Positions 1-64,000 of a stretch of 64,000 nucleotides of DNA are shown one piece after another (position 1 is the stretch's first letter; the number at the start of each line of letters is the position of its first letter). Where the stretch lies: the NCBI RefSeq assembly GCF_004104075.1, contig NZ_QOVK01000016.1, positions 37,035-101,034 on the forward strand, written 5' to 3'. The stretch comes from Leeuwenhoekiella polynyae (lineage in GTDB: Bacteria; Bacteroidota; Bacteroidia; Flavobacteriales; Flavobacteriaceae). The position numbers and the translations under genes were made by a program. A model generated the notes under the pieces. The model worked only from the letters and a program-made list of their open reading frames with translations, had not been told where the DNA came from and did no database searches.

Positions 1-9
1 TATTAAAAT

Positions 10-990
10 ATGGACGCTACTGCTGTTACAACAGGCACAGAAGGCAAGATTTGGGGCGGAGATAACGAGCCTCTAAAAGCAAGTTACGGGAAGATGATGA
101 TGTGGTTTTTCATCCTTTCTGATGCACTTACTTTCTCAGGATTTCTTGCTGCTTACGGATTCTCAAGATTTAAATTTGTTAACCAGTGGCCTATAGCCGA
201 CGAGGTGTTTACCCACTTTCCGTTTTTACATGGTGTTGATGCACCTATGTATTACGTAGCATTAATGACCTTTATACTTATTTTCTCTTCTGTAACAATG
301 GTTCTTGCTGTAGATGCTGGTCACCATATGAAGAAGAACAAAGTAATCTGGTATATGTTCTTTACAATAATAGGCGGTGTTATTTTCGTGGGATCTCAAG
401 CCTGGGAATGGTCTAACTTCATTTCAGGTGAGTTTGGTGCTGTAGAAACTAAAGGTGGTAAGATATTACAGTTTGTAAATGCCGAAGGTGAGCAGGTTGC
501 TATTGAGTCATTTGCTGCTAGCCTACCTAATGATAGAACAAGACTTACTAGAAACGAAGCATTATGGTATGAGTCAGAAAGCTCTATGCCAGATTACGAT
601 TTAGCTGAAGTAGTAGAAGGCTTTAAAGCAAATCCAGATTTATTAATCCGTACTCAGATACTTACAGAAAGCGGAGAAAAAACAATATTGTCTAGAGAAG
701 CTTCTCTTGCAAAATTAGAAAGTGACGCGGTTGGCGTTGTGCAGGGTGCAAATCTGGTACATAACGAATACGGACCACCACTTTTTGCAGATTTCTTTTT
801 CTTCATTACCGGTTTTCATGGTTTTCACGTATTCTCTGGTGTAATCATCAATATCATTATATTTATTAATGTAATTCTTGGTACGTACGAGCGTAGAGGA
901 AGCTATGAGATGGTAGAAAAAGTCGGGTTATACTGGCACTTTGTAGATTTAGTGTGGGTATTTGTATTTACATTCTTCTATTTGGTTTAA
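10..990 (+). CDS. cytochrome c oxidase subunit III
   Basis: Membrane subunit III of a heme-copper terminal oxidase in the inner membrane. About five hydrophobic segments are visible (near residues 28-52, 78-100, 112-133, 258-288 and 305-326). The family signatures GFHGFHVFSG and YWHFVDLVWVFVF lie in the last two. A soluble insert of roughly 115 residues (about 137-252) separates the third and fourth segments and makes the protein longer than a minimal subunit III. The ATG follows a stop codon at the window edge, so the protein appears complete. It is followed by subunit IV and SCO-type assembly genes, which indicates the distal part of a cox operon. Subunits I and II are not in the window. 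Confidence 0.92.
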   Translation: MDATAVTTGTEGKIWGGDNEPLKASYGKMMMWFFILSDALTFSGFLAAYGFSRFKFVNQWPIADEVFTHFPFLHGVDAPMYYVALMTFILIFSSVTMVLAVDAGHHMKKNKVIWYMFFTIIGGVIFVGSQAWEWSNFISGEFGAVETKGGKILQFVNAEGEQVAIESFAASLPNDRTRLTRNEALWYESESSMPDYDLAEVVEGFKANPDLLIRTQILTESGEKTILSREASLAKLESDAVGVVQGANLVHNEYGPPLFADFFFFITGFHGFHVFSGVIINIIIFINVILGTYERRGSYEMVEKVGLYWHFVDLVWVFVFTFFYLV

Positions 991-996
991 TAATTA

Positions 997-1011
997 TTTC
1001 GCAAAGCGAAA
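997..1011. repeat. small hairpin between oxidase subunits III and IV
   Basis: TTTCGC-aaa-GCGAAA is a perfect 6-bp fold-back in the 36-base gap between the two oxidase genes. It has no T-run, so it is not a typical terminator. It could tune transcript stability within the operon; that role is inferred. Confidence 0.5.
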
Positions 1012-1026
1012 ATTAAAAATATAAAA

Positions 1027-1386
1027 ATGGCACACGAAACATCAAATCACGGTTCAGCCACAAAAAGAATTTGGACGGTTTTTGCAATCCTTTCTGTTGT
1101 AACTATTGTTGAAGTATTTCTAGGTATTGTAAGACCAGAATTTCTTGTAGAAACACATTTGTTTAGAATGCACTTGCTTAACTGGGTATTCATTGTTTTA
1201 ACCCTTTATAAAGCATATTATATTACCTGGGCATTTATGCACATGGAACAGGAAACAAAAGGTCTGCGTAGAGCAGTGGTGTGGACAGGGATCTTTTTGG
1301 TTTGTTATTTGATTTTTATCCTGTTAACCGAAGGTGATTATATATTTGATGTGTATCACGATGGTTATATCAGCTGGGATTTTTAA
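1027..1386 (+). CDS. cytochrome c oxidase subunit IV family protein
   Basis: A 119-residue membrane protein of the prokaryotic subunit IV (CyoD-like) family, a small accessory subunit of the terminal oxidase. Three hydrophobic segments are visible (about residues 16-35, 48-68 and 79-100), with the family-type stretch TWAFMHMEQETKGLRR between the second and third. It lies 36 bases after subunit III and is followed by a strong terminator, so it probably closes that transcription unit. The family call rests on size, topology and position, because this family has little catalytic signature. Confidence 0.85.
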   Translation: MAHETSNHGSATKRIWTVFAILSVVTIVEVFLGIVRPEFLVETHLFRMHLLNWVFIVLTLYKAYYITWAFMHMEQETKGLRRAVVWTGIFLVCYLIFILLTEGDYIFDVYHDGYISWDF

Positions 1387-1402
1387 TAACAGATGAAAAA
1401 TA

Positions 1403-1431
1403 AAAAAAGACAGCATTTGCTGTCTTTTTTT
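1403..1431 (+). terminator. rho-independent terminator after oxidase subunit IV
   Basis: AGACAGCA-tt-TGCTGTCT is a perfect 8-bp stem, preceded by seven A and followed by seven T. It lies about 20 bases after the subunit IV stop codon. Confidence 0.9.
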
Positions 1432-1464
1432 ATGCCTCTTTTTTACTGAAAACTTTCTGTAGCT

Positions 1465-1472
1465 TACCTTTG
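1465..1472 (+). promoter_or_regulatory. candidate -7 promoter element TACCTTTG
   Basis: An exact match to the Bacteroidota primary-sigma -7 consensus TAnnTTTG, 38 bases before the next start codon and just after a terminator. No clean TTTG -33 box is seen at the expected distance. Confidence 0.5.
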
Positions 1473-1509
1473 CAATCGCTATTACAAAATAGCATAACAA
1501 GGCTAGGTT

Positions 1510-2136
1510 ATGAAGAAGTTTTTAGTTTTAGGCGTTTTGTTTATTTTACCAATTGTTGCATACCTTTTCTTTGCTTCCGGAATACATAATTTTGCAAAAC
1601 TTCCTATTCTTGAAGAGAATATCCCAGAACTTCAACTTGGCGAAAATGTTCAACTTGAAGATAAAATAACAGTACTTGGTTTTTTAGGGACTAATATAGA
1701 GCGCGAAGGAGGAGACCTCTTTAATCTCAATCAAAAAATATTCAAATCATTTGCTGAATTCAAAGATTTTCAGTTTTTATACCTTGTTCCGGAGGATATC
1801 AATTTAGATGAATTAGATCGTGTGAAACACGAATTAAGCTTAGGGGTTAACCTTTCTAATTGGCATTTTGTGCTAACATCTCAAGAGAATATAAACACTG
1901 TTTTTAAAAGCTTAAGGACTCCATACGAACTAACCGAAGACGGTGGTTCACCTTATATTTTTATAATAGATAAAAAAAGAAAACTTAGAGGGAGGGACGA
2001 TGATGAAGATTCTGGTGTTTTGTATGGCTATGACAGTTCTGATATAGCTGAGTTATCTAATAAGATGAAAGATGATGTTAAAATCATTTTGGCAGAATAC
2101 CGTCTGGCACTTAAGAAGAATAACGCAGATCGTTAA
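1510..2136 (+). CDS. SCO-like thioredoxin-fold protein without copper-binding cysteines
   Basis: A 208-residue membrane-anchored protein with one N-terminal hydrophobic segment (about 4-23) and a periplasmic domain. The domain tracks the SCO1/SenC layout of the next gene: a hydrophobic strand (ITVLGFLG), a helix, then a late strand (PYIFIIDKKRKLRG) where SCO has its 'xxxLVDxxGxIRxR' strand. The CxxxC motif and the copper-ligand histidine of real SCO proteins are absent. It is probably an assembly helper that arose by divergence from SCO and no longer binds copper. That is inferred from position and pattern. It could also be annotated as a plain hypothetical protein. It begins a unit running through the true SCO, DUF420 and a small CxxC protein. 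Confidence 0.7.
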   Translation: MKKFLVLGVLFILPIVAYLFFASGIHNFAKLPILEENIPELQLGENVQLEDKITVLGFLGTNIEREGGDLFNLNQKIFKSFAEFKDFQFLYLVPEDINLDELDRVKHELSLGVNLSNWHFVLTSQENINTVFKSLRTPYELTEDGGSPYIFIIDKKRKLRGRDDDEDSGVLYGYDSSDIAELSNKMKDDVKIILAEYRLALKKNNADR

Positions 2137-2147
2137 AAATAGAAGTG

Positions 2148-2894
2148 ATGAATAAGAAGAAGACTTATATAGGGATAGCAGTAATTGTTTTGATTTTTGG
2201 AGTAATTGTAATCCCTAAAATTATAGATCGTTTGATGAATGGTGAAGTCGTTGAGAACGATAGGCTCAATGTTGCAAATTTAGACACTGTTGAAAATGAA
2301 GATGCACTTGCATATATCAATATTAATGGTGAAGATCGAAAAGTGCCTCGTTTTGAATTTATAAATCAAGACGGAGATACCATTACCGAAGACTTATACA
2401 AAGGGAAGGTGTTTCTTGTAGAATTTTTCTTTACAAGATGTCCTACTATTTGCATCCCGATGAACAAAAATCTCGTACTTATTCAAAATAAGTTTAAAGA
2501 CAATCCAGATTTTGGTATCGCAAGTTTTAGTATAGATCCGGAGCATGATACTCCTGAAGTTTTAAAAGAATATACAGAGAGCTATGGCATCACAGACCCA
2601 GATTGGAATTTAATGACTGGTGACCGTGAAAAGATTTATGAGTTGGCTAATGTAGGTTTTAACCTTTTAGCTCAGGAAAATCCTAATATAGAAGGCAACT
2701 TTCAGCATTCAGGATTATTTGCCTTAGTTGATCAGAATGGTTTTATCAGATCTAGAAAAGACGAGTTTGGTAATCCGTTGATTTATTATCGGGGTTTTAT
2801 TCCGCAAGGGGCGCCAGAAATTGAAGGAGAAGAGACTTCTCAAATAGATATTTTGATTGAAGACATCAAAAAATTGCTTAATAAGAATAACTAA
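2148..2894 (+). CDS. SCO family copper chaperone
   Basis: SCO1/SenC family protein, which delivers copper to the CuA site of cytochrome oxidase subunit II or reduces its cysteines. It has an N-terminal membrane anchor (about residues 7-26) and a thioredoxin-like domain. The copper motif is FTRCPTICIP, with cysteines near 98 and 102, and the ligand histidine lies in FQHSGLF near 187. The ATG at 2148 is preferred over a GTG one codon upstream. It follows its cysteine-less paralogue by 11 bases and precedes DUF420 by 7, which supports one oxidase-biogenesis operon. Confidence 0.9.
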   Translation: MNKKKTYIGIAVIVLIFGVIVIPKIIDRLMNGEVVENDRLNVANLDTVENEDALAYININGEDRKVPRFEFINQDGDTITEDLYKGKVFLVEFFFTRCPTICIPMNKNLVLIQNKFKDNPDFGIASFSIDPEHDTPEVLKEYTESYGITDPDWNLMTGDREKIYELANVGFNLLAQENPNIEGNFQHSGLFALVDQNGFIRSRKDEFGNPLIYYRGFIPQGAPEIEGEETSQIDILIEDIKKLLNKNN

Positions 2895-2901
2895 CTAGTA
2901 A

Positions 2902-3477
2902 ATGAAAAATATTGCACAAAAAGAGAAACTATACAACAGGTGGATTATAGTTTTGTCTATTGCGATACCGGTAGCGGTAGCGGTTTTATTTACGATTCGT
3001 ATTCCCGGTGTTGAGCGTTTGGGTTTTTTACCACCTATTTATGCGACTATTAATGCCTTAACAGCTGTATTGCTTTTTACTGCTGTAATTCAGATTAAAA
3101 AAGGTAATCGTGATCTTCACGAAAAACTGATGAAGGTTTGTATTGGGCTTTCTTTGGTATTTTTAGTACTGTATGTCGTTTATCACGCAACATCAGACTC
3201 TACAAAATTTGGCGATGCTAATTTGGATGGAGTAGTTTCTGATGCTGAAAATGCTGCTGTAGGAGTGTTTAAGTATGTTTATTATTTTATTCTTATTACA
3301 CACATTCTGCTTTCGATTGGTGTTATTCCTTTCGTTTTGATTACTTATGTACGAGCGATGCTAGGTAAATTTCCACTGCATAGAAAAATCGCCAGAATTA
3401 CATTTCCTATATGGCTGTATGTGGCTGTAACTGGTGTAGTGGTTTATTTTATGATTTTCCCATATTATCCGGCTTAA
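2902..3477 (+). CDS. DUF420 domain membrane protein
   Basis: A 191-residue protein with five predicted membrane segments (about 14-33, 45-65, 78-96, 122-148, 162-188), of the DUF420 family. Members of this family sit beside cytochrome oxidase genes in many bacteria and are thought to help oxidase assembly; the exact role is not established. Conserved-looking histidines occur in YVVYHATSDS and LITHILLS inside or next to membrane segments, which would suit heme or metal binding. It is tightly packed after the SCO gene. Confidence 0.82.
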   Translation: MKNIAQKEKLYNRWIIVLSIAIPVAVAVLFTIRIPGVERLGFLPPIYATINALTAVLLFTAVIQIKKGNRDLHEKLMKVCIGLSLVFLVLYVVYHATSDSTKFGDANLDGVVSDAENAAVGVFKYVYYFILITHILLSIGVIPFVLITYVRAMLGKFPLHRKIARITFPIWLYVAVTGVVVYFMIFPYYPA

Positions 3478-3485
3478 AAAATACT

Positions 3486-3707
3486 ATGAAACGTTATATC
3501 TCTTTTCTGTTTTTATTTTTCATCACTTTTGCAAGTCAGGCTCAATGTGCAATGTGTCGCGCTGTGTTAGAAAGTGAGACTGATAATAGCATGGCAGAAG
3601 GAGTGAACAATGGTATTGTCTATCTTGCAGCGATACCTTATATCTTGATGGGAGGCGTAATTTGGTTTATTTACAGAAGCCGAAAAAAAGCCAGACAGGA
3701 GTCTTAG
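3486..3707 (+). CDS. small CxxC membrane protein of the oxidase operon
   Basis: A 73-residue protein. The start is the ATG at 3486, 8 bases after the DUF420 stop. An upstream in-frame extension would overlap DUF420 and is not needed. It begins with a signal peptide ending near SQAQ, then CAMCRAVLESE with a CxxC pair just after the predicted cleavage site, then one membrane segment (about 44-62) and a basic tail. I do not recognise a named family. Position and the exposed CxxC suggest a role in copper handling or thiol chemistry for oxidase assembly; this is inference. Confidence 0.75.
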   Translation: MKRYISFLFLFFITFASQAQCAMCRAVLESETDNSMAEGVNNGIVYLAAIPYILMGGVIWFIYRSRKKARQES

Positions 3708-3826
3708 AATTCTTTTACTATAAATTTATTAGCTTAATCTTGTAACAACTTTGACGTTTTTGGGTCTATTAAACAGGTGAGAGTTAAAAAATTAACTTTT
3801 TTCTAGACACAAAACCATCGCTGTTT

Positions 3827-4528
3827 ATGATTACCATTAAAGATTTGCATAAATCTTATACCATGGGAACAAACTCACTTCACGTTCTCAAGGGTATAAA
3901 TTTTTCTGTTCAGGAAGGTGAACTCGTCTCTATAATGGGTTCTTCAGGATCCGGAAAGTCAACATTGCTTAATATTTTAGGGATGCTTGATGAGGCTGAC
4001 GAAGGTTCTTATACATTAGATGGTGTCCCTATCAAAAATCTAAACGAAAAAATTGCAGCTCAATATCGTAATAAGTTTTTAGGATTTATTTTTCAATCTT
4101 TTAATCTTATTAATTATAAAAGTGCGCTTGATAACGTGGGTATGCCTTTATATTATCAAGGTATGAAGCGTAAAGAACGCACCGAAAAAGCGATGGCTTA
4201 CCTCGAGAAGGTGGGTCTGGCAAACTGGGCGCATCATATGCCTAACGAACTTTCAGGAGGGCAAAAGCAGCGTGTTGCTATAGCACGCGCATTGGCCAGT
4301 GATCCTAAAGTCTTACTTGCAGATGAACCAACTGGTGCATTGGATACTAAAACCAGTTATGAGGTTATGGATCTCATTCAGGGAATTAATGATGAAGGAA
4401 AAACTATTTTGATTGTTACACACGAAGATGATATCGCTCATATGACTAAGCGTATTGTTAATCTTAAAGATGGTTTAATTATAGATGATACAGCAGTTGA
4501 TCAAGTAAGAGCCTTAAGCCATGTTTGA
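3827..4528 (+). CDS. MacB-type ABC transporter ATPase
   Basis: ATP-binding subunit of a MacB/LolD-like ABC system. The motifs are Walker [10 protein letters not shown] (38-46), Q-loop glutamine 90, signature LSGGQ (142-146), Walker B VLLADE (162-167) and the H-loop histidine in VTHED (199). At 233 residues it has the usual length for a stand-alone ATPase of this family. It overlaps the next permease gene by 8 bases, indicating translational coupling. Together with the following permeases, adaptors and TolC protein it should power export of a small molecule or peptide across both membranes. Confidence 0.93.
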
Positions 4529-5765
4529 TCTCGAGCGCTGGCAAGAAATATTAGAGACTATTTCAAAAAACAAACTGCGTACTTTTTTGACGGGGCTTTC
4601 TGTTGCTTCCGGAATTTTTATTCTAGTGATTCTTTTGGGTTTTGGTCAGGGAATGCAAAACGGTATCAGTGCTCAGTTTCAACGTGATGCTTCAAGTAGA
4701 ATTTCGGTTTATACCGGGGTTACATCTAAAGGGTATAAAGGTTTAAATCCGGGGAGGTTTATTGAGATGACTAATGAAGATTACAACTATCTAATCAAAA
4801 AATATGAAGATGATCTGGAGTTTAAATCTTCAGTTTACAGAATATGGAGTGGTACGTTAAATTTTGGAAATGAGTCAGGAAGTTATCGTGTAGAAGGTGT
4901 TTATCCCGACTATCAATTTTTGGAGAATGAGGACATGGTAGCTGGCCGTTATATTAATTATGATGATCAGGAGAAGAAGTCTAAGGTCATGGTGATTGGT
5001 AATAAGGTAAAGCAAGACTTATTTAACAATCAAGATCCAATAGGGCAGCAGGTTCAAATTAATGGGATCAATTTTAAGGTTGTGGGCGTGTATACTGATC
5101 CCGGCGGGGAGCGTGAAGAAACTCGTGTATTTGTACCTTTATCTACATCACAGCGTGTTTTTGGTGGAGCTGATAAAGTAGGTAATCTAGGATTTACACT
5201 AAAGCCAAAAGAAACTTTTCAAAAAACACTAGAGCAGTCTGTTCGATTTTCTTCAGAAATTGAATCCTTTTTAAAAGAGCGTCATTTAATAGCTCCAGAT
5301 GATACCAGCGCAATAGGTATTAATAATACATTGGAAGGTACAAAGCGTTTTTATGATTTAATCGGGATGATAAAGACGTTTTTCTGGGTAGTAGGTATTT
5401 GTACTATTATCGCCGGAGTAGTAGGTGTGAGCAATATAATGCTGATCATCGTAAAAGAACGAACCAAAGAAATAGGTATACGTAAAGCTTTGGGAGCACA
5501 ACCACTTTCTATAATTACGATGATTTTGCACGAGTCTATTTTTGTGACTGCAATAGCAGGGTTTACTGGTCTTATATTGAGTATGGCTTTGTTAGAAGTT
5601 GTAGGTCCTAATCTTGATATGGACTTTATAAAAAATCCATCTGTGAATTTTAATGTAGCACTAACAACTGTTTTTATCTTGATACTTGCTGGAGCTTTGG
5701 CTGGTTTTGTGCCGGCATGGAGAGCTGCTCGAATTAAACCTATAACCGCTTTACGCGAAGAATAA
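4521..5765 (+). CDS. MacB-like ABC permease (first of two)
   Basis: FtsX/MacB permease of 414 residues. It has one N-terminal membrane segment (about 20-42), a large periplasmic MacB-type core (about 45-275) and three C-terminal membrane segments (about 283-310, 335-360, 378-402). The FtsX-type coupling stretch IIVKERTKEIGIRKALGA lies between the second and third segments. It ends ITALREE, as its neighbour ends IDALRNE. It is one half of a probable heterodimer with the next gene, since both share the single upstream ATPase. Confidence 0.92.
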   Translation: MFDLERWQEILETISKNKLRTFLTGLSVASGIFILVILLGFGQGMQNGISAQFQRDASSRISVYTGVTSKGYKGLNPGRFIEMTNEDYNYLIKKYEDDLEFKSSVYRIWSGTLNFGNESGSYRVEGVYPDYQFLENEDMVAGRYINYDDQEKKSKVMVIGNKVKQDLFNNQDPIGQQVQINGINFKVVGVYTDPGGEREETRVFVPLSTSQRVFGGADKVGNLGFTLKPKETFQKTLEQSVRFSSEIESFLKERHLIAPDDTSAIGINNTLEGTKRFYDLIGMIKTFFWVVGICTIIAGVVGVSNIMLIIVKERTKEIGIRKALGAQPLSIITMILHESIFVTAIAGFTGLILSMALLEVVGPNLDMDFIKNPSVNFNVALTTVFILILAGALAGFVPAWRAARIKPITALREE

Positions 5766-5774
5766 ATCAAAGAA

Positions 5775-7034
5775 ATGTTTAATAGAGATCGTTGGGATGA
5801 AATTATAGAAGCGCTAAGCCGAAACTGGTTTAGAACGGCGCTTACAGCCTTTGGTGTGCTTTGGGGAATATTTATTTTGGTTGTTTTGCTTGCTGCAGGT
5901 AAAGGGCTTGAAAATGGTGTAAAAAAAGGTTTTGGAGGGATAGCAACCAACAGTATGTTTATGTGGACGCAAACTGTCTCTAAATCCTATAAAGGTTTGC
6001 CTAAAGGAAGAAGATTCAATTATGATCTGGATGATGTTGCGGCTATTAAAGAAAATATGCCGCAGTTACGCTTTGTTTCTCCACGGAACCAATTAGGAGG
6101 TTTTGGAGGTGCAAATAATGTAGTGCGTGGTTTGAATTCCGGAGCTTTTAACGTTTATGGGGATTATCCTGAATATATTGAGCAGCAACCTATGAATATT
6201 ACTTCGGGGCGTTTTATAAATTACGGGGATATTGAAGGTAAACGTAAAATAGCTGTAATAGGTGAAGGTGTTCGCAAAGCGTTATACGATAAAGGTGAAG
6301 AGCATATAGGTACGTACGTTAAAATAAACGGGGTTAATTTTATGGTGGTAGGTACTTATTCAATGGTATCGAGTAATGGTAATGCCGAAGAAGATGAGAA
6401 ACAGATTTACGTTCCCTTCACGGCGTTTTCTCAGGCCTTTAATATGGGTAATCGGGTAGGGTGGATGGCGGTGACCGCAAAAGATGGTTATTCTATAACT
6501 CAGCTTAAATCTGAAGTTTTTGATATTGTAAAAAACAGGCATTCTATACATCCGGAAGATGACCGTGCAATAGGTAATTTTGACCTCTACGAAGAGTTTC
6601 AAAAGGTAGATGGTCTGTTTATAGCGCTTAAGATTGTTGCCTATTTTGTGGGCATTCTAGTATTGCTTTCTGGTATCATAGGTATCAGTAATATTATGCT
6701 GATTGTCGTAAAAGAGCGAACAAAGGAAATAGGAATCCGTCGTGCTTTAGGTGCGAGCCCTTGGTCAATTCGAGGTCAGATTTTAATGGAATCTGTATTT
6801 CTTACTATCATTTCAGGGATGATGGGCATTTCATTGGGAGCTGCGCTTATCTATATCTTAAACAAAATTCTAGATGCAAACGGCCCTGTAGAAATGTTTG
6901 CTAATCCGAGTGTAGATTTAGGTACTGTGATTACGGCACTTTTTATCTTGATCTTTTCAGGCTTATTAGCTGGTTTTATTCCGGCTCAAAATGCAATTAA
7001 AGTAAAACCAATAGACGCCTTACGCAACGAATAA
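5775..7034 (+). CDS. MacB-like ABC permease (second of two)
   Basis: A paralogue of the preceding permease with the same architecture: one N-terminal membrane segment, periplasmic core and three C-terminal segments, 419 residues. The coupling stretch IVVKERTKEIGIRRALGA is nearly identical to that of its neighbour. The N-terminus (NRDRWDEIIEALSRNWFRTALT) also matches the neighbour's [22 protein letters not shown] pattern, which supports tandem duplication. It begins 9 bases after the first permease. Confidence 0.92.
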   Translation: MFNRDRWDEIIEALSRNWFRTALTAFGVLWGIFILVVLLAAGKGLENGVKKGFGGIATNSMFMWTQTVSKSYKGLPKGRRFNYDLDDVAAIKENMPQLRFVSPRNQLGGFGGANNVVRGLNSGAFNVYGDYPEYIEQQPMNITSGRFINYGDIEGKRKIAVIGEGVRKALYDKGEEHIGTYVKINGVNFMVVGTYSMVSSNGNAEEDEKQIYVPFTAFSQAFNMGNRVGWMAVTAKDGYSITQLKSEVFDIVKNRHSIHPEDDRAIGNFDLYEEFQKVDGLFIALKIVAYFVGILVLLSGIIGISNIMLIVVKERTKEIGIRRALGASPWSIRGQILMESVFLTIISGMMGISLGAALIYILNKILDANGPVEMFANPSVDLGTVITALFILIFSGLLAGFIPAQNAIKVKPIDALRNE

Positions 7035-7065
7035 AACTTTCATCTTAAATACGAACATCAATCAT

Positions 7066-8217
7066 ATGAAAAAATCAGTTACCATTGTTATCCTTGCTGT
7101 GATCGCAGTTATATTTATAGGATCACTCTATTATTTGTATCAAAAAAACCTTGAAGATCCTGTTGTTTACACGACCGAAACTCCGTCAAAACAAACTATT
7201 GTTAAAAAAACGGTAGCTACAGGAAGTATTGTTCCGCGGGAAGAGGTTCTTATAAAACCTAACATATCGGGTATTATAAAAGAGATATTAGTTGAAGCCG
7301 GTGAGTTTGTAGAGGCGGGTCAATTATTGGCGCAGATAGAAGTGGTGCCTAACGCATCTTCTCTAGTGAGTGCTCGTAATAACATACAAAGTGCACGAAC
7401 TAATCTGGAGACTGCAAAACTTACTTTAGAAAATCAAGAAAGTATTTACGAGAGACAAAAGGCCTTGTATGATAAGGGTGTTGTTAGTGCTAATGATTTT
7501 GATAACAGTCAGAGAGAATACAACCAGGCGGTTCAGAATTACAAACAGCAACAGGTGAGTTTGTCAAGTTCTCAACAGAATTATGACATTGTAAGAACGG
7601 GAACTACAACCGGTTTAGGCAGCAACGCAACTACATCTGTACGCGCAACAATAACGGGGATGGTTTTAGAAGTTCCTGTTAAGGAAGGTAATCAGGTTAT
7701 AGAGTCTAATAACTTTAATGATGGTACAACTATCGCTTCGCTGGCTAATGTGAACGATATGATTTTTGAAGGAAAAGTAGATGAAAGCGAAGTGGGTAAA
7801 ATTACTGAAGATCTTCCGCTTGAAATTACAGTAGGTGCTATTGAAAATAAGAAGTTTGACGCTACACTAGATTATATAGCCCCTAAAGGAGTCGCTGAAA
7901 ACGGAGCGATTCAGTTTGAGATAAAAGGAACATTAGCAAAAAAAGATTCCACATTTATTAGAGCGGGATTGAGTGCAAATGCTTCAATTATCTTAGAACG
8001 AGCAGATGATGTGTTGGCTATAAAAGAAGCTTTGGTGCAATATGATCCTAAAACACAAGATCCATTTGTAGAGGTTGAAACCAGTGAACAAAATTTTGAA
8101 CGTCGCGATGTAAAGCTCGGTGTTAGCGATGGTATTTATGTTGAAATTTTAGATGGAATTACTGAAGATTCTAAGATCAAAGTGTGGAATGCTATTAAGC
8201 CTGCACAAAGTTTTTAA
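7066..8217 (+). CDS. periplasmic adaptor of the ABC efflux system (HlyD/MacA-like, first)
   Basis: A membrane-fusion (adaptor) protein of 383 residues. It has an N-terminal signal anchor (about 5-24), a first half lipoyl/barrel-sandwich strand (IKPNISGIIKEILVEAGEFV), a helical hairpin rich in A, Q and N (about 95-175), the returning lipoyl half (ATITGMVLEVPVKEGNQV) and beta-barrel domains to the C-terminus. It should bridge the inner-membrane permeases to the TolC channel encoded next. A second adaptor lies after the TolC gene. Confidence 0.9.
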   Translation: MKKSVTIVILAVIAVIFIGSLYYLYQKNLEDPVVYTTETPSKQTIVKKTVATGSIVPREEVLIKPNISGIIKEILVEAGEFVEAGQLLAQIEVVPNASSLVSARNNIQSARTNLETAKLTLENQESIYERQKALYDKGVVSANDFDNSQREYNQAVQNYKQQQVSLSSSQQNYDIVRTGTTTGLGSNATTSVRATITGMVLEVPVKEGNQVIESNNFNDGTTIASLANVNDMIFEGKVDESEVGKITEDLPLEITVGAIENKKFDATLDYIAPKGVAENGAIQFEIKGTLAKKDSTFIRAGLSANASIILERADDVLAIKEALVQYDPKTQDPFVEVETSEQNFERRDVKLGVSDGIYVEILDGITEDSKIKVWNAIKPAQSF

Positions 8218-8283
8218 AGAAATATAAAACCTTTGGTGTAACACTTTACATTGAAGTACTACTTATTATACAGAATTTTAATT

Positions 8284-9609
8284 ATGAAGAATTCAATACT
8301 CTTTTTTATTTTGGTTTTCTCTGTGACTTCTGGCTTTGCTCAGCAAAAATGGACACTGCAGGAATGTATTCAGCGGGCTCTTGATGAGAATATTCAGGTA
8401 CGTCAGGCGCAATTAGATATTGATGTTGCTGAGCTTGATAAATCTGATGCTGATGGTAATTTTTTACCTACGCTTAATGCAAATGCGAGTGTTTCTAAAA
8501 ACACAGGTCTAAACTTTGACCCAACGAGTAACTTAGCAACTACAACACAGTTCTTGTCTGCCAGCGGAGGTATTAATACAAGCTACAATCTCTTTGATGG
8601 TCTACGCAATTTTAAACAAGTACAACGCGCAAAATTAACTGCTCTTTCTGCTCAGTATAGTTTTGAAAAGCTGGAAGACGACATAGCTTTAACTGTAGCG
8701 AATGGTTATTTACAAGTTATCTTAAATAAAGAAAATTTAAAAGTTTTAAGATCTCAAAACGAAGTTACCAAGCAACAGTTGCAGCAAACAAAGGATCTTG
8801 TAGATGGCGGTGTTTCCCCACGAGGGGATTTACTCGAAGTACAAGCTCAAAATGCCAGTGAAATTCAAAGTATTGTTGCAGCAGAAAATACTGTTCAGAT
8901 TTCGTTGATCAGTCTGGCTCAAACTTTATTGATTAGAGATTATAAGAATTTTGATATCGCAGATGGTGATTATCAGATATATGGTGAAGATGTATTGCTA
9001 AAAACGCCACAAGAAATTACAGAGTCTGCCAAAGAAGAGCGGTACGAGGTTAAGATTGCCGAAAACAATTTAGATATCGCTGAAAAAGATGTTGAGATTG
9101 CAAAAGGAGCTAGATGGCCTACATTATCTGCTTTCTTTGGATATAGCACCCGCTATTCAGAACAAGATCCCGTTAACAGTTTTCAAGAGCAGTTGTATTT
9201 AAATGATGGTATTTCTTATGGTTTGAGATTAAATGTTCCTGTTCTAAATGGTTTTCAGACGCGTAATAATGTGCGAAGAAGTAAAATTGCTGCAGACCGT
9301 GCTGCAATTAACCTGGAGCAAGCACAATTAGATTTAGAGTCTAATGTGTATCAGGCTTATTTAGATGCTCAGGGTGCGCTTAAGGCTTATGAAGCTGCAG
9401 AAACTGCTGTAGAATCTCAGGAGTTGGCATACTCTTATTCTCAAGATCGTTATGAAGTAGGCTTAATCAACGCTTTTGATTTCAGTCAATCTAAGCAACG
9501 TTATGATAACGCCATGATCGATTTGAATCGTGCGAAATACGATTATATATTTAAACTTAAAGTACTCGAGTTGTATTTTGGTGTTCCCGTGAGCGAACTT
9601 AAATTCTAG
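8284..9609 (+). CDS. TolC-family outer membrane efflux protein
   Basis: Outer membrane factor of the OEP/TolC family, about 441 residues. The ATG at 8284 gives a clean signal peptide ending SGFAQ; an upstream TTG at 8251 would add 11 residues before it and is unlikely. The two OEP halves can be followed as repeated helical regions, with family-typical GYLQVILNKENL in the first and the C-terminal helix near AYEAAETAVESQELAYSYSQ in the second. It sits between two adaptor genes and should form the exit duct of the ABC pump. Confidence 0.9.
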   Translation: MKNSILFFILVFSVTSGFAQQKWTLQECIQRALDENIQVRQAQLDIDVAELDKSDADGNFLPTLNANASVSKNTGLNFDPTSNLATTTQFLSASGGINTSYNLFDGLRNFKQVQRAKLTALSAQYSFEKLEDDIALTVANGYLQVILNKENLKVLRSQNEVTKQQLQQTKDLVDGGVSPRGDLLEVQAQNASEIQSIVAAENTVQISLISLAQTLLIRDYKNFDIADGDYQIYGEDVLLKTPQEITESAKEERYEVKIAENNLDIAEKDVEIAKGARWPTLSAFFGYSTRYSEQDPVNSFQEQLYLNDGISYGLRLNVPVLNGFQTRNNVRRSKIAADRAAINLEQAQLDLESNVYQAYLDAQGALKAYEAAETAVESQELAYSYSQDRYEVGLINAFDFSQSKQRYDNAMIDLNRAKYDYIFKLKVLELYFGVPVSELKF

Positions 9610-9650
9610 GGAATATACCGATCTCTATTCGTGTAGCTGTAATTTTTTTG

Positions 9651-10919
9651 ATGATGAAAAAAAAGACCTTAATAATCATTCTTAGTGTTGCTGTAGTACT
9701 CATTCTAATATTGATAGGTGGTAAGAAGGCCGGTTGGTTTGGTAAAACCGGAGAGTTTAAGCCTGTCGAGACAAAGATTGTAGAGCGTTCTACAGTTATT
9801 GAGACCGTTGCTGCAACCGGAAAGATTCAGCCAGAAACCGAGGTTAAAATTTCGTCAGAAGTTTCAGGAGAAATCATTGAGCTTCCTGTGGTTGAAGGTC
9901 AGCAGGTAGAAAAAGGTGATCTTTTAGCACGTATCAATCCAGATTTAATTCAGTCTGCATTGACACAAGCGCAAGCGTCTTTACAAAATGTACAAGCAAA
10001 CCTTGCTCAGGCTGAAGCCACATTAAAAAATGCAAAAGCAAATTACGAGCGTAACAAAGCCTTGTTTGATAAAGGGGTTATTTCTAAATCAGCATGGGAT
10101 CAGTCTGTGTCAGATTATGAGGTAGCTCAGGCCACTGTGAAATCTGCTTATTATAGCGTTCAGAGCTCTGCAGCTAACGTAAATCAATCTCGGGATAACT
10201 TATCTCGTACAACTATTTATGCGCCGCTTAGCGGAACGATATCAAGTCTTGATGTAGAATTAGGAGAGCGTGTGGTAGGAACGCAGCAAATGGCAGGGAC
10301 CGAAATGATGCGAGTTGCAGACTTGGGTAATATGGAAGTTGAGGTTGATGTTAATGAAAATGATATTGTTAAAATCAATATCGGAGATTCAACCCGAGTT
10401 GAAGTTGATGCTTATCTCAAAAAGCCTTTTAGAGGTCAGGTTACTGAAATCGCAAATTCAGCAGAAAGCAATCTGACTGCAGATCAGGTTACTAACTTTA
10501 AAGTTAAAGTGCGCATTCTTGAAGAGTCTTATCGGGATTTAATTGAAGGTAAATCTGAAGCATATTCACCTTTTAGACCTGGAATGACGGCAACCGTAGA
10601 TATCATTACAAATAGTGTAAAAGATGCTATTGCCGTGCCTATTAGTGCTATTGTGATCAAAAATGATACTATTTCCGGGAACTCTGCCTTTGAGAACAAT
10701 CAATATGAAGCGGTGTTTGTAAAAGATGGTGATAAAGCTGTTTTACGCAGAATTAAAACCGGGATACAAGATGATGCTAATATTGTGATTACTGAAGGTT
10801 TAGAGACTGGTGATGAGGTAATTACTGGCCCGTACAATACTGTTACAAAATTACTTAAGGAAGGAGATCTGGTAGAGGTTAAAAAAGATGCTAAATTTGG
10901 GGCTTCAGAAGAAGACTAA
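9651..10919 (+). CDS. periplasmic adaptor of the ABC efflux system (MacA-like, second)
   Basis: A second membrane-fusion protein of about 422 residues, with an N-terminal anchor (about 5-24), split lipoyl domain (ISSEVSGEIIELPVVEGQQV and later YAPLSGTISSLDVELGERV), a long alpha-hairpin between them (about 105-190) and C-terminal barrel domains. It is related to but clearly different from the first adaptor. The start is one of two adjacent ATG codons (9651 or 9654). It is the last pump gene; tsaB follows after 3 bases and may be read on the same message. Confidence 0.9.
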   Translation: MMKKKTLIIILSVAVVLILILIGGKKAGWFGKTGEFKPVETKIVERSTVIETVAATGKIQPETEVKISSEVSGEIIELPVVEGQQVEKGDLLARINPDLIQSALTQAQASLQNVQANLAQAEATLKNAKANYERNKALFDKGVISKSAWDQSVSDYEVAQATVKSAYYSVQSSAANVNQSRDNLSRTTIYAPLSGTISSLDVELGERVVGTQQMAGTEMMRVADLGNMEVEVDVNENDIVKINIGDSTRVEVDAYLKKPFRGQVTEIANSAESNLTADQVTNFKVKVRILEESYRDLIEGKSEAYSPFRPGMTATVDIITNSVKDAIAVPISAIVIKNDTISGNSAFENNQYEAVFVKDGDKAVLRRIKTGIQDDANIVITEGLETGDEVITGPYNTVTKLLKEGDLVEVKKDAKFGASEED

Positions 10920-10922
10920 ATT

Positions 10923-11597
10923 ATGGCTTTAATACTCTGCATAGAGACTACTACTACAAATTGTTCTGTTGCCCTAGCTAAAGATGGGGATATCCTTGGA
11001 TTAAAGGAAGACATGGGATTAAATTATTCTCATGCAGAACGTTTACACGCTTATATCGAAGAAGTTTTACTTCAGGCTGGAGTAAAACAAAATGAGTTAG
11101 ATGCTATTGCCGTGAGTAAAGGTCCTGGTTCTTATACCGGGCTACGCATAGGTGTAAGTAGTGCAAAGGGCTTGTGTTTTGCACTAAATATTCCTTTGAT
11201 TTCAACAAATACGCTTGAGGCTTTGGCACTCCAGTCAAAGGGAGAAGCTATTCAAAATATAATTCCGGTTCTTGATGCGCGTAGAATGGAAGTGTATAGT
11301 GCTATCTATTCTTCAGACCTGAAAGAGTTGCGAGAAATACAAGCACAGATTGTTGATGAAAACTCTTTTGCTTCCGCTTTAGCGCAAGGAAAGACTATTT
11401 TTATAGGAAACGGTGCCGAAAAGTTGAAGCCGGTAATAACCCACGAAAATGCATTTTTTCAAACTGAAGCTTTACCTTCTGCAAGAGAAATGGTTGTGCT
11501 GGCAGAGACCAAATATAAAATAGGCGACACCGAAGATGTCGCCTATTTTGAACCTTTTTATCTAAAAGACTTCTTAGTAAATAAACCTAAAAAGTAG
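10923..11597 (+). CDS. tsaB: tRNA threonylcarbamoyladenosine biosynthesis protein TsaB
   Basis: TsaB, the partner of TsaD in making the t6A modification at position 37 of ANN-decoding tRNAs. It has the ASKHA-fold N-terminus ILCIETTTTNCSVAL and the family block SKGPGSYTGLRIGVSSAKGL. At 224 residues it is of normal length. It starts 3 bases after the adaptor gene and converges with the MscS channel gene. Confidence 0.93.
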   Translation: MALILCIETTTTNCSVALAKDGDILGLKEDMGLNYSHAERLHAYIEEVLLQAGVKQNELDAIAVSKGPGSYTGLRIGVSSAKGLCFALNIPLISTNTLEALALQSKGEAIQNIIPVLDARRMEVYSAIYSSDLKELREIQAQIVDENSFASALAQGKTIFIGNGAEKLKPVITHENAFFQTEALPSAREMVVLAETKYKIGDTEDVAYFEPFYLKDFLVNKPKK

Positions 11598-11620
11598 ATT
11601 TAAACCTCTGATTAAAAGGC

Positions 11621-12481
11621 TTATTGTTTTGCGCTAAAACTAGCTCCGCTTTCATTGAAAACGTGTACGTCGCGTTGTGGAAACGGTATAACAATACCTT
11701 GTTCTTCAAGACGGCGTTTACCTTCTTCTAGTACATACCAGTGTAGTGCCCAGTAGTCATCATTTGTAGCCCAGAAACGTAGCGACATATTTACAGAACT
11801 ATCTGCAAGTTCAGTAACTACAATCATCGGTTCAGGATGCGGATCGTGTAAAACAGTATCTTGCTCATTGACCAGTTTTAATAAAATTTCTTTAGCAAGT
11901 TTTATATCGCAATCGTAAGAAATTCCCCAGGTCTGTGCATTTCTACGTATTCCTTGAGAAGTGTAATTGATGATGTTGTCATTAGAAAGTTTTCCGTTAG
12001 GTATAACGGCTTCCTGATTTCCGAATGTAATTAATCTTGTATTGAATATTGAAATTTCTTTTACAGAACCATCTACCCCTTGAGCAGAGATCCAGTCACC
12101 AACTTTAAATGGTCTTAAAAGCAGAATAAGTACTCCACCTGCAAAGTTTGCTAATGAACCTTGTAGCGCTAAACCAACAGCCAAACCAGCGGCACCAATT
12201 ACTGCAACTAATGAAGCAGATTCAACACCAAGCTGTGTGATAACCAGAACAAAAAGTAGAATTTTAAGTGTCCAGTTGATTAAATCAGCAATAAATTTTT
12301 CAAGAGTTAAGTCATAATCTTTTTTATCAAAAAATTTTTTGACCAGACGATTAATCACCTTGATGATCCAAAAACCGATTACTAGTGTTAAAATCGCACC
12401 AATAAGACTGGGAAGGAAATCAATAATTTTTTCACCAAATTGTTTGGCGTAGTCCTCGTATTGAGTAATGTCAAAATTCAT
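11621..12481 (-). CDS. small-conductance mechanosensitive channel, MscS family
   Basis: An osmotic safety valve in the inner membrane. Three membrane segments (about 20-42, 66-85, 92-113) precede the MscS beta domain. The pore helix is visible as AAGLAVGLALQGSLANFAGG, followed by RPFKVGDWI and the cytosolic domain with IPNGKLSNDNIINYT. At 286 residues it is a compact MscS. Upstream on its strand, GACCTTTG at 12506-12499 is a one-mismatch match to the -7 consensus. Confidence 0.93.
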   Translation of the reverse strand: MNFDITQYEDYAKQFGEKIIDFLPSLIGAILTLVIGFWIIKVINRLVKKFFDKKDYDLTLEKFIADLINWTLKILLFVLVITQLGVESASLVAVIGAAGLAVGLALQGSLANFAGGVLILLLRPFKVGDWISAQGVDGSVKEISIFNTRLITFGNQEAVIPNGKLSNDNIINYTSQGIRRNAQTWGISYDCDIKLAKEILLKLVNEQDTVLHDPHPEPMIVVTELADSSVNMSLRFWATNDDYWALHWYVLEEGKRRLEEQGIVIPFPQRDVHVFNESGASFSAKQ

Positions 12482-12621
12482 AGTATAATTTTAATTTGTG
12501 CAAAGGTCATGGTTAAGCATCATAAATAAAAAATACTTATGTTTAAATATCGTTAATTCTTTATGTAGCTTGGTTTTACTAGGTATTTATAGATCTAAAT
12601 AATCTTATATTTTCACCAATA

Positions 12622-12659
12622 AAAAATCCCGTAATTTAAGATTTCATTACGGGATTTTT
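12622..12659 (-). terminator. terminator after dodecin
   Basis: AAAAATCCCGTAAT / ATTACGGGATTTTT forms a perfect 14-bp stem with a 10-base loop. On the minus strand it ends in a T-run, 17 bases after the dodecin stop codon. Confidence 0.88.
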
Positions 12660-12675
12660 CTGAGAATAGAATCTC

Positions 12676-12876
12676 TTATTTTACTTCAAAAGTGATTTTG
12701 ACATTAACTCTAAATTCTGAAACCGTATCTCCGGTAACAACTGCACTTTGCTCATTTACATAAACAGAGCGAATATTCTTTATTGATTTTGAAGCTTCTT
12801 TTACTGCGTTAGCTGTAGCTTGCTCCCAACTTTTGTTAGAACTTGCTAATACTTCTATTACTTTTAAAACTGCCAT
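12676..12876 (-). CDS. dodecin family flavin-binding protein
   Basis: A 66-residue dodecin. The family forms a hollow dodecamer that stores or buffers flavins. Recognisable features are the N-terminal strand VLKVIEVLASSNKSWEQA, the following helix ending in AVKEASKSIKNI, and the C-terminal strands VVTGDTVSEFRVNVKITFEV. The full length fits the family (about 65-75 residues). It is transcribed on its own, with a promoter-like TAAATTTG 70 bases upstream and a strong terminator downstream. Confidence 0.92.
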   Translation of the reverse strand: MAVLKVIEVLASSNKSWEQATANAVKEASKSIKNIRSVYVNEQSAVVTGDTVSEFRVNVKITFEVK

Positions 12877-12945
12877 AATTATTAGTTTTATTTATTTTAT
12901 TGTTTATCGTTGAAGATACGATAATAAAGGCGGTTTTAAAAACTA

Positions 12946-12953
12946 CAAATTTA
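12946..12953 (-). promoter_or_regulatory. candidate -7 element TAAATTTG for dodecin
   Basis: An exact TAnnTTTG match on the minus strand between the Nfu stop and the dodecin start. No clear -33 box. It would give a leader of about 60 bases. Confidence 0.45.
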
Positions 12954-12970
12954 TTAATGTGTTAATCTGG

Positions 12971-13876
12971 TTATCCGTTTATAGCTTCTACACTATTAAT
13001 TTTTCCTTGCAGCATTTCTTTAAGCATCGTCTCAATACCATTCTTTAAAGTGAATGTCGAAGATGGGCATCCGCTGCAAGCACCCTGTAAAATTACTTTT
13101 ACATTTTTAGTTTCAGGATCATAATGCTTAAACAAAATGTTTCCGCCATCACTTGCTACTGCCGGCTTCACATATTCTTCAATGATGTTAGCAATCTCTT
13201 TTGAAGTATCATCGAGAGTTTCAAATTGATTTTCTTTTTCTTGCTCAACAACATCTGGAGTTTTCTTGAAATTTTTAGCTAGAATTTCTTTTCCGTCTTC
13301 AATATAGTTCTTGATAAACTCACGTACTTCTTGAAAAACATCATCCCATTCTGCAACCTCAAATTTCTGAATACTCACGTAATTTGAGTCCATAAAAACT
13401 TCCTTTACAAATGGAAAATGGAAAAGAGCTAAGGCAAGAGGTGCATTTTTAGCTTCGTCGATATTTTTAAACTCTAATGTTTCGGTAACAATCTTTTTAT
13501 TAGTTACAAATTTAAGAGTTGCCGGGTTTGGTGTACTTTCTGCATAAACTGTTACCGGTACTTTTTTAGCTGTGCTGGCATCTTCAATAATAACAACCCC
13601 ATTATCATTTAAGAAGTTCTCTATTTGTTGTGATAATTCATCTTGAATATCGATCCAATCAACAATATTGAATTTTTCAACCGCGATAAAATTCTGTGAA
13701 ATGTAAACTGTTTTGACGAAGGGTAAATAGAATAATTGTTGCGCTAGTGGCGAATTTTTGGCTTCGTCAATGTTTTTAAACTCATAACTGTTGTGATTTA
13801 CAAGGAATGAATTTGCCTGAAATTTTTTAATAGCAGGGTTAGACGTAGGCTCTATAGTGATACTGAATGTACTCAT
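12971..13876 (-). CDS. Nfu/NifU-type Fe-S scaffold with duplicated N-terminal domain
   Basis: An iron-sulfur cluster carrier of 301 residues. The C-terminal NifU domain (about 215-301) carries GACSGCPSS with cysteines 267 and 270, the CxxC that binds a bridging Fe-S cluster. Before it lie two copies of the Nfu N-terminal domain, each with SNPAIKKF or TPNPATLKF followed by FKNIDEAKN(S/A)PLA and a (L/F)PFVK strand, at about residues 10-95 and 115-195. The usual bacterial Nfu has one or none, so the domain is duplicated in tandem here. It is a single gene with its own promoter-like element. Confidence 0.92.
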   Translation of the reverse strand: MSTFSITIEPTSNPAIKKFQANSFLVNHNSYEFKNIDEAKNSPLAQQLFYLPFVKTVYISQNFIAVEKFNIVDWIDIQDELSQQIENFLNDNGVVIIEDASTAKKVPVTVYAESTPNPATLKFVTNKKIVTETLEFKNIDEAKNAPLALALFHFPFVKEVFMDSNYVSIQKFEVAEWDDVFQEVREFIKNYIEDGKEILAKNFKKTPDVVEQEKENQFETLDDTSKEIANIIEEYVKPAVASDGGNILFKHYDPETKNVKVILQGACSGCPSSTFTLKNGIETMLKEMLQGKINSVEAING

Positions 13877-13890
13877 GATTTTATTTTGTG

Positions 13891-13898
13891 CAAATTTA
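13891..13898 (-). promoter_or_regulatory. candidate -7 element TAAATTTG for the Nfu gene
   Basis: An exact TAnnTTTG match on the minus strand, 15 bases before the Nfu start codon, followed by GCACAAA. The leader would be very short. Confidence 0.5.
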
Positions 13899-14017
13899 GC
13901 TAATTTACGTCTGATTTGAGATTTTTAAGCGGAGTAAACCTGTTTCTCTTTTATAATTTAATTAGATTTACGGTGTTTGCCTTTAATAACTCAGAGGTAT
14001 AATTTGAGCGCTAAATT

Positions 14018-15010
14018 TTGAAGAGATTTTTACTTTTAATTTTATTGTTATCTGGTCTGGTTTCCAGAGCACAAGAAGGCATCCCGGTTTACTGGGATTA
14101 TCTTACCGAAAATCTGTATTTGTTGCATCCGTCAATGGCTGGGGCGGCAAATTCTAATCAAATAAGACTTACCGGAAGACAGCAGTGGTTTGATGTAGAA
14201 GATGCACCTAATTTATATACCGCAGCGGTAAATGGTAGAGTGGGAGATAAGGTAGGACTTGGAGCTATTTTATTTTCTGATGAAAATGGTAACTTTTCAC
14301 AACGTGGTGTTTTTGGGACTTTTGCATATCACCTTTTGCTTTCTAGAAATTATGTGGACCTCAATCAGCTTTCTTTTGGGTTAAGTGTGGGTTTAATGCA
14401 GAATACGCTTGATGAAAGTGCTTTTGATCTCACCGATTTTGATCCTGTTATTTCCGGTGGAAGTCAGACTGATAATTACTTCAACGTAGATATTGGGATG
14501 TCTTATTATTTTTTAGATTTCTATGCCCACGCTACGGTTAAAAATGTTTTACCGCGGAATCGAGCTATTTTCACTCCACAATTAGAATCTACTAATCAGC
14601 GTCGCTATTTAGCATCAGCAGGTTATGTCTTCGGAAAATTAAATAATCCGTGGAGTTACGAGCCATCTATTATGTTCCAGGCGACTGATGAGACCCAGGA
14701 AGTTACAATAGATGTAAACGGAAAAGTTTATCGCAAATTTGATTGGGGAAAACTATGGGCAGGTTTGTCTTATCGTCGTAATCTTGACGGTGCACAATAT
14801 CTCAATTCAGATGGAAGCATCACCAGTCAAAAATCTCAATACATTACTCCATTTTTAGGTATAACCTACAACAGATTCTTAGTTGGTTACACCTATACCT
14901 ATCAGCGCAATGATATTGTGCTTGCCAATGGTTTTCACCAAATTACCTTGGGTTATGATTTTGGTGAGCGCAGAGAGCCTTATGAGTGTAATTGCCCTGC
15001 TGTAAATTAA
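14018..15010 (+). CDS. PorP/SprF-type type IX secretion membrane protein
   Basis: An outer-membrane beta-barrel protein of the PorP/SprF family, 330 residues, linked to type IX secretion and gliding in Bacteroidota. A signal peptide ends near SRAQ, followed by the family opening EGIPVYWDYLTENLYLLHPSMAGA and amphipathic beta strands throughout. Translation starts at TTG (14018); no in-frame ATG precedes the signal peptide. This copy is alone, without the giant adhesin (SprB-like) partner that often sits next to SprF. It converges with murI, and their stop codons overlap in TTAA. Confidence 0.9.
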   Translation: MKRFLLLILLLSGLVSRAQEGIPVYWDYLTENLYLLHPSMAGAANSNQIRLTGRQQWFDVEDAPNLYTAAVNGRVGDKVGLGAILFSDENGNFSQRGVFGTFAYHLLLSRNYVDLNQLSFGLSVGLMQNTLDESAFDLTDFDPVISGGSQTDNYFNVDIGMSYYFLDFYAHATVKNVLPRNRAIFTPQLESTNQRRYLASAGYVFGKLNNPWSYEPSIMFQATDETQEVTIDVNGKVYRKFDWGKLWAGLSYRRNLDGAQYLNSDGSITSQKSQYITPFLGITYNRFLVGYTYTYQRNDIVLANGFHQITLGYDFGERREPYECNCPAVN

Positions 15011-15798
15011 AAATCTAAATAGCTTATTTCTTTATTCTGAAAAGCTTCAGACGTTAGCTGTTCTAAAACGGTTGTAGTGGCATTGCTGTATAATTTATGA
15101 GCTCCCGCTTTGTGACTTTGATTTAATAAATTATTCTTTTCGAGAATGCGTTTGGTTTGCAAAGCAACCGCTTGCCCACTATCTATTATGGTCACACCTT
15201 CAGGAAGTATTTGTTTTAGTATAGGGATGAGATAAGGATAATGGCTGCAACCTAGCACAAGGTAATCTATATTCTGAGCGATCATTGGATTGAGGTAGCT
15301 TGTTAAAAGCTGATGCAGTTCTTCAGACTGTAATTTTCCACCTTCAATAAGCTCTACCAGCCCTTTTCCTATTACTTCAATTACATTTAAGCCACTTGTG
15401 TATAAGCTTGAAGTGCGAGCAAATAGAGCGCTGCTAAGTGTTCCTTTTGTGGCTAAAATTCCTATCGATTTTGTTTTTGATGCTAAAGCTGCAGGTTTAA
15501 TCGCAGGTTCAATTCCAATAAAAGGAATGTTATACGTATTCCGTAGTGTGTCTATTGCATTTGTAGTGGCGGTATTGCAGGCAACAACTATTAGTTTAGA
15601 GCCATGATCAATGAGGCGTTCTGTGTTTTTTATGGAGAGTTGAAGAATCTCGTTTGGTGTACGCTCACCATAAGGAGCGTTTTTTATATCCGCCAGATAG
15701 ATAGTATCTTCAAATGGGAGCGTATGAATGATTTCTTTTAGAATAGAAGTGCCGCCAACACCGCTGTCAAAAACACCTATTGGATTTGTAATTTGCAT
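15007..15798 (-). CDS. murI: glutamate racemase
   Basis: MurI interconverts L- and D-glutamate for peptidoglycan. It has IGVFDSGVGG at the N-terminus, the two catalytic cysteines in VVACNTATT (C74) and VLGCSHYPYL (C184), and a normal length of 263 residues. Its stop codon shares the palindrome TTAA with the convergent PorP/SprF gene. A TATATTTG element lies only 4 bases before the ATG, so a transcript from it would be leaderless or nearly so. Confidence 0.95.
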   Translation of the reverse strand: MQITNPIGVFDSGVGGTSILKEIIHTLPFEDTIYLADIKNAPYGERTPNEILQLSIKNTERLIDHGSKLIVVACNTATTNAIDTLRNTYNIPFIGIEPAIKPAALASKTKSIGILATKGTLSSALFARTSSLYTSGLNVIEVIGKGLVELIEGGKLQSEELHQLLTSYLNPMIAQNIDYLVLGCSHYPYLIPILKQILPEGVTIIDSGQAVALQTKRILEKNNLLNQSHKAGAHKLYSNATTTVLEQLTSEAFQNKEISYLDF

Positions 15799-15802
15799 AA
15801 TC

Positions 15803-15810
15803 CAAATATA
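15803..15810 (-). promoter_or_regulatory. candidate -7 element TATATTTG abutting the murI start
   Basis: An exact TAnnTTTG match ending 4 bases before the murI ATG. The region where a -33 box should be is inside the terminator hairpin of the upstream OmpH gene. If used, it produces a leaderless message. Confidence 0.35.
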
Positions 15811-15811
15811 A

Positions 15812-15850
15812 AAAAACTGCCCTCCTGAATCATTCAGGAGGGCAGTTTTT
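15812..15850 (-). terminator. terminator of the bamA-ompH unit
   Basis: A 19-bp perfect inverted repeat (AAAAACTGCCCTCCTGAAT and its complement) around a single central base, with a T-run on the minus strand. It lies 21 bases after the OmpH stop codon and directly before murI. Confidence 0.9.
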
Positions 15851-15871
15851 AAATTAGTTATTTCGTTAAAT

Positions 15872-16384
15872 TTAAATACCTAATTCTTTTTTAACGTCTG
15901 GCATTAAATCATAACCATCAGCTAAGATAAGACCAGTACCTGTGGTGCTGTCTAATACATATTTAAAACCTTTTGCACGAGCTACTTTCTGGATAGCTAC
16001 GCGCGCTTTCTCAACGATAGGTTGCAAAGCTTCAGATTCTTTTTTCTGTAAGTCTCTTAATGCATTTTGACGATATTCCATGATTTTATTACGCGTTTGC
16101 TCTACTTCAGCCTGACGCTGTAAGTTAGTTTCGTCAGTTTGACTTGCAGCTTCATTACCGTAACGCTCCATAGTCTTTTTAAGCTCATTTGCCATGGTGT
16201 TCATCTCAGCATCATAAGAGCTTTGAAGTTTTTCTAAGTCAGCTTGAGCTTGTTTGTACTGTGGCATCGAAGTTAATAACTCTTGAGTTGCGATATGAGC
16301 TACTTTAAGATCTTGAGCCTGCATAAATCCTGTCGTTCCTAAGATTAGGGCTAAGGCTACAACTAGGGTTTTAACGTGTTTCAT
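15872..16384 (-). CDS. OmpH/Skp family periplasmic chaperone
   Basis: A Skp-like chaperone for outer membrane proteins, 170 residues. A signal peptide ends near FMQAQ, followed by the Skp opening LKVAHIATQELLTSMPQYKQ, a long charged coiled-coil hairpin (about 45-125) and the C-terminal strand region FKYVLDSTTGTGLI. It is the last gene of a leftward run uppS-bamA-ompH-ompH, the usual order in Bacteroidota, which places chaperone and BAM core in one expression unit. Confidence 0.92.
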   Translation of the reverse strand: MKHVKTLVVALALILGTTGFMQAQDLKVAHIATQELLTSMPQYKQAQADLEKLQSSYDAEMNTMANELKKTMERYGNEAASQTDETNLQRQAEVEQTRNKIMEYRQNALRDLQKKESEALQPIVEKARVAIQKVARAKGFKYVLDSTTGTGLILADGYDLMPDVKKELGI

Positions 16385-16456
16385 TTTAGTAATATTAAGT
16401 GTTATAATTATTTAAGTTTTAATTCGCCAATTATAACCTATTGGCAAGGTCTGGGT

Positions 16457-17263
16457 TTAATTTATTGAGTCTTTTATTTTTTGTCTTGCTTCTAATATTG
16501 AATCTCTTCTGCGCTGTCTCTCATCTAAAAGTTTTTGTCTGCGCGCCTCAAATTCTGCTTTTTTAGCAGCTTGTATAGAGTCTCTTGTTGCTTTGCGTTC
16601 TGCTATTAAGCGTTCTCTTTCAGTTTGTTTAGCATTAGCTTCAGCTTCTCGCTCTTCGCGTTCTTCAACCTGATCTAATGTTAATGCTTCAGTCTCTTCT
16701 AATTCCTGTTTATCAGTTCGCGAATTTATTTGATTGCGTTTTGATGAACGCTTAATACTTAATAATATTTGATCACTGATGTCGTGTCTCTTATCTGCAT
16801 ACAGCATCACTAGGTCTGAAGACTTATCTAAAATAAAGTCATATTGGCGTGCTTTAGCAATCTCTTGAACTGCATTAAAAACCTGATCTTGAATAGGCTC
16901 AACTAATATGCTGCGCTGCTTCATTAAATCTCCTTCAGGACCAAAACGCTTTTGCTGGTATTCTAAAATTTCATTTTGCATAAAACGAATTTCATCTTCC
17001 CGCTCCTTAATCAACTCCTGAGTAAGCAATACCCGCTCATTGTCAAGAGTCTTCTTCATTTGATCAATTTCTTTATTCCGTTTTTCAATCTCGTTTTTCC
17101 AGCCTGCTACGCGCTGATCTAACTGAGCTTGCGCTTCTTTATATTCCGGTACATTTTCTAAGATATAATTCATATCAACATACCCTAAACGAATACTACG
17201 TTGCGCTTGTGATGCCCCAAAACTTAATAGGGAAATACAAAGAGTTATAACGTAGTTTCTCAT
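16457..17263 (-). CDS. OmpH/Skp family protein with long charged C-terminal extension
   Basis: A second Skp-like protein, 268 residues. A signal peptide ends SQAQ, followed by the Skp-type opening IRLGYVDMNYILENVPEYKE, a coiled-coil hairpin and QYDFILDKSSDLVMLYAD. Unlike its neighbour it carries an extra tail of about 95 residues, almost all charged helix (rich in E, R, K, A and Q). The tail probably forms a further coiled coil. It lies between bamA (34 bases) and the shorter paralogue (72 bases). The tail's purpose is unknown. Confidence 0.9.
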   Translation of the reverse strand: MRNYVITLCISLLSFGASQAQRSIRLGYVDMNYILENVPEYKEAQAQLDQRVAGWKNEIEKRNKEIDQMKKTLDNERVLLTQELIKEREDEIRFMQNEILEYQQKRFGPEGDLMKQRSILVEPIQDQVFNAVQEIAKARQYDFILDKSSDLVMLYADKRHDISDQILLSIKRSSKRNQINSRTDKQELEETEALTLDQVEEREEREAEANAKQTERERLIAERKATRDSIQAAKKAEFEARRQKLLDERQRRRDSILEARQKIKDSIN

Positions 17264-17297
17264 AGTTTATAGTGATATTAGAAAATATCGTGCCAAA

Positions 17298-19895
17298 TTA
17301 AAATTGCTGACCAATTATAAAGTGAGTTTCCCATCCGTTAGGACCACCAACGGTGCCCGGAATTGGATCAAACCCATAGCCAAAATCAATACCTAATAGA
17401 CCAAATGCCGGCATATAAATACGCACACCTGCACCCGCTGATCTGTTCATTAAGAACGGATTGTAATTTCTAAAATTGTCAAAAGAAGCCCCAGCTTCTG
17501 CAAACATTAACGCATAAATAGATGCTGATGGTTTTAGAGTAATAGGATATCTTAATTCAAATTCAAATTTATTAAAAATTGTGGCACCATCGTTACGATC
17601 TAAACTAGTTGTGGTTTGGCTACGGTCTTGTGGTAGCACAGATTGATTAGGGTATCCTCTCAATCTAATGACTTCACGCCCATCTAGGGCATAACCGCCT
17701 AAACCATCACCTCCTAAGTAGAACCGGTCAAAAGGAGGGATGCCCCGATCGTTGTTATAGGCACCGAGGAAACCAAAATCAACTTTAGAGCTTAACACTA
17801 GCTTCCCTACTAAAGAGGTAAACCATTGACCTTCAAATTTAACTTTGTAATACTCAAGCCAATTGAACCTCTCCTGATCTATTTCTGCAACACGTTCTGT
17901 ACCAGATTGAGTACCTTCACTAGAAGCTGCAGCACGCTCATCAGCGAGTGCTTTATAATCGGTACCGTTCCAAAGAGAATAAGGAGGGGTAAGTTTAGCG
18001 GTAAGGCTAAATTTAGACCCTGTTCTTGGGAAAATTGGGTTGACATCGGTCTCGTTACGAGAAATACCCACTGTATATGCTAAATTTTCTGATGAACCGT
18101 TACCAAAGGTAAACAGCCCAACATTATAATTCTTAAGGTCAAAATGCTGAAAACTGATAGCATGCGAAATGGTAAAATAGTTGTCAGGTACTTCTAATCT
18201 TTTTGCAAGACCAATAGATCCTCCTGTTATTAAAAACCTACTATCTTTATCTGGCCTTCCTCTGCTGCGGTTATTGAAGTCAAATCTATACTGAATACTG
18301 TGGGAAAAACTTAATTGAAGTTGTACTGGTTTTTTGCCACCCAACCACGGTTCAGTTAAAGAAGCGCTATACGTTTGGTAAAAAGTACTGGCTTGCGCTC
18401 TTAAGCTAAATTTCTGACCGTCACCCATAGGTAAAGGTTGGTAAGCATCTTTGTTGAATAAATTCTGAATAGAGAAGTTGTTGAAAGAAAGCCCGAGGGT
18501 TCCTACAAAACCACCACCACCGTAACCACCTTGTAGTTCGATTTGGCTAGCACCTTGTTCTACTAATGCATAGTTGATGTCAATAGTGCCGTCATAAGGA
18601 TTTGCATTCAAGAACTGAGGATTCAGCTGTTCCGGGTCAAAGAAACCAGTCTGACCTAATTCACGTGTTGTTTGAAGTACTGCAGCCTGACTGTAGCGCT
18701 GCCCAGGTCTGGTACGTAAATTACGGTAGATTACACGATCTTTTGTCTTGTCGTTACCGGTTATGGTAATACGGTCAAAGTACGCTAGTTTACCTTCTGT
18801 AATTCTAATTTCAAAATCAATGGTGTCATTTTCAACTTTAGTTTCTACCGGGTTGATCGTAGAAAATAAGTAACCACTGTTTTTATATAGGTTGGAAAGA
18901 TCATCAGCATTAGGGTCACCATCTTTAGAAATGCGCTCTTTTAAAAGAACACCATTGTAAACGTCTCCTTTTTCAAGACCAAGTTGACGTGCTAACTCTT
19001 TGTCTGAATAAACGGTGTTACCTAAGAAATCAATATCTCCTATATGATATTTGTTGCCTTCTTCTACGTATAGCTTGAGTGTGATTAAATCTTCGCCACT
19101 GTGTATGAGTGTGTCAGAAACTATTCTGGCATCTCTAAAACCATTTTCTTTGTATTTGTCAACAACAGATACTTTATCTTCTGCAAAATTCTCTGCGATG
19201 TATTTAGAGCGTTTCCAAAAGCGAATGATGTTTTTCTGTTTTGTATTTTTCATCTGCTTGCGAAGCTTCGCATCAGAAAGCTTTTCATTGCCTATAAATT
19301 CAATATCCTCAATCTTAACCCGGTCACTAAGCTCAACATTCACGAGCATGTCAACCTTTTGAGTTTCTACGGTGTCTGTTGTAGGGCGGGTAATGATTGT
19401 TACTTTAGAATTTAAATAACCTTCTTTTTTATATTTATTTTCAATATAAAATTTAGTCTTAGTGATCAAGTTCTCGGTTACCTTCGTTCCTTTGTTAAGG
19501 TCGTTGTCTTTAATGATATCTTTTGCTTTCTTCTCTTTGATGCCATTAATAGTGACCTTATTCAACTCGGGTACTTCTTCAATCTCAAATTTAAGATCAA
19601 CTTTATCGCCATTAATAGTAGCATACAGATTGATGTCGCTAAATAAATCTAGATCCCACAATTTTTTAATTACGTTACTAATGCGATCACCCGGTAAATA
19701 AACCAGGTCCCCGCTCCTTAGACGTGTAAAAGCAATTACCGTTTGCTCGTTATATTGTTTTGCACCTACAACAGATATTTCGCCAATTTCATACTGTTTT
19801 CCGTTAGAAACCGGTAAATCTTGTTGGGCTGTTGCAATGGTGTGGGTAAGGCAGCTTAGTAAAAAGGCCAGTATCAGGCCTGCTTGTTTAGGCAT
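17298..19895 (-). CDS. bamA: outer membrane protein assembly factor BamA
   Basis: The central Omp85 component of the BAM machine, inserting beta-barrels into the outer membrane. The ATG at 19895 gives a signal peptide (PKQAGLILAFLLSCL ... TATAQ) and avoids the 29-base overlap with uppS that the longest frame would cause. POTRA repeats occupy about residues 30-410 (for example IGEISVVGAKQYNEQTV and KVTINGIKEKKAKDII). A 16-strand barrel follows, with GGDGLGGYALDGREVIRLRG carrying the conserved RG of the Omp85 lid loop, and the protein ends in WETHFIIGQQF with terminal phenylalanine. It is about 865 residues. Confidence 0.94.
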   Translation of the reverse strand: MPKQAGLILAFLLSCLTHTIATAQQDLPVSNGKQYEIGEISVVGAKQYNEQTVIAFTRLRSGDLVYLPGDRISNVIKKLWDLDLFSDINLYATINGDKVDLKFEIEEVPELNKVTINGIKEKKAKDIIKDNDLNKGTKVTENLITKTKFYIENKYKKEGYLNSKVTIITRPTTDTVETQKVDMLVNVELSDRVKIEDIEFIGNEKLSDAKLRKQMKNTKQKNIIRFWKRSKYIAENFAEDKVSVVDKYKENGFRDARIVSDTLIHSGEDLITLKLYVEEGNKYHIGDIDFLGNTVYSDKELARQLGLEKGDVYNGVLLKERISKDGDPNADDLSNLYKNSGYLFSTINPVETKVENDTIDFEIRITEGKLAYFDRITITGNDKTKDRVIYRNLRTRPGQRYSQAAVLQTTRELGQTGFFDPEQLNPQFLNANPYDGTIDINYALVEQGASQIELQGGYGGGGFVGTLGLSFNNFSIQNLFNKDAYQPLPMGDGQKFSLRAQASTFYQTYSASLTEPWLGGKKPVQLQLSFSHSIQYRFDFNNRSRGRPDKDSRFLITGGSIGLAKRLEVPDNYFTISHAISFQHFDLKNYNVGLFTFGNGSSENLAYTVGISRNETDVNPIFPRTGSKFSLTAKLTPPYSLWNGTDYKALADERAAASSEGTQSGTERVAEIDQERFNWLEYYKVKFEGQWFTSLVGKLVLSSKVDFGFLGAYNNDRGIPPFDRFYLGGDGLGGYALDGREVIRLRGYPNQSVLPQDRSQTTTSLDRNDGATIFNKFEFELRYPITLKPSASIYALMFAEAGASFDNFRNYNPFLMNRSAGAGVRIYMPAFGLLGIDFGYGFDPIPGTVGGPNGWETHFIIGQQF

Positions 19896-19899
19896 CTGC

Positions 19900-20640
19900 T
19901 TAATTAATTTGCTCACTCGTCTTTCCAAATCGTCGTTCTCTTTTCTGATAATTATAAATTGCTTCGTACAGATGTTTTCTTGTAAAATCGGGCCATAACA
20001 CAGGTGTGAAATACAATTCTGCGTATGCTATTTGCCATAATAAAAAATTACTTATACGCTGTTCTCCGCTTGTGCGAATAAGTAAATCAACATCAGGCAT
20101 ATCATGGGTGTATAAATGCTCCTTAATGACTGCCTCGTTTATTAAATGTGGCGAAATTAAGTTTTTTTTAACTTTATCACTGATTTCCTGAACAGTTTTT
20201 ACCAGCTCCTCCCGTGAGCCGTAACTGAGCGCTAAAGTAAGTTTTAAGCGCGTATTATCTTTAGTTTTTGTAATTACTTCTTGCAGCTCCCGCTGTGCTT
20301 TGCTTGGTAGACTGGTTAAGCTTCCTATTGCAGCGAGTGAAATGTTATTGTCTTGTAGTGTTTTAATTTCTTTTTTAAGGGATGAGACCAGAAGATTCAT
20401 TAAGGTATCTACTTCAAGCTTTGGGCGATTCCAGTTTTCGGTAGAGAATGCATACAAAGTAACAAATGGCACTCCTAATTCTGCGCAAGCTTCAATGGTT
20501 TCGCGTACGGCTTTGGTTCCTTTTTTGTGCCCGTTGATACGAAGAAGTCCCTGATTTTTAGCCCAGCGCCCGTTACCATCCATAATGACGGCAATATGCT
20601 GAGGAAGCTTATCTTGATCTATTTCGTTTAAAAAATCCAT
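19900..20640 (-). CDS. uppS: isoprenyl transferase (undecaprenyl diphosphate synthase)
   Basis: A cis-prenyltransferase making the undecaprenyl carrier for cell wall synthesis. HIAVIMDGNGRWAKNQG contains the catalytic aspartate (D21), and PDVDLLIRTSGEQRISNFLLWQ and AYAELYFTPVLWPDF are the family's C-terminal signatures. Length is 246 residues, as expected. The gene order uppS-bamA-skp links lipid carrier supply with envelope assembly. Confidence 0.95.
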   Translation of the reverse strand: MDFLNEIDQDKLPQHIAVIMDGNGRWAKNQGLLRINGHKKGTKAVRETIEACAELGVPFVTLYAFSTENWNRPKLEVDTLMNLLVSSLKKEIKTLQDNNISLAAIGSLTSLPSKAQRELQEVITKTKDNTRLKLTLALSYGSREELVKTVQEISDKVKKNLISPHLINEAVIKEHLYTHDMPDVDLLIRTSGEQRISNFLLWQIAYAELYFTPVLWPDFTRKHLYEAIYNYQKRERRFGKTSEQIN

Positions 20641-20649
20641 TTCTAAAAA

Positions 20650-21342
20650 TTAAAAACCGCAATAACACGGTTGCCTGCCAAAGGTATAGGTTAAGGTTAA
20701 ACCTGTAAACATATACCAGTCATTATTATTTATATTACCAAAATTGGCATAATTATTATCTTCAGTACCGGGATAGCTTCCATCTAAATTATCTGTAAAT
20801 GTATAGCGTGCGCCCAGTTCTAATGCTAAAACAAAATTGGTATTCACCATTGCTTTAAACCCTATAACCATAGGTATTGCTAGGTCCCATTCTGAATCTG
20901 CACTTACGAGTGCATCTTGTACCGGATCAAGCGCAAAAGAATCGTGGTAAAAGTAAGTAAAACCCGTATATAAATAAGGAGTTGCAGGTTTATCAAAGCC
21001 TTGATGCATATCAAAATCCCAAAAGTTGTATTCTATTCCTAGCGAACCTTCAATTAGCGTGCTGCTGAATTCATAACCGCGCTGCTGTCTTCTGCTATCG
21101 TTGCTGTCTGTGTCTGAAGCATCAAGGTTAGCGAAAAGCACTGAAGCTCTAAAAGCGTGTCTTGCGCTGCGATTCCATTTTGCGATACCGCCAAATACAA
21201 CAGAATTAGGAGCTATATAATTAGATTTACCTACATCACCTATAAAATTACTACCACCTGCATATACCCCAACCTCATAAGTTTGACTTATTCCAGTAAC
21301 GGTAGCGAGCAAGGCAAATGTGAAGATTAGGAATATTCTCAT
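20650..21342 (-). CDS. DUF6089-like outer membrane beta-barrel protein
   Basis: A 230-residue secreted protein with a signal peptide (to about residue 18) and an eight-strand-like beta-barrel pattern. The opening TYEVGVYAGGSNFIGDVGK and the ending YTFGRQPCYCGF match a family found directly upstream of uppS and bamA in many flavobacteria (DUF6089). Its role is not established; position suggests an envelope structural or assembly function. It is 9 bases before uppS and probably the first gene of the operon, preceded by an exact TATATTTG element. Confidence 0.8.
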   Translation of the reverse strand: MRIFLIFTFALLATVTGISQTYEVGVYAGGSNFIGDVGKSNYIAPNSVVFGGIAKWNRSARHAFRASVLFANLDASDTDSNDSRRQQRGYEFSSTLIEGSLGIEYNFWDFDMHQGFDKPATPYLYTGFTYFYHDSFALDPVQDALVSADSEWDLAIPMVIGFKAMVNTNFVLALELGARYTFTDNLDGSYPGTEDNNYANFGNINNNDWYMFTGLTLTYTFGRQPCYCGF

Positions 21343-21359
21343 AGGCTTTTAAAAGTTTG

Positions 21360-21367
21360 CAAATATA
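21360..21367 (-). promoter_or_regulatory. candidate -7 element TATATTTG for the DUF6089-uppS-bamA operon
   Basis: An exact TAnnTTTG match on the minus strand, 17 bases before the start codon. No clear -33 TTTG is seen. Confidence 0.5.
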
Positions 21368-21441
21368 ACAATATTGTTTAGCTGCTCATTATTAATAATG
21401 AAGCGTGTTTTTGGTAAACAAAATAACTGTGGATTTATTGT

Positions 21442-22326
21442 CTAGTTGCGCTTGTCTTCGCCCCAAAGTAATTTCTTGCGTAAGGTGGTTAAAAAAGTAT
21501 CTTCTTCAAGCAAAACCAGCTTGATGTTGAAGTGAGCTTTTGTCAGTGTGATTTCGGTTTCTACCGGTAGTGTGGCAATGCGAGAGTCTAAAGAGACTAA
21601 ATGATCTTCTTCTCTTCCGCTTACTTTGAGCTTTATTTCTGTAGAATCTGGTACTACAATAGGTCTCGCGTTTAAGTTATGTGGTGCGATAGGCGTTAAA
21701 ATAAAACTGGAGGTTTTCGGCATAATTACCGGTCCGCCACAGCTTAGAGAGTAACCGGTTGAACCGGTAGGTGTAGAAATTATAAGTCCATCTGCCCAGT
21801 AATTGGTCAGGCGTTCTCCGTTAAGTGAAGTTTCTACAGAGATCATCGAAGTAGAGTTTTTTCTACTTACCGTAATTTCATTAAGGGCAAAATTGAGATC
21901 GTCAAAATTTTCATTAGGAGCCGAAGTCTTAATGCTTATAAGAGACCGCTCGGTAATGCTGTAATTATTTTTGAGTATTTCTTCAACAGAACTTACGAGT
22001 TTCTCTTTGTTTACAGTGGCTAAAAATCCTAATCGACCAGTGTTTATGCCAACTATAGGTATGTCGAGATCTCTGACGTAAGTAACGGTTTGAAGTATAG
22101 TGCCGTCACCACCAATGCTAAAAAATAGATCGTAGCTTTTGTCAAGTTCTTCAAAAGTGCTGAAATGCGAATAGGTTTTACTGATATCTTCGTTCTCGTG
22201 AATGAGTTTTAAGAAGTTTTCTTCAATAATAACTTCGACTCCTTTTTGATGAAGCAAGTCGAGTAATTGCTGAACATATTTCCCAGAATTTTCGTGATAA
22301 AATTGACCGTAGATCCCTACTTTCAT
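21442..22326 (-). CDS. nadK: NAD kinase
   Basis: Phosphorylates NAD to NADP. It carries the GGDGT motif (residues 72-76, SIGGDGTILQ) and the second signature STPTGSTGYSLSCGGP with the NAD-binding glycines. Length is 294 residues, normal. It follows the CBS protein by 19 bases, as commonly found in flavobacteria, and probably shares its transcript. Confidence 0.94.
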   Translation of the reverse strand: MKVGIYGQFYHENSGKYVQQLLDLLHQKGVEVIIEENFLKLIHENEDISKTYSHFSTFEELDKSYDLFFSIGGDGTILQTVTYVRDLDIPIVGINTGRLGFLATVNKEKLVSSVEEILKNNYSITERSLISIKTSAPNENFDDLNFALNEITVSRKNSTSMISVETSLNGERLTNYWADGLIISTPTGSTGYSLSCGGPVIMPKTSSFILTPIAPHNLNARPIVVPDSTEIKLKVSGREEDHLVSLDSRIATLPVETEITLTKAHFNIKLVLLEEDTFLTTLRKKLLWGEDKRN

Positions 22327-22345
22327 ACGTGTTGACTTTGCTATC

Positions 22346-23008
22346 TTAAATGTTGAGGTATTTGTCTAAATAGTGTGAGCGTTCTTGTAAATCTTTTATA
22401 AAAGCATCCTCCTGATGTTCTGAAACTATAACATAGCCATACCTTCTAAAAGCTTGAAGAATAGTATTGAAGCTTGTGTCTGCACCTATCTTTACTGAAA
22501 TCTGCGCAACCTCATTTTTTATTTGTGAGATGAATGCGCCTAAAATTTTTCCATCATTAGACTCTACAATCTGGCAAACTTCGCTAAAGCTATAATCGTG
22601 TATACCATGCTCGATTACAATGATGCTTCCGTTTTCATTTAAAAAAGGAGTGTTGTTAAAATAGGTCATCACGTCTGCCAGCTCATAGTATCCTAAATAA
22701 TTAGCGGTTTCTTCATCAAGAACCGGCATTAGATTCGCATTATTTTGAGCAAAAGCTTCAATGACATTAAGCCAATTCGTATCGGTACGCACAAAGAAAA
22801 CTTCATACATGTGGCTATTGTCTGCAATGATCTCTTCAGAAGCGTGACAATGCACATCGCTCTCATTTAAACATCCTACATAGGTATTGTCTCTTAAAAT
22901 AGGAACGTGAGAATATGTGGTTTGAGAAAAAAGTTCTTGCGCATCGCCCATGAGCAATTGCTCGTCAAGCGGATCAATGTCTTTTATGATGTAGTCAGTG
23001 ATTTTCAT
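22346..23008 (-). CDS. CBS-domain protein
   Basis: A 220-residue cytosolic protein with a tandem CBS pair in the first 130 residues (TYSHVPILRDNTYVGCL and NLMPVLDEETANYLGYYE) and a C-terminal ACT-like stretch (SIIVIEHG ... ISQIKNEVAQISVKI). CBS pairs bind adenosine nucleotides. Position just upstream of NAD kinase suggests a link to nucleotide or cofactor sensing, but no partner is known. It diverges from pdxJ. Confidence 0.85.
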   Translation of the reverse strand: MKITDYIIKDIDPLDEQLLMGDAQELFSQTTYSHVPILRDNTYVGCLNESDVHCHASEEIIADNSHMYEVFFVRTDTNWLNVIEAFAQNNANLMPVLDEETANYLGYYELADVMTYFNNTPFLNENGSIIVIEHGIHDYSFSEVCQIVESNDGKILGAFISQIKNEVAQISVKIGADTSFNTILQAFRRYGYVIVSEHQEDAFIKDLQERSHYLDKYLNI

Positions 23009-23063
23009 AGCTTGTTTGATGCAATTTAATTAAAAAAGTAGGGGCAGAGCCTGTGTTACTTCG

Positions 23064-23071
23064 TATTTTTG
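23064..23071 (+). promoter_or_regulatory. candidate -7 element TATTTTTG for pdxJ
   Basis: An exact TAnnTTTG match, 23 bases before the pdxJ ATG, in the short divergent gap with the CBS gene. No clear -33 box. Confidence 0.55.
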
Positions 23072-23094
23072 CAGGCAAAGTTACAATTATTGAG

Positions 23095-23808
23095 ATGACA
23101 AAATTAAGTGTAAATGTTAATAAGATCGCAACATTACGTAACGCCAGAGGTGGTAATGTTCCTGACTTGGTAAAAACAGTAAAAGATATAGAATCTTTTG
23201 GAGCGCAGGGAATTACCATTCATCCCAGGCCAGATGAGCGTCACATTCGCTATCAGGATGCACGGGATTTAAAAGCTATAGTTAAGACAGAATTAAACAT
23301 AGAAGGGAATCCTGTAGAGAAGTTTATCAATCTGGTTTTAGAAGTGCAACCTGCTCAGGTTACTTTGGTGCCAGATTCTGTAGATGCAATTACTTCAAAT
23401 GCGGGTTGGGATACGATTAAAAACCGGGCTTTTTTAAAAGAAGTTATTGCTGAATTTAAATCGAAAGGCATTCGTACTTCCATATTCGTAGATCCGGTAG
23501 CAGAAATGATAGAAGGTGCTAAAGAAACCGGTACAGATAGAATTGAATTATATACCGAAGCTTTTGCGGTAGGTTTTAAAGAGGGGCGTCCTAATGCTGT
23601 GAAGCCTTATGTTGAGGCTGCCCTTCTGGCTCAGGATCTTGATTTAGGGCTAAATGCTGGGCACGATTTGTCATTAGAGAATGTAAAGTTTTTTGCGGAT
23701 AGTTTGCCCGGACTTTTAGAAGTTTCTATAGGTCATGCACTTATCGCCGAAGCACTTTATGACGGTCTGGAAAAAACAATACAGTCTTACTTAGAAGCTT
23801 TATCTTAA
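23095..23808 (+). CDS. pdxJ: pyridoxine 5'-phosphate synthase
   Basis: PdxJ condenses 1-deoxy-xylulose 5-phosphate and aminoacetone phosphate in de novo vitamin B6 synthesis. The start is the ATG at 23095; upstream in-frame codons fall in the promoter. Family signatures are LSVNVNKIATLRNARGG, ITIHPRPDERHIRYQD, VTLVPD and GLNAGHDLSLENV near the C-terminus, and EVSIGHALIAEAL closes the TIM barrel. Length is 237 residues. It is followed after one base by an alpha/beta hydrolase. Confidence 0.94.
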   Translation: MTKLSVNVNKIATLRNARGGNVPDLVKTVKDIESFGAQGITIHPRPDERHIRYQDARDLKAIVKTELNIEGNPVEKFINLVLEVQPAQVTLVPDSVDAITSNAGWDTIKNRAFLKEVIAEFKSKGIRTSIFVDPVAEMIEGAKETGTDRIELYTEAFAVGFKEGRPNAVKPYVEAALLAQDLDLGLNAGHDLSLENVKFFADSLPGLLEVSIGHALIAEALYDGLEKTIQSYLEALS

Positions 23809-23809
23809 T

Positions 23810-24580
23810 ATGATTTTACACAGCAGCATTACAGGTTCTGGGAAGCCATTTCTAATTTTACATGGTTTCTTAGGGATGGGAGATAACTGGAAAACTTTAG
23901 CCAATCAATTCGCTGAATCTGGTTATGAGATGCATCTTGTAGATCAGCGCAATCACGGTCGCAGTTTTCACAGTGACACGTTTAATTATGAGGTTTTAGC
24001 TGATGACTTAAAAGCTTATTGTGATGAGCATGAGTTAACAGATGTTATTTTGTTAGGTCATTCCATGGGAGGTAAAACTGCAATGCTTTTTGCAATGCGC
24101 TACCCGGAGTTGCTAGAGAAACTCGTCATAGCTGATATTGCGCCTAAATATTATGCGCCACATCATCAGACTATTTTAGAAGGCTTAAATGCTTTGTCAG
24201 AAAATGAAGAAGCCAGAAAATCTCGCGGAGATGCTGATGCTTTTTTGGAAAAGTATATTGCAGATTGGGGTACGCGACAATTTTTATTGAAAAACCTATA
24301 CTGGCAAAAAGATAAAACCCTTGCGCTACGTGTAAATCTCCCGGTGCTTACAAATAAAGTAGAAGCTATTGGTGAAGGGCTGCCAACTCAAACTGTTTAC
24401 GAAGGGGAAACCCTGTTTTTAAACGGTCTCAAGTCTGATTACATAACTAAAGAAGACACAGCGTTAATACAGGCACATTTTCCCAATTCAGAGGTAATAG
24501 GTATTCCAGATGCAGGTCACTGGTTACACGCGGAGAATCCTAAAGATTTTTACGCGGAAGTAATGAAATTTCTAGGTTAA
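23810..24580 (+). CDS. alpha/beta hydrolase (YbfF-like esterase)
   Basis: A 256-residue alpha/beta-hydrolase. The oxyanion region is LHGFLGMGDNWKTLA, the nucleophile serine is S85 in LGHSMGGKTA, and the likely catalytic histidine is H237 in DAGHWLHAENP. VDQRNHGRS matches the YbfF/ABHD11 esterase group. The substrate is unknown. The ATG comes directly after the pdxJ stop, so the two are surely co-transcribed. Confidence 0.9.
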   Translation: MILHSSITGSGKPFLILHGFLGMGDNWKTLANQFAESGYEMHLVDQRNHGRSFHSDTFNYEVLADDLKAYCDEHELTDVILLGHSMGGKTAMLFAMRYPELLEKLVIADIAPKYYAPHHQTILEGLNALSENEEARKSRGDADAFLEKYIADWGTRQFLLKNLYWQKDKTLALRVNLPVLTNKVEAIGEGLPTQTVYEGETLFLNGLKSDYITKEDTALIQAHFPNSEVIGIPDAGHWLHAENPKDFYAEVMKFLG

Positions 24581-24782
24581 TCTGCGGTTGTATCCGTTGA
24601 AAAGATATATTCGCTTCTTAAATAATATATAACTAAGAATAAAAAAATAGCTTAGTCAGCATTGTGGATTAATCGAATTAGTTGATTTGTAATCATAAAA
24701 TCGATATAAATCTCACGGAGACTCAATAAATTTTTATAACATTGTTAGTGAAATTTATTATGCATGCACAACAAATAAGCTC

Positions 24783-24790
24783 TATTTTTG
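24783..24790 (+). promoter_or_regulatory. candidate -7 element TATTTTTG for the FadL-GDSL pair
   Basis: An exact TAnnTTTG match, 60 bases before the FadL-type gene, in a 270-base AT-rich gap that otherwise shows nothing I can name. Confidence 0.5.
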
Positions 24791-24850
24791 ATGTATTCTT
24801 AAAAAATTCAACCTCAATTATTAAATTATAATTTTATTCCCTTTTAGAGT

Positions 24851-26113
24851 ATGAAGAGAGTTTTAGTTACGTCTTTATTCTTATTAGCTTCTGCGATAAC
24901 GTTTGCGGGAGGTTATAGAGTTGGACTTCAGGGACAACGAGCCCTGGCAATGGGACATACCGGTGTAGCTTATGTTAATAGTGCCGAACTGGCATTTTTT
25001 AACCCGGCCGGTTTAGTGTTTTTAGAAAATAAGATCAATGCTTCGGCAGGTGGTTTTGGCGTTTTTTCAAGTGTAGCTTGGCAAAATGAAGGAACAGGGC
25101 AATATGCTCAGACAGATAGTCCAATGAGTACACCCTTTTACTTATATGGTTCTTATGCATTAAATGAAAATCTAAGTCTAGGATTGGCGGTTTATACACC
25201 TTACGGAAGTACAGTGGAATGGCCAACAGATTGGGCAGGTTCACATTTAGTAAATAATATAGAGCTTGCTGCGATCTTTATTCAACCCTTAGTTTCTTTT
25301 AAAATCAGCGATAAGTTTAGTGTAGGTGGTGGGCCAATCTTCGTTACGGGTAATGTGAACTTCAATAGAAATGCTAATCGGTTTTTGACAGATCTTGAAG
25401 GCAATCGTTCTAATGTAACAATAGATGATAGTGGTGTTACAAACTGGGGATATTCAGTAGGAGCAATGTTCAAGGTGACTGAAGATTTTACTTTGGGTGC
25501 AAATTACCGTTCAGAAATTATTTTAGATTCTAAAGACGGTACTGCCACTTTTGCAAACTTCCCTAACGATAGTGGAGCGCCTATAACAGTAGGTACAACA
25601 ACCATTCCTTCTAATGGAACAACAGGCTTTACAGCATCATTACCCCTGCCAGCGGAACTTACCGTTGGTGGATCTTATAGTAAAGACAAATGGGTGGTTA
25701 ATTTTGATTACACCCGTACATTTTGGGATGTTTATGAAGATTTAGATATTGTATTTAGTAATGGTCAAGAATCTATAAATCCTCGTAATTATAAGAACTC
25801 TTCAATCTATAAAGTAGGGTTTGGGTATTCTGCGAGTGAGCGTATTATGTTGCGTGCTGGATATTATTTTGATGAATCTCCGGTTAGATCAGGATATTTC
25901 GCTCCAGAAACTCCACGTAACGACAGTAACGGGTTTACGGCAGGTTTGTCTTATGTGATTTCAGATAGTTTTGCAATAGATGCTTCTTTTCTATATGTAA
26001 GATTTAAAGAAATTAATGAGTCTTATGACTATGTAGATGATGGATCATCTTTTGGAGGGGCCTATAAATCAAGTGCATTTGTTCCTGGAATTGGGTTGAC
26101 TTATAAACTTTAA
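24851..26113 (+). CDS. FadL/OmpP1-type outer membrane transport protein
   Basis: A 420-residue outer membrane barrel of the FadL/TodX family, which carries long-chain fatty acids or hydrophobic compounds. After a signal peptide (to about 19) comes the family opening GYRVGLQGQRALAMGHTGVA and YVNSAELAFFNPAGLVF, with the conserved NPA turn of the hatch region. Amphipathic strands continue to the C-terminus, PGIGLTYKL. The following gene, 14 bases on, is a GDSL lipoprotein; the pairing suggests lipid hydrolysis coupled to uptake (inference). Confidence 0.9.
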   Translation: MKRVLVTSLFLLASAITFAGGYRVGLQGQRALAMGHTGVAYVNSAELAFFNPAGLVFLENKINASAGGFGVFSSVAWQNEGTGQYAQTDSPMSTPFYLYGSYALNENLSLGLAVYTPYGSTVEWPTDWAGSHLVNNIELAAIFIQPLVSFKISDKFSVGGGPIFVTGNVNFNRNANRFLTDLEGNRSNVTIDDSGVTNWGYSVGAMFKVTEDFTLGANYRSEIILDSKDGTATFANFPNDSGAPITVGTTTIPSNGTTGFTASLPLPAELTVGGSYSKDKWVVNFDYTRTFWDVYEDLDIVFSNGQESINPRNYKNSSIYKVGFGYSASERIMLRAGYYFDESPVRSGYFAPETPRNDSNGFTAGLSYVISDSFAIDASFLYVRFKEINESYDYVDDGSSFGGAYKSSAFVPGIGLTYKL

Positions 26114-26127
26114 AAAAGAGCTAGACG

Positions 26128-27618
26128 ATGAAAAATTATATTAAATATATGGCTTTGTCAGCCGTGCTTTTAACTGCTTGTGAAGCTGAATTAGACAATC
26201 CTATTGAAGATGGTGGTGTGTATACCATTGGGGAAGCAGATTTCTCAAATTATATAGCGGTAGGTAACTCGCTGACTTCTGGTTATGCTGATGGGGCGTT
26301 GTATATAAGTGGCCAACAAAATAGTTTTCCTAAAATTTTAGCCGGACAGTTTGCTTTAGCTGGTGGGGGTGAGTTTACACAGCCCTTAGTTGATGATAAC
26401 ACAGGAGGTCTATTGGCAGGAGGTACTCAAATTCAACCGAATCGTTTTGTGTTAGCATTAGATGCTGATGGAAATCCGGAGCCTGTCCGTTTAGAAGGTA
26501 CGGCTACTACAGATATTACTAACGTGCTTTCTGGACCTTTTAATAATATGGGGGTGCCTGGAGCTAAAAGTTTTCATTTGGTAGCACCGGGTTATGGAAA
26601 TATTGCAGGTGTTGCAACGGGTGCTTCTAATCCTTATTTTGTGCGTTTCGCTTCGGCTACAGATGCAACAGTTATAAGGGATGCAGCAGCTCAAAATCCT
26701 ACGTTCTTCTCGTTATGGATTGGTAATAACGATATTTTAAGTTTCGCGACAAGTGGAGGAACGGGTGTTGATCAGACCGGAAATTTGGATCCTTCGACGT
26801 ATGGAGCTAATGATATCACAGACCCTAATGTCTTTGCAAGTGTTTACAATTCGGAAATTCAGGCATTAACGGCTTCTGCTACAGGTGGAGTTGTTTTCAA
26901 TATACCCGATGTGACGTCAATTCCGTTTTTTACAACAGTACCATTTAATGCAATTCCTTTAGATGCAACTACGGCAGCTGGTGTTAATCAGGCTTATGCA
27001 CAATACAATGGTGCATTAGCGCTCTATGCGACGGCAGGAGTTATAACTACTGAAGAACGTGATGCACGTACTATTAATTTTCAAGAAGGTCAAAATGCAG
27101 TAGTGATTGAAGACGAAACGCTTACTACATTGCCAAATCCTGCTGGTGGAACATTACCAAATATAAGACAGGCAACAGCAGCAGATTTGCTATTGCTTAC
27201 AACTTCAAGTAAGTTAGGAACTTTAGCAGATCCTGGCAATCCAAGTTCTGTGATTGGAGTGGGAGTAGCTTTAGGGGATGCAGATGTTTTGATTCCAGAA
27301 GAGCAGACTCTAATAGCAACTGCACAGGCATCTTATAATGCAACAATTCAAGGTCTGGCACAAGCGAATGGTTTAGCTTTTGTTGATTCAAGAGCGATAT
27401 TAAATCAGTTGGCAGATACAGGGATCTCCTTTGATGCGGGTACGTTGACTTCAACTTTTGCCACTGGTGGAGCATTTTCTTTAGACGGTGTGCATCCAAC
27501 TCCTCGCGGATATGCATATTTAGCAAATCAAGCAATTGATGCTATTAATACAACATACGGTTCTACAATTCCTAAGGTTAATATTGGGAGTTATGGAACG
27601 GTAAATATCAGTAATTAA
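26128..27618 (+). CDS. SGNH/GDSL-hydrolase-like surface lipoprotein
   Basis: A 496-residue lipoprotein (lipobox LLTAC, cysteine 18) with an SGNH-hydrolase fold. Block I is VGNSLTSGY with nucleophile S48 (GNSL in place of GDSL), the block III-type asparagine is in WIGNNDILSF, and the catalytic Asp/His pair is in LDGVHPTPRGYAYLA near the C-terminus. All three catalytic elements are present, so an active esterase or lipase is likely. It is longer than a minimal SGNH domain through inserts between blocks. It is co-transcribed with the FadL-type porin. Confidence 0.87.
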   Translation: MKNYIKYMALSAVLLTACEAELDNPIEDGGVYTIGEADFSNYIAVGNSLTSGYADGALYISGQQNSFPKILAGQFALAGGGEFTQPLVDDNTGGLLAGGTQIQPNRFVLALDADGNPEPVRLEGTATTDITNVLSGPFNNMGVPGAKSFHLVAPGYGNIAGVATGASNPYFVRFASATDATVIRDAAAQNPTFFSLWIGNNDILSFATSGGTGVDQTGNLDPSTYGANDITDPNVFASVYNSEIQALTASATGGVVFNIPDVTSIPFFTTVPFNAIPLDATTAAGVNQAYAQYNGALALYATAGVITTEERDARTINFQEGQNAVVIEDETLTTLPNPAGGTLPNIRQATAADLLLLTTSSKLGTLADPGNPSSVIGVGVALGDADVLIPEEQTLIATAQASYNATIQGLAQANGLAFVDSRAILNQLADTGISFDAGTLTSTFATGGAFSLDGVHPTPRGYAYLANQAIDAINTTYGSTIPKVNIGSYGTVNISN

Positions 27619-27640
27619 AAATCTTAAGTTTTCTTTATAC

Positions 27641-27672
27641 AAATCGCTGCCACTTGCTGGTAGCGATTTTTT
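27641..27672 (+). terminator. terminator after the GDSL lipoprotein
   Basis: The stem AAATCGCTgCCA / TGGtAGCGATTT with a 5-base loop, followed by a run of T, lies 23 bases after the stop codon. Confidence 0.85.
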
Positions 27673-27750
27673 TATTTTTACTCGATAATCCAGATTTAAA
27701 TGCTCCGAGACTTGTCTCCTTCTAAAATGTATTGTTCGGTAATGCTTCTC

Positions 27751-27785
27751 GGGCCTGCCTTTGTCGGCAGACAGGCATGCCGCGA
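27751..27785. repeat. GC-rich nested palindromic element
   Basis: In an AT-rich gap, GCCTG (27753-27757) pairs with CAGGC (27772-27776) and the overlapping CTGCC (27755-27759) pairs with GGCAG (27766-27770). GGCATGCC follows directly. The GC content stands out sharply from its surroundings. It looks like a dispersed intergenic fold-back repeat. Confidence 0.55.
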
Positions 27786-27853
27786 AGTAGTTTACTAAGC
27801 TTTCAAAATTGGGGGAAGGAGCTTCAAAACCAATTTTTTAAAAATCTAGCCTT

Positions 27854-28195
27854 ATGAAAACCTTAATCAAACTCTTGCTTACTGCCCTTGCAGTGATTTT
27901 ATTGTGCTATTTACTTCCCGGTGCGACGGTAACTTCGTTTTTTACCGCCTTTATTGTAGCTATTGTTTTAGCGCTTTTACGATTGATAATAAAACCTATT
28001 TTGGTGATTCTTACATTGCCTATAACTATAGTAACCTTCGGTATTTTTCTATTGTTTATCAATGCGATAATTATATTGATGGCAGATTATTTTGTAGGTG
28101 GTTTTTCTGTAGATGGTATCTGGTGGGCCTTGATTTTTAGTTTATTACTTTCGCTGTTTCAGTCCGTCCTATTTGCACTTATAAAAGAAGAATAG
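27854..28195 (+). CDS. phage-holin-superfamily-IV-like membrane protein
   Basis: A 113-residue protein that is almost entirely hydrophobic, with four membrane segments (about 4-22, 27-47, 55-80, 88-108). The block LLRLIIKPILVILTLPITIVTFG is the mark of the YvlD/holin-superfamily-IV group. Despite the family name nothing nearby is phage-related, and these proteins are common chromosomal genes of unknown role. It stands alone, between a terminator and the tig promoter. Confidence 0.8.
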   Translation: MKTLIKLLLTALAVILLCYLLPGATVTSFFTAFIVAIVLALLRLIIKPILVILTLPITIVTFGIFLLFINAIIILMADYFVGGFSVDGIWWALIFSLLLSLFQSVLFALIKEE

Positions 28196-28225
28196 AAGCT
28201 TGCTGAATTTCAAAGTATTATAAAC

Positions 28226-28256
28226 TTTGCAGGGATTTAAAAAAGATGTACTTTTG
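28226..28256 (+). promoter_or_regulatory. tig promoter, full -33/-7 match
   Basis: TTTG at 28226-28229, exactly 19 bases of spacer, then TACTTTTG at 28249-28256. Both boxes match the Bacteroidota primary-sigma consensus. The trigger factor ATG is 34 bases downstream. This is the clearest promoter in the window. Confidence 0.82.
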
Positions 28257-28290
28257 CACTCCAAATTTTATAGGAAAATTCCACTAGAAG

Positions 28291-29613
28291 ATGAATATTA
28301 CACGAGAGAATATTGATGATTTAAATGCAGTAATCAAAGTAGATATTGCAAAAGACGACTATAGCGAGAAAGTGCAAAAAGTACTTAAAGATTATAGAAA
28401 GTCTGCAAACATTCCTGGTTTTAGAAAAGGTCACGTACCAATGGGACTTGTTCAAAAGCAGTATGGGAAAGCGGTTTTGGTAGATGAGGTAAATAAACTT
28501 TTACAAGACAGTTTACAGAAATATCTTACTGAAGAAAAACTTGATGTTTTAGGGAATCCACTTCCTAAAGATCAGGAAGACTTAAATTGGGATGCTGCTG
28601 ATTATTCTTTCGAATTTGAATTAGGTCTGGCGCCTAAATTTGATGTTGATTTAAAGCCTAAAGAGGCTGTTACAAGCTACACCATTGTAGTTGATGATAA
28701 ATTGGTAGATAACCAGATTACTACTATTCAAAAGCAGTACGGTAAAATTACCAACAAGCAAGAAGTAGAAAAAGATGATGAGGTTTCTGGTAGCTTTGTA
28801 AATGAAGAAGCAGCGTTTGATAAGAAAACTACTTTTGAAGTAGCAAAACTTAAAGGTAAAGCAAACAATGCTGCATTTGTAGGAGCCAAAGTTGGCGATA
28901 CGGTTACGGTTTCAACTAAAGGTCTTTTTAAGGAAGCTGGAGATTACAGATCGTTCTTAGGTCTTTCTGAAGAAGAAGCTAAAGAAAAAAACCTTGAAGT
29001 ATCTTTTACAATAGAAGAAGTTAATCATAGAGAACCTGCAGATTTAGACCAGGATCTTTTTGATAAATTATATGGTCCCGGAGTAATCAGTTCTGTGACT
29101 GAACTTAAAGATAAGATTAAAGAAGAAGGTGAAGGTCAATTCAAGCAACAGAGCGATCAGCAATTGCTTAATGATGTAACCGAAAAATTGATCGAGAATA
29201 CAAAATTTGATCTTCCTGCAGAATTTTTAAAGAAATGGATTCAGCGCAGCGGAGAAAAAGAATTGACTGCTGAAGAAGCTGCTGAAGAATACGAGCGTTC
29301 TGAAAAAGGATTGCGCTACCAGTTGATTGAAGGTAAAATCATCGCAGATAATGAATTGCAAATCACTTTTGAAGAGATTAAAGCATACGCTAAAGAAATG
29401 ATCAAGGGACAAATGGCTCAGTTTGGTCAAAATGATCCTAAAGACGAAGAGTTAGAAGGTATCGCAGCACGTATCTTGAGCAACCAGGACGAAGTTAAAA
29501 GATTGTCTGAGCAATTGATGAATACAAAATTGCTTGATTTCTTTAAAGAAAATGTAAAATTAAAAGAGAAAGAAGTGACTTTTGACGAGTTTGTCAAAGA
29601 AGTTTACAACTAG
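28291..29613 (+). CDS. tig: trigger factor
   Basis: A ribosome-associated chaperone, 440 residues. The ribosome-binding loop is visible in the N-terminal domain as NIPGFRKGHVPMGLVQKQYG, which contains the GFRxGxxP signature. The central PPIase region (about 150-245) is degenerate, as is usual in Bacteroidota, and the C-terminal arms are helical. It is followed by two terminators and then clpP-clpX, the classic tig-clpP-clpX order. Confidence 0.95.
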   Translation: MNITRENIDDLNAVIKVDIAKDDYSEKVQKVLKDYRKSANIPGFRKGHVPMGLVQKQYGKAVLVDEVNKLLQDSLQKYLTEEKLDVLGNPLPKDQEDLNWDAADYSFEFELGLAPKFDVDLKPKEAVTSYTIVVDDKLVDNQITTIQKQYGKITNKQEVEKDDEVSGSFVNEEAAFDKKTTFEVAKLKGKANNAAFVGAKVGDTVTVSTKGLFKEAGDYRSFLGLSEEEAKEKNLEVSFTIEEVNHREPADLDQDLFDKLYGPGVISSVTELKDKIKEEGEGQFKQQSDQQLLNDVTEKLIENTKFDLPAEFLKKWIQRSGEKELTAEEAAEEYERSEKGLRYQLIEGKIIADNELQITFEEIKAYAKEMIKGQMAQFGQNDPKDEELEGIAARILSNQDEVKRLSEQLMNTKLLDFFKENVKLKEKEVTFDEFVKEVYN

Positions 29614-29640
29614 TAATTCTCTAAATTATATAGTATCTTT

Positions 29641-29674
29641 AAGGCGTTTTAACCGAGAGTTAAAACGCCTTTTT
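29641..29674 (+). terminator. terminator after tig (first of two)
   Basis: AAGGCGTTTTAA / TTAAAACGCCTT is a perfect 12-bp stem with a 7-base loop, followed by T residues. Confidence 0.88.
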
Positions 29675-29688
29675 ACTTAAAAATCATC

Positions 29689-29712
29689 AAGGTGTTTTTT
29701 ACACCTTTTTTA
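29689..29712 (+). terminator. terminator after tig (second of two)
   Basis: AAGGTGT-ttttt-ACACCTT followed by a T-run, only 14 bases after the first terminator. The tandem arrangement insulates clpP from tig. Confidence 0.75.
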
Positions 29713-29765
29713 TTGAAATTGTATTTTAGGGTAAAGACAACTCTAAAGAATTTGAAAAAAATACT

Positions 29766-30440
29766 ATGAACTACGCAGACGAATTTAAAAAATACGCGAT
29801 TAAAGATCAGGGTGTTAATAGCATGTACTACGATAAAATTATGAGTAGCATGTATCCTGTAGGTTTAACGCCAAATATTATTGAAGAACGCCAGATGAAC
29901 GCCGTTGCAATGGACGTGTTTTCACGTTTAATGATGGATCGTATTATCTTTCTTGGAACGGGTATTAACGATCAGGTGGCAAACATCGTACAGGCACAAT
30001 TGCTGTTTTTAGAAAGTACAGATGCTTCAAAAGATATTCAGATTTACATCAACTCTCCGGGAGGTAGCGTGTATGCCGGTTTAGGTATTTACGATACCAT
30101 GCAGTTCATCAAGCCAGATGTAGCAACTATTTGTACGGGTATGGCTGCATCTATGGGTGCCGTACTGCTATGTGCAGGTGCAAAAGGGAAACGTAGTGGT
30201 TTAACACACTCTCGCGTGATGATTCACCAGCCTTTAGGAGGTGCTCAGGGACAAGCAAGTGATATAGAGATCACAGCACGTGAGATCCTTACTTTAAAAG
30301 AAGAGCTGTACAAAATTATAGCAAAACATTCTGGGCAGACTTACGATAAAGTTTATGAAGATAGTGATCGTGACTACTGGATGAAAGCTGACAAAGCTTT
30401 AGAATATGGAATGATTGACGAAATTCTTGCAAGAGAATAG
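29766..30440 (+). CDS. clpP: ATP-dependent Clp protease proteolytic subunit
   Basis: A serine protease barrel that works with ClpX. The catalytic triad is S129 in [11 protein letters not shown]154 in [12 protein letters not shown] and D203 in EDSDRDYW, with spacing identical to that of E. coli ClpP. It has 224 residues with a normal N-terminal extension. clpX follows after 74 bases with a dyad between them. Confidence 0.96.
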
Positions 30441-30473
30441 TCTAGACAGCTTTAAAGTTGTTGAATAAAGAGA

Positions 30474-30497
30474 TTTTGAATGCGGAAGTATTCAAAA
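30474..30497. promoter_or_regulatory. dyad between clpP and clpX
   Basis: TTTTGAAT, 8 bases, ATTCAAAA: a perfect 8-bp inverted repeat placed 17 bases before the clpX start. It may be a protein-binding site or a small hairpin. There is no T-run, so it is not a terminator. Confidence 0.45.
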
Positions 30498-30514
30498 TGA
30501 AAATAGAATGAATT

Positions 30515-31747
30515 ATGGCGAAAGAAGAATTAGAATGTTCCTTTTGCGGCAGGAAAAAGCCGGAAACTAGTTTGCTTATTGCAGGGCTGGATGCACATAT
30601 TTGTGATCGTTGTATTGAGCAGGCTCATGGTATTGTGCTTGAAGAAGCAAAAGACATCAATAAAAATGGTTTAGACAGTGACCTTACTCTGAAGAAACCT
30701 AAAGAAATAAAAGATTTCTTAGACGAGTATATCATTGGGCAAGATTTTACCAAGAAGGTAATGGCTGTAGCGGTTTATAATCACTACAAGCGTTTGCTTC
30801 AGCCGGAATCTGATGATGATATTGAGATTCAGAAAAGTAATATCGTTATGGTAGGGCAGACTGGTACGGGTAAAACTTTAATGGCAAAGACTATTGCGCG
30901 TATGCTTAATGTTCCGCTAGCAATTGTAGATGCTACTGTTCTTACCGAAGCCGGTTATGTGGGTGAAGATGTAGAGAGTATTCTTACACGTTTATTACAA
31001 GCAGCAGATTACAATCTGGAGAAAGCTGAGCGTGGAATTGTGTTTATTGATGAGATCGATAAAATTGCTCGTAAAGGGGATAATCCTTCAATCACTCGTG
31101 ATGTGAGCGGAGAAGGTGTTCAGCAGGCTTTATTAAAGCTTCTTGAGGGGACTACTGTAAACGTTCCGCCAAAGGGTGGGCGTAAGCATCCCGATCAAAA
31201 GTTTATAGAGGTCAATACTGAGCATATTTTGTTTATCGCCGGTGGAGCTTTTGACGGTATAGAGCGCGTGATCAGCAAGCGATTAAATATGCAGGCTGTA
31301 GGTTTTAGCGCTAGTATGAGCGATGAGCATATAGAGCGTGATAATTTGCTTAAATATATCATTCCAAAAGACTTAAAAGATTTTGGCTTGATTCCTGAAA
31401 TCATAGGTCGCTTACCGGTTCTTACACATATGGATCCTCTTGATAAAGAGACGTTACGAGCTATCTTAACGCAGCCTAAAAATGCGATTATAAAACAATA
31501 TGAGAAGTTGTTTGAGATGGATGATATCGAATTTGAGATCACTTCACCCGCTCTGGATTATATTGTAGAAAAAGCGATAGAATATAAATTAGGAGCTCGT
31601 GGATTGCGCTCGCTATGTGAAGCAATTTTTACAGATGCGATGTTTGATCTACCGAGTTCAGATTTAAGTTCATTCAAAGTAGATAAAGAATATGCACAGT
31701 TTAAGTTGGAAAAATCAACTATTAAAAAGCTAAAAGCAGTTTCTTAA
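30515..31747 (+). CDS. clpX: ATP-dependent Clp protease ATP-binding subunit ClpX
   Basis: A AAA+ unfoldase, 410 residues. It has an N-terminal zinc-binding domain with cysteines 8, 11, 30 and 33, Walker A GQTGTGKT (114-121), Walker [13 protein letters not shown] and the sensor region [12 protein letters not shown]. The ClpP-docking loop reads AVGFSAS, i.e. VGF where E. coli has IGF. It follows clpP and shares its function. Confidence 0.96.
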
Positions 31748-31770
31748 TATCAATTCGTTAGATAAAAAAT

Positions 31771-31804
31771 AAAATCGTCTTGCCGCTTGGTAAGGCGATT
31801 TTTT
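31771..31804. terminator. bidirectional terminator after clpX
   Basis: AAAATCG...CGATTTT encloses the inner stem CTTgCC/GGtAAG with a 4-base loop, and a T-run follows. It can serve clpX on the plus strand and the decayed minus-strand gene beyond it. Confidence 0.8.
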
Positions 31805-31820
31805 GTTACAGGTTGTTATA

Positions 31821-32250
31821 TTATTGCAGAGAAAAGCTGTAGACATTCAATCTTTTGCTCAAAGAATTTGTAGTACTACTAAAAATATCCTGTTTTTTTA
31901 TTTTGATAAGAAAGAGCTACTTCGTCGTGTTTTGAATTTAAACCTTCACCTAAATTTAAAAGATTGCTATAATATTCAACTAGCGAAAAAACCTGAAACA
32001 AATCAAAACCGCCGTAACCACCTTTGATGTTTGAGATAAAAACAATTTGCTCTTGTCGCTGTTAGTGTAGGAAGATTGTCATCTGAAGCCGTGTTTATTT
32101 CAGGGCTAAGATTAACGATGTTACTCAGGTTGTAATTTTTTAAGAGGGGTGCTTTGGGCTGGCAACAACCCTGTATTTAGAGTTGTTGCCAGAATCAAAG
32201 CTATTAACTTCGAGTGAAAGTATTATGAGTTGTGATTTGTTATTGTCAAT
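31821..32250 (-). pseudogene. decayed PD40/beta-propeller (OmpA-associated type) gene fragment
   Basis: The 579-base gap between clpX and the GH3 gene is not empty. On the minus strand it reads, in successive frames, SLEVNSFDSGNNSKYRVVAS, then LSNIVNLSPEINTASDDNLP, then EQIVFISNIKGGYGGFDLFQ and NLGEGLNSKHDEVALSYQNK ending KKTGYF, then SSTTNSLSKRLNVYSFSLQ and a stop at 31821. This is the repeat pattern of PD40/WD40-like propeller proteins (SN-x-x-GG-x-GGFDL and NLG-x-x-(I/L)NS-x-x-DE) found with OmpA domains or type IX secretion. At least three single-base frameshifts are visible, near 32150, 32054 and 31881-31885 (an A-run). The 5' end is lost. No intact reading frame remains. Confidence 0.68.
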
Positions 32251-32326
32251 TTAGGGTAGGAGGAGTATTTAGGCTAATTTTTTAGCTAAAGCGAGTTTAA
32301 AATTCGTTGAAAAGAAAACCTTAAAT

Positions 32327-33856
32327 TTAACTTTCTGTATAACAGTTATTTAAAGTAAGCAGTTCTTCAACAAGTTCTCTACTGTTGCTAAGGCGAGGTA
32401 CTTTATGTTGTCCGCCCAGCTTGTTTTTTGATTTTAACCAGTCGTAAAATAGATTGGTACGTGCATAGTGAATCGTTGGTGGATTTAGAGTCATATTATT
32501 TTTTCGCTTAGCTTCATAATCACTGTTGATCTCTTGAAGTGCTTTGTCAAACAGTCTGTCAAATTCTTCTTTATCTGCAGGAAGCTCTTTAAATTCTATA
32601 AACCACTCATGTGCCCCTTTTTCTTTACCATGCATAAAAATAGGGGCTGCGGTATAGTCTACAATCTCAGAATTTGTAAGTGCAGTAGCTTTTTTAAGTG
32701 CTTGTTCTGCATTCTCTATAATCAACTCTTCACCAAAGGCATTGATGTGATGCTTCGTTCTGCCACTTACACGAATACGATATGGATTTGTAGATGTAAA
32801 CCGAACAGTGTCGCCTACCCGATAACGCCACAAACCAGAATTTGTAGTGATAACAATCGCATAGTTTTTCCCTTTTTCAACTTCACAAAGCGGAATGATT
32901 TTTTGATCGGGTTGTCCGTAAGAATTCATCGGGATGAACTCGTAAAAAATACCATAATCCAGCATCAATAAAAGGTCACTCGATCCGTTTTTGTCTTGAA
33001 TCGCAAAGAAGCCTTCTGAGGCATTATAGATCTCGTAATACTTAAAGTTGTGTCTGGGTAAAATTTTTCGATATTGATCGCGATACGGTTCAAAGCTCAC
33101 ACCGCCATGAAAGTATACTTCCAGATTGGGCCAGATTTCAAATAAATGATCTTTACCGGTGGTCTCAAGCGTGTTGTTTAATAAAACCAACATCCAGGAG
33201 GGAACGCCGGCAAGACTCGTAACTTTTTCTTGTATGGTTTCTTGAACAATCGCTTGCATTTTGACTTCCCAGTCACTCATTAAAGAGACTTCATTACCCG
33301 GAGTACTGCTAAATTCTGCCCAAAAAGGCATATTGTCTATCAGGATCGCAGATAGATCTCCATAAGAAGTACCGTTGCTTTCATATAAGCGTTTGCTGCC
33401 GCCCAGGCGTAAACTTTTGCCTGTGAATAATTGAGAATCAGGATTGTTGTTCAAATAGGTGCAGAGTAAATCTTTACTGGCTGCATAATGACAGTCTTCT
33501 AAAGATTCCGGACTAACCGGAATGTATTTACTCTTTGCATTTGTAGTACCGCTACTTTGTGCAAAGAGTTTTACGGGTGAAGGCCAGAAGATGTTGTTCT
33601 CACCGCGTCTTGCGCGTTCTATAAGATCGTGAGAAGCTTCATAATTGGTAATCGGTACTTGCTCTGCAAAATCTTTATAACTGCGAATGTCTTTAAAGCC
33701 ATATTTTTTACCGATCTCGGTATTTTTAGCTTTTTGAACCAATTTTAGAAGCAGTTCATTTTGAACATCGTGAGGATATTTTAGAAACAATTCCATCTGA
33801 TGAATTCTCTTTTTAAGAAACCAGCTGGCAATAGAATTGACTAAAGGTATCGGCAT
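32327..33856 (-). CDS. GH3 auxin-responsive-promoter-like family protein
   Basis: A 509-residue protein of the GH3 superfamily. In plants the family adenylates carboxylic hormones and joins them to amino acids; bacterial members are uncharacterised. The ATP-binding signature is LFAQSSGTTNAKSKYIPVS. YEIYNASEGFFAIQD and GLWRYRVGDTVRFTS, followed by VSGRTKHHINAFGEELI, are the further acyl-adenylate motifs, so an active adenylating enzyme is likely. It is a single gene with a promoter-like TAAATTAG (one mismatch) upstream. The substrate is unknown. Confidence 0.92.
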   Translation of the reverse strand: MPIPLVNSIASWFLKKRIHQMELFLKYPHDVQNELLLKLVQKAKNTEIGKKYGFKDIRSYKDFAEQVPITNYEASHDLIERARRGENNIFWPSPVKLFAQSSGTTNAKSKYIPVSPESLEDCHYAASKDLLCTYLNNNPDSQLFTGKSLRLGGSKRLYESNGTSYGDLSAILIDNMPFWAEFSSTPGNEVSLMSDWEVKMQAIVQETIQEKVTSLAGVPSWMLVLLNNTLETTGKDHLFEIWPNLEVYFHGGVSFEPYRDQYRKILPRHNFKYYEIYNASEGFFAIQDKNGSSDLLLMLDYGIFYEFIPMNSYGQPDQKIIPLCEVEKGKNYAIVITTNSGLWRYRVGDTVRFTSTNPYRIRVSGRTKHHINAFGEELIIENAEQALKKATALTNSEIVDYTAAPIFMHGKEKGAHEWFIEFKELPADKEEFDRLFDKALQEINSDYEAKRKNNMTLNPPTIHYARTNLFYDWLKSKNKLGGQHKVPRLSNSRELVEELLTLNNCYTES

Positions 33857-34046
33857 TTTGTTAGTATATTTGAGTGCTAATTTAGGTGGATTATTTCAAA
33901 ATCAATCTATTTTTCTCAGGCAGTTTGATCTCAATGATTTTGCGTTTTTGAGAAAAACCTAAGACTAAAAAATTTCATTTTCAACAAAAAATCAGGTCTA
34001 AAAATACCGTTTTTTTAACTGAAACAATTCAATAGCTTTCAATTTT

Positions 34047-34844
34047 ATGCAATACCAAGGCGTACTTACAAAAATGCAAACCGAACTTGATAACCCTATT
34101 CAATATTATCTGGTTTTTGAGAACGATTTTATTCACGTAAATCAGTTACTCGATAAAGAAATACGTATTGAATTTTTAAAATATCAGTGTCTGGCTTGCG
34201 GAAAAAATAAGAAGATTTACCGTCAGGGTTTTTGTTATGACGATTTTTATAAAGTGCCGCAGGCAGCAGATTGGATTATGCGTCCGGAACTTAGTAAAGC
34301 ACATCTAGATGAAGAAGATCGCGATCTGGAATATGAGAAAAGGGTACAGTTGCAACCGCATATTGTATACCTCGCTAATTCGAGTAATGTAAAAGTAGGA
34401 GTGACGCGTAAAACGCAAGTGCCTACCCGATGGATAGATCAGGGGGCCCATGAGGCGATAGAAATTGTTGAAGTGCCTAACCGCTACCTTGCAGGTATTA
34501 CTGAAGTCGCGCTTAAAGAGCATATAGCCGATAAAACGAATTGGCGTAAAATGTTAAAAAATGAGATTGAAGATGAAGATCTGGTTGCGCAACGCGATGC
34601 GCTCAAGCAATACATCCCAGAAGAAGCACTAGAGTATTATATAGCGAGTAATTCTGAAACCAATATTGAATTTCCGGTATTGCAGTATCCTACAAAATTA
34701 AAAAGCCTTAACCTGGAAAAAACACCAGAATACCAAGGAATGCTTAAAGGTATAAAAGGTCAATATTTGCTATTTGAGGATGGTACGGTTTTTAACGTAC
34801 GCAATTCTGAAGGCTATGTAGTAAGTATTACTGTAGGTGCTTAG
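34047..34844 (+). CDS. DUF2797 domain protein
   Basis: A 265-residue protein matching DUF2797. It has a cysteine-rich N-terminal patch (CLACGKNKKIYRQGFCYDDF, a probable zinc site) and the family core PHIVYLANSSNVKVGVTRKT then QGAHEAIEIVEVPNRYLAG and ALKEHIADKTNWRKML. The core resembles the GIY-YIG-like pattern (VYLA ... KVGVTR) in its strand spacing, but I would not claim nuclease activity. It stands alone between the GH3 gene and the BlaI operon. Confidence 0.85.
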   Translation: MQYQGVLTKMQTELDNPIQYYLVFENDFIHVNQLLDKEIRIEFLKYQCLACGKNKKIYRQGFCYDDFYKVPQAADWIMRPELSKAHLDEEDRDLEYEKRVQLQPHIVYLANSSNVKVGVTRKTQVPTRWIDQGAHEAIEIVEVPNRYLAGITEVALKEHIADKTNWRKMLKNEIEDEDLVAQRDALKQYIPEEALEYYIASNSETNIEFPVLQYPTKLKSLNLEKTPEYQGMLKGIKGQYLLFEDGTVFNVRNSEGYVVSITVGA

Positions 34845-34925
34845 ATTTCCCGTAATTTTCTTAAATTGAAAGAGTTGTAGTTAATAAAACTGACACCTCA
34901 AATAAAGTATTTTAAAATTTTTTAT

Positions 34926-34958
34926 AACTAACTTGTTAGTTTAACTAATAAATCAGTT
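34926..34958. promoter_or_regulatory. tandem operator dyads before the BlaI gene
   Basis: AACTAAC-tt-GTTAGTT (34926-34941) is a perfect 7-bp dyad. One base later AACTAAT-aa-ATCAGTT (34943-34958) repeats it with one mismatch. The pair is spaced 17 bases centre to centre and abuts the -7 element, so bound repressor would block the promoter. A related AACTAGTT lies at 34993-35000. These are very likely the self-operators of the BlaI-type repressor. Confidence 0.7.
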
Positions 34959-34965
34959 ATATTTG
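34958..34965 (+). promoter_or_regulatory. -7 element TATATTTG of the BlaI-M56 operon
   Basis: An exact TAnnTTTG match touching the second operator dyad and 42 bases before the BlaI start. A CTTG at 34932-34935 may be the weak -33 box. Confidence 0.65.
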
Positions 34966-35007
34966 AATGAATCAAAACAATTACTAATCCCTAACTAGTT
35001 TAAAATT

Positions 35008-35367
35008 ATGAAACAATTAACCAAAGCAGAAGAAGAGGTAATGCAGATTCTATGGGATCTGGGAGAAGCTAATGTAGCAGCTGTTCTTGACGAAATGCCA
35101 GAGCCTAAGCCGGCCTACAATACGGTATCTACGATCGTGCGAATTTTAGAGACTAAATCTTTTGTAGGATTTAGAAAAGAGGGTAGAGGGCATATCTACT
35201 TTCCGTTGGTTAAAAAATCAGATTACAGCAGTGCTTCGATGTCTAAGATGGTCAATGATTATTTTAATGGAAGTTTTAAGAGTATGGTTTCTTTTTTCGT
35301 CAAGAAAAAAGAAATGAGTGCCAGCGAACTGGAGTCTATTTTAAAAGAAATTAATAAAAAAGAGTAG
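35008..35367 (+). CDS. BlaI/MecI/CopY-family transcriptional repressor
   Basis: A 119-residue winged-helix repressor. The N-terminal half is LTKAEEEVMQILWDLGEANVAAVL followed by PAYNTVSTIVRILETKSFVG and RGHIYFPL, the typical BlaI DNA-binding domain; the C-terminal helices dimerise. BlaI repressors are cleaved in response to a partner M56 sensor protease, and the next two genes encode such proteases. Two dyad operators overlap its promoter. No beta-lactamase is nearby, so the cassette probably senses something other than a beta-lactam. Confidence 0.94.
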   Translation: MKQLTKAEEEVMQILWDLGEANVAAVLDEMPEPKPAYNTVSTIVRILETKSFVGFRKEGRGHIYFPLVKKSDYSSASMSKMVNDYFNGSFKSMVSFFVKKKEMSASELESILKEINKKE

Positions 35368-35368
35368 T

Positions 35369-36868
35369 ATGGTGCGGTATCTACTTGAAGTTTTTGTGAT
35401 TCAGGCGTTGTTTCTGAGTGTCTACCAGTTCTGGTTGCGTAAAGAAACCTTTTTCAATGTCAACAGGCTCTACTTAATAGGCAGTGTACTATTAGCTTTC
35501 GCATTACCGTTTATGCAGTTTGAATTCTTTCAAAATCAAATTCCGCTTCGCGAAAATATTCAAGTATTACCAGAAGTCATTATTGGTGTCCAACCTGTTA
35601 ATGCTGCGGAAATTCTAGCCCCTCAAAAAACAAACTGGCCATTTATAGCACTTTTAATTTATTGTAGTGGTTTACTGTTTGCTCTTTTATTATTCATTCG
35701 TAAATACCTAAAAATCAGTTGCTATTATAAATATAGAAAGGTCTCTGGTCAAAAGGTTATTACAGTGCCTGATAGTGATATTGCTTTTACCTTTTTGAAT
35801 ACCATTTTTATAGGTGATAATATTAATGACGAAGCTAAAAAGCATATTCTGGCACACGAAGAAGTGCATTTAAAAGAGAAACATGGTTTTGATCTGTTGG
35901 TTTTTGAAATACTTCGATTGGTGTTTTGGTTTAATCCGCTGGTCTACATCTATCAGACTAAAATTGCCGAACTCCATGAGTTCATCGCTGATGCTCACGC
36001 CACTCAAACGACCGAAAAGAAAGTGTATTACAATCAATTGCTCAATAGTGCTTTTGGTACGCAACACATTTCATTCATCAATACCTTTTTTAATCATTCA
36101 TTAATCAAAAAACGAATTCTTATGTTACAGAAACAATCAAAAAGTAAAGCCAAATGGAAGTACCTCTTACTGCTTCCACTTGTTGCTGGTGTTCTCACCT
36201 ATGTAGGTTGTACCAATGATACAAAAACGACGCAAAGCGCCGCTAAAGAAGATTTGGAAATGCAAATCGTAGCCTTAAAAGATGAACTCAAAGCTAAAGC
36301 CAATCCTTCTCAGGAAGAATTAAAGGAGCTAAAGAAACTCGAAGACCAGTACCGTGATCAGCTTGACTTAGCACCTACATTAGCCCTTAATGAATTAGTC
36401 ATGGTAGGGTATCGTGACGTCAGTAACGAAGCTGAGCAAACGCAAAATGCTACTCCAGAATCTAAACAGAAAGAATCAATTAAGTTAAATGAGCCGGCTT
36501 ATGCAGCTTCAGAAATACCTGTAGCATTTGTAGATGAGGTGCCTGTTTTTACGGGGTGTGAAGGACTAAATAATCAGGAACGTCTGGAATGTATGTCAAG
36601 CAAAATGAATCAACTCGTGAATATTAACTTTAATTCTGGTCTTGGTGAAGAGCTTAAATTAGAAGGGGTGAATCGAATTTATGTGCGCTTTGTAATTGAT
36701 GCACAAGGTAAAGTGACCAAAATTGGTACGCGTGCAGACTACCCTGAATTAGAACAGGAAGCGAAGCGTGTAATTAGTACGCTGCCAAAGATGACTCCGG
36801 CTACGCAACTAGGAGAACCTGTAGCGATTCAATATTCACTGCCTATCACCTTTGTGATAAGAGCATAA
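35369..36868 (+). CDS. BlaR1-like M56 metallopeptidase with TonB C-terminal domain (first copy)
   Basis: A 499-residue membrane sensor protease. Membrane segments lie near 4-22, 33-52 and 90-112. The M56 zinc site is LAHEEVHLKEKHGFD (HEEVH, 163-167) with the downstream ELHEFIADAHA glutamate. A fourth membrane segment (about 264-281) ends in LTYVGC, a lipobox-like sequence. A charged linker and a TonB-type C-terminal domain (about 430-499, with VRFVIDAQGKVTKI) follow. It starts one base after the BlaI stop. It should cleave the BlaI repressor on a signal; the TonB-like end is typical of Bacteroidota members and may sense or contact periplasmic partners. Confidence 0.9.
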   Translation: MVRYLLEVFVIQALFLSVYQFWLRKETFFNVNRLYLIGSVLLAFALPFMQFEFFQNQIPLRENIQVLPEVIIGVQPVNAAEILAPQKTNWPFIALLIYCSGLLFALLLFIRKYLKISCYYKYRKVSGQKVITVPDSDIAFTFLNTIFIGDNINDEAKKHILAHEEVHLKEKHGFDLLVFEILRLVFWFNPLVYIYQTKIAELHEFIADAHATQTTEKKVYYNQLLNSAFGTQHISFINTFFNHSLIKKRILMLQKQSKSKAKWKYLLLLPLVAGVLTYVGCTNDTKTTQSAAKEDLEMQIVALKDELKAKANPSQEELKELKKLEDQYRDQLDLAPTLALNELVMVGYRDVSNEAEQTQNATPESKQKESIKLNEPAYAASEIPVAFVDEVPVFTGCEGLNNQERLECMSSKMNQLVNINFNSGLGEELKLEGVNRIYVRFVIDAQGKVTKIGTRADYPELEQEAKRVISTLPKMTPATQLGEPVAIQYSLPITFVIRA

Positions 36869-36937
36869 AGTAGCTTATTTGGATTGAGTTCCGGCAAATT
36901 TGAATCTATCTTATAAAAGAACTAAAAAAGAGGAGTT

Positions 36938-38446
36938 ATGCTAAAGTATTTAATTGAAGTTATCGCTTTTCAGGCCTTATTTCTGGCAGTGTACCAGTTT
37001 TGGTTGCGTAAAGAGACGTTTTTTAATGTCAATCGCGTCTATCTGATCAGCACTGCATTACTTGCTTTTGCGTTACCTTTTATGGAGTTTGAAATTTTTC
37101 AGAACCAACTTCCCATAGCTCAAAACATTTATTTTCTGCCAGAGGTTGTAGTATCTGCAGAAAATCAAAATGTTGCTGTAGACCCTGTTCAGCAAGAGAC
37201 AGATTGGAGTATTTATTTGTTATTATATGCAGCGGGTGTGTTCTTTAGCACGGGAATGTTATTTAGAAAATATCAGGAAGTTCAACGCTACTTTCGGTTC
37301 AGGCAAAAGGCAGACCATCGTATAATCAATATCCCTAACAGTGATGCTGCATTTACCTTTATGGGGACCATATTCCTAGGAAATAATATTTCACCAGAAG
37401 CCAAAGAACATATTCTGGCGCATGAAGAAGTGCATTTAAAACAACATCACGGTCTTGACTTGTTTCTTTTTGAAATGTTGAGAGTTGTGTTTTGGTTCAA
37501 TCCGCTGGTGTATATCTATCAGAATAAAGTAGCCGAGTTGCACGAGTTTATTGCCGATGCTCAGGCTACTAAAAAGACCGAAAAGAAATCCTATTACAAT
37601 CAGTTGCTCAATACCGCTTTTGGTACACACGAAATCTCATTCATCAATACATTTTTCAATCATTCATTAATCAAAAAACGAATTCTTATGTTACAAACAC
37701 AATCTAAAAAGAAGGCAAAATGGAAGTATTTAATAGTGGTTCCACTTATAGCCGGAATTCTAACTTATGTAGGCTGTACCGATGAAAATGAAGTCGCTCC
37801 GAATAATACAGCACTTACATTAGAAGAACAGTTAGCAGATTTACAAGCTACCATTGATGCTAAAGAAAGTCTCACCGAAGAAGAAAGGAACCAGCTTGGG
37901 CGTATTGCTATGGCCGGTATGAAAGGAAGTAAACGGTTTAAAATTGACACTCAAGGAAAAGTTATTGAAGTTACAGAATGGGAAGAATCAAATAATCAGA
38001 AGCTTGATGAAACAGTTATTGTAGGATATGGATCACCTGATGATAAGATTATAGAAGTGTCAGAATTTAATATAAATGATCAAGAATTAAATGATATCCC
38101 TTTCGCAGTTATTGAGGAGGTTCCTGTTTTTCCGGGATGTGAATCCTATGGTCAGAAGGCTAAAAAAGAGTGTATGTCCAATTTAGTTTCGCAATTCGTC
38201 AATAAAAATTTTAATACCAATCTAGGTAAAGAACTAGGACTTACAGGTATCAATCGTATTTATGTGCGCTTTAAGATTGACATTCAAGGTAATATCGTAG
38301 ATGTTCAATCTCGTGCTTCTCACCCAAAATTGGAGGAAGAAGCCGTTCGCGTGATAAGTTTGTTGCCTAAAATGACTCCTGGTAAGCAACGTGGAGAAGC
38401 CGTAAATGTACTGTATTCGCTTCCGATTGTATTTCAAACAAACTAA
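36938..38446 (+). CDS. BlaR1-like M56 metallopeptidase with TonB C-terminal domain (second copy)
   Basis: A tandem paralogue of the previous gene, 502 residues, with the same order: three N-terminal membrane segments, LAHEEVHLKQHHGLD zinc site, ELHEFIADAQA, a fourth segment ending LTYVGC, linker, and TonB-type end (VRFKIDIQGNIVDV). The peptidase half is far more similar to its neighbour than the linker, which indicates duplication followed by divergence of the sensing part. Both copies keep all catalytic residues. Confidence 0.9.
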   Translation: MLKYLIEVIAFQALFLAVYQFWLRKETFFNVNRVYLISTALLAFALPFMEFEIFQNQLPIAQNIYFLPEVVVSAENQNVAVDPVQQETDWSIYLLLYAAGVFFSTGMLFRKYQEVQRYFRFRQKADHRIINIPNSDAAFTFMGTIFLGNNISPEAKEHILAHEEVHLKQHHGLDLFLFEMLRVVFWFNPLVYIYQNKVAELHEFIADAQATKKTEKKSYYNQLLNTAFGTHEISFINTFFNHSLIKKRILMLQTQSKKKAKWKYLIVVPLIAGILTYVGCTDENEVAPNNTALTLEEQLADLQATIDAKESLTEEERNQLGRIAMAGMKGSKRFKIDTQGKVIEVTEWEESNNQKLDETVIVGYGSPDDKIIEVSEFNINDQELNDIPFAVIEEVPVFPGCESYGQKAKKECMSNLVSQFVNKNFNTNLGKELGLTGINRIYVRFKIDIQGNIVDVQSRASHPKLEEEAVRVISLLPKMTPGKQRGEAVNVLYSLPIVFQTN

Positions 38447-38457
38447 AATTCGGGAAG

Positions 38458-39090
38458 ATGAGATTAGTTAGTAAAATAGTTGGTTTAAGCTTTATTTGTG
38501 CTATCCTTTCTTGCACTTCAGAATCTGAGAAAAAAGATATTGCTCAGCTTTCTTTTGAAGATAAGGTATCCAATCTTGAAGCAACTTTAGCAGCAAAATC
38601 AGAATTAACTCAGGAAGAGCAAGCTCATTTGAAGAATTTAAATGATCTGATTACCAATAAAGCTTTTAAGCCTTCCATAAAAGCGAGTGATCCCAATCAC
38701 TCTTTTAATTTTAATGACTTGGGCCGTGATCGGGTAGAATTTAATTCCATAACAGAACCGCCCTACTATAGTTCGTGCGACAACACAGATATGGAACTAA
38801 GACGCGCTTGCACAGAAGAGGCAGTCGCAGCTTATGTAAACACTTATTTTAGTCCGGAAGTATATAAGAATTCTAAGGTAAGCGGTCGTTATGAAATGAC
38901 AGCCAGCTTTTTAATCGACACCGAAGGAAACATTCAAGATGTAAAAATCAGAAATGATTCTAATAAGGCCTTAAGTGCTGAAGCTAAGCGTGTGTTAGAA
39001 AGTTTACCACAAATGAAACCCGGTAAACACAAGGGTAAGCCCATGGCAGCACTGTATACGCAACCTATAATTTATAATGTAAAGCCTTAA
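38458..39090 (+). CDS. TonB-C-domain lipoprotein, apparently a protease-less version of the M56 proteins
   Basis: A 210-residue lipoprotein (lipobox AILSC, cysteine 19). Its mature part matches only the post-membrane part of the two preceding M56 proteins: a charged linker with (L)EATLAAKSELTQEEQAHL and a TonB-like C-terminus with FLIDTEGNIQDVKI ... RVLESLPQMKPGKHKGKPM. It therefore looks like the same module detached from the protease and anchored by lipid. It lies 11 bases after the second protease. The function is unknown; it could compete for the same partner or signal. Confidence 0.82.
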   Translation: MRLVSKIVGLSFICAILSCTSESEKKDIAQLSFEDKVSNLEATLAAKSELTQEEQAHLKNLNDLITNKAFKPSIKASDPNHSFNFNDLGRDRVEFNSITEPPYYSSCDNTDMELRRACTEEAVAAYVNTYFSPEVYKNSKVSGRYEMTASFLIDTEGNIQDVKIRNDSNKALSAEAKRVLESLPQMKPGKHKGKPMAALYTQPIIYNVKP

Positions 39091-39099
39091 AAAGAATAC

Positions 39100-40317
39100 A
39101 TGCGAAGTTTTTATCTAGTTGTATTTTTAGTACTAGCCAGCCGAGCCGAAGCTCAAAACGTGTCGGCTTTGGCCGTTGGTGATAGTCTATATGCTTTGGG
39201 AAACTATAGCAAGGCAATAGCTAACTATGAGCAGATTAAAAATAAAAAGGAATCAGTCTATCTGAAGTTGGCACGTGCACATCAGGCCAAAGGCACACTT
39301 GACGATGCTTTGGCTAATTACAAATTAGCCGCAACCAGCACTGATGAAGCAATTGCTATGAACGAGTATGGAAAGTTGCTCATCACTAAACGTAAATTTG
39401 CAGCGGCAGACAGCGTCTTTTCAGAATTGATTTCAGTTTACAATACCAACCCGGATTTTTATTATCAGCGTGGGAGGGCAAAGGAATTGATACCGCGAAA
39501 TATCAAAATAGACGCTACCGATTCTACCACGACTGCAGAAGAAAATCTTTATCCTTACATACAGGATTACAAACAAGCTGTTGCTTTAGACAGTACCCAT
39601 CAAAAAGCATTAGGAGAGTTAGCCGTGTTTTATCTAAAACGGAAGGATTATAAATTAGTCGAAAAACTAGCCTTCAAAGCTTTAGAGAGCTACCCCACAA
39701 ATGTTGAAATTATAAGCACACTTGCACAAAGCTATTACCACAAAGGTTGGAATGAAGAAGGAATCGAATGGTTTGAAAAACTCTTAGAACTGGGGCAAGA
39801 CACCCAATTTATAAGAGAAAAGCTAGGCAATTTGTATTATAAAAAGCGCCGTTATGAAGATGCGATAGAACAGTATTTAGGAGCTTTAAATTTTTCTCCG
39901 GAAGATGATTATGTGCATGCGACACTTGCCAAATTATATAATTTTACAAAAGATTTAAAGGCTGCTGAAACCCACGGTTTATTGGCAATTCTATATAAAG
40001 ATCAGCCGCTTTTTGAAGAATATTACACACTTTCTCGCACGTATGAGATGAAGAAAGATTGGAAAAATGCGATGAAGTATGTAAACCGGTCTCTAGAAGA
40101 AAATCCCAGAAATCAAAAAGCGGAATACACTAAAGTCGTTATCGCAGATAATTATTATGAAGACCGCCGTACTGTTTTAAAACTTTATGAAGAATTCATA
40201 CAAAAATACGAGGACGGAAAATATGCGAAGTACGATCCTACTTTAAGGCTGGCCCGGGAACGCCGCGATAAACTCAATAGGGAGATCTTTATGGCAGATG
40301 GCGAGGAAGAAGAATAA
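39100..40317 (+). CDS. secreted tetratricopeptide-repeat protein
   Basis: A 405-residue periplasmic protein with a signal peptide ending SRAEAQ. TPR units can be followed from about residue 25 to 375 (for example ALGNYSKAIANYEQIKNKK, AKGTLDDALANYKLAATST and YKKRRYEDAIEQYLGALNFS). TPR arrays bind other proteins. It starts 9 bases after the TonB-C lipoprotein and is the last gene of the BlaI operon, so it is presumably a scaffold for that system. Confidence 0.88.
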   Translation: MRSFYLVVFLVLASRAEAQNVSALAVGDSLYALGNYSKAIANYEQIKNKKESVYLKLARAHQAKGTLDDALANYKLAATSTDEAIAMNEYGKLLITKRKFAAADSVFSELISVYNTNPDFYYQRGRAKELIPRNIKIDATDSTTTAEENLYPYIQDYKQAVALDSTHQKALGELAVFYLKRKDYKLVEKLAFKALESYPTNVEIISTLAQSYYHKGWNEEGIEWFEKLLELGQDTQFIREKLGNLYYKKRRYEDAIEQYLGALNFSPEDDYVHATLAKLYNFTKDLKAAETHGLLAILYKDQPLFEEYYTLSRTYEMKKDWKNAMKYVNRSLEENPRNQKAEYTKVVIADNYYEDRRTVLKLYEEFIQKYEDGKYAKYDPTLRLARERRDKLNREIFMADGEEEE

Positions 40318-40447
40318 ATAGCCGAGATACTTTTGATAATTTCTCAGTGTTGAATTTTGCAACTTTCGAAAAAGAAAATTGTCTTTAAAAAAAATCACAC
40401 TTAAATACAGTTCTTTTTTAGATAAAATCAAAACACAACTGAATCCA

Positions 40448-41629
40448 ATGAAGAAATTAAGTTGCTTGGCAGCCCTCATACTTACCTTAAGTGGTTACTG
40501 TCAAAAATCTGATCGTCAAATTTTAATGACAACTATAGACGAATTAAACAAAATTGAAACAGTTCATTATCAAACCAAGAATGAGTCTATTGAAAGTGGT
40601 GTTACATTTCAAGAATTCGATGCTTCGGTATTTTTTGATTTTAGAAATACAACAACTACTCCAAGATATTATCTTGAACAAGATGAAATGGAATTAATTT
40701 TTGATGGTCAGAGGCATATTATGTCGCTATCAGATGAAAAAATAATAGTTACAAATAATAAGCCCAATGTCAACAACCCTTTGCTTTTAAGTTTGTATTC
40801 TATTAAGGTATTATTACCTCAAATGCTACAAAATAAAAATGTTACGATTTCTAGAAAAAAGGACACTCTAATAAATAATTCGAAAAATTATGTGTTTGAA
40901 CTCAGCTTCAAAAATGGTTATCTGGATTTTAATAAATTAACGTTAACGTATTTTCCTGAGGCAAATTTTCAGTCCAATTACTTATTAATGGTAGATAAGT
41001 TAAGTTATTTACCCACAAAAATGATTATGCCAAATGGCGATACTGGTAGCATAAGTAGGACATATGATAATTTAGATTTCAATTATGTAGTTGATGAAGA
41101 CATATGGTCTGGAAATCAGTTTTCGTCTGATTATGAAAAAATCACGTTTGAAGAATATAATAATCGTATGCAAGCAAAAATGACTTTAAACTCAAAAGGA
41201 AATAAAAATGAAATCGGCAAAAGAAAAATTACAGATTGGAAAATACCAAATTTAAAAACCGACGAATTAATTGACTTTTCTACATTCGAAGGAAAAGTAG
41301 TTTTACTGGAATTTTGGTTTAAGTTCTGTGGGCCTTGTGTTCAAGCTGTACCTCAATTGAATTCAATGAATGAAAAATATAAAAATGAAGACTTTTTAAT
41401 GTACGGTGTTGAATTTCACGAAAATGATCCGAGAAAAAACTTACTGGAGTATATTTCTAAAATAGGGATGAATTATTCCACACTTTACAAAGGCAAAGAG
41501 ATCGCAACTAATTTTTCTATAGGTGCAGCACCAACATTTATGATTCTTGATAAGAAAGGAAATGTTGTTTTTCTAGAGTCCGGATTTGACCAGAGCAAAA
41601 TAGAAAAAATACTAAAAGACTATTTGTAA
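40448..41629 (+). CDS. secreted TlpA-like thioredoxin with N-terminal substrate-binding-like domain
   Basis: A protein of about 393 residues; the ATG at 40448 gives a signal peptide ending SGYCQ. The C-terminal domain (about 255-393) is TlpA/AhpC-like with the redox pair in FWFKFCGPCVQAVP (CxxC). The N-terminal 230 residues are beta-rich and resemble the LolA-like domains that precede thioredoxins in Bacteroidota; that is a shape-based guess. It probably acts in periplasmic disulfide chemistry. The gene is noticeably more AT-rich than its left neighbours. Confidence 0.82.
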   Translation: MKKLSCLAALILTLSGYCQKSDRQILMTTIDELNKIETVHYQTKNESIESGVTFQEFDASVFFDFRNTTTTPRYYLEQDEMELIFDGQRHIMSLSDEKIIVTNNKPNVNNPLLLSLYSIKVLLPQMLQNKNVTISRKKDTLINNSKNYVFELSFKNGYLDFNKLTLTYFPEANFQSNYLLMVDKLSYLPTKMIMPNGDTGSISRTYDNLDFNYVVDEDIWSGNQFSSDYEKITFEEYNNRMQAKMTLNSKGNKNEIGKRKITDWKIPNLKTDELIDFSTFEGKVVLLEFWFKFCGPCVQAVPQLNSMNEKYKNEDFLMYGVEFHENDPRKNLLEYISKIGMNYSTLYKGKEIATNFSIGAAPTFMILDKKGNVVFLESGFDQSKIEKILKDYL

Positions 41630-41682
41630 AAAGAATAATTTTTGGGATGATTGCTTACTTTTAGCATTCCTAATCATGCGCT

Positions 41683-42435
41683 GTGAAAAACTACTTACTT
41701 CTATCGTTTAGCTTTATCTTTTTGCTTTCGTGTAATTCAGAAAAAGGGCTCAACTGTTTTCAGGCAGAAGGCGATCGCATCGAGCGCGTATTTCCGGTAG
41801 AAGATTTTACTGCTGTTGTAGTTGAAGAGCGTTTGCAACTCATCGTAAAACAAGGAGCAGAACAAAAAGTGGTTATTGCTACAGGAGAAAATCTTATCAA
41901 CGATATTGAAGTAAGTGTGACCAATGGGGTACTTACGGTTCTTAATGAGAACGGATGCAACCTGGTGCGTGATTACAACATCAGCACGGTCTACGTGACA
42001 TCGCCTAATCTAACTGAAATACGCAATGCTTCTGGATATGAGGTTCAAAGTGATGGCGTTCTTGCCTATGATTCCTTAACCCTTACCAGCGAGGATCTTG
42101 AAGAAGAAGATGTGTATCATAAAGATGGTGATTTCCGTTTAGAGTTGGATGTAAACGAACTCAATATAACCGCAAACGGACTCACTAATTTCTATATTTC
42201 CGGCGCAGCCGAAACGGCTAATATTGAGTTTTTAGAAGGCGATATTCGCTTTGAAGGAGCAGATTTTTTAATTCAAAACGCAAACATCTACCACCGTGGG
42301 ACCAATAAGGTTATTGTCAACCCTATTCAGTCCTTGCGCGGAAGTGTGTTGAGTACAGGTGATTTGATCTCGATCAACCGCCCGCCTCTTGTTGAGGTTG
42401 AAGAGACGTATACAGGGCGATTAATTTTCCAATAG
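41683..42435 (+). CDS. GIN-domain (DUF2807) lipoprotein
   Basis: A 250-residue lipoprotein (lipobox LLSC, cysteine 17; GTG start) with a head GIN domain. The opening RVFPVEDFTAVVVEERLQLIV is followed by a parallel beta-helix-like series of short strands (NISTVYVTSPNLTEIRNASG, LAYDSLTLTSED, ELDVNELNITANGLT). Proteins of this family are surface or periplasmic and their function is unknown. It stands as a single gene ahead of era. Confidence 0.85.
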   Translation: MKNYLLLSFSFIFLLSCNSEKGLNCFQAEGDRIERVFPVEDFTAVVVEERLQLIVKQGAEQKVVIATGENLINDIEVSVTNGVLTVLNENGCNLVRDYNISTVYVTSPNLTEIRNASGYEVQSDGVLAYDSLTLTSEDLEEEDVYHKDGDFRLELDVNELNITANGLTNFYISGAAETANIEFLEGDIRFEGADFLIQNANIYHRGTNKVIVNPIQSLRGSVLSTGDLISINRPPLVEVEETYTGRLIFQ

Positions 42436-42560
42436 CGCAAAGCGTTTTGGTCATTTCCGCGAAGTCGGAAATCTCATAGGCTCCTCCCATTTTTAAGGGG
42501 AGGTGTTTTCGGTTATACCGAAAACGGAGGGGTTATAATTCCGCGAAGGCGAAAATCCCA
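42436..42560. repeat. cluster of intergenic fold-back elements before era
   Basis: Three hairpins follow each other: ATTTCCG/CGGAAAT (42453-42472, 7-bp arms), CCTCCC/GGGAGG (42483-42503) and GTTTTCGGT-tat-ACCGAAAAC (42505-42525, 9-bp arms). CGGAGGGG and a further CGCGAAGGCG motif come after. This patchwork of GC-rich palindromes in an AT-rich gap looks like a dispersed flavobacterial intergenic repeat rather than a terminator, since there is no T-run. Confidence 0.55.
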
Positions 42561-42578
42561 TTCGCTGATTTTTAACCG

Positions 42579-42586
42579 TATCTTTG
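42579..42586 (+). promoter_or_regulatory. candidate -7 element TATCTTTG for era
   Basis: An exact TAnnTTTG match, 26 bases before the TTG start of era. No clear -33 box. Confidence 0.55.
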
Positions 42587-42612
42587 CGGCATAAACCTCA
42601 AAATTTTCCCAT

Positions 42613-43545
42613 TTGGAAGCATCACATAACAATCCGTTACGCACAGAATCATCAGAAGAAAAACCGCACAAAGCCGGTTTTGTAAACATCATAGGGAATC
42701 CTAATGTGGGTAAATCAACCTTGATGAATGCATTGGTAGGGGAGCGTCTCTCGATCATTACTTCTAAAGCACAAACCACACGGCATCGTATTTTGGGCAT
42801 TGTAAACGGAGACGACTTTCAGGCAATTTTGAGCGATACGCCCGGGATCATTAAACCGGCTTACGAACTGCAAGCTTCGATGATGGACTTTGTAAAGTCG
42901 GCTTTTGAAGATGCAGATGTGCTGATTTATATGGTCGAACTGGGCGAAAAAGAATTGAAAGACGAAGCTTTTTTCAATAAGATCAGAAATACAGATATTC
43001 CGGTTTTGTTGCTGATCAATAAAATAGATAAGGGTAATGAAGAGTTGCTGGAAGCCGCCCGTACACACTGGAAAGAGCAGGTGCCTAATGCAGAGATTTT
43101 TGCGATTTCAGCTTTAGAAAATTTTGGCGTAGCCGAAGTATTCAACCGTATTCTCGAAGCCTTACCGGTTTCTCCGCCGTTCTATCCTAAAGATGCACTA
43201 ACCGACAAACCCGAACGCTTTTTTGTAAACGAGATCATTCGCGAAAAGATCCTGATGCATTACAAAAAAGAGATTCCCTACTCGGTAGAAATAGATACTG
43301 AAGAGTTTTTTGAAGAAGATAACATCATTAGAATGCGCAGTGTCATTATGGTAGAGCGAGAGAGTCAAAAAGGAATCATCATCGGTCATAAAGGTGCTGC
43401 TCTAAAACGTGTGGGTATAGAGGCTCGTAAAGACCTTGAAGTGTTTTTTGGCAAAAAAGTACATATGGAACTCTACGTTAAAGTCAATAAAAACTGGAGA
43501 AGCAGCGAACGTGAATTGCGTCGCTTTGGGTATAATGGGAAATAG
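42613..43545 (+). CDS. era: GTPase Era
   Basis: A ribosome-assembly GTPase binding 16S rRNA, 310 residues. The G1 loop is IGNPNVGKSTLMNALVG, the switch region ITSKAQTTRHRILGI, G3 is SDTPGI and G4 is LINKIDKG. The C-terminal KH domain has GIIIGHKGAALKRVG. Translation starts at TTG, giving a slightly long N-terminal tail of about 20 residues before the G domain. An ATG further in would be inside the G domain, so TTG is preferred. Confidence 0.95.
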   Translation: MEASHNNPLRTESSEEKPHKAGFVNIIGNPNVGKSTLMNALVGERLSIITSKAQTTRHRILGIVNGDDFQAILSDTPGIIKPAYELQASMMDFVKSAFEDADVLIYMVELGEKELKDEAFFNKIRNTDIPVLLLINKIDKGNEELLEAARTHWKEQVPNAEIFAISALENFGVAEVFNRILEALPVSPPFYPKDALTDKPERFFVNEIIREKILMHYKKEIPYSVEIDTEEFFEEDNIIRMRSVIMVERESQKGIIIGHKGAALKRVGIEARKDLEVFFGKKVHMELYVKVNKNWRSSERELRRFGYNGK

Positions 43546-43546
43546 A

Positions 43547-43559
43547 GAGGCAGCGCCTC
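43547..43559. repeat. short palindrome after era
   Basis: GAGGC-agc-GCCTC, a perfect 5-bp fold-back immediately after the era stop codon, without a T-run. It may be a processing or stability hairpin. Confidence 0.35.
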
Positions 43560-43603
43560 AGGCAATTATATATAATCCTATATTAATTTAGGATAGAACT
43601 AAT

Positions 43604-43630
43604 AAAAGCTTCGCACTGCGAGGCTTTTTT
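43604..43630 (+). terminator. terminator after era
   Basis: AAAAGC-tTCGCA-c-TGCGAg-GCTTTT followed by T residues, 58 bases after the stop codon. Confidence 0.8.
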
Positions 43631-43748
43631 AATTGTCAAAAAAAGTTAGAAAAAAATGTGCTTTATCTAAATAACAGGATTCTGTCTTTAAATGATTTTG
43701 AGATTTAGTAGTATTGTGACTAATTTATAATTTACCCAATCAATTTTT

Positions 43749-45236
43749 ATGAAGAAATTTTTTTGCTACTTGTTTTTAGGGCTATCTTTTACAAGTTTTG
43801 CTCAATCTGAATCTAGTCTGTCTGTTGTTGAAACAACTCCGTTTAGAGATAAGAGTCATAGTGATAAGGTTATAGCTATTAAAACTACTAAGGAAGATAT
43901 AACAGGGCTTGTTCGTCAGGGTAAAAGAGATCTTTCTTTTGATATATATGATGCGCAACATCAAAATGTTTTTTCAGAAGTTGTCAAAATTCATAAAAAG
44001 GAAAAATACATTGGTGACGTATTTTATGAGAATGAATTAAAAATAATCACTGTTCTAAAAGTTAATCGAAATGATCGGGAAGTCTATTGTCATAACTTCA
44101 ATTTAAAAACAAAAACGCTAGATAAACAGTTGTTGTTTAAGAGCAGTGTAGATAGAAAGCAAGAGCTATTCTATGTTAGTAATAAGAGGCAAACTAGTGT
44201 GGCAATCTCACCTAACGGTAAATACATAGCTATTGCTACAGACGATTATAACAAAAACACAAACTCCTACACCATACGTCAGTTTGATACTGAAACTTTA
44301 GCGTTGAATTTTAAAAGATCATATCAAAATGATAACGATCGTTATTTTGAGCCAAATGATATTTTTGTAGATAATGAAGCAGCGGTTTATGTTGTGGGTA
44401 AATTTTTTAAAGAAGGGCGTGCTCAAAAAAGAAAAAAAGAGGCAAATTATGAGTTTATCCTGAATAAAATAACCTCTCAAGAAAGTCAAAAGTTAGTTAT
44501 AGCTCTAGAGGATGAATTTGTGCAGTCGCTAAATATTTCTAATAAAGAGGATCAATTGTTTTTAATTGGTTTTTATTCAGAACGTAGAGCACGACGTATA
44601 AAAGGTAGCTGTAATTTTACAATAAATAAATCTAGTTTTGATTTAGTTTCTAAAAGTAAAGATCCGCTACCAGTAGTTGTATATGAGGATTTATTTGGGG
44701 ACGATAAGGGAAAAGATAAAAGTGAGAAAGAGCTTTCTAATTTTACTATAGATCACTTCTTAAACGATGCTAACGGAAATATATATATTCTAGCCGAGGA
44801 ATTTTATATAAGTTCAAACTACGTATCGACTGGTATGGCAGGAGGTATGATGGTAACTACACCGCATTATGATAATATTATTATTCTTAAATACGACAGT
44901 GATGGTAAGTTGCTATGGGGAAGAAGTATTTTTAAACGTTCCACAATTCCATCATATAATGCTTTTGTGAAAGATGATAAGCTCCATGTATTATTGAATT
45001 CTGGCAAAAATCTTTCAGAAAAAGATGACGGGCGTACCAAAGCCTCAAAGGGTTGGTTTGAATCATCATCTTTATATGATTTTGAATATGATACTGAAGG
45101 AAATGTATCTTATAATAAAATTCAGGATAACAAGGGGTCAACTAAATATTACCCACATAACGGAACTTATGAAAATAATACCTTTTTGATGATGGGTGGT
45201 GCCCTTAATCAACGTCAGTTTATGATCTTGAAATAA
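43749..45236 (+). CDS. secreted protein of unknown function
   Basis: A 495-residue protein with a signal peptide ending TSFAQ. I do not recognise a family. The body is rich in short beta-strand segments spaced like propeller blades (TSVAISPNGKYIAIATDDY, IFVDNEAAVYVVGKFF, NIIILKYDSDGKLLWGRSIF), so a beta-propeller-like fold is plausible. It has many lysines and few cysteines (two). It is a single gene with a terminator on each side and is AT-rich relative to era. TAGTATTG at 43709-43716 is a one-mismatch -7 candidate. Confidence 0.8.
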   Translation: MKKFFCYLFLGLSFTSFAQSESSLSVVETTPFRDKSHSDKVIAIKTTKEDITGLVRQGKRDLSFDIYDAQHQNVFSEVVKIHKKEKYIGDVFYENELKIITVLKVNRNDREVYCHNFNLKTKTLDKQLLFKSSVDRKQELFYVSNKRQTSVAISPNGKYIAIATDDYNKNTNSYTIRQFDTETLALNFKRSYQNDNDRYFEPNDIFVDNEAAVYVVGKFFKEGRAQKRKKEANYEFILNKITSQESQKLVIALEDEFVQSLNISNKEDQLFLIGFYSERRARRIKGSCNFTINKSSFDLVSKSKDPLPVVVYEDLFGDDKGKDKSEKELSNFTIDHFLNDANGNIYILAEEFYISSNYVSTGMAGGMMVTTPHYDNIIILKYDSDGKLLWGRSIFKRSTIPSYNAFVKDDKLHVLLNSGKNLSEKDDGRTKASKGWFESSSLYDFEYDTEGNVSYNKIQDNKGSTKYYPHNGTYENNTFLMMGGALNQRQFMILK

Positions 45237-45250
45237 GTAACTATTTATAA

Positions 45251-45283
45251 TTAATAAAGCCCCGCAATGCGGGGCTTTATTAA
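45251..45283. terminator. bidirectional terminator between convergent genes
   Basis: TTAATAAAGCCCCGC-aat-GCGGGGCTTTATTAA, a perfect 15-bp stem with a 3-base loop and AT-rich flanks, serves the unknown secreted gene on the left and the arsenosugar operon on the right. Confidence 0.92.
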
Positions 45284-45288
45284 TTTTC

Positions 45289-45314
45289 GCCTCCGGCTGC
45301 TAGGCGGAGCCGGT
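45289..45314. repeat. GC-rich fold-back touching the arsM stop
   Basis: CCGGCT...AGCCGG with CGCCTCCG/CGGAG-type extensions forms a compact GC-rich inverted repeat that runs up to the arsM stop codon. It resembles the other GC-rich intergenic palindromes in this window. Confidence 0.45.
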
Positions 45315-46282
45315 TAGCAACAGCCACCGCCATCGTAGTGAAACGTGCTCTCACTGATAAAAATATCATCACGACCTAAAGCAGCTAGCGCCCCTGCAGT
45401 TTTATCACAAACCGCAAGCGGTTGGTTTTTGACCAGAACGTGCCCTTTATTATCATCAAAATGATTTTCAGAACCGTAATAAATCGCGGCTTTACCGGTG
45501 AAAATACATGGCCCATCTTCCGGCATCGGGTCTTTTATGGCAGCTACCTCAATAGATTCAATATAGATGAGTTCATCTGTTGGGTAGTGTTTGGGATCGA
45601 GAATACGGTAGGGTTTGCGGGCACGTATTTCAATCGTTCCAAAACCAGCATCGGTTAATGCTTTTACATATTCTTTTATGGGTAAGCTTCCGCTGAGACA
45701 CAGCGCACGCAAGCGCTCATCGTTACGCAAAGTTTCGTTCATTTCCTGCTCACATGTAGGGTCACTCATAACCAACCTTCCGTGAGGTTTTAAAACACGG
45801 TACATTTCATCAATAGCTTTCTTGAGTTCTTCGGTCTTAAAAATATTGAACAGGCAATTTTGTGCAGCCACATCAATACTGTTATCCTCAACAGGAAGAC
45901 TCAAAGCATCTCCTTTTTTGAGGTCTACAAACTCACTCTTAAACCAGGGGTTTACCGCTTCGGCTTCAATAAAATTTTTACGCGAAGCTTCCAGCATTTC
46001 GTCAACGACATCCACACCGATGACACCGTTTTTTTGACGGGAGAAATAGGCGAACTGTAAAAGTTCCATTCCTCCGCCGGCACCTACATATAAAATACGC
46101 GGATTGTTAGTAAGATCCCGGGCATTAACAGTGCTTCCACAACCGTAATTCATCTCCTGCATAATTTTTGGGATTTTTAAACCCGGTAATTCCCAGATCG
46201 GGTTGGTGGTGCAGCATAAACCCACATCTGGAGTTAAAGCGGCATCGCGATACACATTTTTGGTAGTCTCTAAATAGCTCAT
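45314..46282 (-). CDS. arsM: arsenosugar-type arsenite S-adenosylmethionine methyltransferase ArsM
   Basis: Methylates arsenite with SAM, giving mono- and dimethylarsenicals. The ATG at 46282 is chosen because SYLETTKNVYRDAALTPDVG is the typical start of this subgroup; a longer frame from 46315 adds 11 unlikely residues. A cysteine pair comes early (VGLCCTTNP). SAM motif I is LYVGAGGGMELLQF, motif II is GVDVVDEMLEAS, and cysteines lie in AQNCLFNIF and DPTCEQEM. The chain ends GGGCC, a second cysteine pair. This subgroup is tied to arsenosugar loci rather than to arsR/arsC detoxification operons. It is the last gene of the leftward arsenosugar run. Confidence 0.9.
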   Translation of the reverse strand: MSYLETTKNVYRDAALTPDVGLCCTTNPIWELPGLKIPKIMQEMNYGCGSTVNARDLTNNPRILYVGAGGGMELLQFAYFSRQKNGVIGVDVVDEMLEASRKNFIEAEAVNPWFKSEFVDLKKGDALSLPVEDNSIDVAAQNCLFNIFKTEELKKAIDEMYRVLKPHGRLVMSDPTCEQEMNETLRNDERLRALCLSGSLPIKEYVKALTDAGFGTIEIRARKPYRILDPKHYPTDELIYIESIEVAAIKDPMPEDGPCIFTGKAAIYYGSENHFDDNKGHVLVKNQPLAVCDKTAGALAALGRDDIFISESTFHYDGGGCC

Positions 46283-46331
46283 AAATACATGTTTTATGGA
46301 AACGGCCGAAACCATCCCGGGTTAAAAATTT

Positions 46332-47213
46332 TTATAATTGAATACCGAAGCCCTGCAGTCCGCTCTCGTAAGGCGGCAAAATCTCGGTATTATCCCATAT
46401 TCCTGTGATTAGCGTACGGGCATATTCTTGTGGTAAAAAGTCGATTTGCATCCTGGCATTTGCCAGTTTGTAATTGTACTCCATCTGATGATGTTTAAAA
46501 TGGAAGGTTTCCATCGAGTCATCAAGAACCGCGTACCAAACTTGAGGCGAACCGTCATTTGCCGGCATCCCGATCACGCCGGGATTGAGCCATATTTTTT
46601 CTTCCTTTTCCTGATGAAAGGGCAATCCGCAATGGCCGGCAATAACTACATCAGCATTTGTTGCATCAAAGTTGGTTTGTTTGATGTGCCACTCGGTTGA
46701 CTTATATATAAATTCGGAAACGTTGAAATAGTCACCGTGAACTACTGTAATGTCTTTTCCCGCAAAGCGGAAGTCAATATGATTGGGTAACGTGGCTATA
46801 AAATCAAGTGAACTTTTGCTCAGTTTGCTCTGTGCATACGGAAACCACAGCTGCGAAAAGCCATCGCATCGCGATCCTTTTCTAAAGTCACAGCCACAAT
46901 CTTCAGCCCCGTCCCGTAACTGGATTTCCACATTCCCCAAAATGCTTTTTGCACCCCAGATCTTAAAGAGCTGAACCGCTTCTTCAGGCTGCGCACAATA
47001 GCCTACAATATCACCCGTACAGATGCAATTTTCGGGCGGAATGCGTTGTTCTTCGGCTATACGCTTGAGTTGTTCTAATGCCTGAAGATTGCTATACACG
47101 CCACCAAACAACAACACTTTTCCGCTTAGCGAACCCAGATTTACGCGATTTTCGCCATTTGAATGCTTTGAAGCCTGGCTTGTCTCAAGGTTATTTACCA
47201 CAGTTTTATCCAT
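46332..47213 (-). CDS. divergent metallophosphoesterase of the arsenosugar locus
   Basis: A calcineurin-like metallophosphoesterase fold of about 293 residues; the ATG at 47213 removes most of the overlap with the symporter gene. The usual GDxHGN motif reads LFGGVYSNLQAL (both metal ligands changed, at residues 38 and 40). GDxxGY is kept as CTGDIVGYC, GNH(D/E) reads LGNVE, VVHGD is kept, and GHxH reads GHCG. Several metal ligands are therefore altered, which suggests a different metal site or substrate. Its place between ArsM and the symporter points to removing phosphate from an arsenosugar intermediate, or to a non-catalytic role; both are inference. Confidence 0.82.
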   Translation of the reverse strand: MDKTVVNNLETSQASKHSNGENRVNLGSLSGKVLLFGGVYSNLQALEQLKRIAEEQRIPPENCICTGDIVGYCAQPEEAVQLFKIWGAKSILGNVEIQLRDGAEDCGCDFRKGSRCDGFSQLWFPYAQSKLSKSSLDFIATLPNHIDFRFAGKDITVVHGDYFNVSEFIYKSTEWHIKQTNFDATNADVVIAGHCGLPFHQEKEEKIWLNPGVIGMPANDGSPQVWYAVLDDSMETFHFKHHQMEYNYKLANARMQIDFLPQEYARTLITGIWDNTEILPPYESGLQGFGIQL

Positions 47214-48532
47214 GCCGGAATCATATATAAAATTAAACACGAAAATATGCCCCAAATATTCACCCAAAGCAGGTCTGCATACGGGCCGCTGGTTAAAATC
47301 CAGGAACTTGGGATGAGGTCAAAAATCAATAAAAAACCAAAAGCGATTCCGCAGAAAATGCTCAGGTAAAAACTGATTTTAGGTGCCGGTAATTTCCAGA
47401 AAAAGAAAATAGGCGTAAGGCCGATAACCATTGTTCCGGAGATGGTGGTTGCTGATAAAATTTCAGCATCCAGAAAAATAGGTACGGTTCCTAAGACGAC
47501 CAGAACACACATTGCAATTCTACCAACTGAAATGCTTTCGCCCAGTTTTAAATCAATAGCAGCCAACTTAGAAAACGATGAAAACGTAGAATCTAAAGTT
47601 GATGCCGCTGAAGTGATCATAATAAAATTAATGATGAGTAAAATCACGGTTCCAAAGGCTTTACCCACTTCTACAGCCGCCTGTCCTTGCATTCCCATAG
47701 TTTTAGCATAAACGCCAATCACACTAAATAAAATGATACAAGCCCCACCGAGAACAGTGGCTAGAAGAAAGCTGCTTAAGGTGACTTTTGGGGAACTTAA
47801 AAATGCCCGATCTGTCAAAACCGGGTCATGAAAAGGATAGCTAAAGGATTGCAAAAGTGCTGCAAAAAGCAGGTTTAAGCCCATATCAAAACTCCAAATC
47901 CCACTGTTTACCGTTTGCTCAACTGTGAAATTTGTAGTCGAATAAATACTCGCTAAAACCACAAATAGCAAAATCCCGAATAACCCCATCTGAATTACAT
48001 CGGTAAAGATCGAACTGCCGAGTCCGCCTTTTAAAGAGTAGGCCAGGGTAAGTAACGTAAACACGATTATGGAAGCATAATAGGGGGTGCTGCCCAGATC
48101 CCCAAAATAACTACCGATTACCATTGTGTTACTCCAAACCTCGTTAAAGAGTCGTATTGCGATTAAAACGGAGAAGATGCGCATCGCGTTTTTACCAAAT
48201 CGTGAGGTAAAAAACTCATGTAAACTTTCATAACCACCCCGCGTGCGAATGTTATAAATCAAGATCCCGGCGATTGCAAAAGACAGGTAATAGCCTGCAT
48301 AAGCAACCCCACCTACGATACCAAATTCTAATCCTAAATTTGCAGCATTGGTGATGCTTTTTGCAAAAATCCAGGAGATAATGAGACTACCCGTAAGCAT
48401 AAACACATTGGGTGCTTTTTTACGGTGTGTAGCTTTGAAGAAGTCACTTTTAGTTTTGGCCAATGGCGAAATAACAAACAGTATCAAACTTGATACGCTT
48501 ATTAAACCCCATTGCCAGATTGCTATATTCAA
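47195..48532 (-). CDS. sodium:solute symporter family protein
   Basis: An inner membrane transporter of the SSS family, 445 residues and about 12-13 membrane segments. The block AYSLKGGLGSSIFTDVIQMGL is the family signature around the sodium site, with TSAASTLDSTFSSFSKLAA corresponding to the conserved SSS segment in the later helices. Its substrate cannot be told from sequence. It overlaps the metallophosphoesterase by 19 bases and follows the SusD gene by 25, so it is firmly part of the arsenosugar operon and could carry the compound that the SusC/SusD pair brings through the outer membrane. Confidence 0.88.
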   Translation of the reverse strand: MNIAIWQWGLISVSSLILFVISPLAKTKSDFFKATHRKKAPNVFMLTGSLIISWIFAKSITNAANLGLEFGIVGGVAYAGYYLSFAIAGILIYNIRTRGGYESLHEFFTSRFGKNAMRIFSVLIAIRLFNEVWSNTMVIGSYFGDLGSTPYYASIIVFTLLTLAYSLKGGLGSSIFTDVIQMGLFGILLFVVLASIYSTTNFTVEQTVNSGIWSFDMGLNLLFAALLQSFSYPFHDPVLTDRAFLSSPKVTLSSFLLATVLGGACIILFSVIGVYAKTMGMQGQAAVEVGKAFGTVILLIINFIMITSAASTLDSTFSSFSKLAAIDLKLGESISVGRIAMCVLVVLGTVPIFLDAEILSATTISGTMVIGLTPIFFFWKLPAPKISFYLSIFCGIAFGFLLIFDLIPSSWILTSGPYADLLWVNIWGIFSCLILYMIPAWIKLW

Positions 48533-48557
48533 TGTTAGTTGTTTATAAATTCAAAAA

Positions 48558-50000
48558 TTAATTATCCCACCATACCGGTGCATTCAGACTGTTATCATTT
48601 GTCGCTGCTGCCGCAGCTTGATAGTTGTCTGCATTCAGCGCTTGTTCTTCTGCAGGATAAGGCATACGTAAAGGGATAAGGCCATCATTTAAACTCGCAG
48701 CAACCGGTTTAAATTCCGGGAATCCCGTGCGACGCCATTCTACCCAACCTTCATAGCCGTTGATGATATTGGCAATCCATTTTTGGGTAATGATTTGTTG
48801 CAGTGGCGTGGTGCCTGCTGCGTTATATGCTGCAGTACCGGTCAAATAATCAGCCGGTAATTCGGTGAGCCAATACTCAAAAGCCAGTTGAACACCTGTA
48901 TTGTATAAGGTTTCTGCGTCTGCTGAGATATATCCTTTTGCTGCTGCTTCTGCAAGAATAAATTGTGTTTCCCAGGCCGTCATAAAATTAGCGTCTAGTT
49001 GAGATGTGTTTTCTCTAAAAAGCGTTCCCGCAAGGGAATAGTTTGCGGGTTCAATAGAAGTTTGCGAGGCGTTTATCCCGTTGATCAATCCGTTAAATGC
49101 TCCTGAAGTAGAGTTTGCAAATGGCCTGAAGAAAACAGCGATACGCGGGTCATCAAGATCGGTTAAGATTTCTTCCATGGTTTCAGAAAGTACAAAGTTG
49201 TTGAAATCTCCTGCCCGCAATTGCGCAAAGCGGAAACTATTAGGAGCCGAATTTGTAAAATCAAAAACCGCATTGTCTGAATTGTTACTGATGTAATTTC
49301 CGGCAGCAAAAATGGAAGCGATTTCACCTGCCACATCTTCCCGACTTGAAATGCGCATCAAAGCTTTCAGCTTTAACGAATTTGCAAACTGAACCCAATT
49401 GGCTAAGTCTCCGTTAAAAAGCAAATCTCCTTCTAAAGCTACGGCACCGTCGTATGCGTTGAGTGCAGCAATACCTTGATCCAGATTATCCAGAATTCCG
49501 CCTTCGGCGAGATAGATATCTTCTTGCGCGTCATAAGCTGCGGTAACTGTTCCGTTAATACCATCAAAAGCTTCAAAATAGGGGACATCGCCAAAAAGAT
49601 CCGTCAGGCCTTGTGCCATGTAGGCTTTTAAAATCAATGCGGGGCCTTCATAAACTTTAAAGGTCTCGCTGCTTTGAGCCTGTTGCAGCAGCAGTTCATT
49701 ATTCCGAAGATTGGTGTAAAAAATGGGCCAGGGATTTCCGCCCAATTGTGGGGATTTTAGCGCGTGACGATCAAATAAATTAAAATCTAATGCGGTGCGG
49801 TGCTGGGATAACAAATCGCCGGCGGCAAAACCTTCATAACTCATTTGCTCCCCAAAATCATAGATCACCTGCCGAAGCAACAATCCCGGCTGTACGCTTA
49901 CCGGCGCATTGGGATTGGTATTTAATTCTTCAAAATCTGCTGTACATCCGGTAAAAATAACCAGCGTTACCATCAGTATTTTATATAGTGTGTTTTTCAT
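48558..50000 (-). CDS. SusD/RagB-like outer membrane lipoprotein
   Basis: A surface lipoprotein of 480 residues with lipobox IFTGC (cysteine 19) followed by the SusD-like-2 opening TADFEELNTNPNAPVSVQPG. The helical TPR-like body and the ending NAPVWWDN are normal for the family. It captures substrate for the TonB-dependent channel encoded directly upstream. Members of the SusD-like-2 group often serve substrates other than polysaccharides. It is placed within the arsenosugar gene run. Confidence 0.9.
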   Translation of the reverse strand: MKNTLYKILMVTLVIFTGCTADFEELNTNPNAPVSVQPGLLLRQVIYDFGEQMSYEGFAAGDLLSQHRTALDFNLFDRHALKSPQLGGNPWPIFYTNLRNNELLLQQAQSSETFKVYEGPALILKAYMAQGLTDLFGDVPYFEAFDGINGTVTAAYDAQEDIYLAEGGILDNLDQGIAALNAYDGAVALEGDLLFNGDLANWVQFANSLKLKALMRISSREDVAGEIASIFAAGNYISNNSDNAVFDFTNSAPNSFRFAQLRAGDFNNFVLSETMEEILTDLDDPRIAVFFRPFANSTSGAFNGLINGINASQTSIEPANYSLAGTLFRENTSQLDANFMTAWETQFILAEAAAKGYISADAETLYNTGVQLAFEYWLTELPADYLTGTAAYNAAGTTPLQQIITQKWIANIINGYEGWVEWRRTGFPEFKPVAASLNDGLIPLRMPYPAEEQALNADNYQAAAAATNDNSLNAPVWWDN

Positions 50001-50031
50001 CTTTTTAAACGTTTAGATAGTCTTTAAGGCT

Positions 50032-53000
50032 TTAGAAATTAAAGCCCGCTTTTAAACCAATGCTACGCGTAGTCGCATAACTCATATCTTCAACACCGCT
50101 AACAAAACCGGTTCCCTGAACCGCGAGTTGCTCAGGATCAAAATGTGGAATCTCGGAGAACGCAAACAGATTGCGACCCACAAGTGCCAGATCGATGTCC
50201 ATACCGTTAGATAAGCCTAAAAAGCCATCTTTTAGATTGAAGGTGTAGCCCACAGAAAATTGGCGCAGCTTCAAAAAGGAAGCGTCATAAATATTATTTT
50301 CTTCGTGGTTGCGATCGTAAAACTGACGGTAATAGGTTTCTGCTGAAACTGCCGTAGTATTGGGTTCGTATTGCGGATTTGCAGCAGTGCCTATATTTAC
50401 AACTCCTTGTGGAATTATACCTGCTGCAGGGCGATTAGCGGTTTCTGCAAGCTGGCCGCCAACGGTTCCTAATGCACGGGTACGCGAAACGAGTTCGCCA
50501 CCTTGTCTCCAGTCGAATAAGAAACTCAAATTCCAGTTTTTATAATTAAAACTGTTGTTCCAACCCAACATAAAATCGGGGGTGTAATTCCCTATTTTCT
50601 TTAGATTATTATCTGCGATATAGCTCCCGTCTGCGGTTAAAATAAATTGACCGTCTTCGGTTTTTTGATACCCGGTTCCGTAGATATCCCCAATTTTCCC
50701 GCCTTCTTCAACCTGAAACCAAACCGTTTGATTGGCGCTATCATAGATTCGGCTGTAAGCCAGAGTCAGTCTTCCGTCAGACTGCGGTAAGCTTTCTACC
50801 CGTGAAGTGCTGGTGCTGAAATTAAAGGTGGTATTCCATTTAAAATTACCAGTCAAAACCGGTGTCATAGCTGCGATTAGCTCAACCCCCTGGGTACGAA
50901 CTTCACCGCCATTCACCACCTGCTGATTGTAACCTGAAGAAATCGCGATAGGCAAGGAGATGATCTGATCTTTAGTCAACGCATTGTAATAAGTTGCATC
51001 GAGGCGAATGCGGTCTTTTAAAAACCGAATATCTGCTCCTACTTCATAAGAAGTGGTTTGCTCCGGTTTTAAATTGGCATTCGGGATAAAATTTTGATTA
51101 CTGAACGTAGGTTGTCCGTTATACGAAGTCTGAGAAATAAACGCGCCACTGGTTTGATAGGGCTGCGTGTCGTTACCCACCTGCGCCACACTTGCACGAA
51201 GTTGCGCATACGAGAACGCTTTCGGTAATTTGGTGACTTCAGAAAGGATAAAACTAGCAGAAGCCGAAGGATAAAAGAATGAAGTACCGTCAACCGAAAA
51301 TGGGGTTGCCAGAGCACTCGACCAGTCGTTACGTCCGGTTAGATCCAGAAATAGAAACCCGCGGTAGCCTAGTTTTGCAATTCCGTAGAACGAATTGATA
51401 CGTTTGTTTGATTCAAATTGAAACACATCAATAGGCGATGCGGCATTATTCAGATTGAAAATTCCCGGTTGCGCAAGATTGACGGTTTGCGATTGTTTTG
51501 TTGATGCTTTTTGATCCAGACGGTTTCCACCTAAAGAAACATCTAAAGAAATAGCACCAAAGATGTTTTTGTAATTGACTAGGAAATCGGTGTTGATCTC
51601 TCGATAAAACACATCGTGCTCGGCGTAGCCTCCATTTTTAAAACGGTTAGAACTGAAAGCCCGGCGTAACTTTCGGGTCTCGCTGGAATAATCCATCCCG
51701 GAGCGAAGTGATATGCTCAGGTTGTCTGTAATTTCTTGTTTGATCGACATATTCCCGAAAACACGATCCCGGTTAAACGAGTTGCGGTTTTCGTACATCG
51801 TAAAAAACGGATTGTCGAAATACGTGTAATTAAAAGAATAGTGCTGTACACCTTCAAGACCCGGTTGCCAGTATTGACGCAAACTGTTTATGTCTAGCGA
51901 GCGCGGTCCCCATGCCACTAGTGCATAATTCACATTTTCACTACCGTACCCATTAGAAGGGCGGTTGTCGCTCCCCGAATTTACATAGCTTATTGAGGCA
52001 TTAAATGTTGTTTTGTCGGTTGGCTTAAAGTTCAGTTTTGTAGCTAGAGTCTGCCGATCGAGATTGACACCTGGAATGATAGCTTCGCTACGCAGATCGG
52101 TAAATGAAATGCGGTAGTTTCCTTTGTCAAAACTACTGCCGATAGCCACATTGTTTATTGTGGTGACTCCGGTCTCGTAAAAATCCTTCAGATTATTGGG
52201 ATGTGAATTGAAGGCTGTAGGGGTGATGGTGTTCCCTGAATATAACGAAGTGTCACCACCGCGAACTACAGTTCCATCGGCTAAAGTTACTGGTGAATCA
52301 AACTGAGCGATTAAGGTACCTTGATCGAGACGTGGTCCCCAGGAATAGGAGATAAGGTCATTAATCCCTCCGCCTAAACCGTCAACAAATTCAAATTGCC
52401 CCGAATTTCCCTGACCGTATTGATTTTGAAATTCCGGGAGTTTAAAAGGTGTATCTATAAACAGGGAAGTATTGATGCTAATGCCCAGCCCTTTACGTTG
52501 ACTTCCGTTTTTGGTTTCAATAATAATAACCCCATTTGAGGCACGCGTACCGTATAGTGCAGCAGCACTGGGGCCTTTTAAAACACTTACCGAAGCGATA
52601 TCATCAGGATTCACTTCCATCGCGCCATTACCAAAATCGATCTCTTGAAAACCGGCTGCAGCTTCGTTACTTTCGTTAAAAACAGTGTTGTTATTAATGG
52701 GCGTTCCATCAACGATAAACAACGGATTGTTGTTAGAAAATGAAGCTTCTCCACGTATGGTGATTTTTGAAGAAGATCCTACTCCGGTCGCACCCTGAGA
52801 CACCGTTACACCGGCAAGCTTTCCGGCAAGATTATCCAGAAAGTTGGGAGCTTTTACTGCTGAAACTTCTTCGGCCTCTATGGTTTGTACCACATAGCCC
52901 AGCTCTTTGGTTTCGCGTTCGAGACCTAAAGCTGTGATGACGACTTCATCTAAATCTGTAGTCGATTCTTGTAGGCTGATATTAATGGTAGTTTGCCCGT

Positions 53001-53247
53001 TAATCGCGATAGTCTGGGTACTAAATCCTATTGCCGAAAAGCGCAGTTGAGATCCTGTTTCAGGCACTTCGATTTGATAGTTTCCGTTTTCATCGGTGAT
53101 TGTTGCAGCATCTGTGCCCACAGCAATAACGTTCACAAACGGAACGGTCGAGTCATCATTTGATGTGGTTACGGTACCGGTAATAGTAGTCTGGCCGTTT
53201 GCAAATGCATAAAGCAAGAGCATAAGCCCAAGATAAAGGTGTTTCAT
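50032..53247 (-). CDS. SusC/RagA-type TonB-dependent outer membrane channel
   Basis: A 1071-residue TonB-dependent receptor. A signal peptide ends ANGQ, followed by a carboxypeptidase-like regulatory domain (about 20-95, TTITGTVTTSNDDSTVPFVN), the plug with DNLAGKLAGVTVSQGATGVG and the SusC-type ASVSVLKGPSAAALYGTRAS, and the 22-strand barrel ending in SIGLKAGFNF. Paired with the SusD protein after 31 bases. The pair sits between the DUF2064 gene and the symporter, all in the same direction. Confidence 0.93.
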   Translation of the reverse strand: MKHLYLGLMLLLYAFANGQTTITGTVTTSNDDSTVPFVNVIAVGTDAATITDENGNYQIEVPETGSQLRFSAIGFSTQTIAINGQTTINISLQESTTDLDEVVITALGLERETKELGYVVQTIEAEEVSAVKAPNFLDNLAGKLAGVTVSQGATGVGSSSKITIRGEASFSNNNPLFIVDGTPINNNTVFNESNEAAAGFQEIDFGNGAMEVNPDDIASVSVLKGPSAAALYGTRASNGVIIIETKNGSQRKGLGISINTSLFIDTPFKLPEFQNQYGQGNSGQFEFVDGLGGGINDLISYSWGPRLDQGTLIAQFDSPVTLADGTVVRGGDTSLYSGNTITPTAFNSHPNNLKDFYETGVTTINNVAIGSSFDKGNYRISFTDLRSEAIIPGVNLDRQTLATKLNFKPTDKTTFNASISYVNSGSDNRPSNGYGSENVNYALVAWGPRSLDINSLRQYWQPGLEGVQHYSFNYTYFDNPFFTMYENRNSFNRDRVFGNMSIKQEITDNLSISLRSGMDYSSETRKLRRAFSSNRFKNGGYAEHDVFYREINTDFLVNYKNIFGAISLDVSLGGNRLDQKASTKQSQTVNLAQPGIFNLNNAASPIDVFQFESNKRINSFYGIAKLGYRGFLFLDLTGRNDWSSALATPFSVDGTSFFYPSASASFILSEVTKLPKAFSYAQLRASVAQVGNDTQPYQTSGAFISQTSYNGQPTFSNQNFIPNANLKPEQTTSYEVGADIRFLKDRIRLDATYYNALTKDQIISLPIAISSGYNQQVVNGGEVRTQGVELIAAMTPVLTGNFKWNTTFNFSTSTSRVESLPQSDGRLTLAYSRIYDSANQTVWFQVEEGGKIGDIYGTGYQKTEDGQFILTADGSYIADNNLKKIGNYTPDFMLGWNNSFNYKNWNLSFLFDWRQGGELVSRTRALGTVGGQLAETANRPAAGIIPQGVVNIGTAANPQYEPNTTAVSAETYYRQFYDRNHEENNIYDASFLKLRQFSVGYTFNLKDGFLGLSNGMDIDLALVGRNLFAFSEIPHFDPEQLAVQGTGFVSGVEDMSYATTRSIGLKAGFNF

Positions 53248-53317
53248 TTTTTTGTTTCTGATTAGTAAAAGAAAGCTGCCAGATGTACAGCGAGCAGCAC
53301 GACAACTAGATTTTGTC

Positions 53318-54001
53318 TTAAATACTTAAACTAACCGGAGAACCTTTATTGTAATAAGTAAGCGAACAGACCTTCTGAAAAAAGAGGTTTTGATAATAGG
53401 AAGTTTGAAAGGCTTTCTGAACGTACTTCTTTAAAAGGTGTTGAATCTGGAATGGAAGACTTTTTTTGACTTGTAAAAGTTGCGAAATGTCTGAAGCGGT
53501 GTCCAGATCCTGAAGCGTTTCTAGAACTGCAGCTTCAATCTTTTTTGAATGAACCAGACGAATAATACTGGTCATCAAACCCTGAGTCTGCCACGGTAAT
53601 TTTAAAAAGGAAACCGGGTTGAAATGCGACTTTTTCAGCCCCATTAAGTAAAAACCACCATCTACTGACGGCCCTAAAACTAACGGGTAGGTTTTCAAAT
53701 GTTCTTCAGCCGCGATGAAATGCTTTTTAGTAAGATGCGGACTGTCATTACCTACACTGATGATCTGGTCAAACCCCAGATTGTAAATATCCTGTATCGC
53801 ATGGGTAAACCGCTCGCCAAATGTTGTTCCTCGCTGTTTTTCTTCCGAATATAAAAAATACGGCAGTCCGGTTTGTTTAACCGTCTTTAAAACCTGAGCA
53901 TTGAGCACTTCAAAAACAGAGACCGCATTGCGAAACCCTTTATCTAATGCTTCTTGCTGCGCCGAACGGGCAAAAATTAATATGGCAGTTTTCGTGTTCA
54001 A
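53318..54001 (-). CDS. DUF2064 (TIGR04282-like) glycosyltransferase-like protein, divergent copy
   Basis: A 227-residue protein of the GT-A/CofC-like group linked to arsenosugar loci. It keeps SVGNDSPHLTKKHF (the aspartate site) and GPSVDGGFYLMGL. The N-terminal nucleotide signature (PxxGxVKTRL) found in its paralogue at 56403 is absent here, where the chain reads FARSAQQEALDKGFRNAV. It therefore may not bind a sugar nucleotide in the usual way and may be a partner subunit. An unusual C-terminal extension of about 45 residues (from about 183) follows the core. It lies 20 bases after ArsS. Confidence 0.8.
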   Translation of the reverse strand: MNTKTAILIFARSAQQEALDKGFRNAVSVFEVLNAQVLKTVKQTGLPYFLYSEEKQRGTTFGERFTHAIQDIYNLGFDQIISVGNDSPHLTKKHFIAAEEHLKTYPLVLGPSVDGGFYLMGLKKSHFNPVSFLKLPWQTQGLMTSIIRLVHSKKIEAAVLETLQDLDTASDISQLLQVKKSLPFQIQHLLKKYVQKAFQTSYYQNLFFQKVCSLTYYNKGSPVSLSI

Positions 54002-54021
54002 TAAAAATGCGTGCTATTGAG

Positions 54022-55089
54022 TTAAGCAACTGTTCCCTGGCAGCTGCTTCCTGCGCCCGCAGTACAACCGTAGCAATGTTGTGAGATGATGATGTCACGA
54101 TCGTTAAGCAAATCTTCGTTGTAATCAGAAATATGCTTCACCTTACTGTTGACTTTTAAATCTAACATTTGGTTGAAATCACAATCATACAACCACCCGT
54201 CCCAACTGATCGAAATCGTATTGGTACACATCACATTTGCAACTGCAGCCGGATTGTAGGCTTCTACGAGTTGATACATATAATCCTCATAATTTTCTGA
54301 AGCGATTAAGTAATCCAGAAAACGGGCGATAGGTAAATTGGTTATGGCAAACAGGTTGTGAAACTGAATCCCAAAATCTTCCATCAGGGCTTTTTTGAAA
54401 TCTTTTTCCATTCCGGCCTGGTCAGAAGGTAAATACGCGCCATTGGGATTGTAAACCAGGTCTAAGCGCAAATCGCTATCGGGCATTCCGTAGCCTCTTT
54501 CATTCAATTCCTGCAAGGCTTTTATAGAAAGATCAAAAACACCTTCGCCGCGTTGTTTATCGGTTTTTCCTCGTGTCCAGTGCGGCATAGAGCTCACCAC
54601 GTGAACATTGTGTTTTTTAAAAAAATCAGGTAAATCGTAATATTTTTTATTCGCACGAATAATGGTAAGGTTACTGCGCACGATAAAATCTTTGATGCCA
54701 GCTTTGCTGGCTTCTTCTACAAAACGTCTGAAATGCGGATTCATCTCAGGAGCGCCACCGGTTAAATCAAGTGTGTGTGCACCTGTATTTTTAATCACTT
54801 GGAGACATTGTTCCATCGTCTCCCAGGTCATGATCTCTTTACGATCTGGACCGGCATCTACGTGACAATGCTCACAAACCTGATTACACATATACCCCAC
54901 ATTGATTTGCAGGATCTCTAGCTTTTTAGGGCGTAAGGGAAACTGATTGGTTTCCTTTATTTTTTTTGCAAATGTGGGTAATTCCCCATCAGCAAAAATA
55001 CCACCCGATAAAATCTCAAGCTGTTTATTAGCCTGAGCCAGATCATCGTGACGTTTATGAAGGGATTTTTTTGTTTTAGTTACAGACAT
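54022..55089 (-). CDS. arsS: arsenosugar biosynthesis radical SAM protein ArsS
   Basis: A radical SAM enzyme of 355 residues. Members of this family transfer the 5'-deoxyadenosyl group of SAM to dimethylarsenite, giving the precursor of arsenosugars. The cluster motif is VGYMCNQVCEHCHVDAGP (CxxxCxxC), the SAM-binding region is LDLTGGAPEMNPHFRRF, and the C-terminal cysteine-rich part has WLYDCDFNQMLDL and HCYGCTAGAGSSCQG. Some family members carry selenocysteine at the C-terminus; here the codons are ordinary cysteine and the gene ends in TAA. It is followed by a DUF2064 gene and preceded by a peroxidase-like gene. Confidence 0.92.
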   Translation of the reverse strand: MSVTKTKKSLHKRHDDLAQANKQLEILSGGIFADGELPTFAKKIKETNQFPLRPKKLEILQINVGYMCNQVCEHCHVDAGPDRKEIMTWETMEQCLQVIKNTGAHTLDLTGGAPEMNPHFRRFVEEASKAGIKDFIVRSNLTIIRANKKYYDLPDFFKKHNVHVVSSMPHWTRGKTDKQRGEGVFDLSIKALQELNERGYGMPDSDLRLDLVYNPNGAYLPSDQAGMEKDFKKALMEDFGIQFHNLFAITNLPIARFLDYLIASENYEDYMYQLVEAYNPAAVANVMCTNTISISWDGWLYDCDFNQMLDLKVNSKVKHISDYNEDLLNDRDIIISQHCYGCTAGAGSSCQGTVA

Positions 55090-55156
55090 ACAGTATTTTT
55101 TTCTTTTTCAGCAGTGACTAAGATAAGGTTTAGTTAATGAAACAGTTAGCTAAGGC

Positions 55157-55492
55157 TTACATTTCTAACTTATTAACCTTATTCATCATCATGGTACCAT
55201 GTACCAAAGTCGCGCCGCTTTTAATAGCAGCACCTACGTGAATTGCTTCCATCATTTGCTCTTTTGTAACTCCGCGTTGTAAGGTGTCTTTAGTATAGGC
55301 ATCGATGCAATAGGGACATTGCTCGGTATGCGCAACAGCGAGTGCTATAAGCGCTTTCTCGCGAGCGGTAAGAGCTCCTTCTTCAAAAACTTTTCCGTAG
55401 TAATCAAAGAATTTTGTGCCTAGTTCTTCACTCCATTCGGTGATTTTACCAAATTTTCTAAGGTCTGCGGGATCGTAATAATTATTAGCCAT
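55157..55492 (-). CDS. peroxidase-like AhpD-fold protein of the arsenosugar locus
   Basis: A 111-residue carboxymuconolactone-decarboxylase/AhpD-fold protein. The redox pair is in HTEQCPYCIDAYTKD, and the helix AREKALIALAVA before it is typical of the fold. Proteins of this type recur beside ArsS and ArsM. A thiol-redox role keeping arsenic trivalent or reducing an enzyme is likely but unproved. It is probably the first gene of the ArsS sub-operon: the 90 bases upstream contain an 18-bp palindrome. Confidence 0.88.
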   Translation of the reverse strand: MANNYYDPADLRKFGKITEWSEELGTKFFDYYGKVFEEGALTAREKALIALAVAHTEQCPYCIDAYTKDTLQRGVTKEQMMEAIHVGAAIKSGATLVHGTMMMNKVNKLEM

Positions 55493-55524
55493 TTTGTTTT
55501 TTATTTCGAGTTATTCAATATTCA

Positions 55525-55542
55525 TAACTACATGAGTAGTTA
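55525..55542. promoter_or_regulatory. 18-bp palindrome before the ArsS sub-operon
   Basis: TAACTAC-atga-GTAGTTA, a perfect 7-bp inverted repeat in the 90-base gap between the phosphorylase and the peroxidase-like gene. On the minus strand it lies just downstream of TACTTTAC (55561-55554), a partial -7 match, so it would sit over the transcription start. It is a good candidate for a repressor site. No regulator is encoded nearby. Confidence 0.5.
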
Positions 55543-55582
55543 CGGAGATTTGTAAAGTATGGTTTTTATAAGACTGAAAATC

Positions 55583-56395
55583 CTAAAGTTTTTCGATGAG
55601 TTGTGTAAAAAGCAGTACCATATTCGGTTCGGCTAGTGCAGCAGCATCCATAATATCCTGAATGTTTACCGGCTCCAGATTCTCAGGGTCACACTCGTCT
55701 GTAATTACCGAAACGGCAGCAACAGGCAGATCGAGGTGATTGGCTACAATAACTTCCGGAACGGTACTCATCCCCACTGTGTCAGAACCTATTATCTTTA
55801 AGAAGCGATATTCAGCGCGGGTTTCCAACTGAGGTCCTACCACAGATGTATAAACACCTTCGTGTAACGTGATGTTATTTTCTAGAGCGATTTCTTTTAA
55901 AATATTCCGCATAGGTACATCATAGGGTTCACTCATATCAGTGAAACGAGAGCCTAATTGCTCAACCCCTTTAAATGCTAAAGGAGAGCCGCCCTGCAAA
56001 TTGATGTGGTCTTCAATGAGCATAATTTCGCCCTTCTTAAAGTTGAGGTTGATTGCGCCGGCCGCATTACTAATGAGGAGTTTTTTGATGCCCAGTTCGT
56101 TCATAACCCGTACCGGGTAACTTACATCACGTAAGGTGTAGCCCTCGTAAATATGAAAACGCCCCTGCATCACAATGACTTTTTTTCCGCCCAGCGTACC
56201 GTAAATCAATTTTCCGGTATGGAATTCTACCGTGGCCGTAGGGAAATTAGGAATGTGATTATAACTTACCGAGCTGATGATTTCAACTTTGTCAACAAAC
56301 TGCCCAAGGCCGGTTCCTAAAATGATACCGATCTCGGGAGCTTCAAAGCCACGCGCTTTTAAGAATTGCGCAGATTCTTCAATAAATTTTTTCAT
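55583..56395 (-). CDS. purine-nucleoside phosphorylase
   Basis: A class I (trimeric) purine nucleoside phosphorylase, 270 residues. Signatures are IGIILGTGLGQF, VMQGRFHIYEGY, ISNAAGAINLNFKKGEIMLI, GPQLETRAEYRFLK and SVITDECDPENLEPVN. It phosphorolyses purine nucleosides to base and ribose 1-phosphate. In this locus it is well placed to remove adenine from the 5'-deoxy-5'-dimethylarsinoyl-adenosine made after ArsS, leaving the arsenoribose 1-phosphate; that assignment is inferred from position. It starts 7 bases after the canonical DUF2064 gene. The general salvage role cannot be excluded. Confidence 0.92.
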   Translation of the reverse strand: MKKFIEESAQFLKARGFEAPEIGIILGTGLGQFVDKVEIISSVSYNHIPNFPTATVEFHTGKLIYGTLGGKKVIVMQGRFHIYEGYTLRDVSYPVRVMNELGIKKLLISNAAGAINLNFKKGEIMLIEDHINLQGGSPLAFKGVEQLGSRFTDMSEPYDVPMRNILKEIALENNITLHEGVYTSVVGPQLETRAEYRFLKIIGSDTVGMSTVPEVIVANHLDLPVAAVSVITDECDPENLEPVNIQDIMDAAALAEPNMVLLFTQLIEKL

Positions 56396-56402
56396 AGGTT
56401 GT

Positions 56403-57083
56403 TTATTTCAAATGTTGTGGTAAAAAAGGGAAAAACGCCTCAATACCTTTTATGTCTTCGTAGTAATCTACATCATTACGGGTTTCTAGCAATTTAACAG
56501 ATTCTTCTTTCAAATCAGCAAGTGTATCGTTAAGAACGGTTTCTGTCCCCCATTCTTTATGCTGAAAGAGTTCGGGTTTAAGCACATTCATTCCCAGTAA
56601 ATAGTAGCCGCCATCTTCTGCGGGCCCTATTACAAAATTGTGATCATCCAGTGCAGCAAATGCCTGCTCAATGTCTTTTTGCGACAGGTCATACATGTCA
56701 CTGCCTATGATTATTGCTTTCTGATAGCCGCTTTTAAAAGCATCTTGAAATGCACGTTGCATACGTAAGCCCAGATCTTCACCGTGTTGTAGTTTTTTAG
56801 TAAATTTCTCTTCATCCCAAAAATCTCCAGAGCGTATTTTTTCAGAATAAAAAACCTGCTTGTCTGCACTTAAACCGCTGGTGATCTTAACGGTGTGCTG
56901 TAATAGAAATTTGTAAATGTCTAGAGCAGCTTGATCACCCACTCCGCCGGCAAGACGTGTTTTTACTTTGCCTAATTCCGGATTCCGGGTAAAAATTAAA
57001 AGAGCTTTATCTGATGTAGGGAAATGGAATTCTGCCTCGAAGTCTTTATCTTCGTTTGTGTCTTTTTTACTGAGTAGACCCAT
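56403..57083 (-). CDS. DUF2064 (TIGR04282) arsenosugar glycosyltransferase-like protein, canonical copy
   Basis: A 226-residue protein with the full family pattern: FTRNPELGKVKTRLAGGVGD (nucleotide signature), IGSDMYDLSQKDI (aspartate site) and GPAEDGGYYLLGMN. The fold resembles CofC and MobA nucleotidyl-/glycosyltransferases. The family's recurrent place in arsenosugar loci gives it its name, but the reaction has not been shown to my knowledge. The likely step is joining the arsenoribose to glycerol or another aglycone. It is followed by the phosphorylase. Confidence 0.88.
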   Translation of the reverse strand: MGLLSKKDTNEDKDFEAEFHFPTSDKALLIFTRNPELGKVKTRLAGGVGDQAALDIYKFLLQHTVKITSGLSADKQVFYSEKIRSGDFWDEEKFTKKLQHGEDLGLRMQRAFQDAFKSGYQKAIIIGSDMYDLSQKDIEQAFAALDDHNFVIGPAEDGGYYLLGMNVLKPELFQHKEWGTETVLNDTLADLKEESVKLLETRNDVDYYEDIKGIEAFFPFLPQHLK

Positions 57084-57112
57084 TAGTATTTGTTAATTGA
57101 TAATGATCAAAT

Positions 57113-57598
57113 TTAATGAACCGCAATCCCCGTTCTTAAATAATCTTCCCAATTTTTTGCAAACGTGTGTATTTTTTGGGTGGATTTACCTTTATTATCG
57201 ATCACTTCATAGCCTGCATCCTTCCAGGCGAAGATGCCGCCGTAAAGGTTGTGGAGTTGCTTTTTGCTCGTTCTATTTAATTTCTCACCATAGTCTTCAC
57301 TGCGAATGCCAACTGTACAATAGACTACTACTGGTTTTTTTGCATTCAGGATAGAATCTAAGAGTTCTTCATCAGGTTTTTCTCCCACCCAAACCGCGTT
57401 GGGAATATGACTCACATTAAACTCCGCTCTTTTGCGTGTATCTAGAATAATATAGGCTTCGGGTTGCATTTTGAGTTCTTGCACAGAGATATAAGGCACA
57501 CTGCGCGTGTTGTAAACATCGAGTAATTTGTCTATGGATTTTTTTTGACCGAAGCCACAAATTGGAATCGATAGTATGAAAATTAGTGCGAATCTCAT
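57113..57598 (-). CDS. exported rhodanese-like protein
   Basis: A 161-residue protein with a signal peptide (to about residue 18, ICGFGQ) and one rhodanese domain. The active cysteine is in VVYCTVGIRSEDYGEKL, preceded by AYIILDTRKRAEFNVSHIPN. It may carry sulfane sulfur or act on an oxyanion; rhodanese folds also occur in arsenate-reducing phosphatases. It is the first gene of the leftward arsenosugar run, 29 bases before the DUF2064 gene, so it probably belongs to the system. Its role is otherwise unknown. Confidence 0.88.
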   Translation of the reverse strand: MRFALIFILSIPICGFGQKKSIDKLLDVYNTRSVPYISVQELKMQPEAYIILDTRKRAEFNVSHIPNAVWVGEKPDEELLDSILNAKKPVVVYCTVGIRSEDYGEKLNRTSKKQLHNLYGGIFAWKDAGYEVIDNKGKSTQKIHTFAKNWEDYLRTGIAVH

Positions 57599-57699
57599 TA
57601 AGGGTTTGAGTTGTTATAGGTAGCTGTAAAACCTACGAAGAAAAACCTTTTGTGGTTTGTTTTGTAAATAAATCTCTATAATATCTGTTTTGGGTTATA

Positions 57700-58785
57700 G
57701 TGACAAAAGAGCGTGCAAATTCGGCTAGTATCCCTTCAGTATTTTATATATTTAACTTTATAAAAAACTTTCCATTGATAACAATTCAACCTTTTGATAC
57801 CACGCAAGACGGGCGCTCCGTTTCTTTAGTAATTTTAAAAAATCCATCTGGGATGGAAGCACATTTTATCACGTATGGTGCTATTTTACAACGTTTAATT
57901 GTGCCGGATGCCGGTGATTATACCGATGTGGTTTTGGGCTATAATGATCTCATTACTTACGAAAATGACACGTATTTTATGGGGCAATTGATAGGGAGAA
58001 ACGCAAATAGAATTGCGCACGCCGAAGTTGTTTTAGATGGAAAAAAAGTAGCGTTAAGTGCCAATGAAGGTACTAACCAATTGCATGGGGGCTTTGAAGG
58101 TTTTGGAAAAAAAATCTGGAATGTTGCCGAACTGGATGACGAGGTCGTTTTTAGCTATATGAGTAAGGATGGAGAAGAAGGTTTTCCGGGGAATCTGTTG
58201 ACTAAAATGTTTGTAAAACTGACCGATGCTAACGAGCTTATTATGCGTTTAGAAGCGACTACAGACCAGGAGACTATAGTTAATTTGACCCGTCACGAGT
58301 ATTTTAATCTGAATCCACACAGTGGAAAAGGTATTGCTGAACATACCCTGCAAATAAATGGTGGCGGCATATTACCTAAAAACGAAAATAACGTACCAAC
58401 TGGTAAAGTCTTGCAGGTAGAAGGTACGCCTTTTGATCTTCAGGAATCGAAAGTATTAGCAGGATCGCTATCAAAACTTGACGGAGGTTTTGACCATAAT
58501 TATGTGCTGGAAAAATACAGTGATGAGGTTCCGGCAGCTATTTTAGCAGCACCTGGCGGTTCTCCTAAGATGGAAGTCCATTGCACACAACCTGGGCTTC
58601 AGTTTTACAGTGCAGCTGGTATAGATGCTGTGCCAAATAAATACGGAGAGATACAAGGACCGTCTCCGGCACTGTGTTTAGAGCCTCAATATTTCCCCGA
58701 TTCTCCTAACCATCCTAACTTCCCGTCAACGGTTTTAAGACCTGATGCCGTTTACCGTCATGAAATACGATATAAATTCTTATAG
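57700..58785 (+). CDS. galM: aldose 1-epimerase
   Basis: Mutarotase interconverting anomers of galactose or glucose. Catalytic residues are visible: NQLHGGFEGFGKKIWN, LTRHEYFNLNPHSGKGIAEH, LDGGFDHNYVLE and the glutamate in CLEPQYFPDSPNHPNF. The start is uncertain. The GTG at 57700 adds about 25 residues that fit no known part of the fold, while the TTG at 57775 (beginning LITIQPFDTTQDG) matches the domain better. It is the first gene of the rightward sugar/glycerol unit and abuts the glycerol fusion gene. Confidence 0.9.
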   Translation: MTKERANSASIPSVFYIFNFIKNFPLITIQPFDTTQDGRSVSLVILKNPSGMEAHFITYGAILQRLIVPDAGDYTDVVLGYNDLITYENDTYFMGQLIGRNANRIAHAEVVLDGKKVALSANEGTNQLHGGFEGFGKKIWNVAELDDEVVFSYMSKDGEEGFPGNLLTKMFVKLTDANELIMRLEATTDQETIVNLTRHEYFNLNPHSGKGIAEHTLQINGGGILPKNENNVPTGKVLQVEGTPFDLQESKVLAGSLSKLDGGFDHNYVLEKYSDEVPAAILAAPGGSPKMEVHCTQPGLQFYSAAGIDAVPNKYGEIQGPSPALCLEPQYFPDSPNHPNFPSTVLRPDAVYRHEIRYKFL

Positions 58786-61700
58786 ATGAACACTTCATAT
58801 ATCATAGCTTTTGATCAGGGAACAACCAGTACCCGAGCCATCTTATTTGATGAGAAAGGTGGGATTGTTGCAACATCTCAAAAAGAACTGACACAGCATT
58901 ATCCGCAATCGGGATGGGTTGAGCACGATCCTATGCAATTGTTTAAAGATCAGCAGGAGACTTTTGAAGATGTGATTGCAAAAGCAAATGTTCCTCTTGA
59001 AGCTATAAAAGCTATAGGTATTACCAATCAGCGAGAAACGACAATCGTTTGGGATAAGCATACAGGAGAACCTGTCTACAATGCGATTTGCTGGCTTGAT
59101 AAACGAACTGAAGATAGTTGTGAGGGACTGCGTGAACGTGGTCTCTCTCGCTATATAGCTAAAAATACAGGACTTGTAATAGACAGTTATTTTTCGGCAA
59201 CAAAGATTAAATGGATTCTGGATCATGTTGAAGGTGCTCGTGAAAAAGCAGAAGCCGGGGATCTGCTATTCGGAACAGTAGACAGTTGGTTGATTTTTAA
59301 ATTTACGGGGAAACACCGCACAGACCACACCAATGCAAGCAGAACCATGCTTTATAATATTAAAGAGATGGACTGGGATGATGACTTGCTTGAGGAGTTG
59401 GGTATCCCCAAAAATATGCTGCCCCAAGTACAACCTTCCTCATCAGATTTTGGAAGCATTACCTATCAGAATACTTCATTTCCTATTTATGGTGTTGCGG
59501 GAGATCAGCAAGCGGCACTTTTTGGTCAGGGTGGTTATAAATCTGGGATGGCAAAGAACACCTACGGTACCGGATGTTTTATGCTGCTCAATACCGGTAA
59601 AAAACCTTCTTTCTCAAAAAGCGGACTTATTACCACGCTTTGCTGTACACTTGAAGACAAGAAACCTAAATATGCTTTAGAAGGAAGTGTTTTTGTTGGG
59701 GGAGCTTCTATACAATGGTTGCGCGACCAGGTTGGAATTATTGAGAATGCCGAAGAAACTAACGCAATTTGTCAAAGTATTCCGCCGCTTAAGGATTTGT
59801 TTTTTGTACCGGCTTTTAACGGCTTAGGTGCTCCTTATTGGGACGGAAACGCAAAAGGAAGTATTCAAGGTTTAACCTTTAGTACTGGCAGAAAAGAACT
59901 TGTAAAAGCTACTGTTGAAGCTTTGGCATATCAGGTGAGTGATCTGATCAAAGCGATGGAGCAAGACAGCGGTAAGCAAATCAAAACATTAAAAGTTGAC
60001 GGTGGCGCTTGTGCCAATGATTATCTGATGCAGTTTCAGGCAGATATGCTTGATGCTAAAGTAGATCGCCCGGAAATGTTAGAGGTAACTGCAATGGGAG
60101 CAGCGCTACTTGCAGGTATAAAAGCAGGAATCTGGACGCAAAAAGATATCGCTTCCTTGCGTAAAGTAGAACGCATTTTTGACACAAAAATGGGTGTTCG
60201 TGAGCGCAATCACAAACAAGAAGGATGGGATCTGGCAGTGATGCGAACCCGTTCTGGATATGCCGAAAGTTTAGAAAAAGAGAAAACGCCGCTGCGTTTT
60301 AGTATTATAGACCGTAAACGCTACATTAAAAAAGCCAAGAAGAAAAAATTTGATTTGGTAATCATAGGGGGTGGTGTCACCGGAGCTGGGATTGCTCTAG
60401 ATGCTGCGACCCGTGGAATGAGTGTGTGCCTCGTAGAGAAAAATGATTTTGCTTCGGGAACGAGTAATAAAAGTACCAAGTTGGTTCACGGTGGCTTGCG
60501 CTATCTTAAACAGATGGAAATCGGTCTGGTAAAAGAATCGGGTACAGAGCGGGCGATTGTTCATAAACTGGCTCCGCATTTGGTAGTTCCGGAAAAGATG
60601 TTACTTCCGTTAATTGAAGGTGGGCAATATGGTAAAACGTTGACTTCAATAGGTCTAAAAGTCTATGATTTGCTCGCTAGTGTTGAAGGCGATGATAAAC
60701 GCCAGATGCTTACTAAAGAAGAAACGCTGGAGCGCGAACCTATTCTGGATGAATCTAAAGTTTTGGGAGGCGGATATTATGCCGAGTATCGCACAGACGA
60801 TGCACGTCTCACTATAGAATTGATGAAAAAAGCCGCCGGGTTTGGTGCGGTTTGTCTCAATTACTGTGAGATGAGTGATTTTGTCTACAACTATAAAGGC
60901 AAGATTACGAGCGTAAATTGTTTAGATCACAACACCGGTCAATCTTTTGAGGTAGAAGGCCGAACTTTTGTCTCGGCTGCCGGGTCCTGGGTAGATAAGC
61001 TTCGGGCGAAAGATGAGTCGATGAATAATAAACATCTGCACCTCACAAAAGGGGTGCACTTGGTTTTTCCGAAGGAAAAATTACCCGTACATCAGTCGCT
61101 GTATTTTGATGTGCCAGACGGGCGCATGATTTTTGCGATTCCGCGTGGTAGAGTTACTTATGTGGGTACGACAGATACCAATTATTCGGGAAATTTAGAT
61201 CGTGTCGTAGCTACAAAAGATGATATTAAGTATTTGCTTGATGCGGTAAATGGTACATTTCCCGATATCAATTTAACCGAAGCAGATGTAGAATCAAGTT
61301 GGGCAGGTTTGCGACCGCTTATTCACGAAGAAGAAAAAGACCCCTCTGAGCTATCGCGAAAAGATGAAACGTTCATAAGCAAAAGCGGCTTGATCTCAAT
61401 CGCTGGTGGAAAGTTAACCGGATACCGCAAGATGGCACAGCGGGTTAATGAAACCGTTAGTAAACGTCTTAAAGAAAAATACGACAAGACTTATGACGAG
61501 TCCCGTACACAGCATATCGCCCTAACGTCTCATGCGATGCGTAATTCAACCGAAGTAGAGCAGTATCAGGCACAACTGCAAGAGGTTTTAGCATTCTTAA
61601 ATATTGAGAATGCTGCTTATAAAGCCTGGTATTTAACTTCGACTTATGGTAAGCAAACCGAGATTATAAAGAACAAGATCAATTATTTTAGAAATAGGGA

Positions 61701-61962
61701 CGTAAATGATCGTTTATTGCGTGCTGAGCTTTGGTATAGTGTGCATTATGAGATGACAAATAGTTTAGCTGATTTCTTTGTACGACGAACCGGAAGGCTA
61801 TATTTTGATATCACTACCATCAATCAGTTTCGGCAAATAGCTGTTGAAGATTTTATCAATTATCTCGATTGGGATGAAGCGCGTGTAAACTTCGAAAATG
61901 CAAAATTAGATGAGTTGCTTTACGATGCTACTCACTTTTACGACAACGAGATAGAAGCTTAA
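58786..61962 (+). CDS. glpK/glpD: fused glycerol kinase - glycerol-3-phosphate dehydrogenase
   Basis: One uninterrupted frame of 1058 residues holds two enzymes. The first half (1 to about 485) is glycerol kinase: YIIAFDQGTTSTRAILFD, ICWLDKRTEDS, the catalytic aspartate D240 in GVAGDQQAALFGQG, and a normal kinase end ERNHKQEGWDLAV. A basic linker (RFSIIDRKRYIKKAKKKKF) resembles the usual N-terminus of the dehydrogenase. Then follows the FAD-dependent glycerol-3-phosphate dehydrogenase (about 515-1058): FAD loop IIGGGVTGAGIALDAATRG (G528, G530, G533), TSNKSTKLVHGGLRYLKQME and WAGLRPLIHE. The two enzymes normally come from separate genes. Fusion would channel glycerol 3-phosphate to dihydroxyacetone phosphate. 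An ATG at 60241 (residue 486) could give separate dehydrogenase by internal start. Confidence 0.93.
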   Translation: MNTSYIIAFDQGTTSTRAILFDEKGGIVATSQKELTQHYPQSGWVEHDPMQLFKDQQETFEDVIAKANVPLEAIKAIGITNQRETTIVWDKHTGEPVYNAICWLDKRTEDSCEGLRERGLSRYIAKNTGLVIDSYFSATKIKWILDHVEGAREKAEAGDLLFGTVDSWLIFKFTGKHRTDHTNASRTMLYNIKEMDWDDDLLEELGIPKNMLPQVQPSSSDFGSITYQNTSFPIYGVAGDQQAALFGQGGYKSGMAKNTYGTGCFMLLNTGKKPSFSKSGLITTLCCTLEDKKPKYALEGSVFVGGASIQWLRDQVGIIENAEETNAICQSIPPLKDLFFVPAFNGLGAPYWDGNAKGSIQGLTFSTGRKELVKATVEALAYQVSDLIKAMEQDSGKQIKTLKVDGGACANDYLMQFQADMLDAKVDRPEMLEVTAMGAALLAGIKAGIWTQKDIASLRKVERIFDTKMGVRERNHKQEGWDLAVMRTRSGYAESLEKEKTPLRFSIIDRKRYIKKAKKKKFDLVIIGGGVTGAGIALDAATRGMSVCLVEKNDFASGTSNKSTKLVHGGLRYLKQMEIGLVKESGTERAIVHKLAPHLVVPEKMLLPLIEGGQYGKTLTSIGLKVYDLLASVEGDDKRQMLTKEETLEREPILDESKVLGGGYYAEYRTDDARLTIELMKKAAGFGAVCLNYCEMSDFVYNYKGKITSVNCLDHNTGQSFEVEGRTFVSAAGSWVDKLRAKDESMNNKHLHLTKGVHLVFPKEKLPVHQSLYFDVPDGRMIFAIPRGRVTYVGTTDTNYSGNLDRVVATKDDIKYLLDAVNGTFPDINLTEADVESSWAGLRPLIHEEEKDPSELSRKDETFISKSGLISIAGGKLTGYRKMAQRVNETVSKRLKEKYDKTYDESRTQHIALTSHAMRNSTEVEQYQAQLQEVLAFLNIENAAYKAWYLTSTYGKQTEIIKNKINYFRNRDVNDRLLRAELWYSVHYEMTNSLADFFVRRTGRLYFDITTINQFRQIAVEDFINYLDWDEARVNFENAKLDELLYDATHFYDNEIEA

Positions 61963-62029
61963 TTTTTGTTCAAAAAGTACAACATGCTTAACTTTAAAAG
62001 TTAATTTTACATTTAAAGCAAATTACCCG

Positions 62030-62836
62030 ATGGATAAAGGATTTTTAATAGATATGGACGGGGTTATTTACAGTGGTAATGACCTAATTCCAGGAGCAGA
62101 TACATTTATAAAAACATTGCAAGAGCGTGGAATACCGTTTTTGTTTATGACTAATAACAGTCAGCGCAGCCCTATTGATGTTGTAAATAAACTGAAGCCT
62201 ATGGGCATAAGCATTAAAGAAGAAAATGTTTACACCAGCGCCATGGCTACCGCTTGGTTTTTAGGTTTTACAAAGCCTAACGGAACAGCCTATGTTTTAG
62301 GAGAGGGCGGACTTTTAACCAGCTTACACGAGAATGGATACAGTCTGGTGACGCAAGATCCGGATTATGTGGTAGTGGGTGAAGGAAGAAACTTCACGTT
62401 AGAAATGGCTAACAACGCTGTGGATATGATCTTAGGCGGAGCCAAACTTATCGCGACTAACTTAGACCCTTCTCCAATGAAAATAGGTTGGTCTAATCTG
62501 GGAATCAAGGCGATTGTTAAAATGATTGAAGAAGCTACTGGTCGCAAGGCATTTTCAGTAGGAAAGCCCAGCCCGGTTATGATGCGTGCTGCACGAAAGA
62601 AATTAGGACTTACCACAGATCAGACTATCGTTATAGGCGATACGATGGATACTGATATTTTAGGCTCTATACAAATGGGTTATAAAACCATACTTACCTT
62701 ATCTGGGGTTTCAAAAGCAAAACATATTGATAACTATGCTTTTGGGCCGGATATGATTATAGATTCATTAAAAGATTTTAACATTGACGAGGCTTTAGAA
62801 AAGCTTTCCGTTGAAAATAATAAAGCAGAATTTTGA
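62030..62836 (+). CDS. HAD-IIA family phosphatase (NagD-like)
   Basis: A 268-residue haloacid-dehalogenase-superfamily phosphatase of the NagD/PNPase type. The nucleophile and acid/base aspartates are D8 and D10 in FLIDMDGVIYSG, motif II is FMTNNSQRSP, and motif IV is IVIGDTMDTDILGSIQMG. The substrate may be a nucleoside monophosphate, glycerol 3-phosphate or phosphoglycolate. Neighbourhood with glycerol and galactose enzymes makes a sugar or glycerol phosphate plausible. Its TGA stop overlaps the TTG start of galE. Confidence 0.9.
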   Translation: MDKGFLIDMDGVIYSGNDLIPGADTFIKTLQERGIPFLFMTNNSQRSPIDVVNKLKPMGISIKEENVYTSAMATAWFLGFTKPNGTAYVLGEGGLLTSLHENGYSLVTQDPDYVVVGEGRNFTLEMANNAVDMILGGAKLIATNLDPSPMKIGWSNLGIKAIVKMIEEATGRKAFSVGKPSPVMMRAARKKLGLTTDQTIVIGDTMDTDILGSIQMGYKTILTLSGVSKAKHIDNYAFGPDMIIDSLKDFNIDEALEKLSVENNKAEF

Positions 62837-63855
62837 AAGTACTAGTAACAGGAGGCTTAGGCTTTATAGGGTCGCATACCGTTGTAGAATTGCAAAATGC
62901 GGGCTATGAGGTGGTTATTATAGATGATTTGTCTAATGCTTCAGAAGCAGTTTTAGACGGGATAGAAGCTATAACCGGAAAAAAGCCGGATTTTGAAAAA
63001 TTAGATCTTCGTGATAAAAATGCAGTTTCGGCGTTTTTTAAAAAATACGCAGATGTAGTGGGAGCAATTCATTTTGCTGCATCTAAAGCAGTGGGTGAAA
63101 GCGTGCATAAACCTTTATTGTATTACGAGAATAACTTGAGCTCTTTAGTTTATTTATTGCAAGAACTCACAGCAAAAGATTTCGCTAACTTTATTTTTAG
63201 TTCTTCGTGTACAGTTTATGGTCAAGCTGATGAACTTCCTATAACTGAAAACGCACCGGTAAAACCGGCTGAATCCCCTTATGGAAACACTAAGCAAATT
63301 GGGGAGGAAATTATAAGAGATACGACTAAGGTTTACGATAAATTCAAAGCGATTGCTTTGCGTTATTTTAATCCAATAGGTGCGCACCCTAGTGTTGAAA
63401 TAGGAGAATTACCTCTTGGAGTTCCACAAAATTTAGTACCGTTTATTACGCAGACTGCTGCCGGTTTAAGAGACCAGCTCTCTGTTTTTGGAAATGATTA
63501 TCCTACCGCTGATGGGACTTGTGTACGCGATTATATTCACGTAGTGGATTTGGCTAAGGCTCATGTTATGGCGCTTACGCGATTGGTAGAAGCTAAAAAT
63601 AAAACTAATTACGAAGTGTTTAATTTGGGAACGGGTACCGGTAGTTCCGTTCTGGAAGTAATTGAAACTTTTGAAGAGGTTTCGGGTCAAAAATTAAATT
63701 ATAAAATAGTAGATCGACGCGAAGGAGACGTTGTCGCTGCATACGCAGATACCGATAAAGCAAATAACGAATTGGGCTGGAAATCTCAATTATCATTAGC
63801 AGATGCATTAAAATCTGCTTGGGATTGGGAGAAGAAAGTTCGCGGAATAGAATAG
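62833..63855 (+). CDS. galE: UDP-glucose 4-epimerase
   Basis: GalE interconverts UDP-glucose and UDP-galactose, a short-chain dehydrogenase fold of 340 residues. NAD motif VTGGLGFIGSH, catalytic serine region FSSSCTVYG (S124/S125), and Y150/K154 in SPYGNTKQIGEE. DYIHVVDLAKAHVMAL and the C-terminal half are normal. Translation starts at TTG within the stop of the preceding gene (TTGA overlap), so the two are coupled. Confidence 0.94.
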   Translation: MKVLVTGGLGFIGSHTVVELQNAGYEVVIIDDLSNASEAVLDGIEAITGKKPDFEKLDLRDKNAVSAFFKKYADVVGAIHFAASKAVGESVHKPLLYYENNLSSLVYLLQELTAKDFANFIFSSSCTVYGQADELPITENAPVKPAESPYGNTKQIGEEIIRDTTKVYDKFKAIALRYFNPIGAHPSVEIGELPLGVPQNLVPFITQTAAGLRDQLSVFGNDYPTADGTCVRDYIHVVDLAKAHVMALTRLVEAKNKTNYEVFNLGTGTGSSVLEVIETFEEVSGQKLNYKIVDRREGDVVAAYADTDKANNELGWKSQLSLADALKSAWDWEKKVRGIE

Positions 63856-63880
63856 TTTATTTTCCTGATGAAAAGCAAGA

Positions 63881-63911
63881 AGAGGCTGTCTAAAAAGGCA
63901 GCCTTTTTTTA
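63881..63911 (+). terminator. hairpin after galE, either terminator or IS end
   Basis: AGGCTG...CAGCCT followed by seven T, about 26 bases after galE. It works as a terminator on paper. The leading GAGGCTGTCTAAAAA also resembles the terminal repeat of some Bacteroidota insertion sequences. Confidence 0.5.
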
Positions 63912-64000
63912 TAGGATTTATTCTGAATATGTTTTAATTTCATGGAATGAAAGCAAAACCTGTTTGGAAGACCGACCATCAGTCTCAGTTGAGCCTGCTT
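63882..64000 (+). mobile_element. possible left end of an IS1182-like insertion sequence
   Basis: A candidate terminal repeat (GAGGCTGTCTAAAAA) is followed about 60 bases later by an open frame from ATG 63947 running off the window, reading MKAKPVWKTDHQSQLSLL. IS1182-type transposases of Bacteroidota typically begin with a short basic stretch and then (N/S)Q-x-x-LLPP, which is what this resembles. Only 18 residues are visible, so the call is tentative. Confidence 0.35.

What the first reader, a model, noticed from the sequence alone, without database searches (positions are those of the whole stretch)
45314..57598. Complete arsenosugar biosynthesis locus with an assignable order of steps
ArsM, ArsS, a purine nucleoside phosphorylase, two DUF2064 transferase-like proteins, a peroxidase-like AhpD protein, a metallophosphoesterase and a rhodanese lie in one leftward run of about 12 kb. 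ArsM and ArsS chemistry (dimethylarsenite, then 5'-deoxyadenosyl transfer) is established for the families. From gene order I infer that the phosphorylase then removes adenine, a DUF2064 protein joins or activates the arsenoribose 1-phosphate, and the phosphoesterase removes phosphate. No arsR, arsC, arsB or acr3 is present, so this looks anabolic rather than a resistance operon.
Basis: partly seen in the sequence, partly recalled or inferred. Interest (0 to 1): 0.85.

Follow-up and report, generated by a model that had tools for sequence, protein, structure and literature searches.

The report
Arsenosugar operon with built-in import cassette
A marine bacterium carries an eleven-gene run in which six genes related to arsenic-sugar making enclose a five-gene block resembling an uptake system, a block whose marker gene recurs almost only in relatives that have the key arsenic-sugar enzyme; the run likely makes arsenic-containing sugars, and its block is predicted to take up a small molecule of that pathway.

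Summary
In a Leeuwenhoekiella relative, eleven minus-strand genes (45314-57598) hold an arsenosugar set (rhodanese, DUF2064-A, PNP, AhpD-like, ArsS, ArsM) enclosing DUF2064-B, SusC, SusD, a sodium symporter and a phosphoesterase-fold protein. ArsM and ArsS pass their arsenosugar models. 'Complete' is wrong: the glycosyltransferase TIGR04283 lies on another contig, as does ArsC; ACR3 was not found. The inner block recurs: among 395 genomes of the class its phosphoesterase is in 13 of 66 with ArsS and 1 of 329 without, in eight families, often far from ArsS. That protein lacks three classical catalytic motifs in 80 of 80 loci, and its nearest sister family sits in arsenic-resistance operons (16 of 16 loci). 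DUF2064-B lacks the nucleotide loop; it also occurs near ArsS without SusC (7 of 10 loci), so its tie to transport is partial. Known chemistry, new transport variant; the substrate is untested.

The parts
57113..57598 (-). rhodanese-domain protein, first gene of the run
   Evidence: NF045521 180.9 bits, cut-off 145
56403..57083 (-). DUF2064-A: TIGR04282 CofC-like nucleotidyl/glycosyltransferase, LGKVKTRL loop present
   Evidence: TIGR04282 220.7 bits over cut-off; nearest solved chain 3cgx 91.7 bits
55583..56395 (-). trimeric-type purine nucleoside phosphorylase, cluster type
   Evidence: NF006054 332.8 bits; 18 of 18 ArsS+ vs 1 of 23 ArsS- genomes in the family
55157..55492 (-). AhpD-like protein TIGR04169, CPYC motif
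   Evidence: 190.3 bits; motif at residue 59
54022..55089 (-). ArsS, radical SAM, CNQVCEHC
   Evidence: TIGR04167 434.5 bits; motif at residue 68
53318..54001 (-). DUF2064-B: nucleotidyltransferase fold without the KTRL loop, first gene of the transport block
50032..53247 (-). SusC/RagA TonB-linked outer-membrane protein
   Evidence: TIGR04056 589.4 bits
48558..50000 (-). SusD-like lipoprotein
   Evidence: PF12771 316 bits
47195..48532 (-). sodium:solute symporter family protein
   Evidence: TIGR00813 45.3 bits and PF00474 19.5 bits, both below cut-off; nearest solved chain a high-affinity choline transporter, 27 bits
46332..47213 (-). degenerate metallophosphoesterase-fold protein with FGGVYSN, GNVE, DCGC, RCD, GHCG; overlaps the symporter gene by 19 bp if ATG at 47213 is the start (searched with one extra codon upstream)
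45314..46315 (-). ArsM, arsenosugar-type arsenite methyltransferase, last gene of the run
   Evidence: NF038099 570.7 bits

Best explanation
The run combines an arsenosugar-type enzyme set (ArsM, ArsS, PNP, DUF2064-A, with TIGR04283 on another contig) that likely makes arsenoribosides with a recurrent SusCD-symporter block that is predicted to import a small arsenosugar-pathway molecule, most likely an arsenoriboside. Shown here: family memberships, gene order, co-occurrence and motif losses. Inferred steps: ArsC (elsewhere) reduces arsenate; ArsM makes dimethylarsenite; ArsS adds 5'-deoxyadenosyl (established for the family, from cited work); the PNP would phosphorolyse the dimethylarsinoyl-adenosine to arsenoribose 1-phosphate and adenine; DUF2064-A would activate it with a nucleotide; TIGR04283 would move it to a glycerol-type acceptor. 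Arsenoribosides released by algae or by the cell would enter through SusC/SusD and the symporter. The phosphoesterase-fold protein, and less surely DUF2064-B, both relatives of arsenic-linked proteins that have lost catalytic signatures, would bind the ligand in the cytosol and gate or receive it rather than convert it.
For: ArsM, ArsS, TIGR04169 and TIGR04282 over curated cut-offs; TIGR04283 and ArsC elsewhere in the genome, ACR3 not found. Cluster-type PNP: 18 of 18 ArsS+ vs 1 of 23 ArsS- (Fisher 9e-11, not corrected for kinship); a second PNP besides another one in 3 of 3 ArsS+ genomes of one genus. Block: close phosphoesterase in 13 of 66 ArsS+ and 1 of 329 ArsS- genomes of the class (taken as the same draw of 395; Fisher 3e-10, same caveat), eight families. 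The order DUF2064-B, SusC, SusD, symporter, phosphoesterase stands away from ArsS in 5, and beside it in 1, of ten further loci read. In 80 named loci ArsS is in 77, the symporter in 80, DUF2064-A in 80, PNP in 78. DUF2064-B, SusC and SusD are absent together in 6 of 80, ArsS being followed by the symporter: the substrate may enter without SusCD, so it is probably small. The sister phosphoesterases sit with ars genes in 16 of 16 loci.
Against: No substrate is shown. A cell that makes arsenosugars as an end product gains nothing obvious by importing them. DUF2064-B is near ArsS without a SusC in the stretch in 7 of the 10 of 100 phylum loci that have it, so it may be a partner of the enzymes rather than of the transporter; three named Polaribacter loci have SusCD without it. 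The symporter's nearest solved relative is a choline transporter (27 bits). One ArsS- genome (G719, 840 contigs, 89% complete) has the phosphoesterase. Most ArsS+ genomes lack it (53 of 66). The PNP is the only one of its type found in this genome, so it may serve housekeeping. The Asp thought to favour adenine is in both PNP types, and 5 of 6 ArsS- PNPs read outside the family also lack the His. ArsM is near ArsS in only 23 of 100 loci. Motif loss does not exclude a new activity.
Confidence: 0.47

Rival explanations
1. The block imports the acceptor (aglycone) for arsenosugar assembly, such as glycerol, a glycerophospho-compound or an algal sulfonate, rather than an arsenical.
For: Same co-occurrence with ArsS; a weakly choline-transporter-like symporter; natural arsenosugars differ by glycerol-derived aglycones (recalled).
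Against: Both soluble block proteins resemble proteins on the arsenic side: TIGR04282 and ars-operon phosphoesterases.
Confidence: 0.2
2. The phosphoesterase-fold protein and DUF2064-B are active enzymes with altered sites: the first a one-metal or cysteine-based hydrolase or reductase of an arsenical ester, the second a transferase with another donor or a partner subunit of the arsenosugar enzymes.
For: CGC in 78 and CD in 80 of 80 loci, GNVE 80, GHCGLPF 78; GND.P in 68 of 68 and DGG[YF] in 64 of 68; GD, GN, HG and the first His of GH remain aligned with the sisters; DUF2064-B near ArsS without SusC in 7 of 10 loci.
Against: DxH, GNH[DE] and GH[TS]H patterns in 0 of 80 and the KTRL loop in 0 of 68. 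The sisters themselves have GNYD for GNH[DE].
Confidence: 0.28
3. The block is an ordinary nutrient importer whose genes only happened to lie next to ArsS in an ancestor of this family.
For: SusC/SusD pairs with symporters are common in this phylum (recalled); linkage is strongest in one family; the tests are not corrected for kinship.
Against: Co-occurrence with ArsS holds where the two are not adjacent (8 of the 11 ArsS+ genomes outside the family), over eight families, and adjacency also occurs outside the family (L056, L057, L180).
Confidence: 0.15
4. The PNP is plain housekeeping salvage that drifted into the operon.
For: Only PNP of its type found in this genome; in the 83 loci of other families no PNP hit was within about 9.5 kb of ArsS.
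Against: In one genus ArsS+ genomes carry it besides another PNP, 3 of 3; 78 of 80 named loci have it.
Confidence: 0.3

Closest known systems
Arsenosugar biosynthesis genes as named by NCBIfam (NF038099, TIGR04167, TIGR04169, TIGR04282, TIGR04283)
   Same: Four of the five families are in the run and the fifth is in the genome, all over cut-off
   Different: TIGR04283 is unlinked; a PNP and a five-gene SusCD-symporter block are added
Synechocystis ArsM/ArsS pathway (Xue 2019, Cheng 2021; seen only as cited in passages of PMC8552651 and PMC12159101)
   Same: The first two steps
   Different: No transport block is mentioned in the passages read; Xue 2019 is not held and Cheng 2021 was not sought
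Bacteroidota ars operons with ACR3 and uncharacterised metallophosphoesterases (MrMe1/MrMe2 of Mucilaginibacter gossypii P3, passages of PMC10652896)
   Same: A phosphoesterase of the same wider family travels with arsenic genes
   Different: The sister proteins keep DxH and GHTH; those here have lost both. Identity of MrMe1/2 with the sister family was not tested
SusCD uptake loci of Bacteroidota
   Same: SusC, SusD and an inner-membrane symporter-family protein in a row
   Different: None of the eleven genes is a carbohydrate-active enzyme or regulator by the scans made
VPS29 and PH1004 phosphoesterase-fold proteins
   Same: Same fold: both in the Foldseek list, PH1004 (2gju) also in the VIA-align list; VPS29 as a scaffold is recalled
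   Different: Cysteine motif and arsenic context

Membership tests
Arsenosugar biosynthesis locus | Arsenosugar-type ArsM (NF038099) | tested here: met
   570.7 bits, cut-off 400
Arsenosugar biosynthesis locus | ArsS (TIGR04167) with CxxxCxxC | tested here: met
   434.5 bits, cut-off 300; CNQVCEHC
Arsenosugar biosynthesis locus | TIGR04283 glycosyltransferase in the locus | tested here: not met
   present in the genome on another contig, 233 bits
Arsenosugar biosynthesis locus | Arsenoribosides made | not testable with these tools
   needs speciation of fed cells
TIGR04282 | DUF2064-A over the curated cut-off | tested here: met
   220.7 bits, cut-off 134
TIGR04282 | DUF2064-B over the curated cut-off | tested here: not met
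   97.1 bits; loop pattern in 0 of 68 loci, six of the frames being called short at the N-terminus
Classical two-metal metallophosphoesterase | DxH, GNH[DE] and GH[TS]H motifs (recalled) | tested here: not met
   0 of 80 loci for each pattern; alignment with sisters
Classical two-metal metallophosphoesterase | Metallophosphoesterase fold | tested here: met
ars resistance operon | ACR3 efflux gene | tested here: not met
   none in the run; none found in the genome
Trimeric purine nucleoside phosphorylase (NF006054) | Score over cut-off | tested here: met
   332.8 bits, cut-off 218; the narrower TIGR01700 just missed, 292.8 vs 293.35
Trimeric purine nucleoside phosphorylase (NF006054) | Acts on dimethylarsinoyl-adenosine | not testable with these tools
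   needs an enzyme assay
SusCD polysaccharide utilisation locus | SusC/SusD pair | tested here: met
   TIGR04056 589.4 bits, PF12771 316 bits
SusCD polysaccharide utilisation locus | Glycan-degrading enzymes in the locus | tested here: not met
   none among the eleven genes by Pfam or NCBIfam

The most novel reading that the evidence does not exclude
Bacteroidota have a dedicated arsenosugar uptake system: a TonB-dependent SusCD pair and a sodium symporter gated by two pseudo-enzymes, one descended from the arsenosugar nucleotidyltransferase and one from the phosphoesterase of arsenic-resistance operons, so that marine bacteria both make and recapture arsenic sugars.
Probability: 0.23. Interest if true: 0.85.

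Novelty: new variant of a known kind. Interest (0 to 1): 0.6.

Why it matters
I found no held paper that assigns genes to the steps after ArsS (listings; passages of three papers; most subscription papers are not held). These genomes offer a candidate for each step (PNP, TIGR04282, TIGR04283), testable in culturable marine bacteria. They also offer a candidate arsenosugar-linked transporter, for which searches found nothing relevant; it bears on who takes up the arsenosugars that algae release. The degenerate phosphoesterase and DUF2064-B look like arsenic-linked enzymes reused without their catalytic signatures.

Tried and rejected
Gene order as evidence for step order: rejected, orders differ between loci.

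One search showed it in 10 of the 100 phylum loci, 3 with SusC and 7 without SusC in the stretch fetched, so the claim was cut back, and the odds of the best and the novel reading were lowered slightly (0.50 to 0.47, 0.27 to 0.23).

PNP specificity from two residues: the first idea was Asn-to-Asp (adenine) plus His-to-Ile (no 5'-OH), by human numbering 243 and 257 (recalled). The Asp is in both PNP types. The His change separates ArsS+ (18 of 18 Ile/Val) from ArsS- (11 of 12 His) inside the family, but 5 of 6 ArsS- PNPs read outside it also lack the His (in one search the pattern read only 6 of 12 loci tried, one of them an ArsS+ class genome with Val). Kept as a weak hint.

The cysteine motif as an invention of the block: rejected, the ars-operon sisters have DCGC too; only the third cysteine (RCD) is special to the block's branch. 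Calling the sisters 'intact' was also dropped: they keep DxH and GHTH but have GNYD in the eight aligned.

The loop pattern as a sharp test: it also misses some DUF2064-A proteins (found in 51 of 80 named loci, KTR in 73 of 80; 47 and 55 of 59 in the phylum loci). In DUF2064-B: pattern 0 of 68, KTR elsewhere in the chain in 2 of 68, six frames called short at the start.

Partners by unsupervised grouping of 100 hand-chosen loci plus the window (99 of the 156 ArsS+ genomes; all 28 others of family and class included): TIGR04283-like GT in 40 of 101; in the 100, AhpD 83, DUF2064 61, ArsM 23, PNP 13, rhodanese 11, SusC/SusD/symporter/phosphoesterase 5 each.

Not followed: the GlpK-GlpD fusion next door as glycerol supplier (named). 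No RNA family in the window. Promoter/terminator scans gave nothing usable. No coordinates came with the models, so the spacing of cysteines and metal ligands could not be measured.
Full report
WHAT IS THERE. The window belongs to a 4.79 Mb genome in 47 contigs. Its closest named relatives by the phosphoesterase are Leeuwenhoekiella (L. aestuarii, 94%). Eleven genes lie on the minus strand from 57598 down to 45314: rhodanese, DUF2064-A, PNP, AhpD-like, ArsS, DUF2064-B, SusC, SusD, sodium symporter, phosphoesterase-fold protein, ArsM. Gaps are 7 to 90 bp, and the symporter and phosphoesterase genes overlap (computed with one extra codon; 19 bp with the ATG at 47213).

FAMILY TESTS. ArsM, ArsS, the AhpD-like protein and DUF2064-A pass their NCBIfam arsenosugar models, and PNP passes NF006054. 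The rhodanese passes NF045521. DUF2064-B fails TIGR04282 (97.1 bits, cut-off 134). The symporter is below the cut-offs of its families. The glycosyltransferase TIGR04283, whose relatives are the commonest partner of ArsS and DUF2064 that this run lacks (40 of 101 loci), is on another contig. ArsC is elsewhere too (128.1 bits, cut-off 106), ACR3 was not found, and the only other PF01048 protein is nearest uridine phosphorylase (88.9 bits, below cut-off). The first two chemical steps (ArsM, ArsS) are established for the families: Xue 2019 and Cheng 2021, seen only as cited in passages of PMC8552651 and PMC12159101.

THE PHOSPHORYLASE. In the family, PNPs like this one are in 18 of 18 ArsS+ genomes (14 near ArsS with the window counted, 4 elsewhere) and in 1 of 23 ArsS- genomes; 11 other ArsS- genomes have a more distant PNP and 11 have none at the threshold used. 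In one genus the three ArsS+ genomes carry it in addition to a second PNP. This is better evidence for a phosphorylase step than gene order. Residue arguments proved weak, and outside the family no PNP hit lay near ArsS in the 83 loci read.

THE BLOCK. A search with the phosphoesterase over 395 genomes of the class gave 14 close matches (285 to 691 bits), then a gap to 90 bits. ArsS over 395 genomes of the class, taken as the same draw: 66 have it. Thirteen of the 14 are among those 66; the exception is a fragmented 89%-complete genome. The 14 fall in eight families. Of ten further loci read, DUF2064-B, SusC, SusD, symporter and phosphoesterase stand in that order in six (five away from ArsS, one beside it), one has the phosphoesterase turned round, two lack DUF2064-B, and one is a 3.7 kb contig. 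Outside the family the block, or most of it, lies beside ArsS in L056, L057 (opposite strand) and L180. In a tree of 29 phosphoesterases the linked state needs four changes, of which well-supported branches force at least one. ArsS is in 77; in the other three the contig ends upstream of the match. DUF2064-B, SusC and SusD are missing together in six, where ArsS is followed by the symporter after 8 to 247 bp, and DUF2064-B alone in three. The symporter and phosphoesterase are thus the core. DUF2064-B is looser: in the 100 phylum loci it is in 10, of which 3 have SusC and 7 do not.

HOW IT MOST LIKELY WORKS. Shown: memberships, order, co-occurrence, motif loss. Inferred: arsenate to arsenite (ArsC), dimethylation (ArsM), 5'-deoxyadenosylation (ArsS), phosphorolysis (PNP), nucleotide activation (DUF2064-A), transfer to a glycerol-type acceptor (TIGR04283). 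The block would import a small molecule of this pathway, most likely an arsenoriboside, with the phosphoesterase-fold protein and perhaps DUF2064-B as cytosolic binders. The import substrate is the weakest step; an acceptor molecule, or altered enzymes rather than binders, are the main rivals.

NOVELTY. The enzyme set is known and named by NCBIfam. The PNP link and the block were not found in the paper searches made (mostly listings, passages of PMC12159101, PMC8552651 and PMC11009773). That library lacks most subscription papers, so this is no proof of novelty. I file it as a new variant of a known kind.

Noticed in passing
window 58786-61962 (+): Glycerol kinase GlpK and a glycerol-3-phosphate dehydrogenase/oxidase-like domain are fused in one 1058-aa open frame beside the run; glycerol is the usual arsenosugar aglycone (recalled), but any link is untested.
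   Followed up: partly
L157-L172: Metallophosphoesterases that keep DxH, GHTH and DCGC (with GNYD) sit with ACR3, ArsR, ArsO or an aquaporin in 16 of 16 loci, often with a DUF6428 protein.
   Followed up: yes
L190 9689-11324 (-): The unlinked TIGR04283 glycosyltransferase is next to a DUF547 protein; a group that looks like DUF547 by eye also lies near ArsS in 16 of 101 loci.
   Followed up: partly
L289, L292, L294, L295, L303, L318: DUF2064-B, SusC and SusD are absent as a unit, leaving ArsS followed by symporter and phosphoesterase.
   Followed up: yes
L036, L038, L042, L049, L050, L084, L090: A DUF2064-B-like protein without the KTRL loop lies near ArsS although no SusC is in the fetched stretch.
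   Followed up: partly
window 45150-57800: Terminator-like hairpins are more frequent than in shuffles (29 against 12.2, sd 3.0), on both strands and mostly inside genes.
   Followed up: no
L210 (G182): One genome without ArsS carries the cluster-type PNP; it may have lost ArsS or use this PNP otherwise.
   Followed up: no
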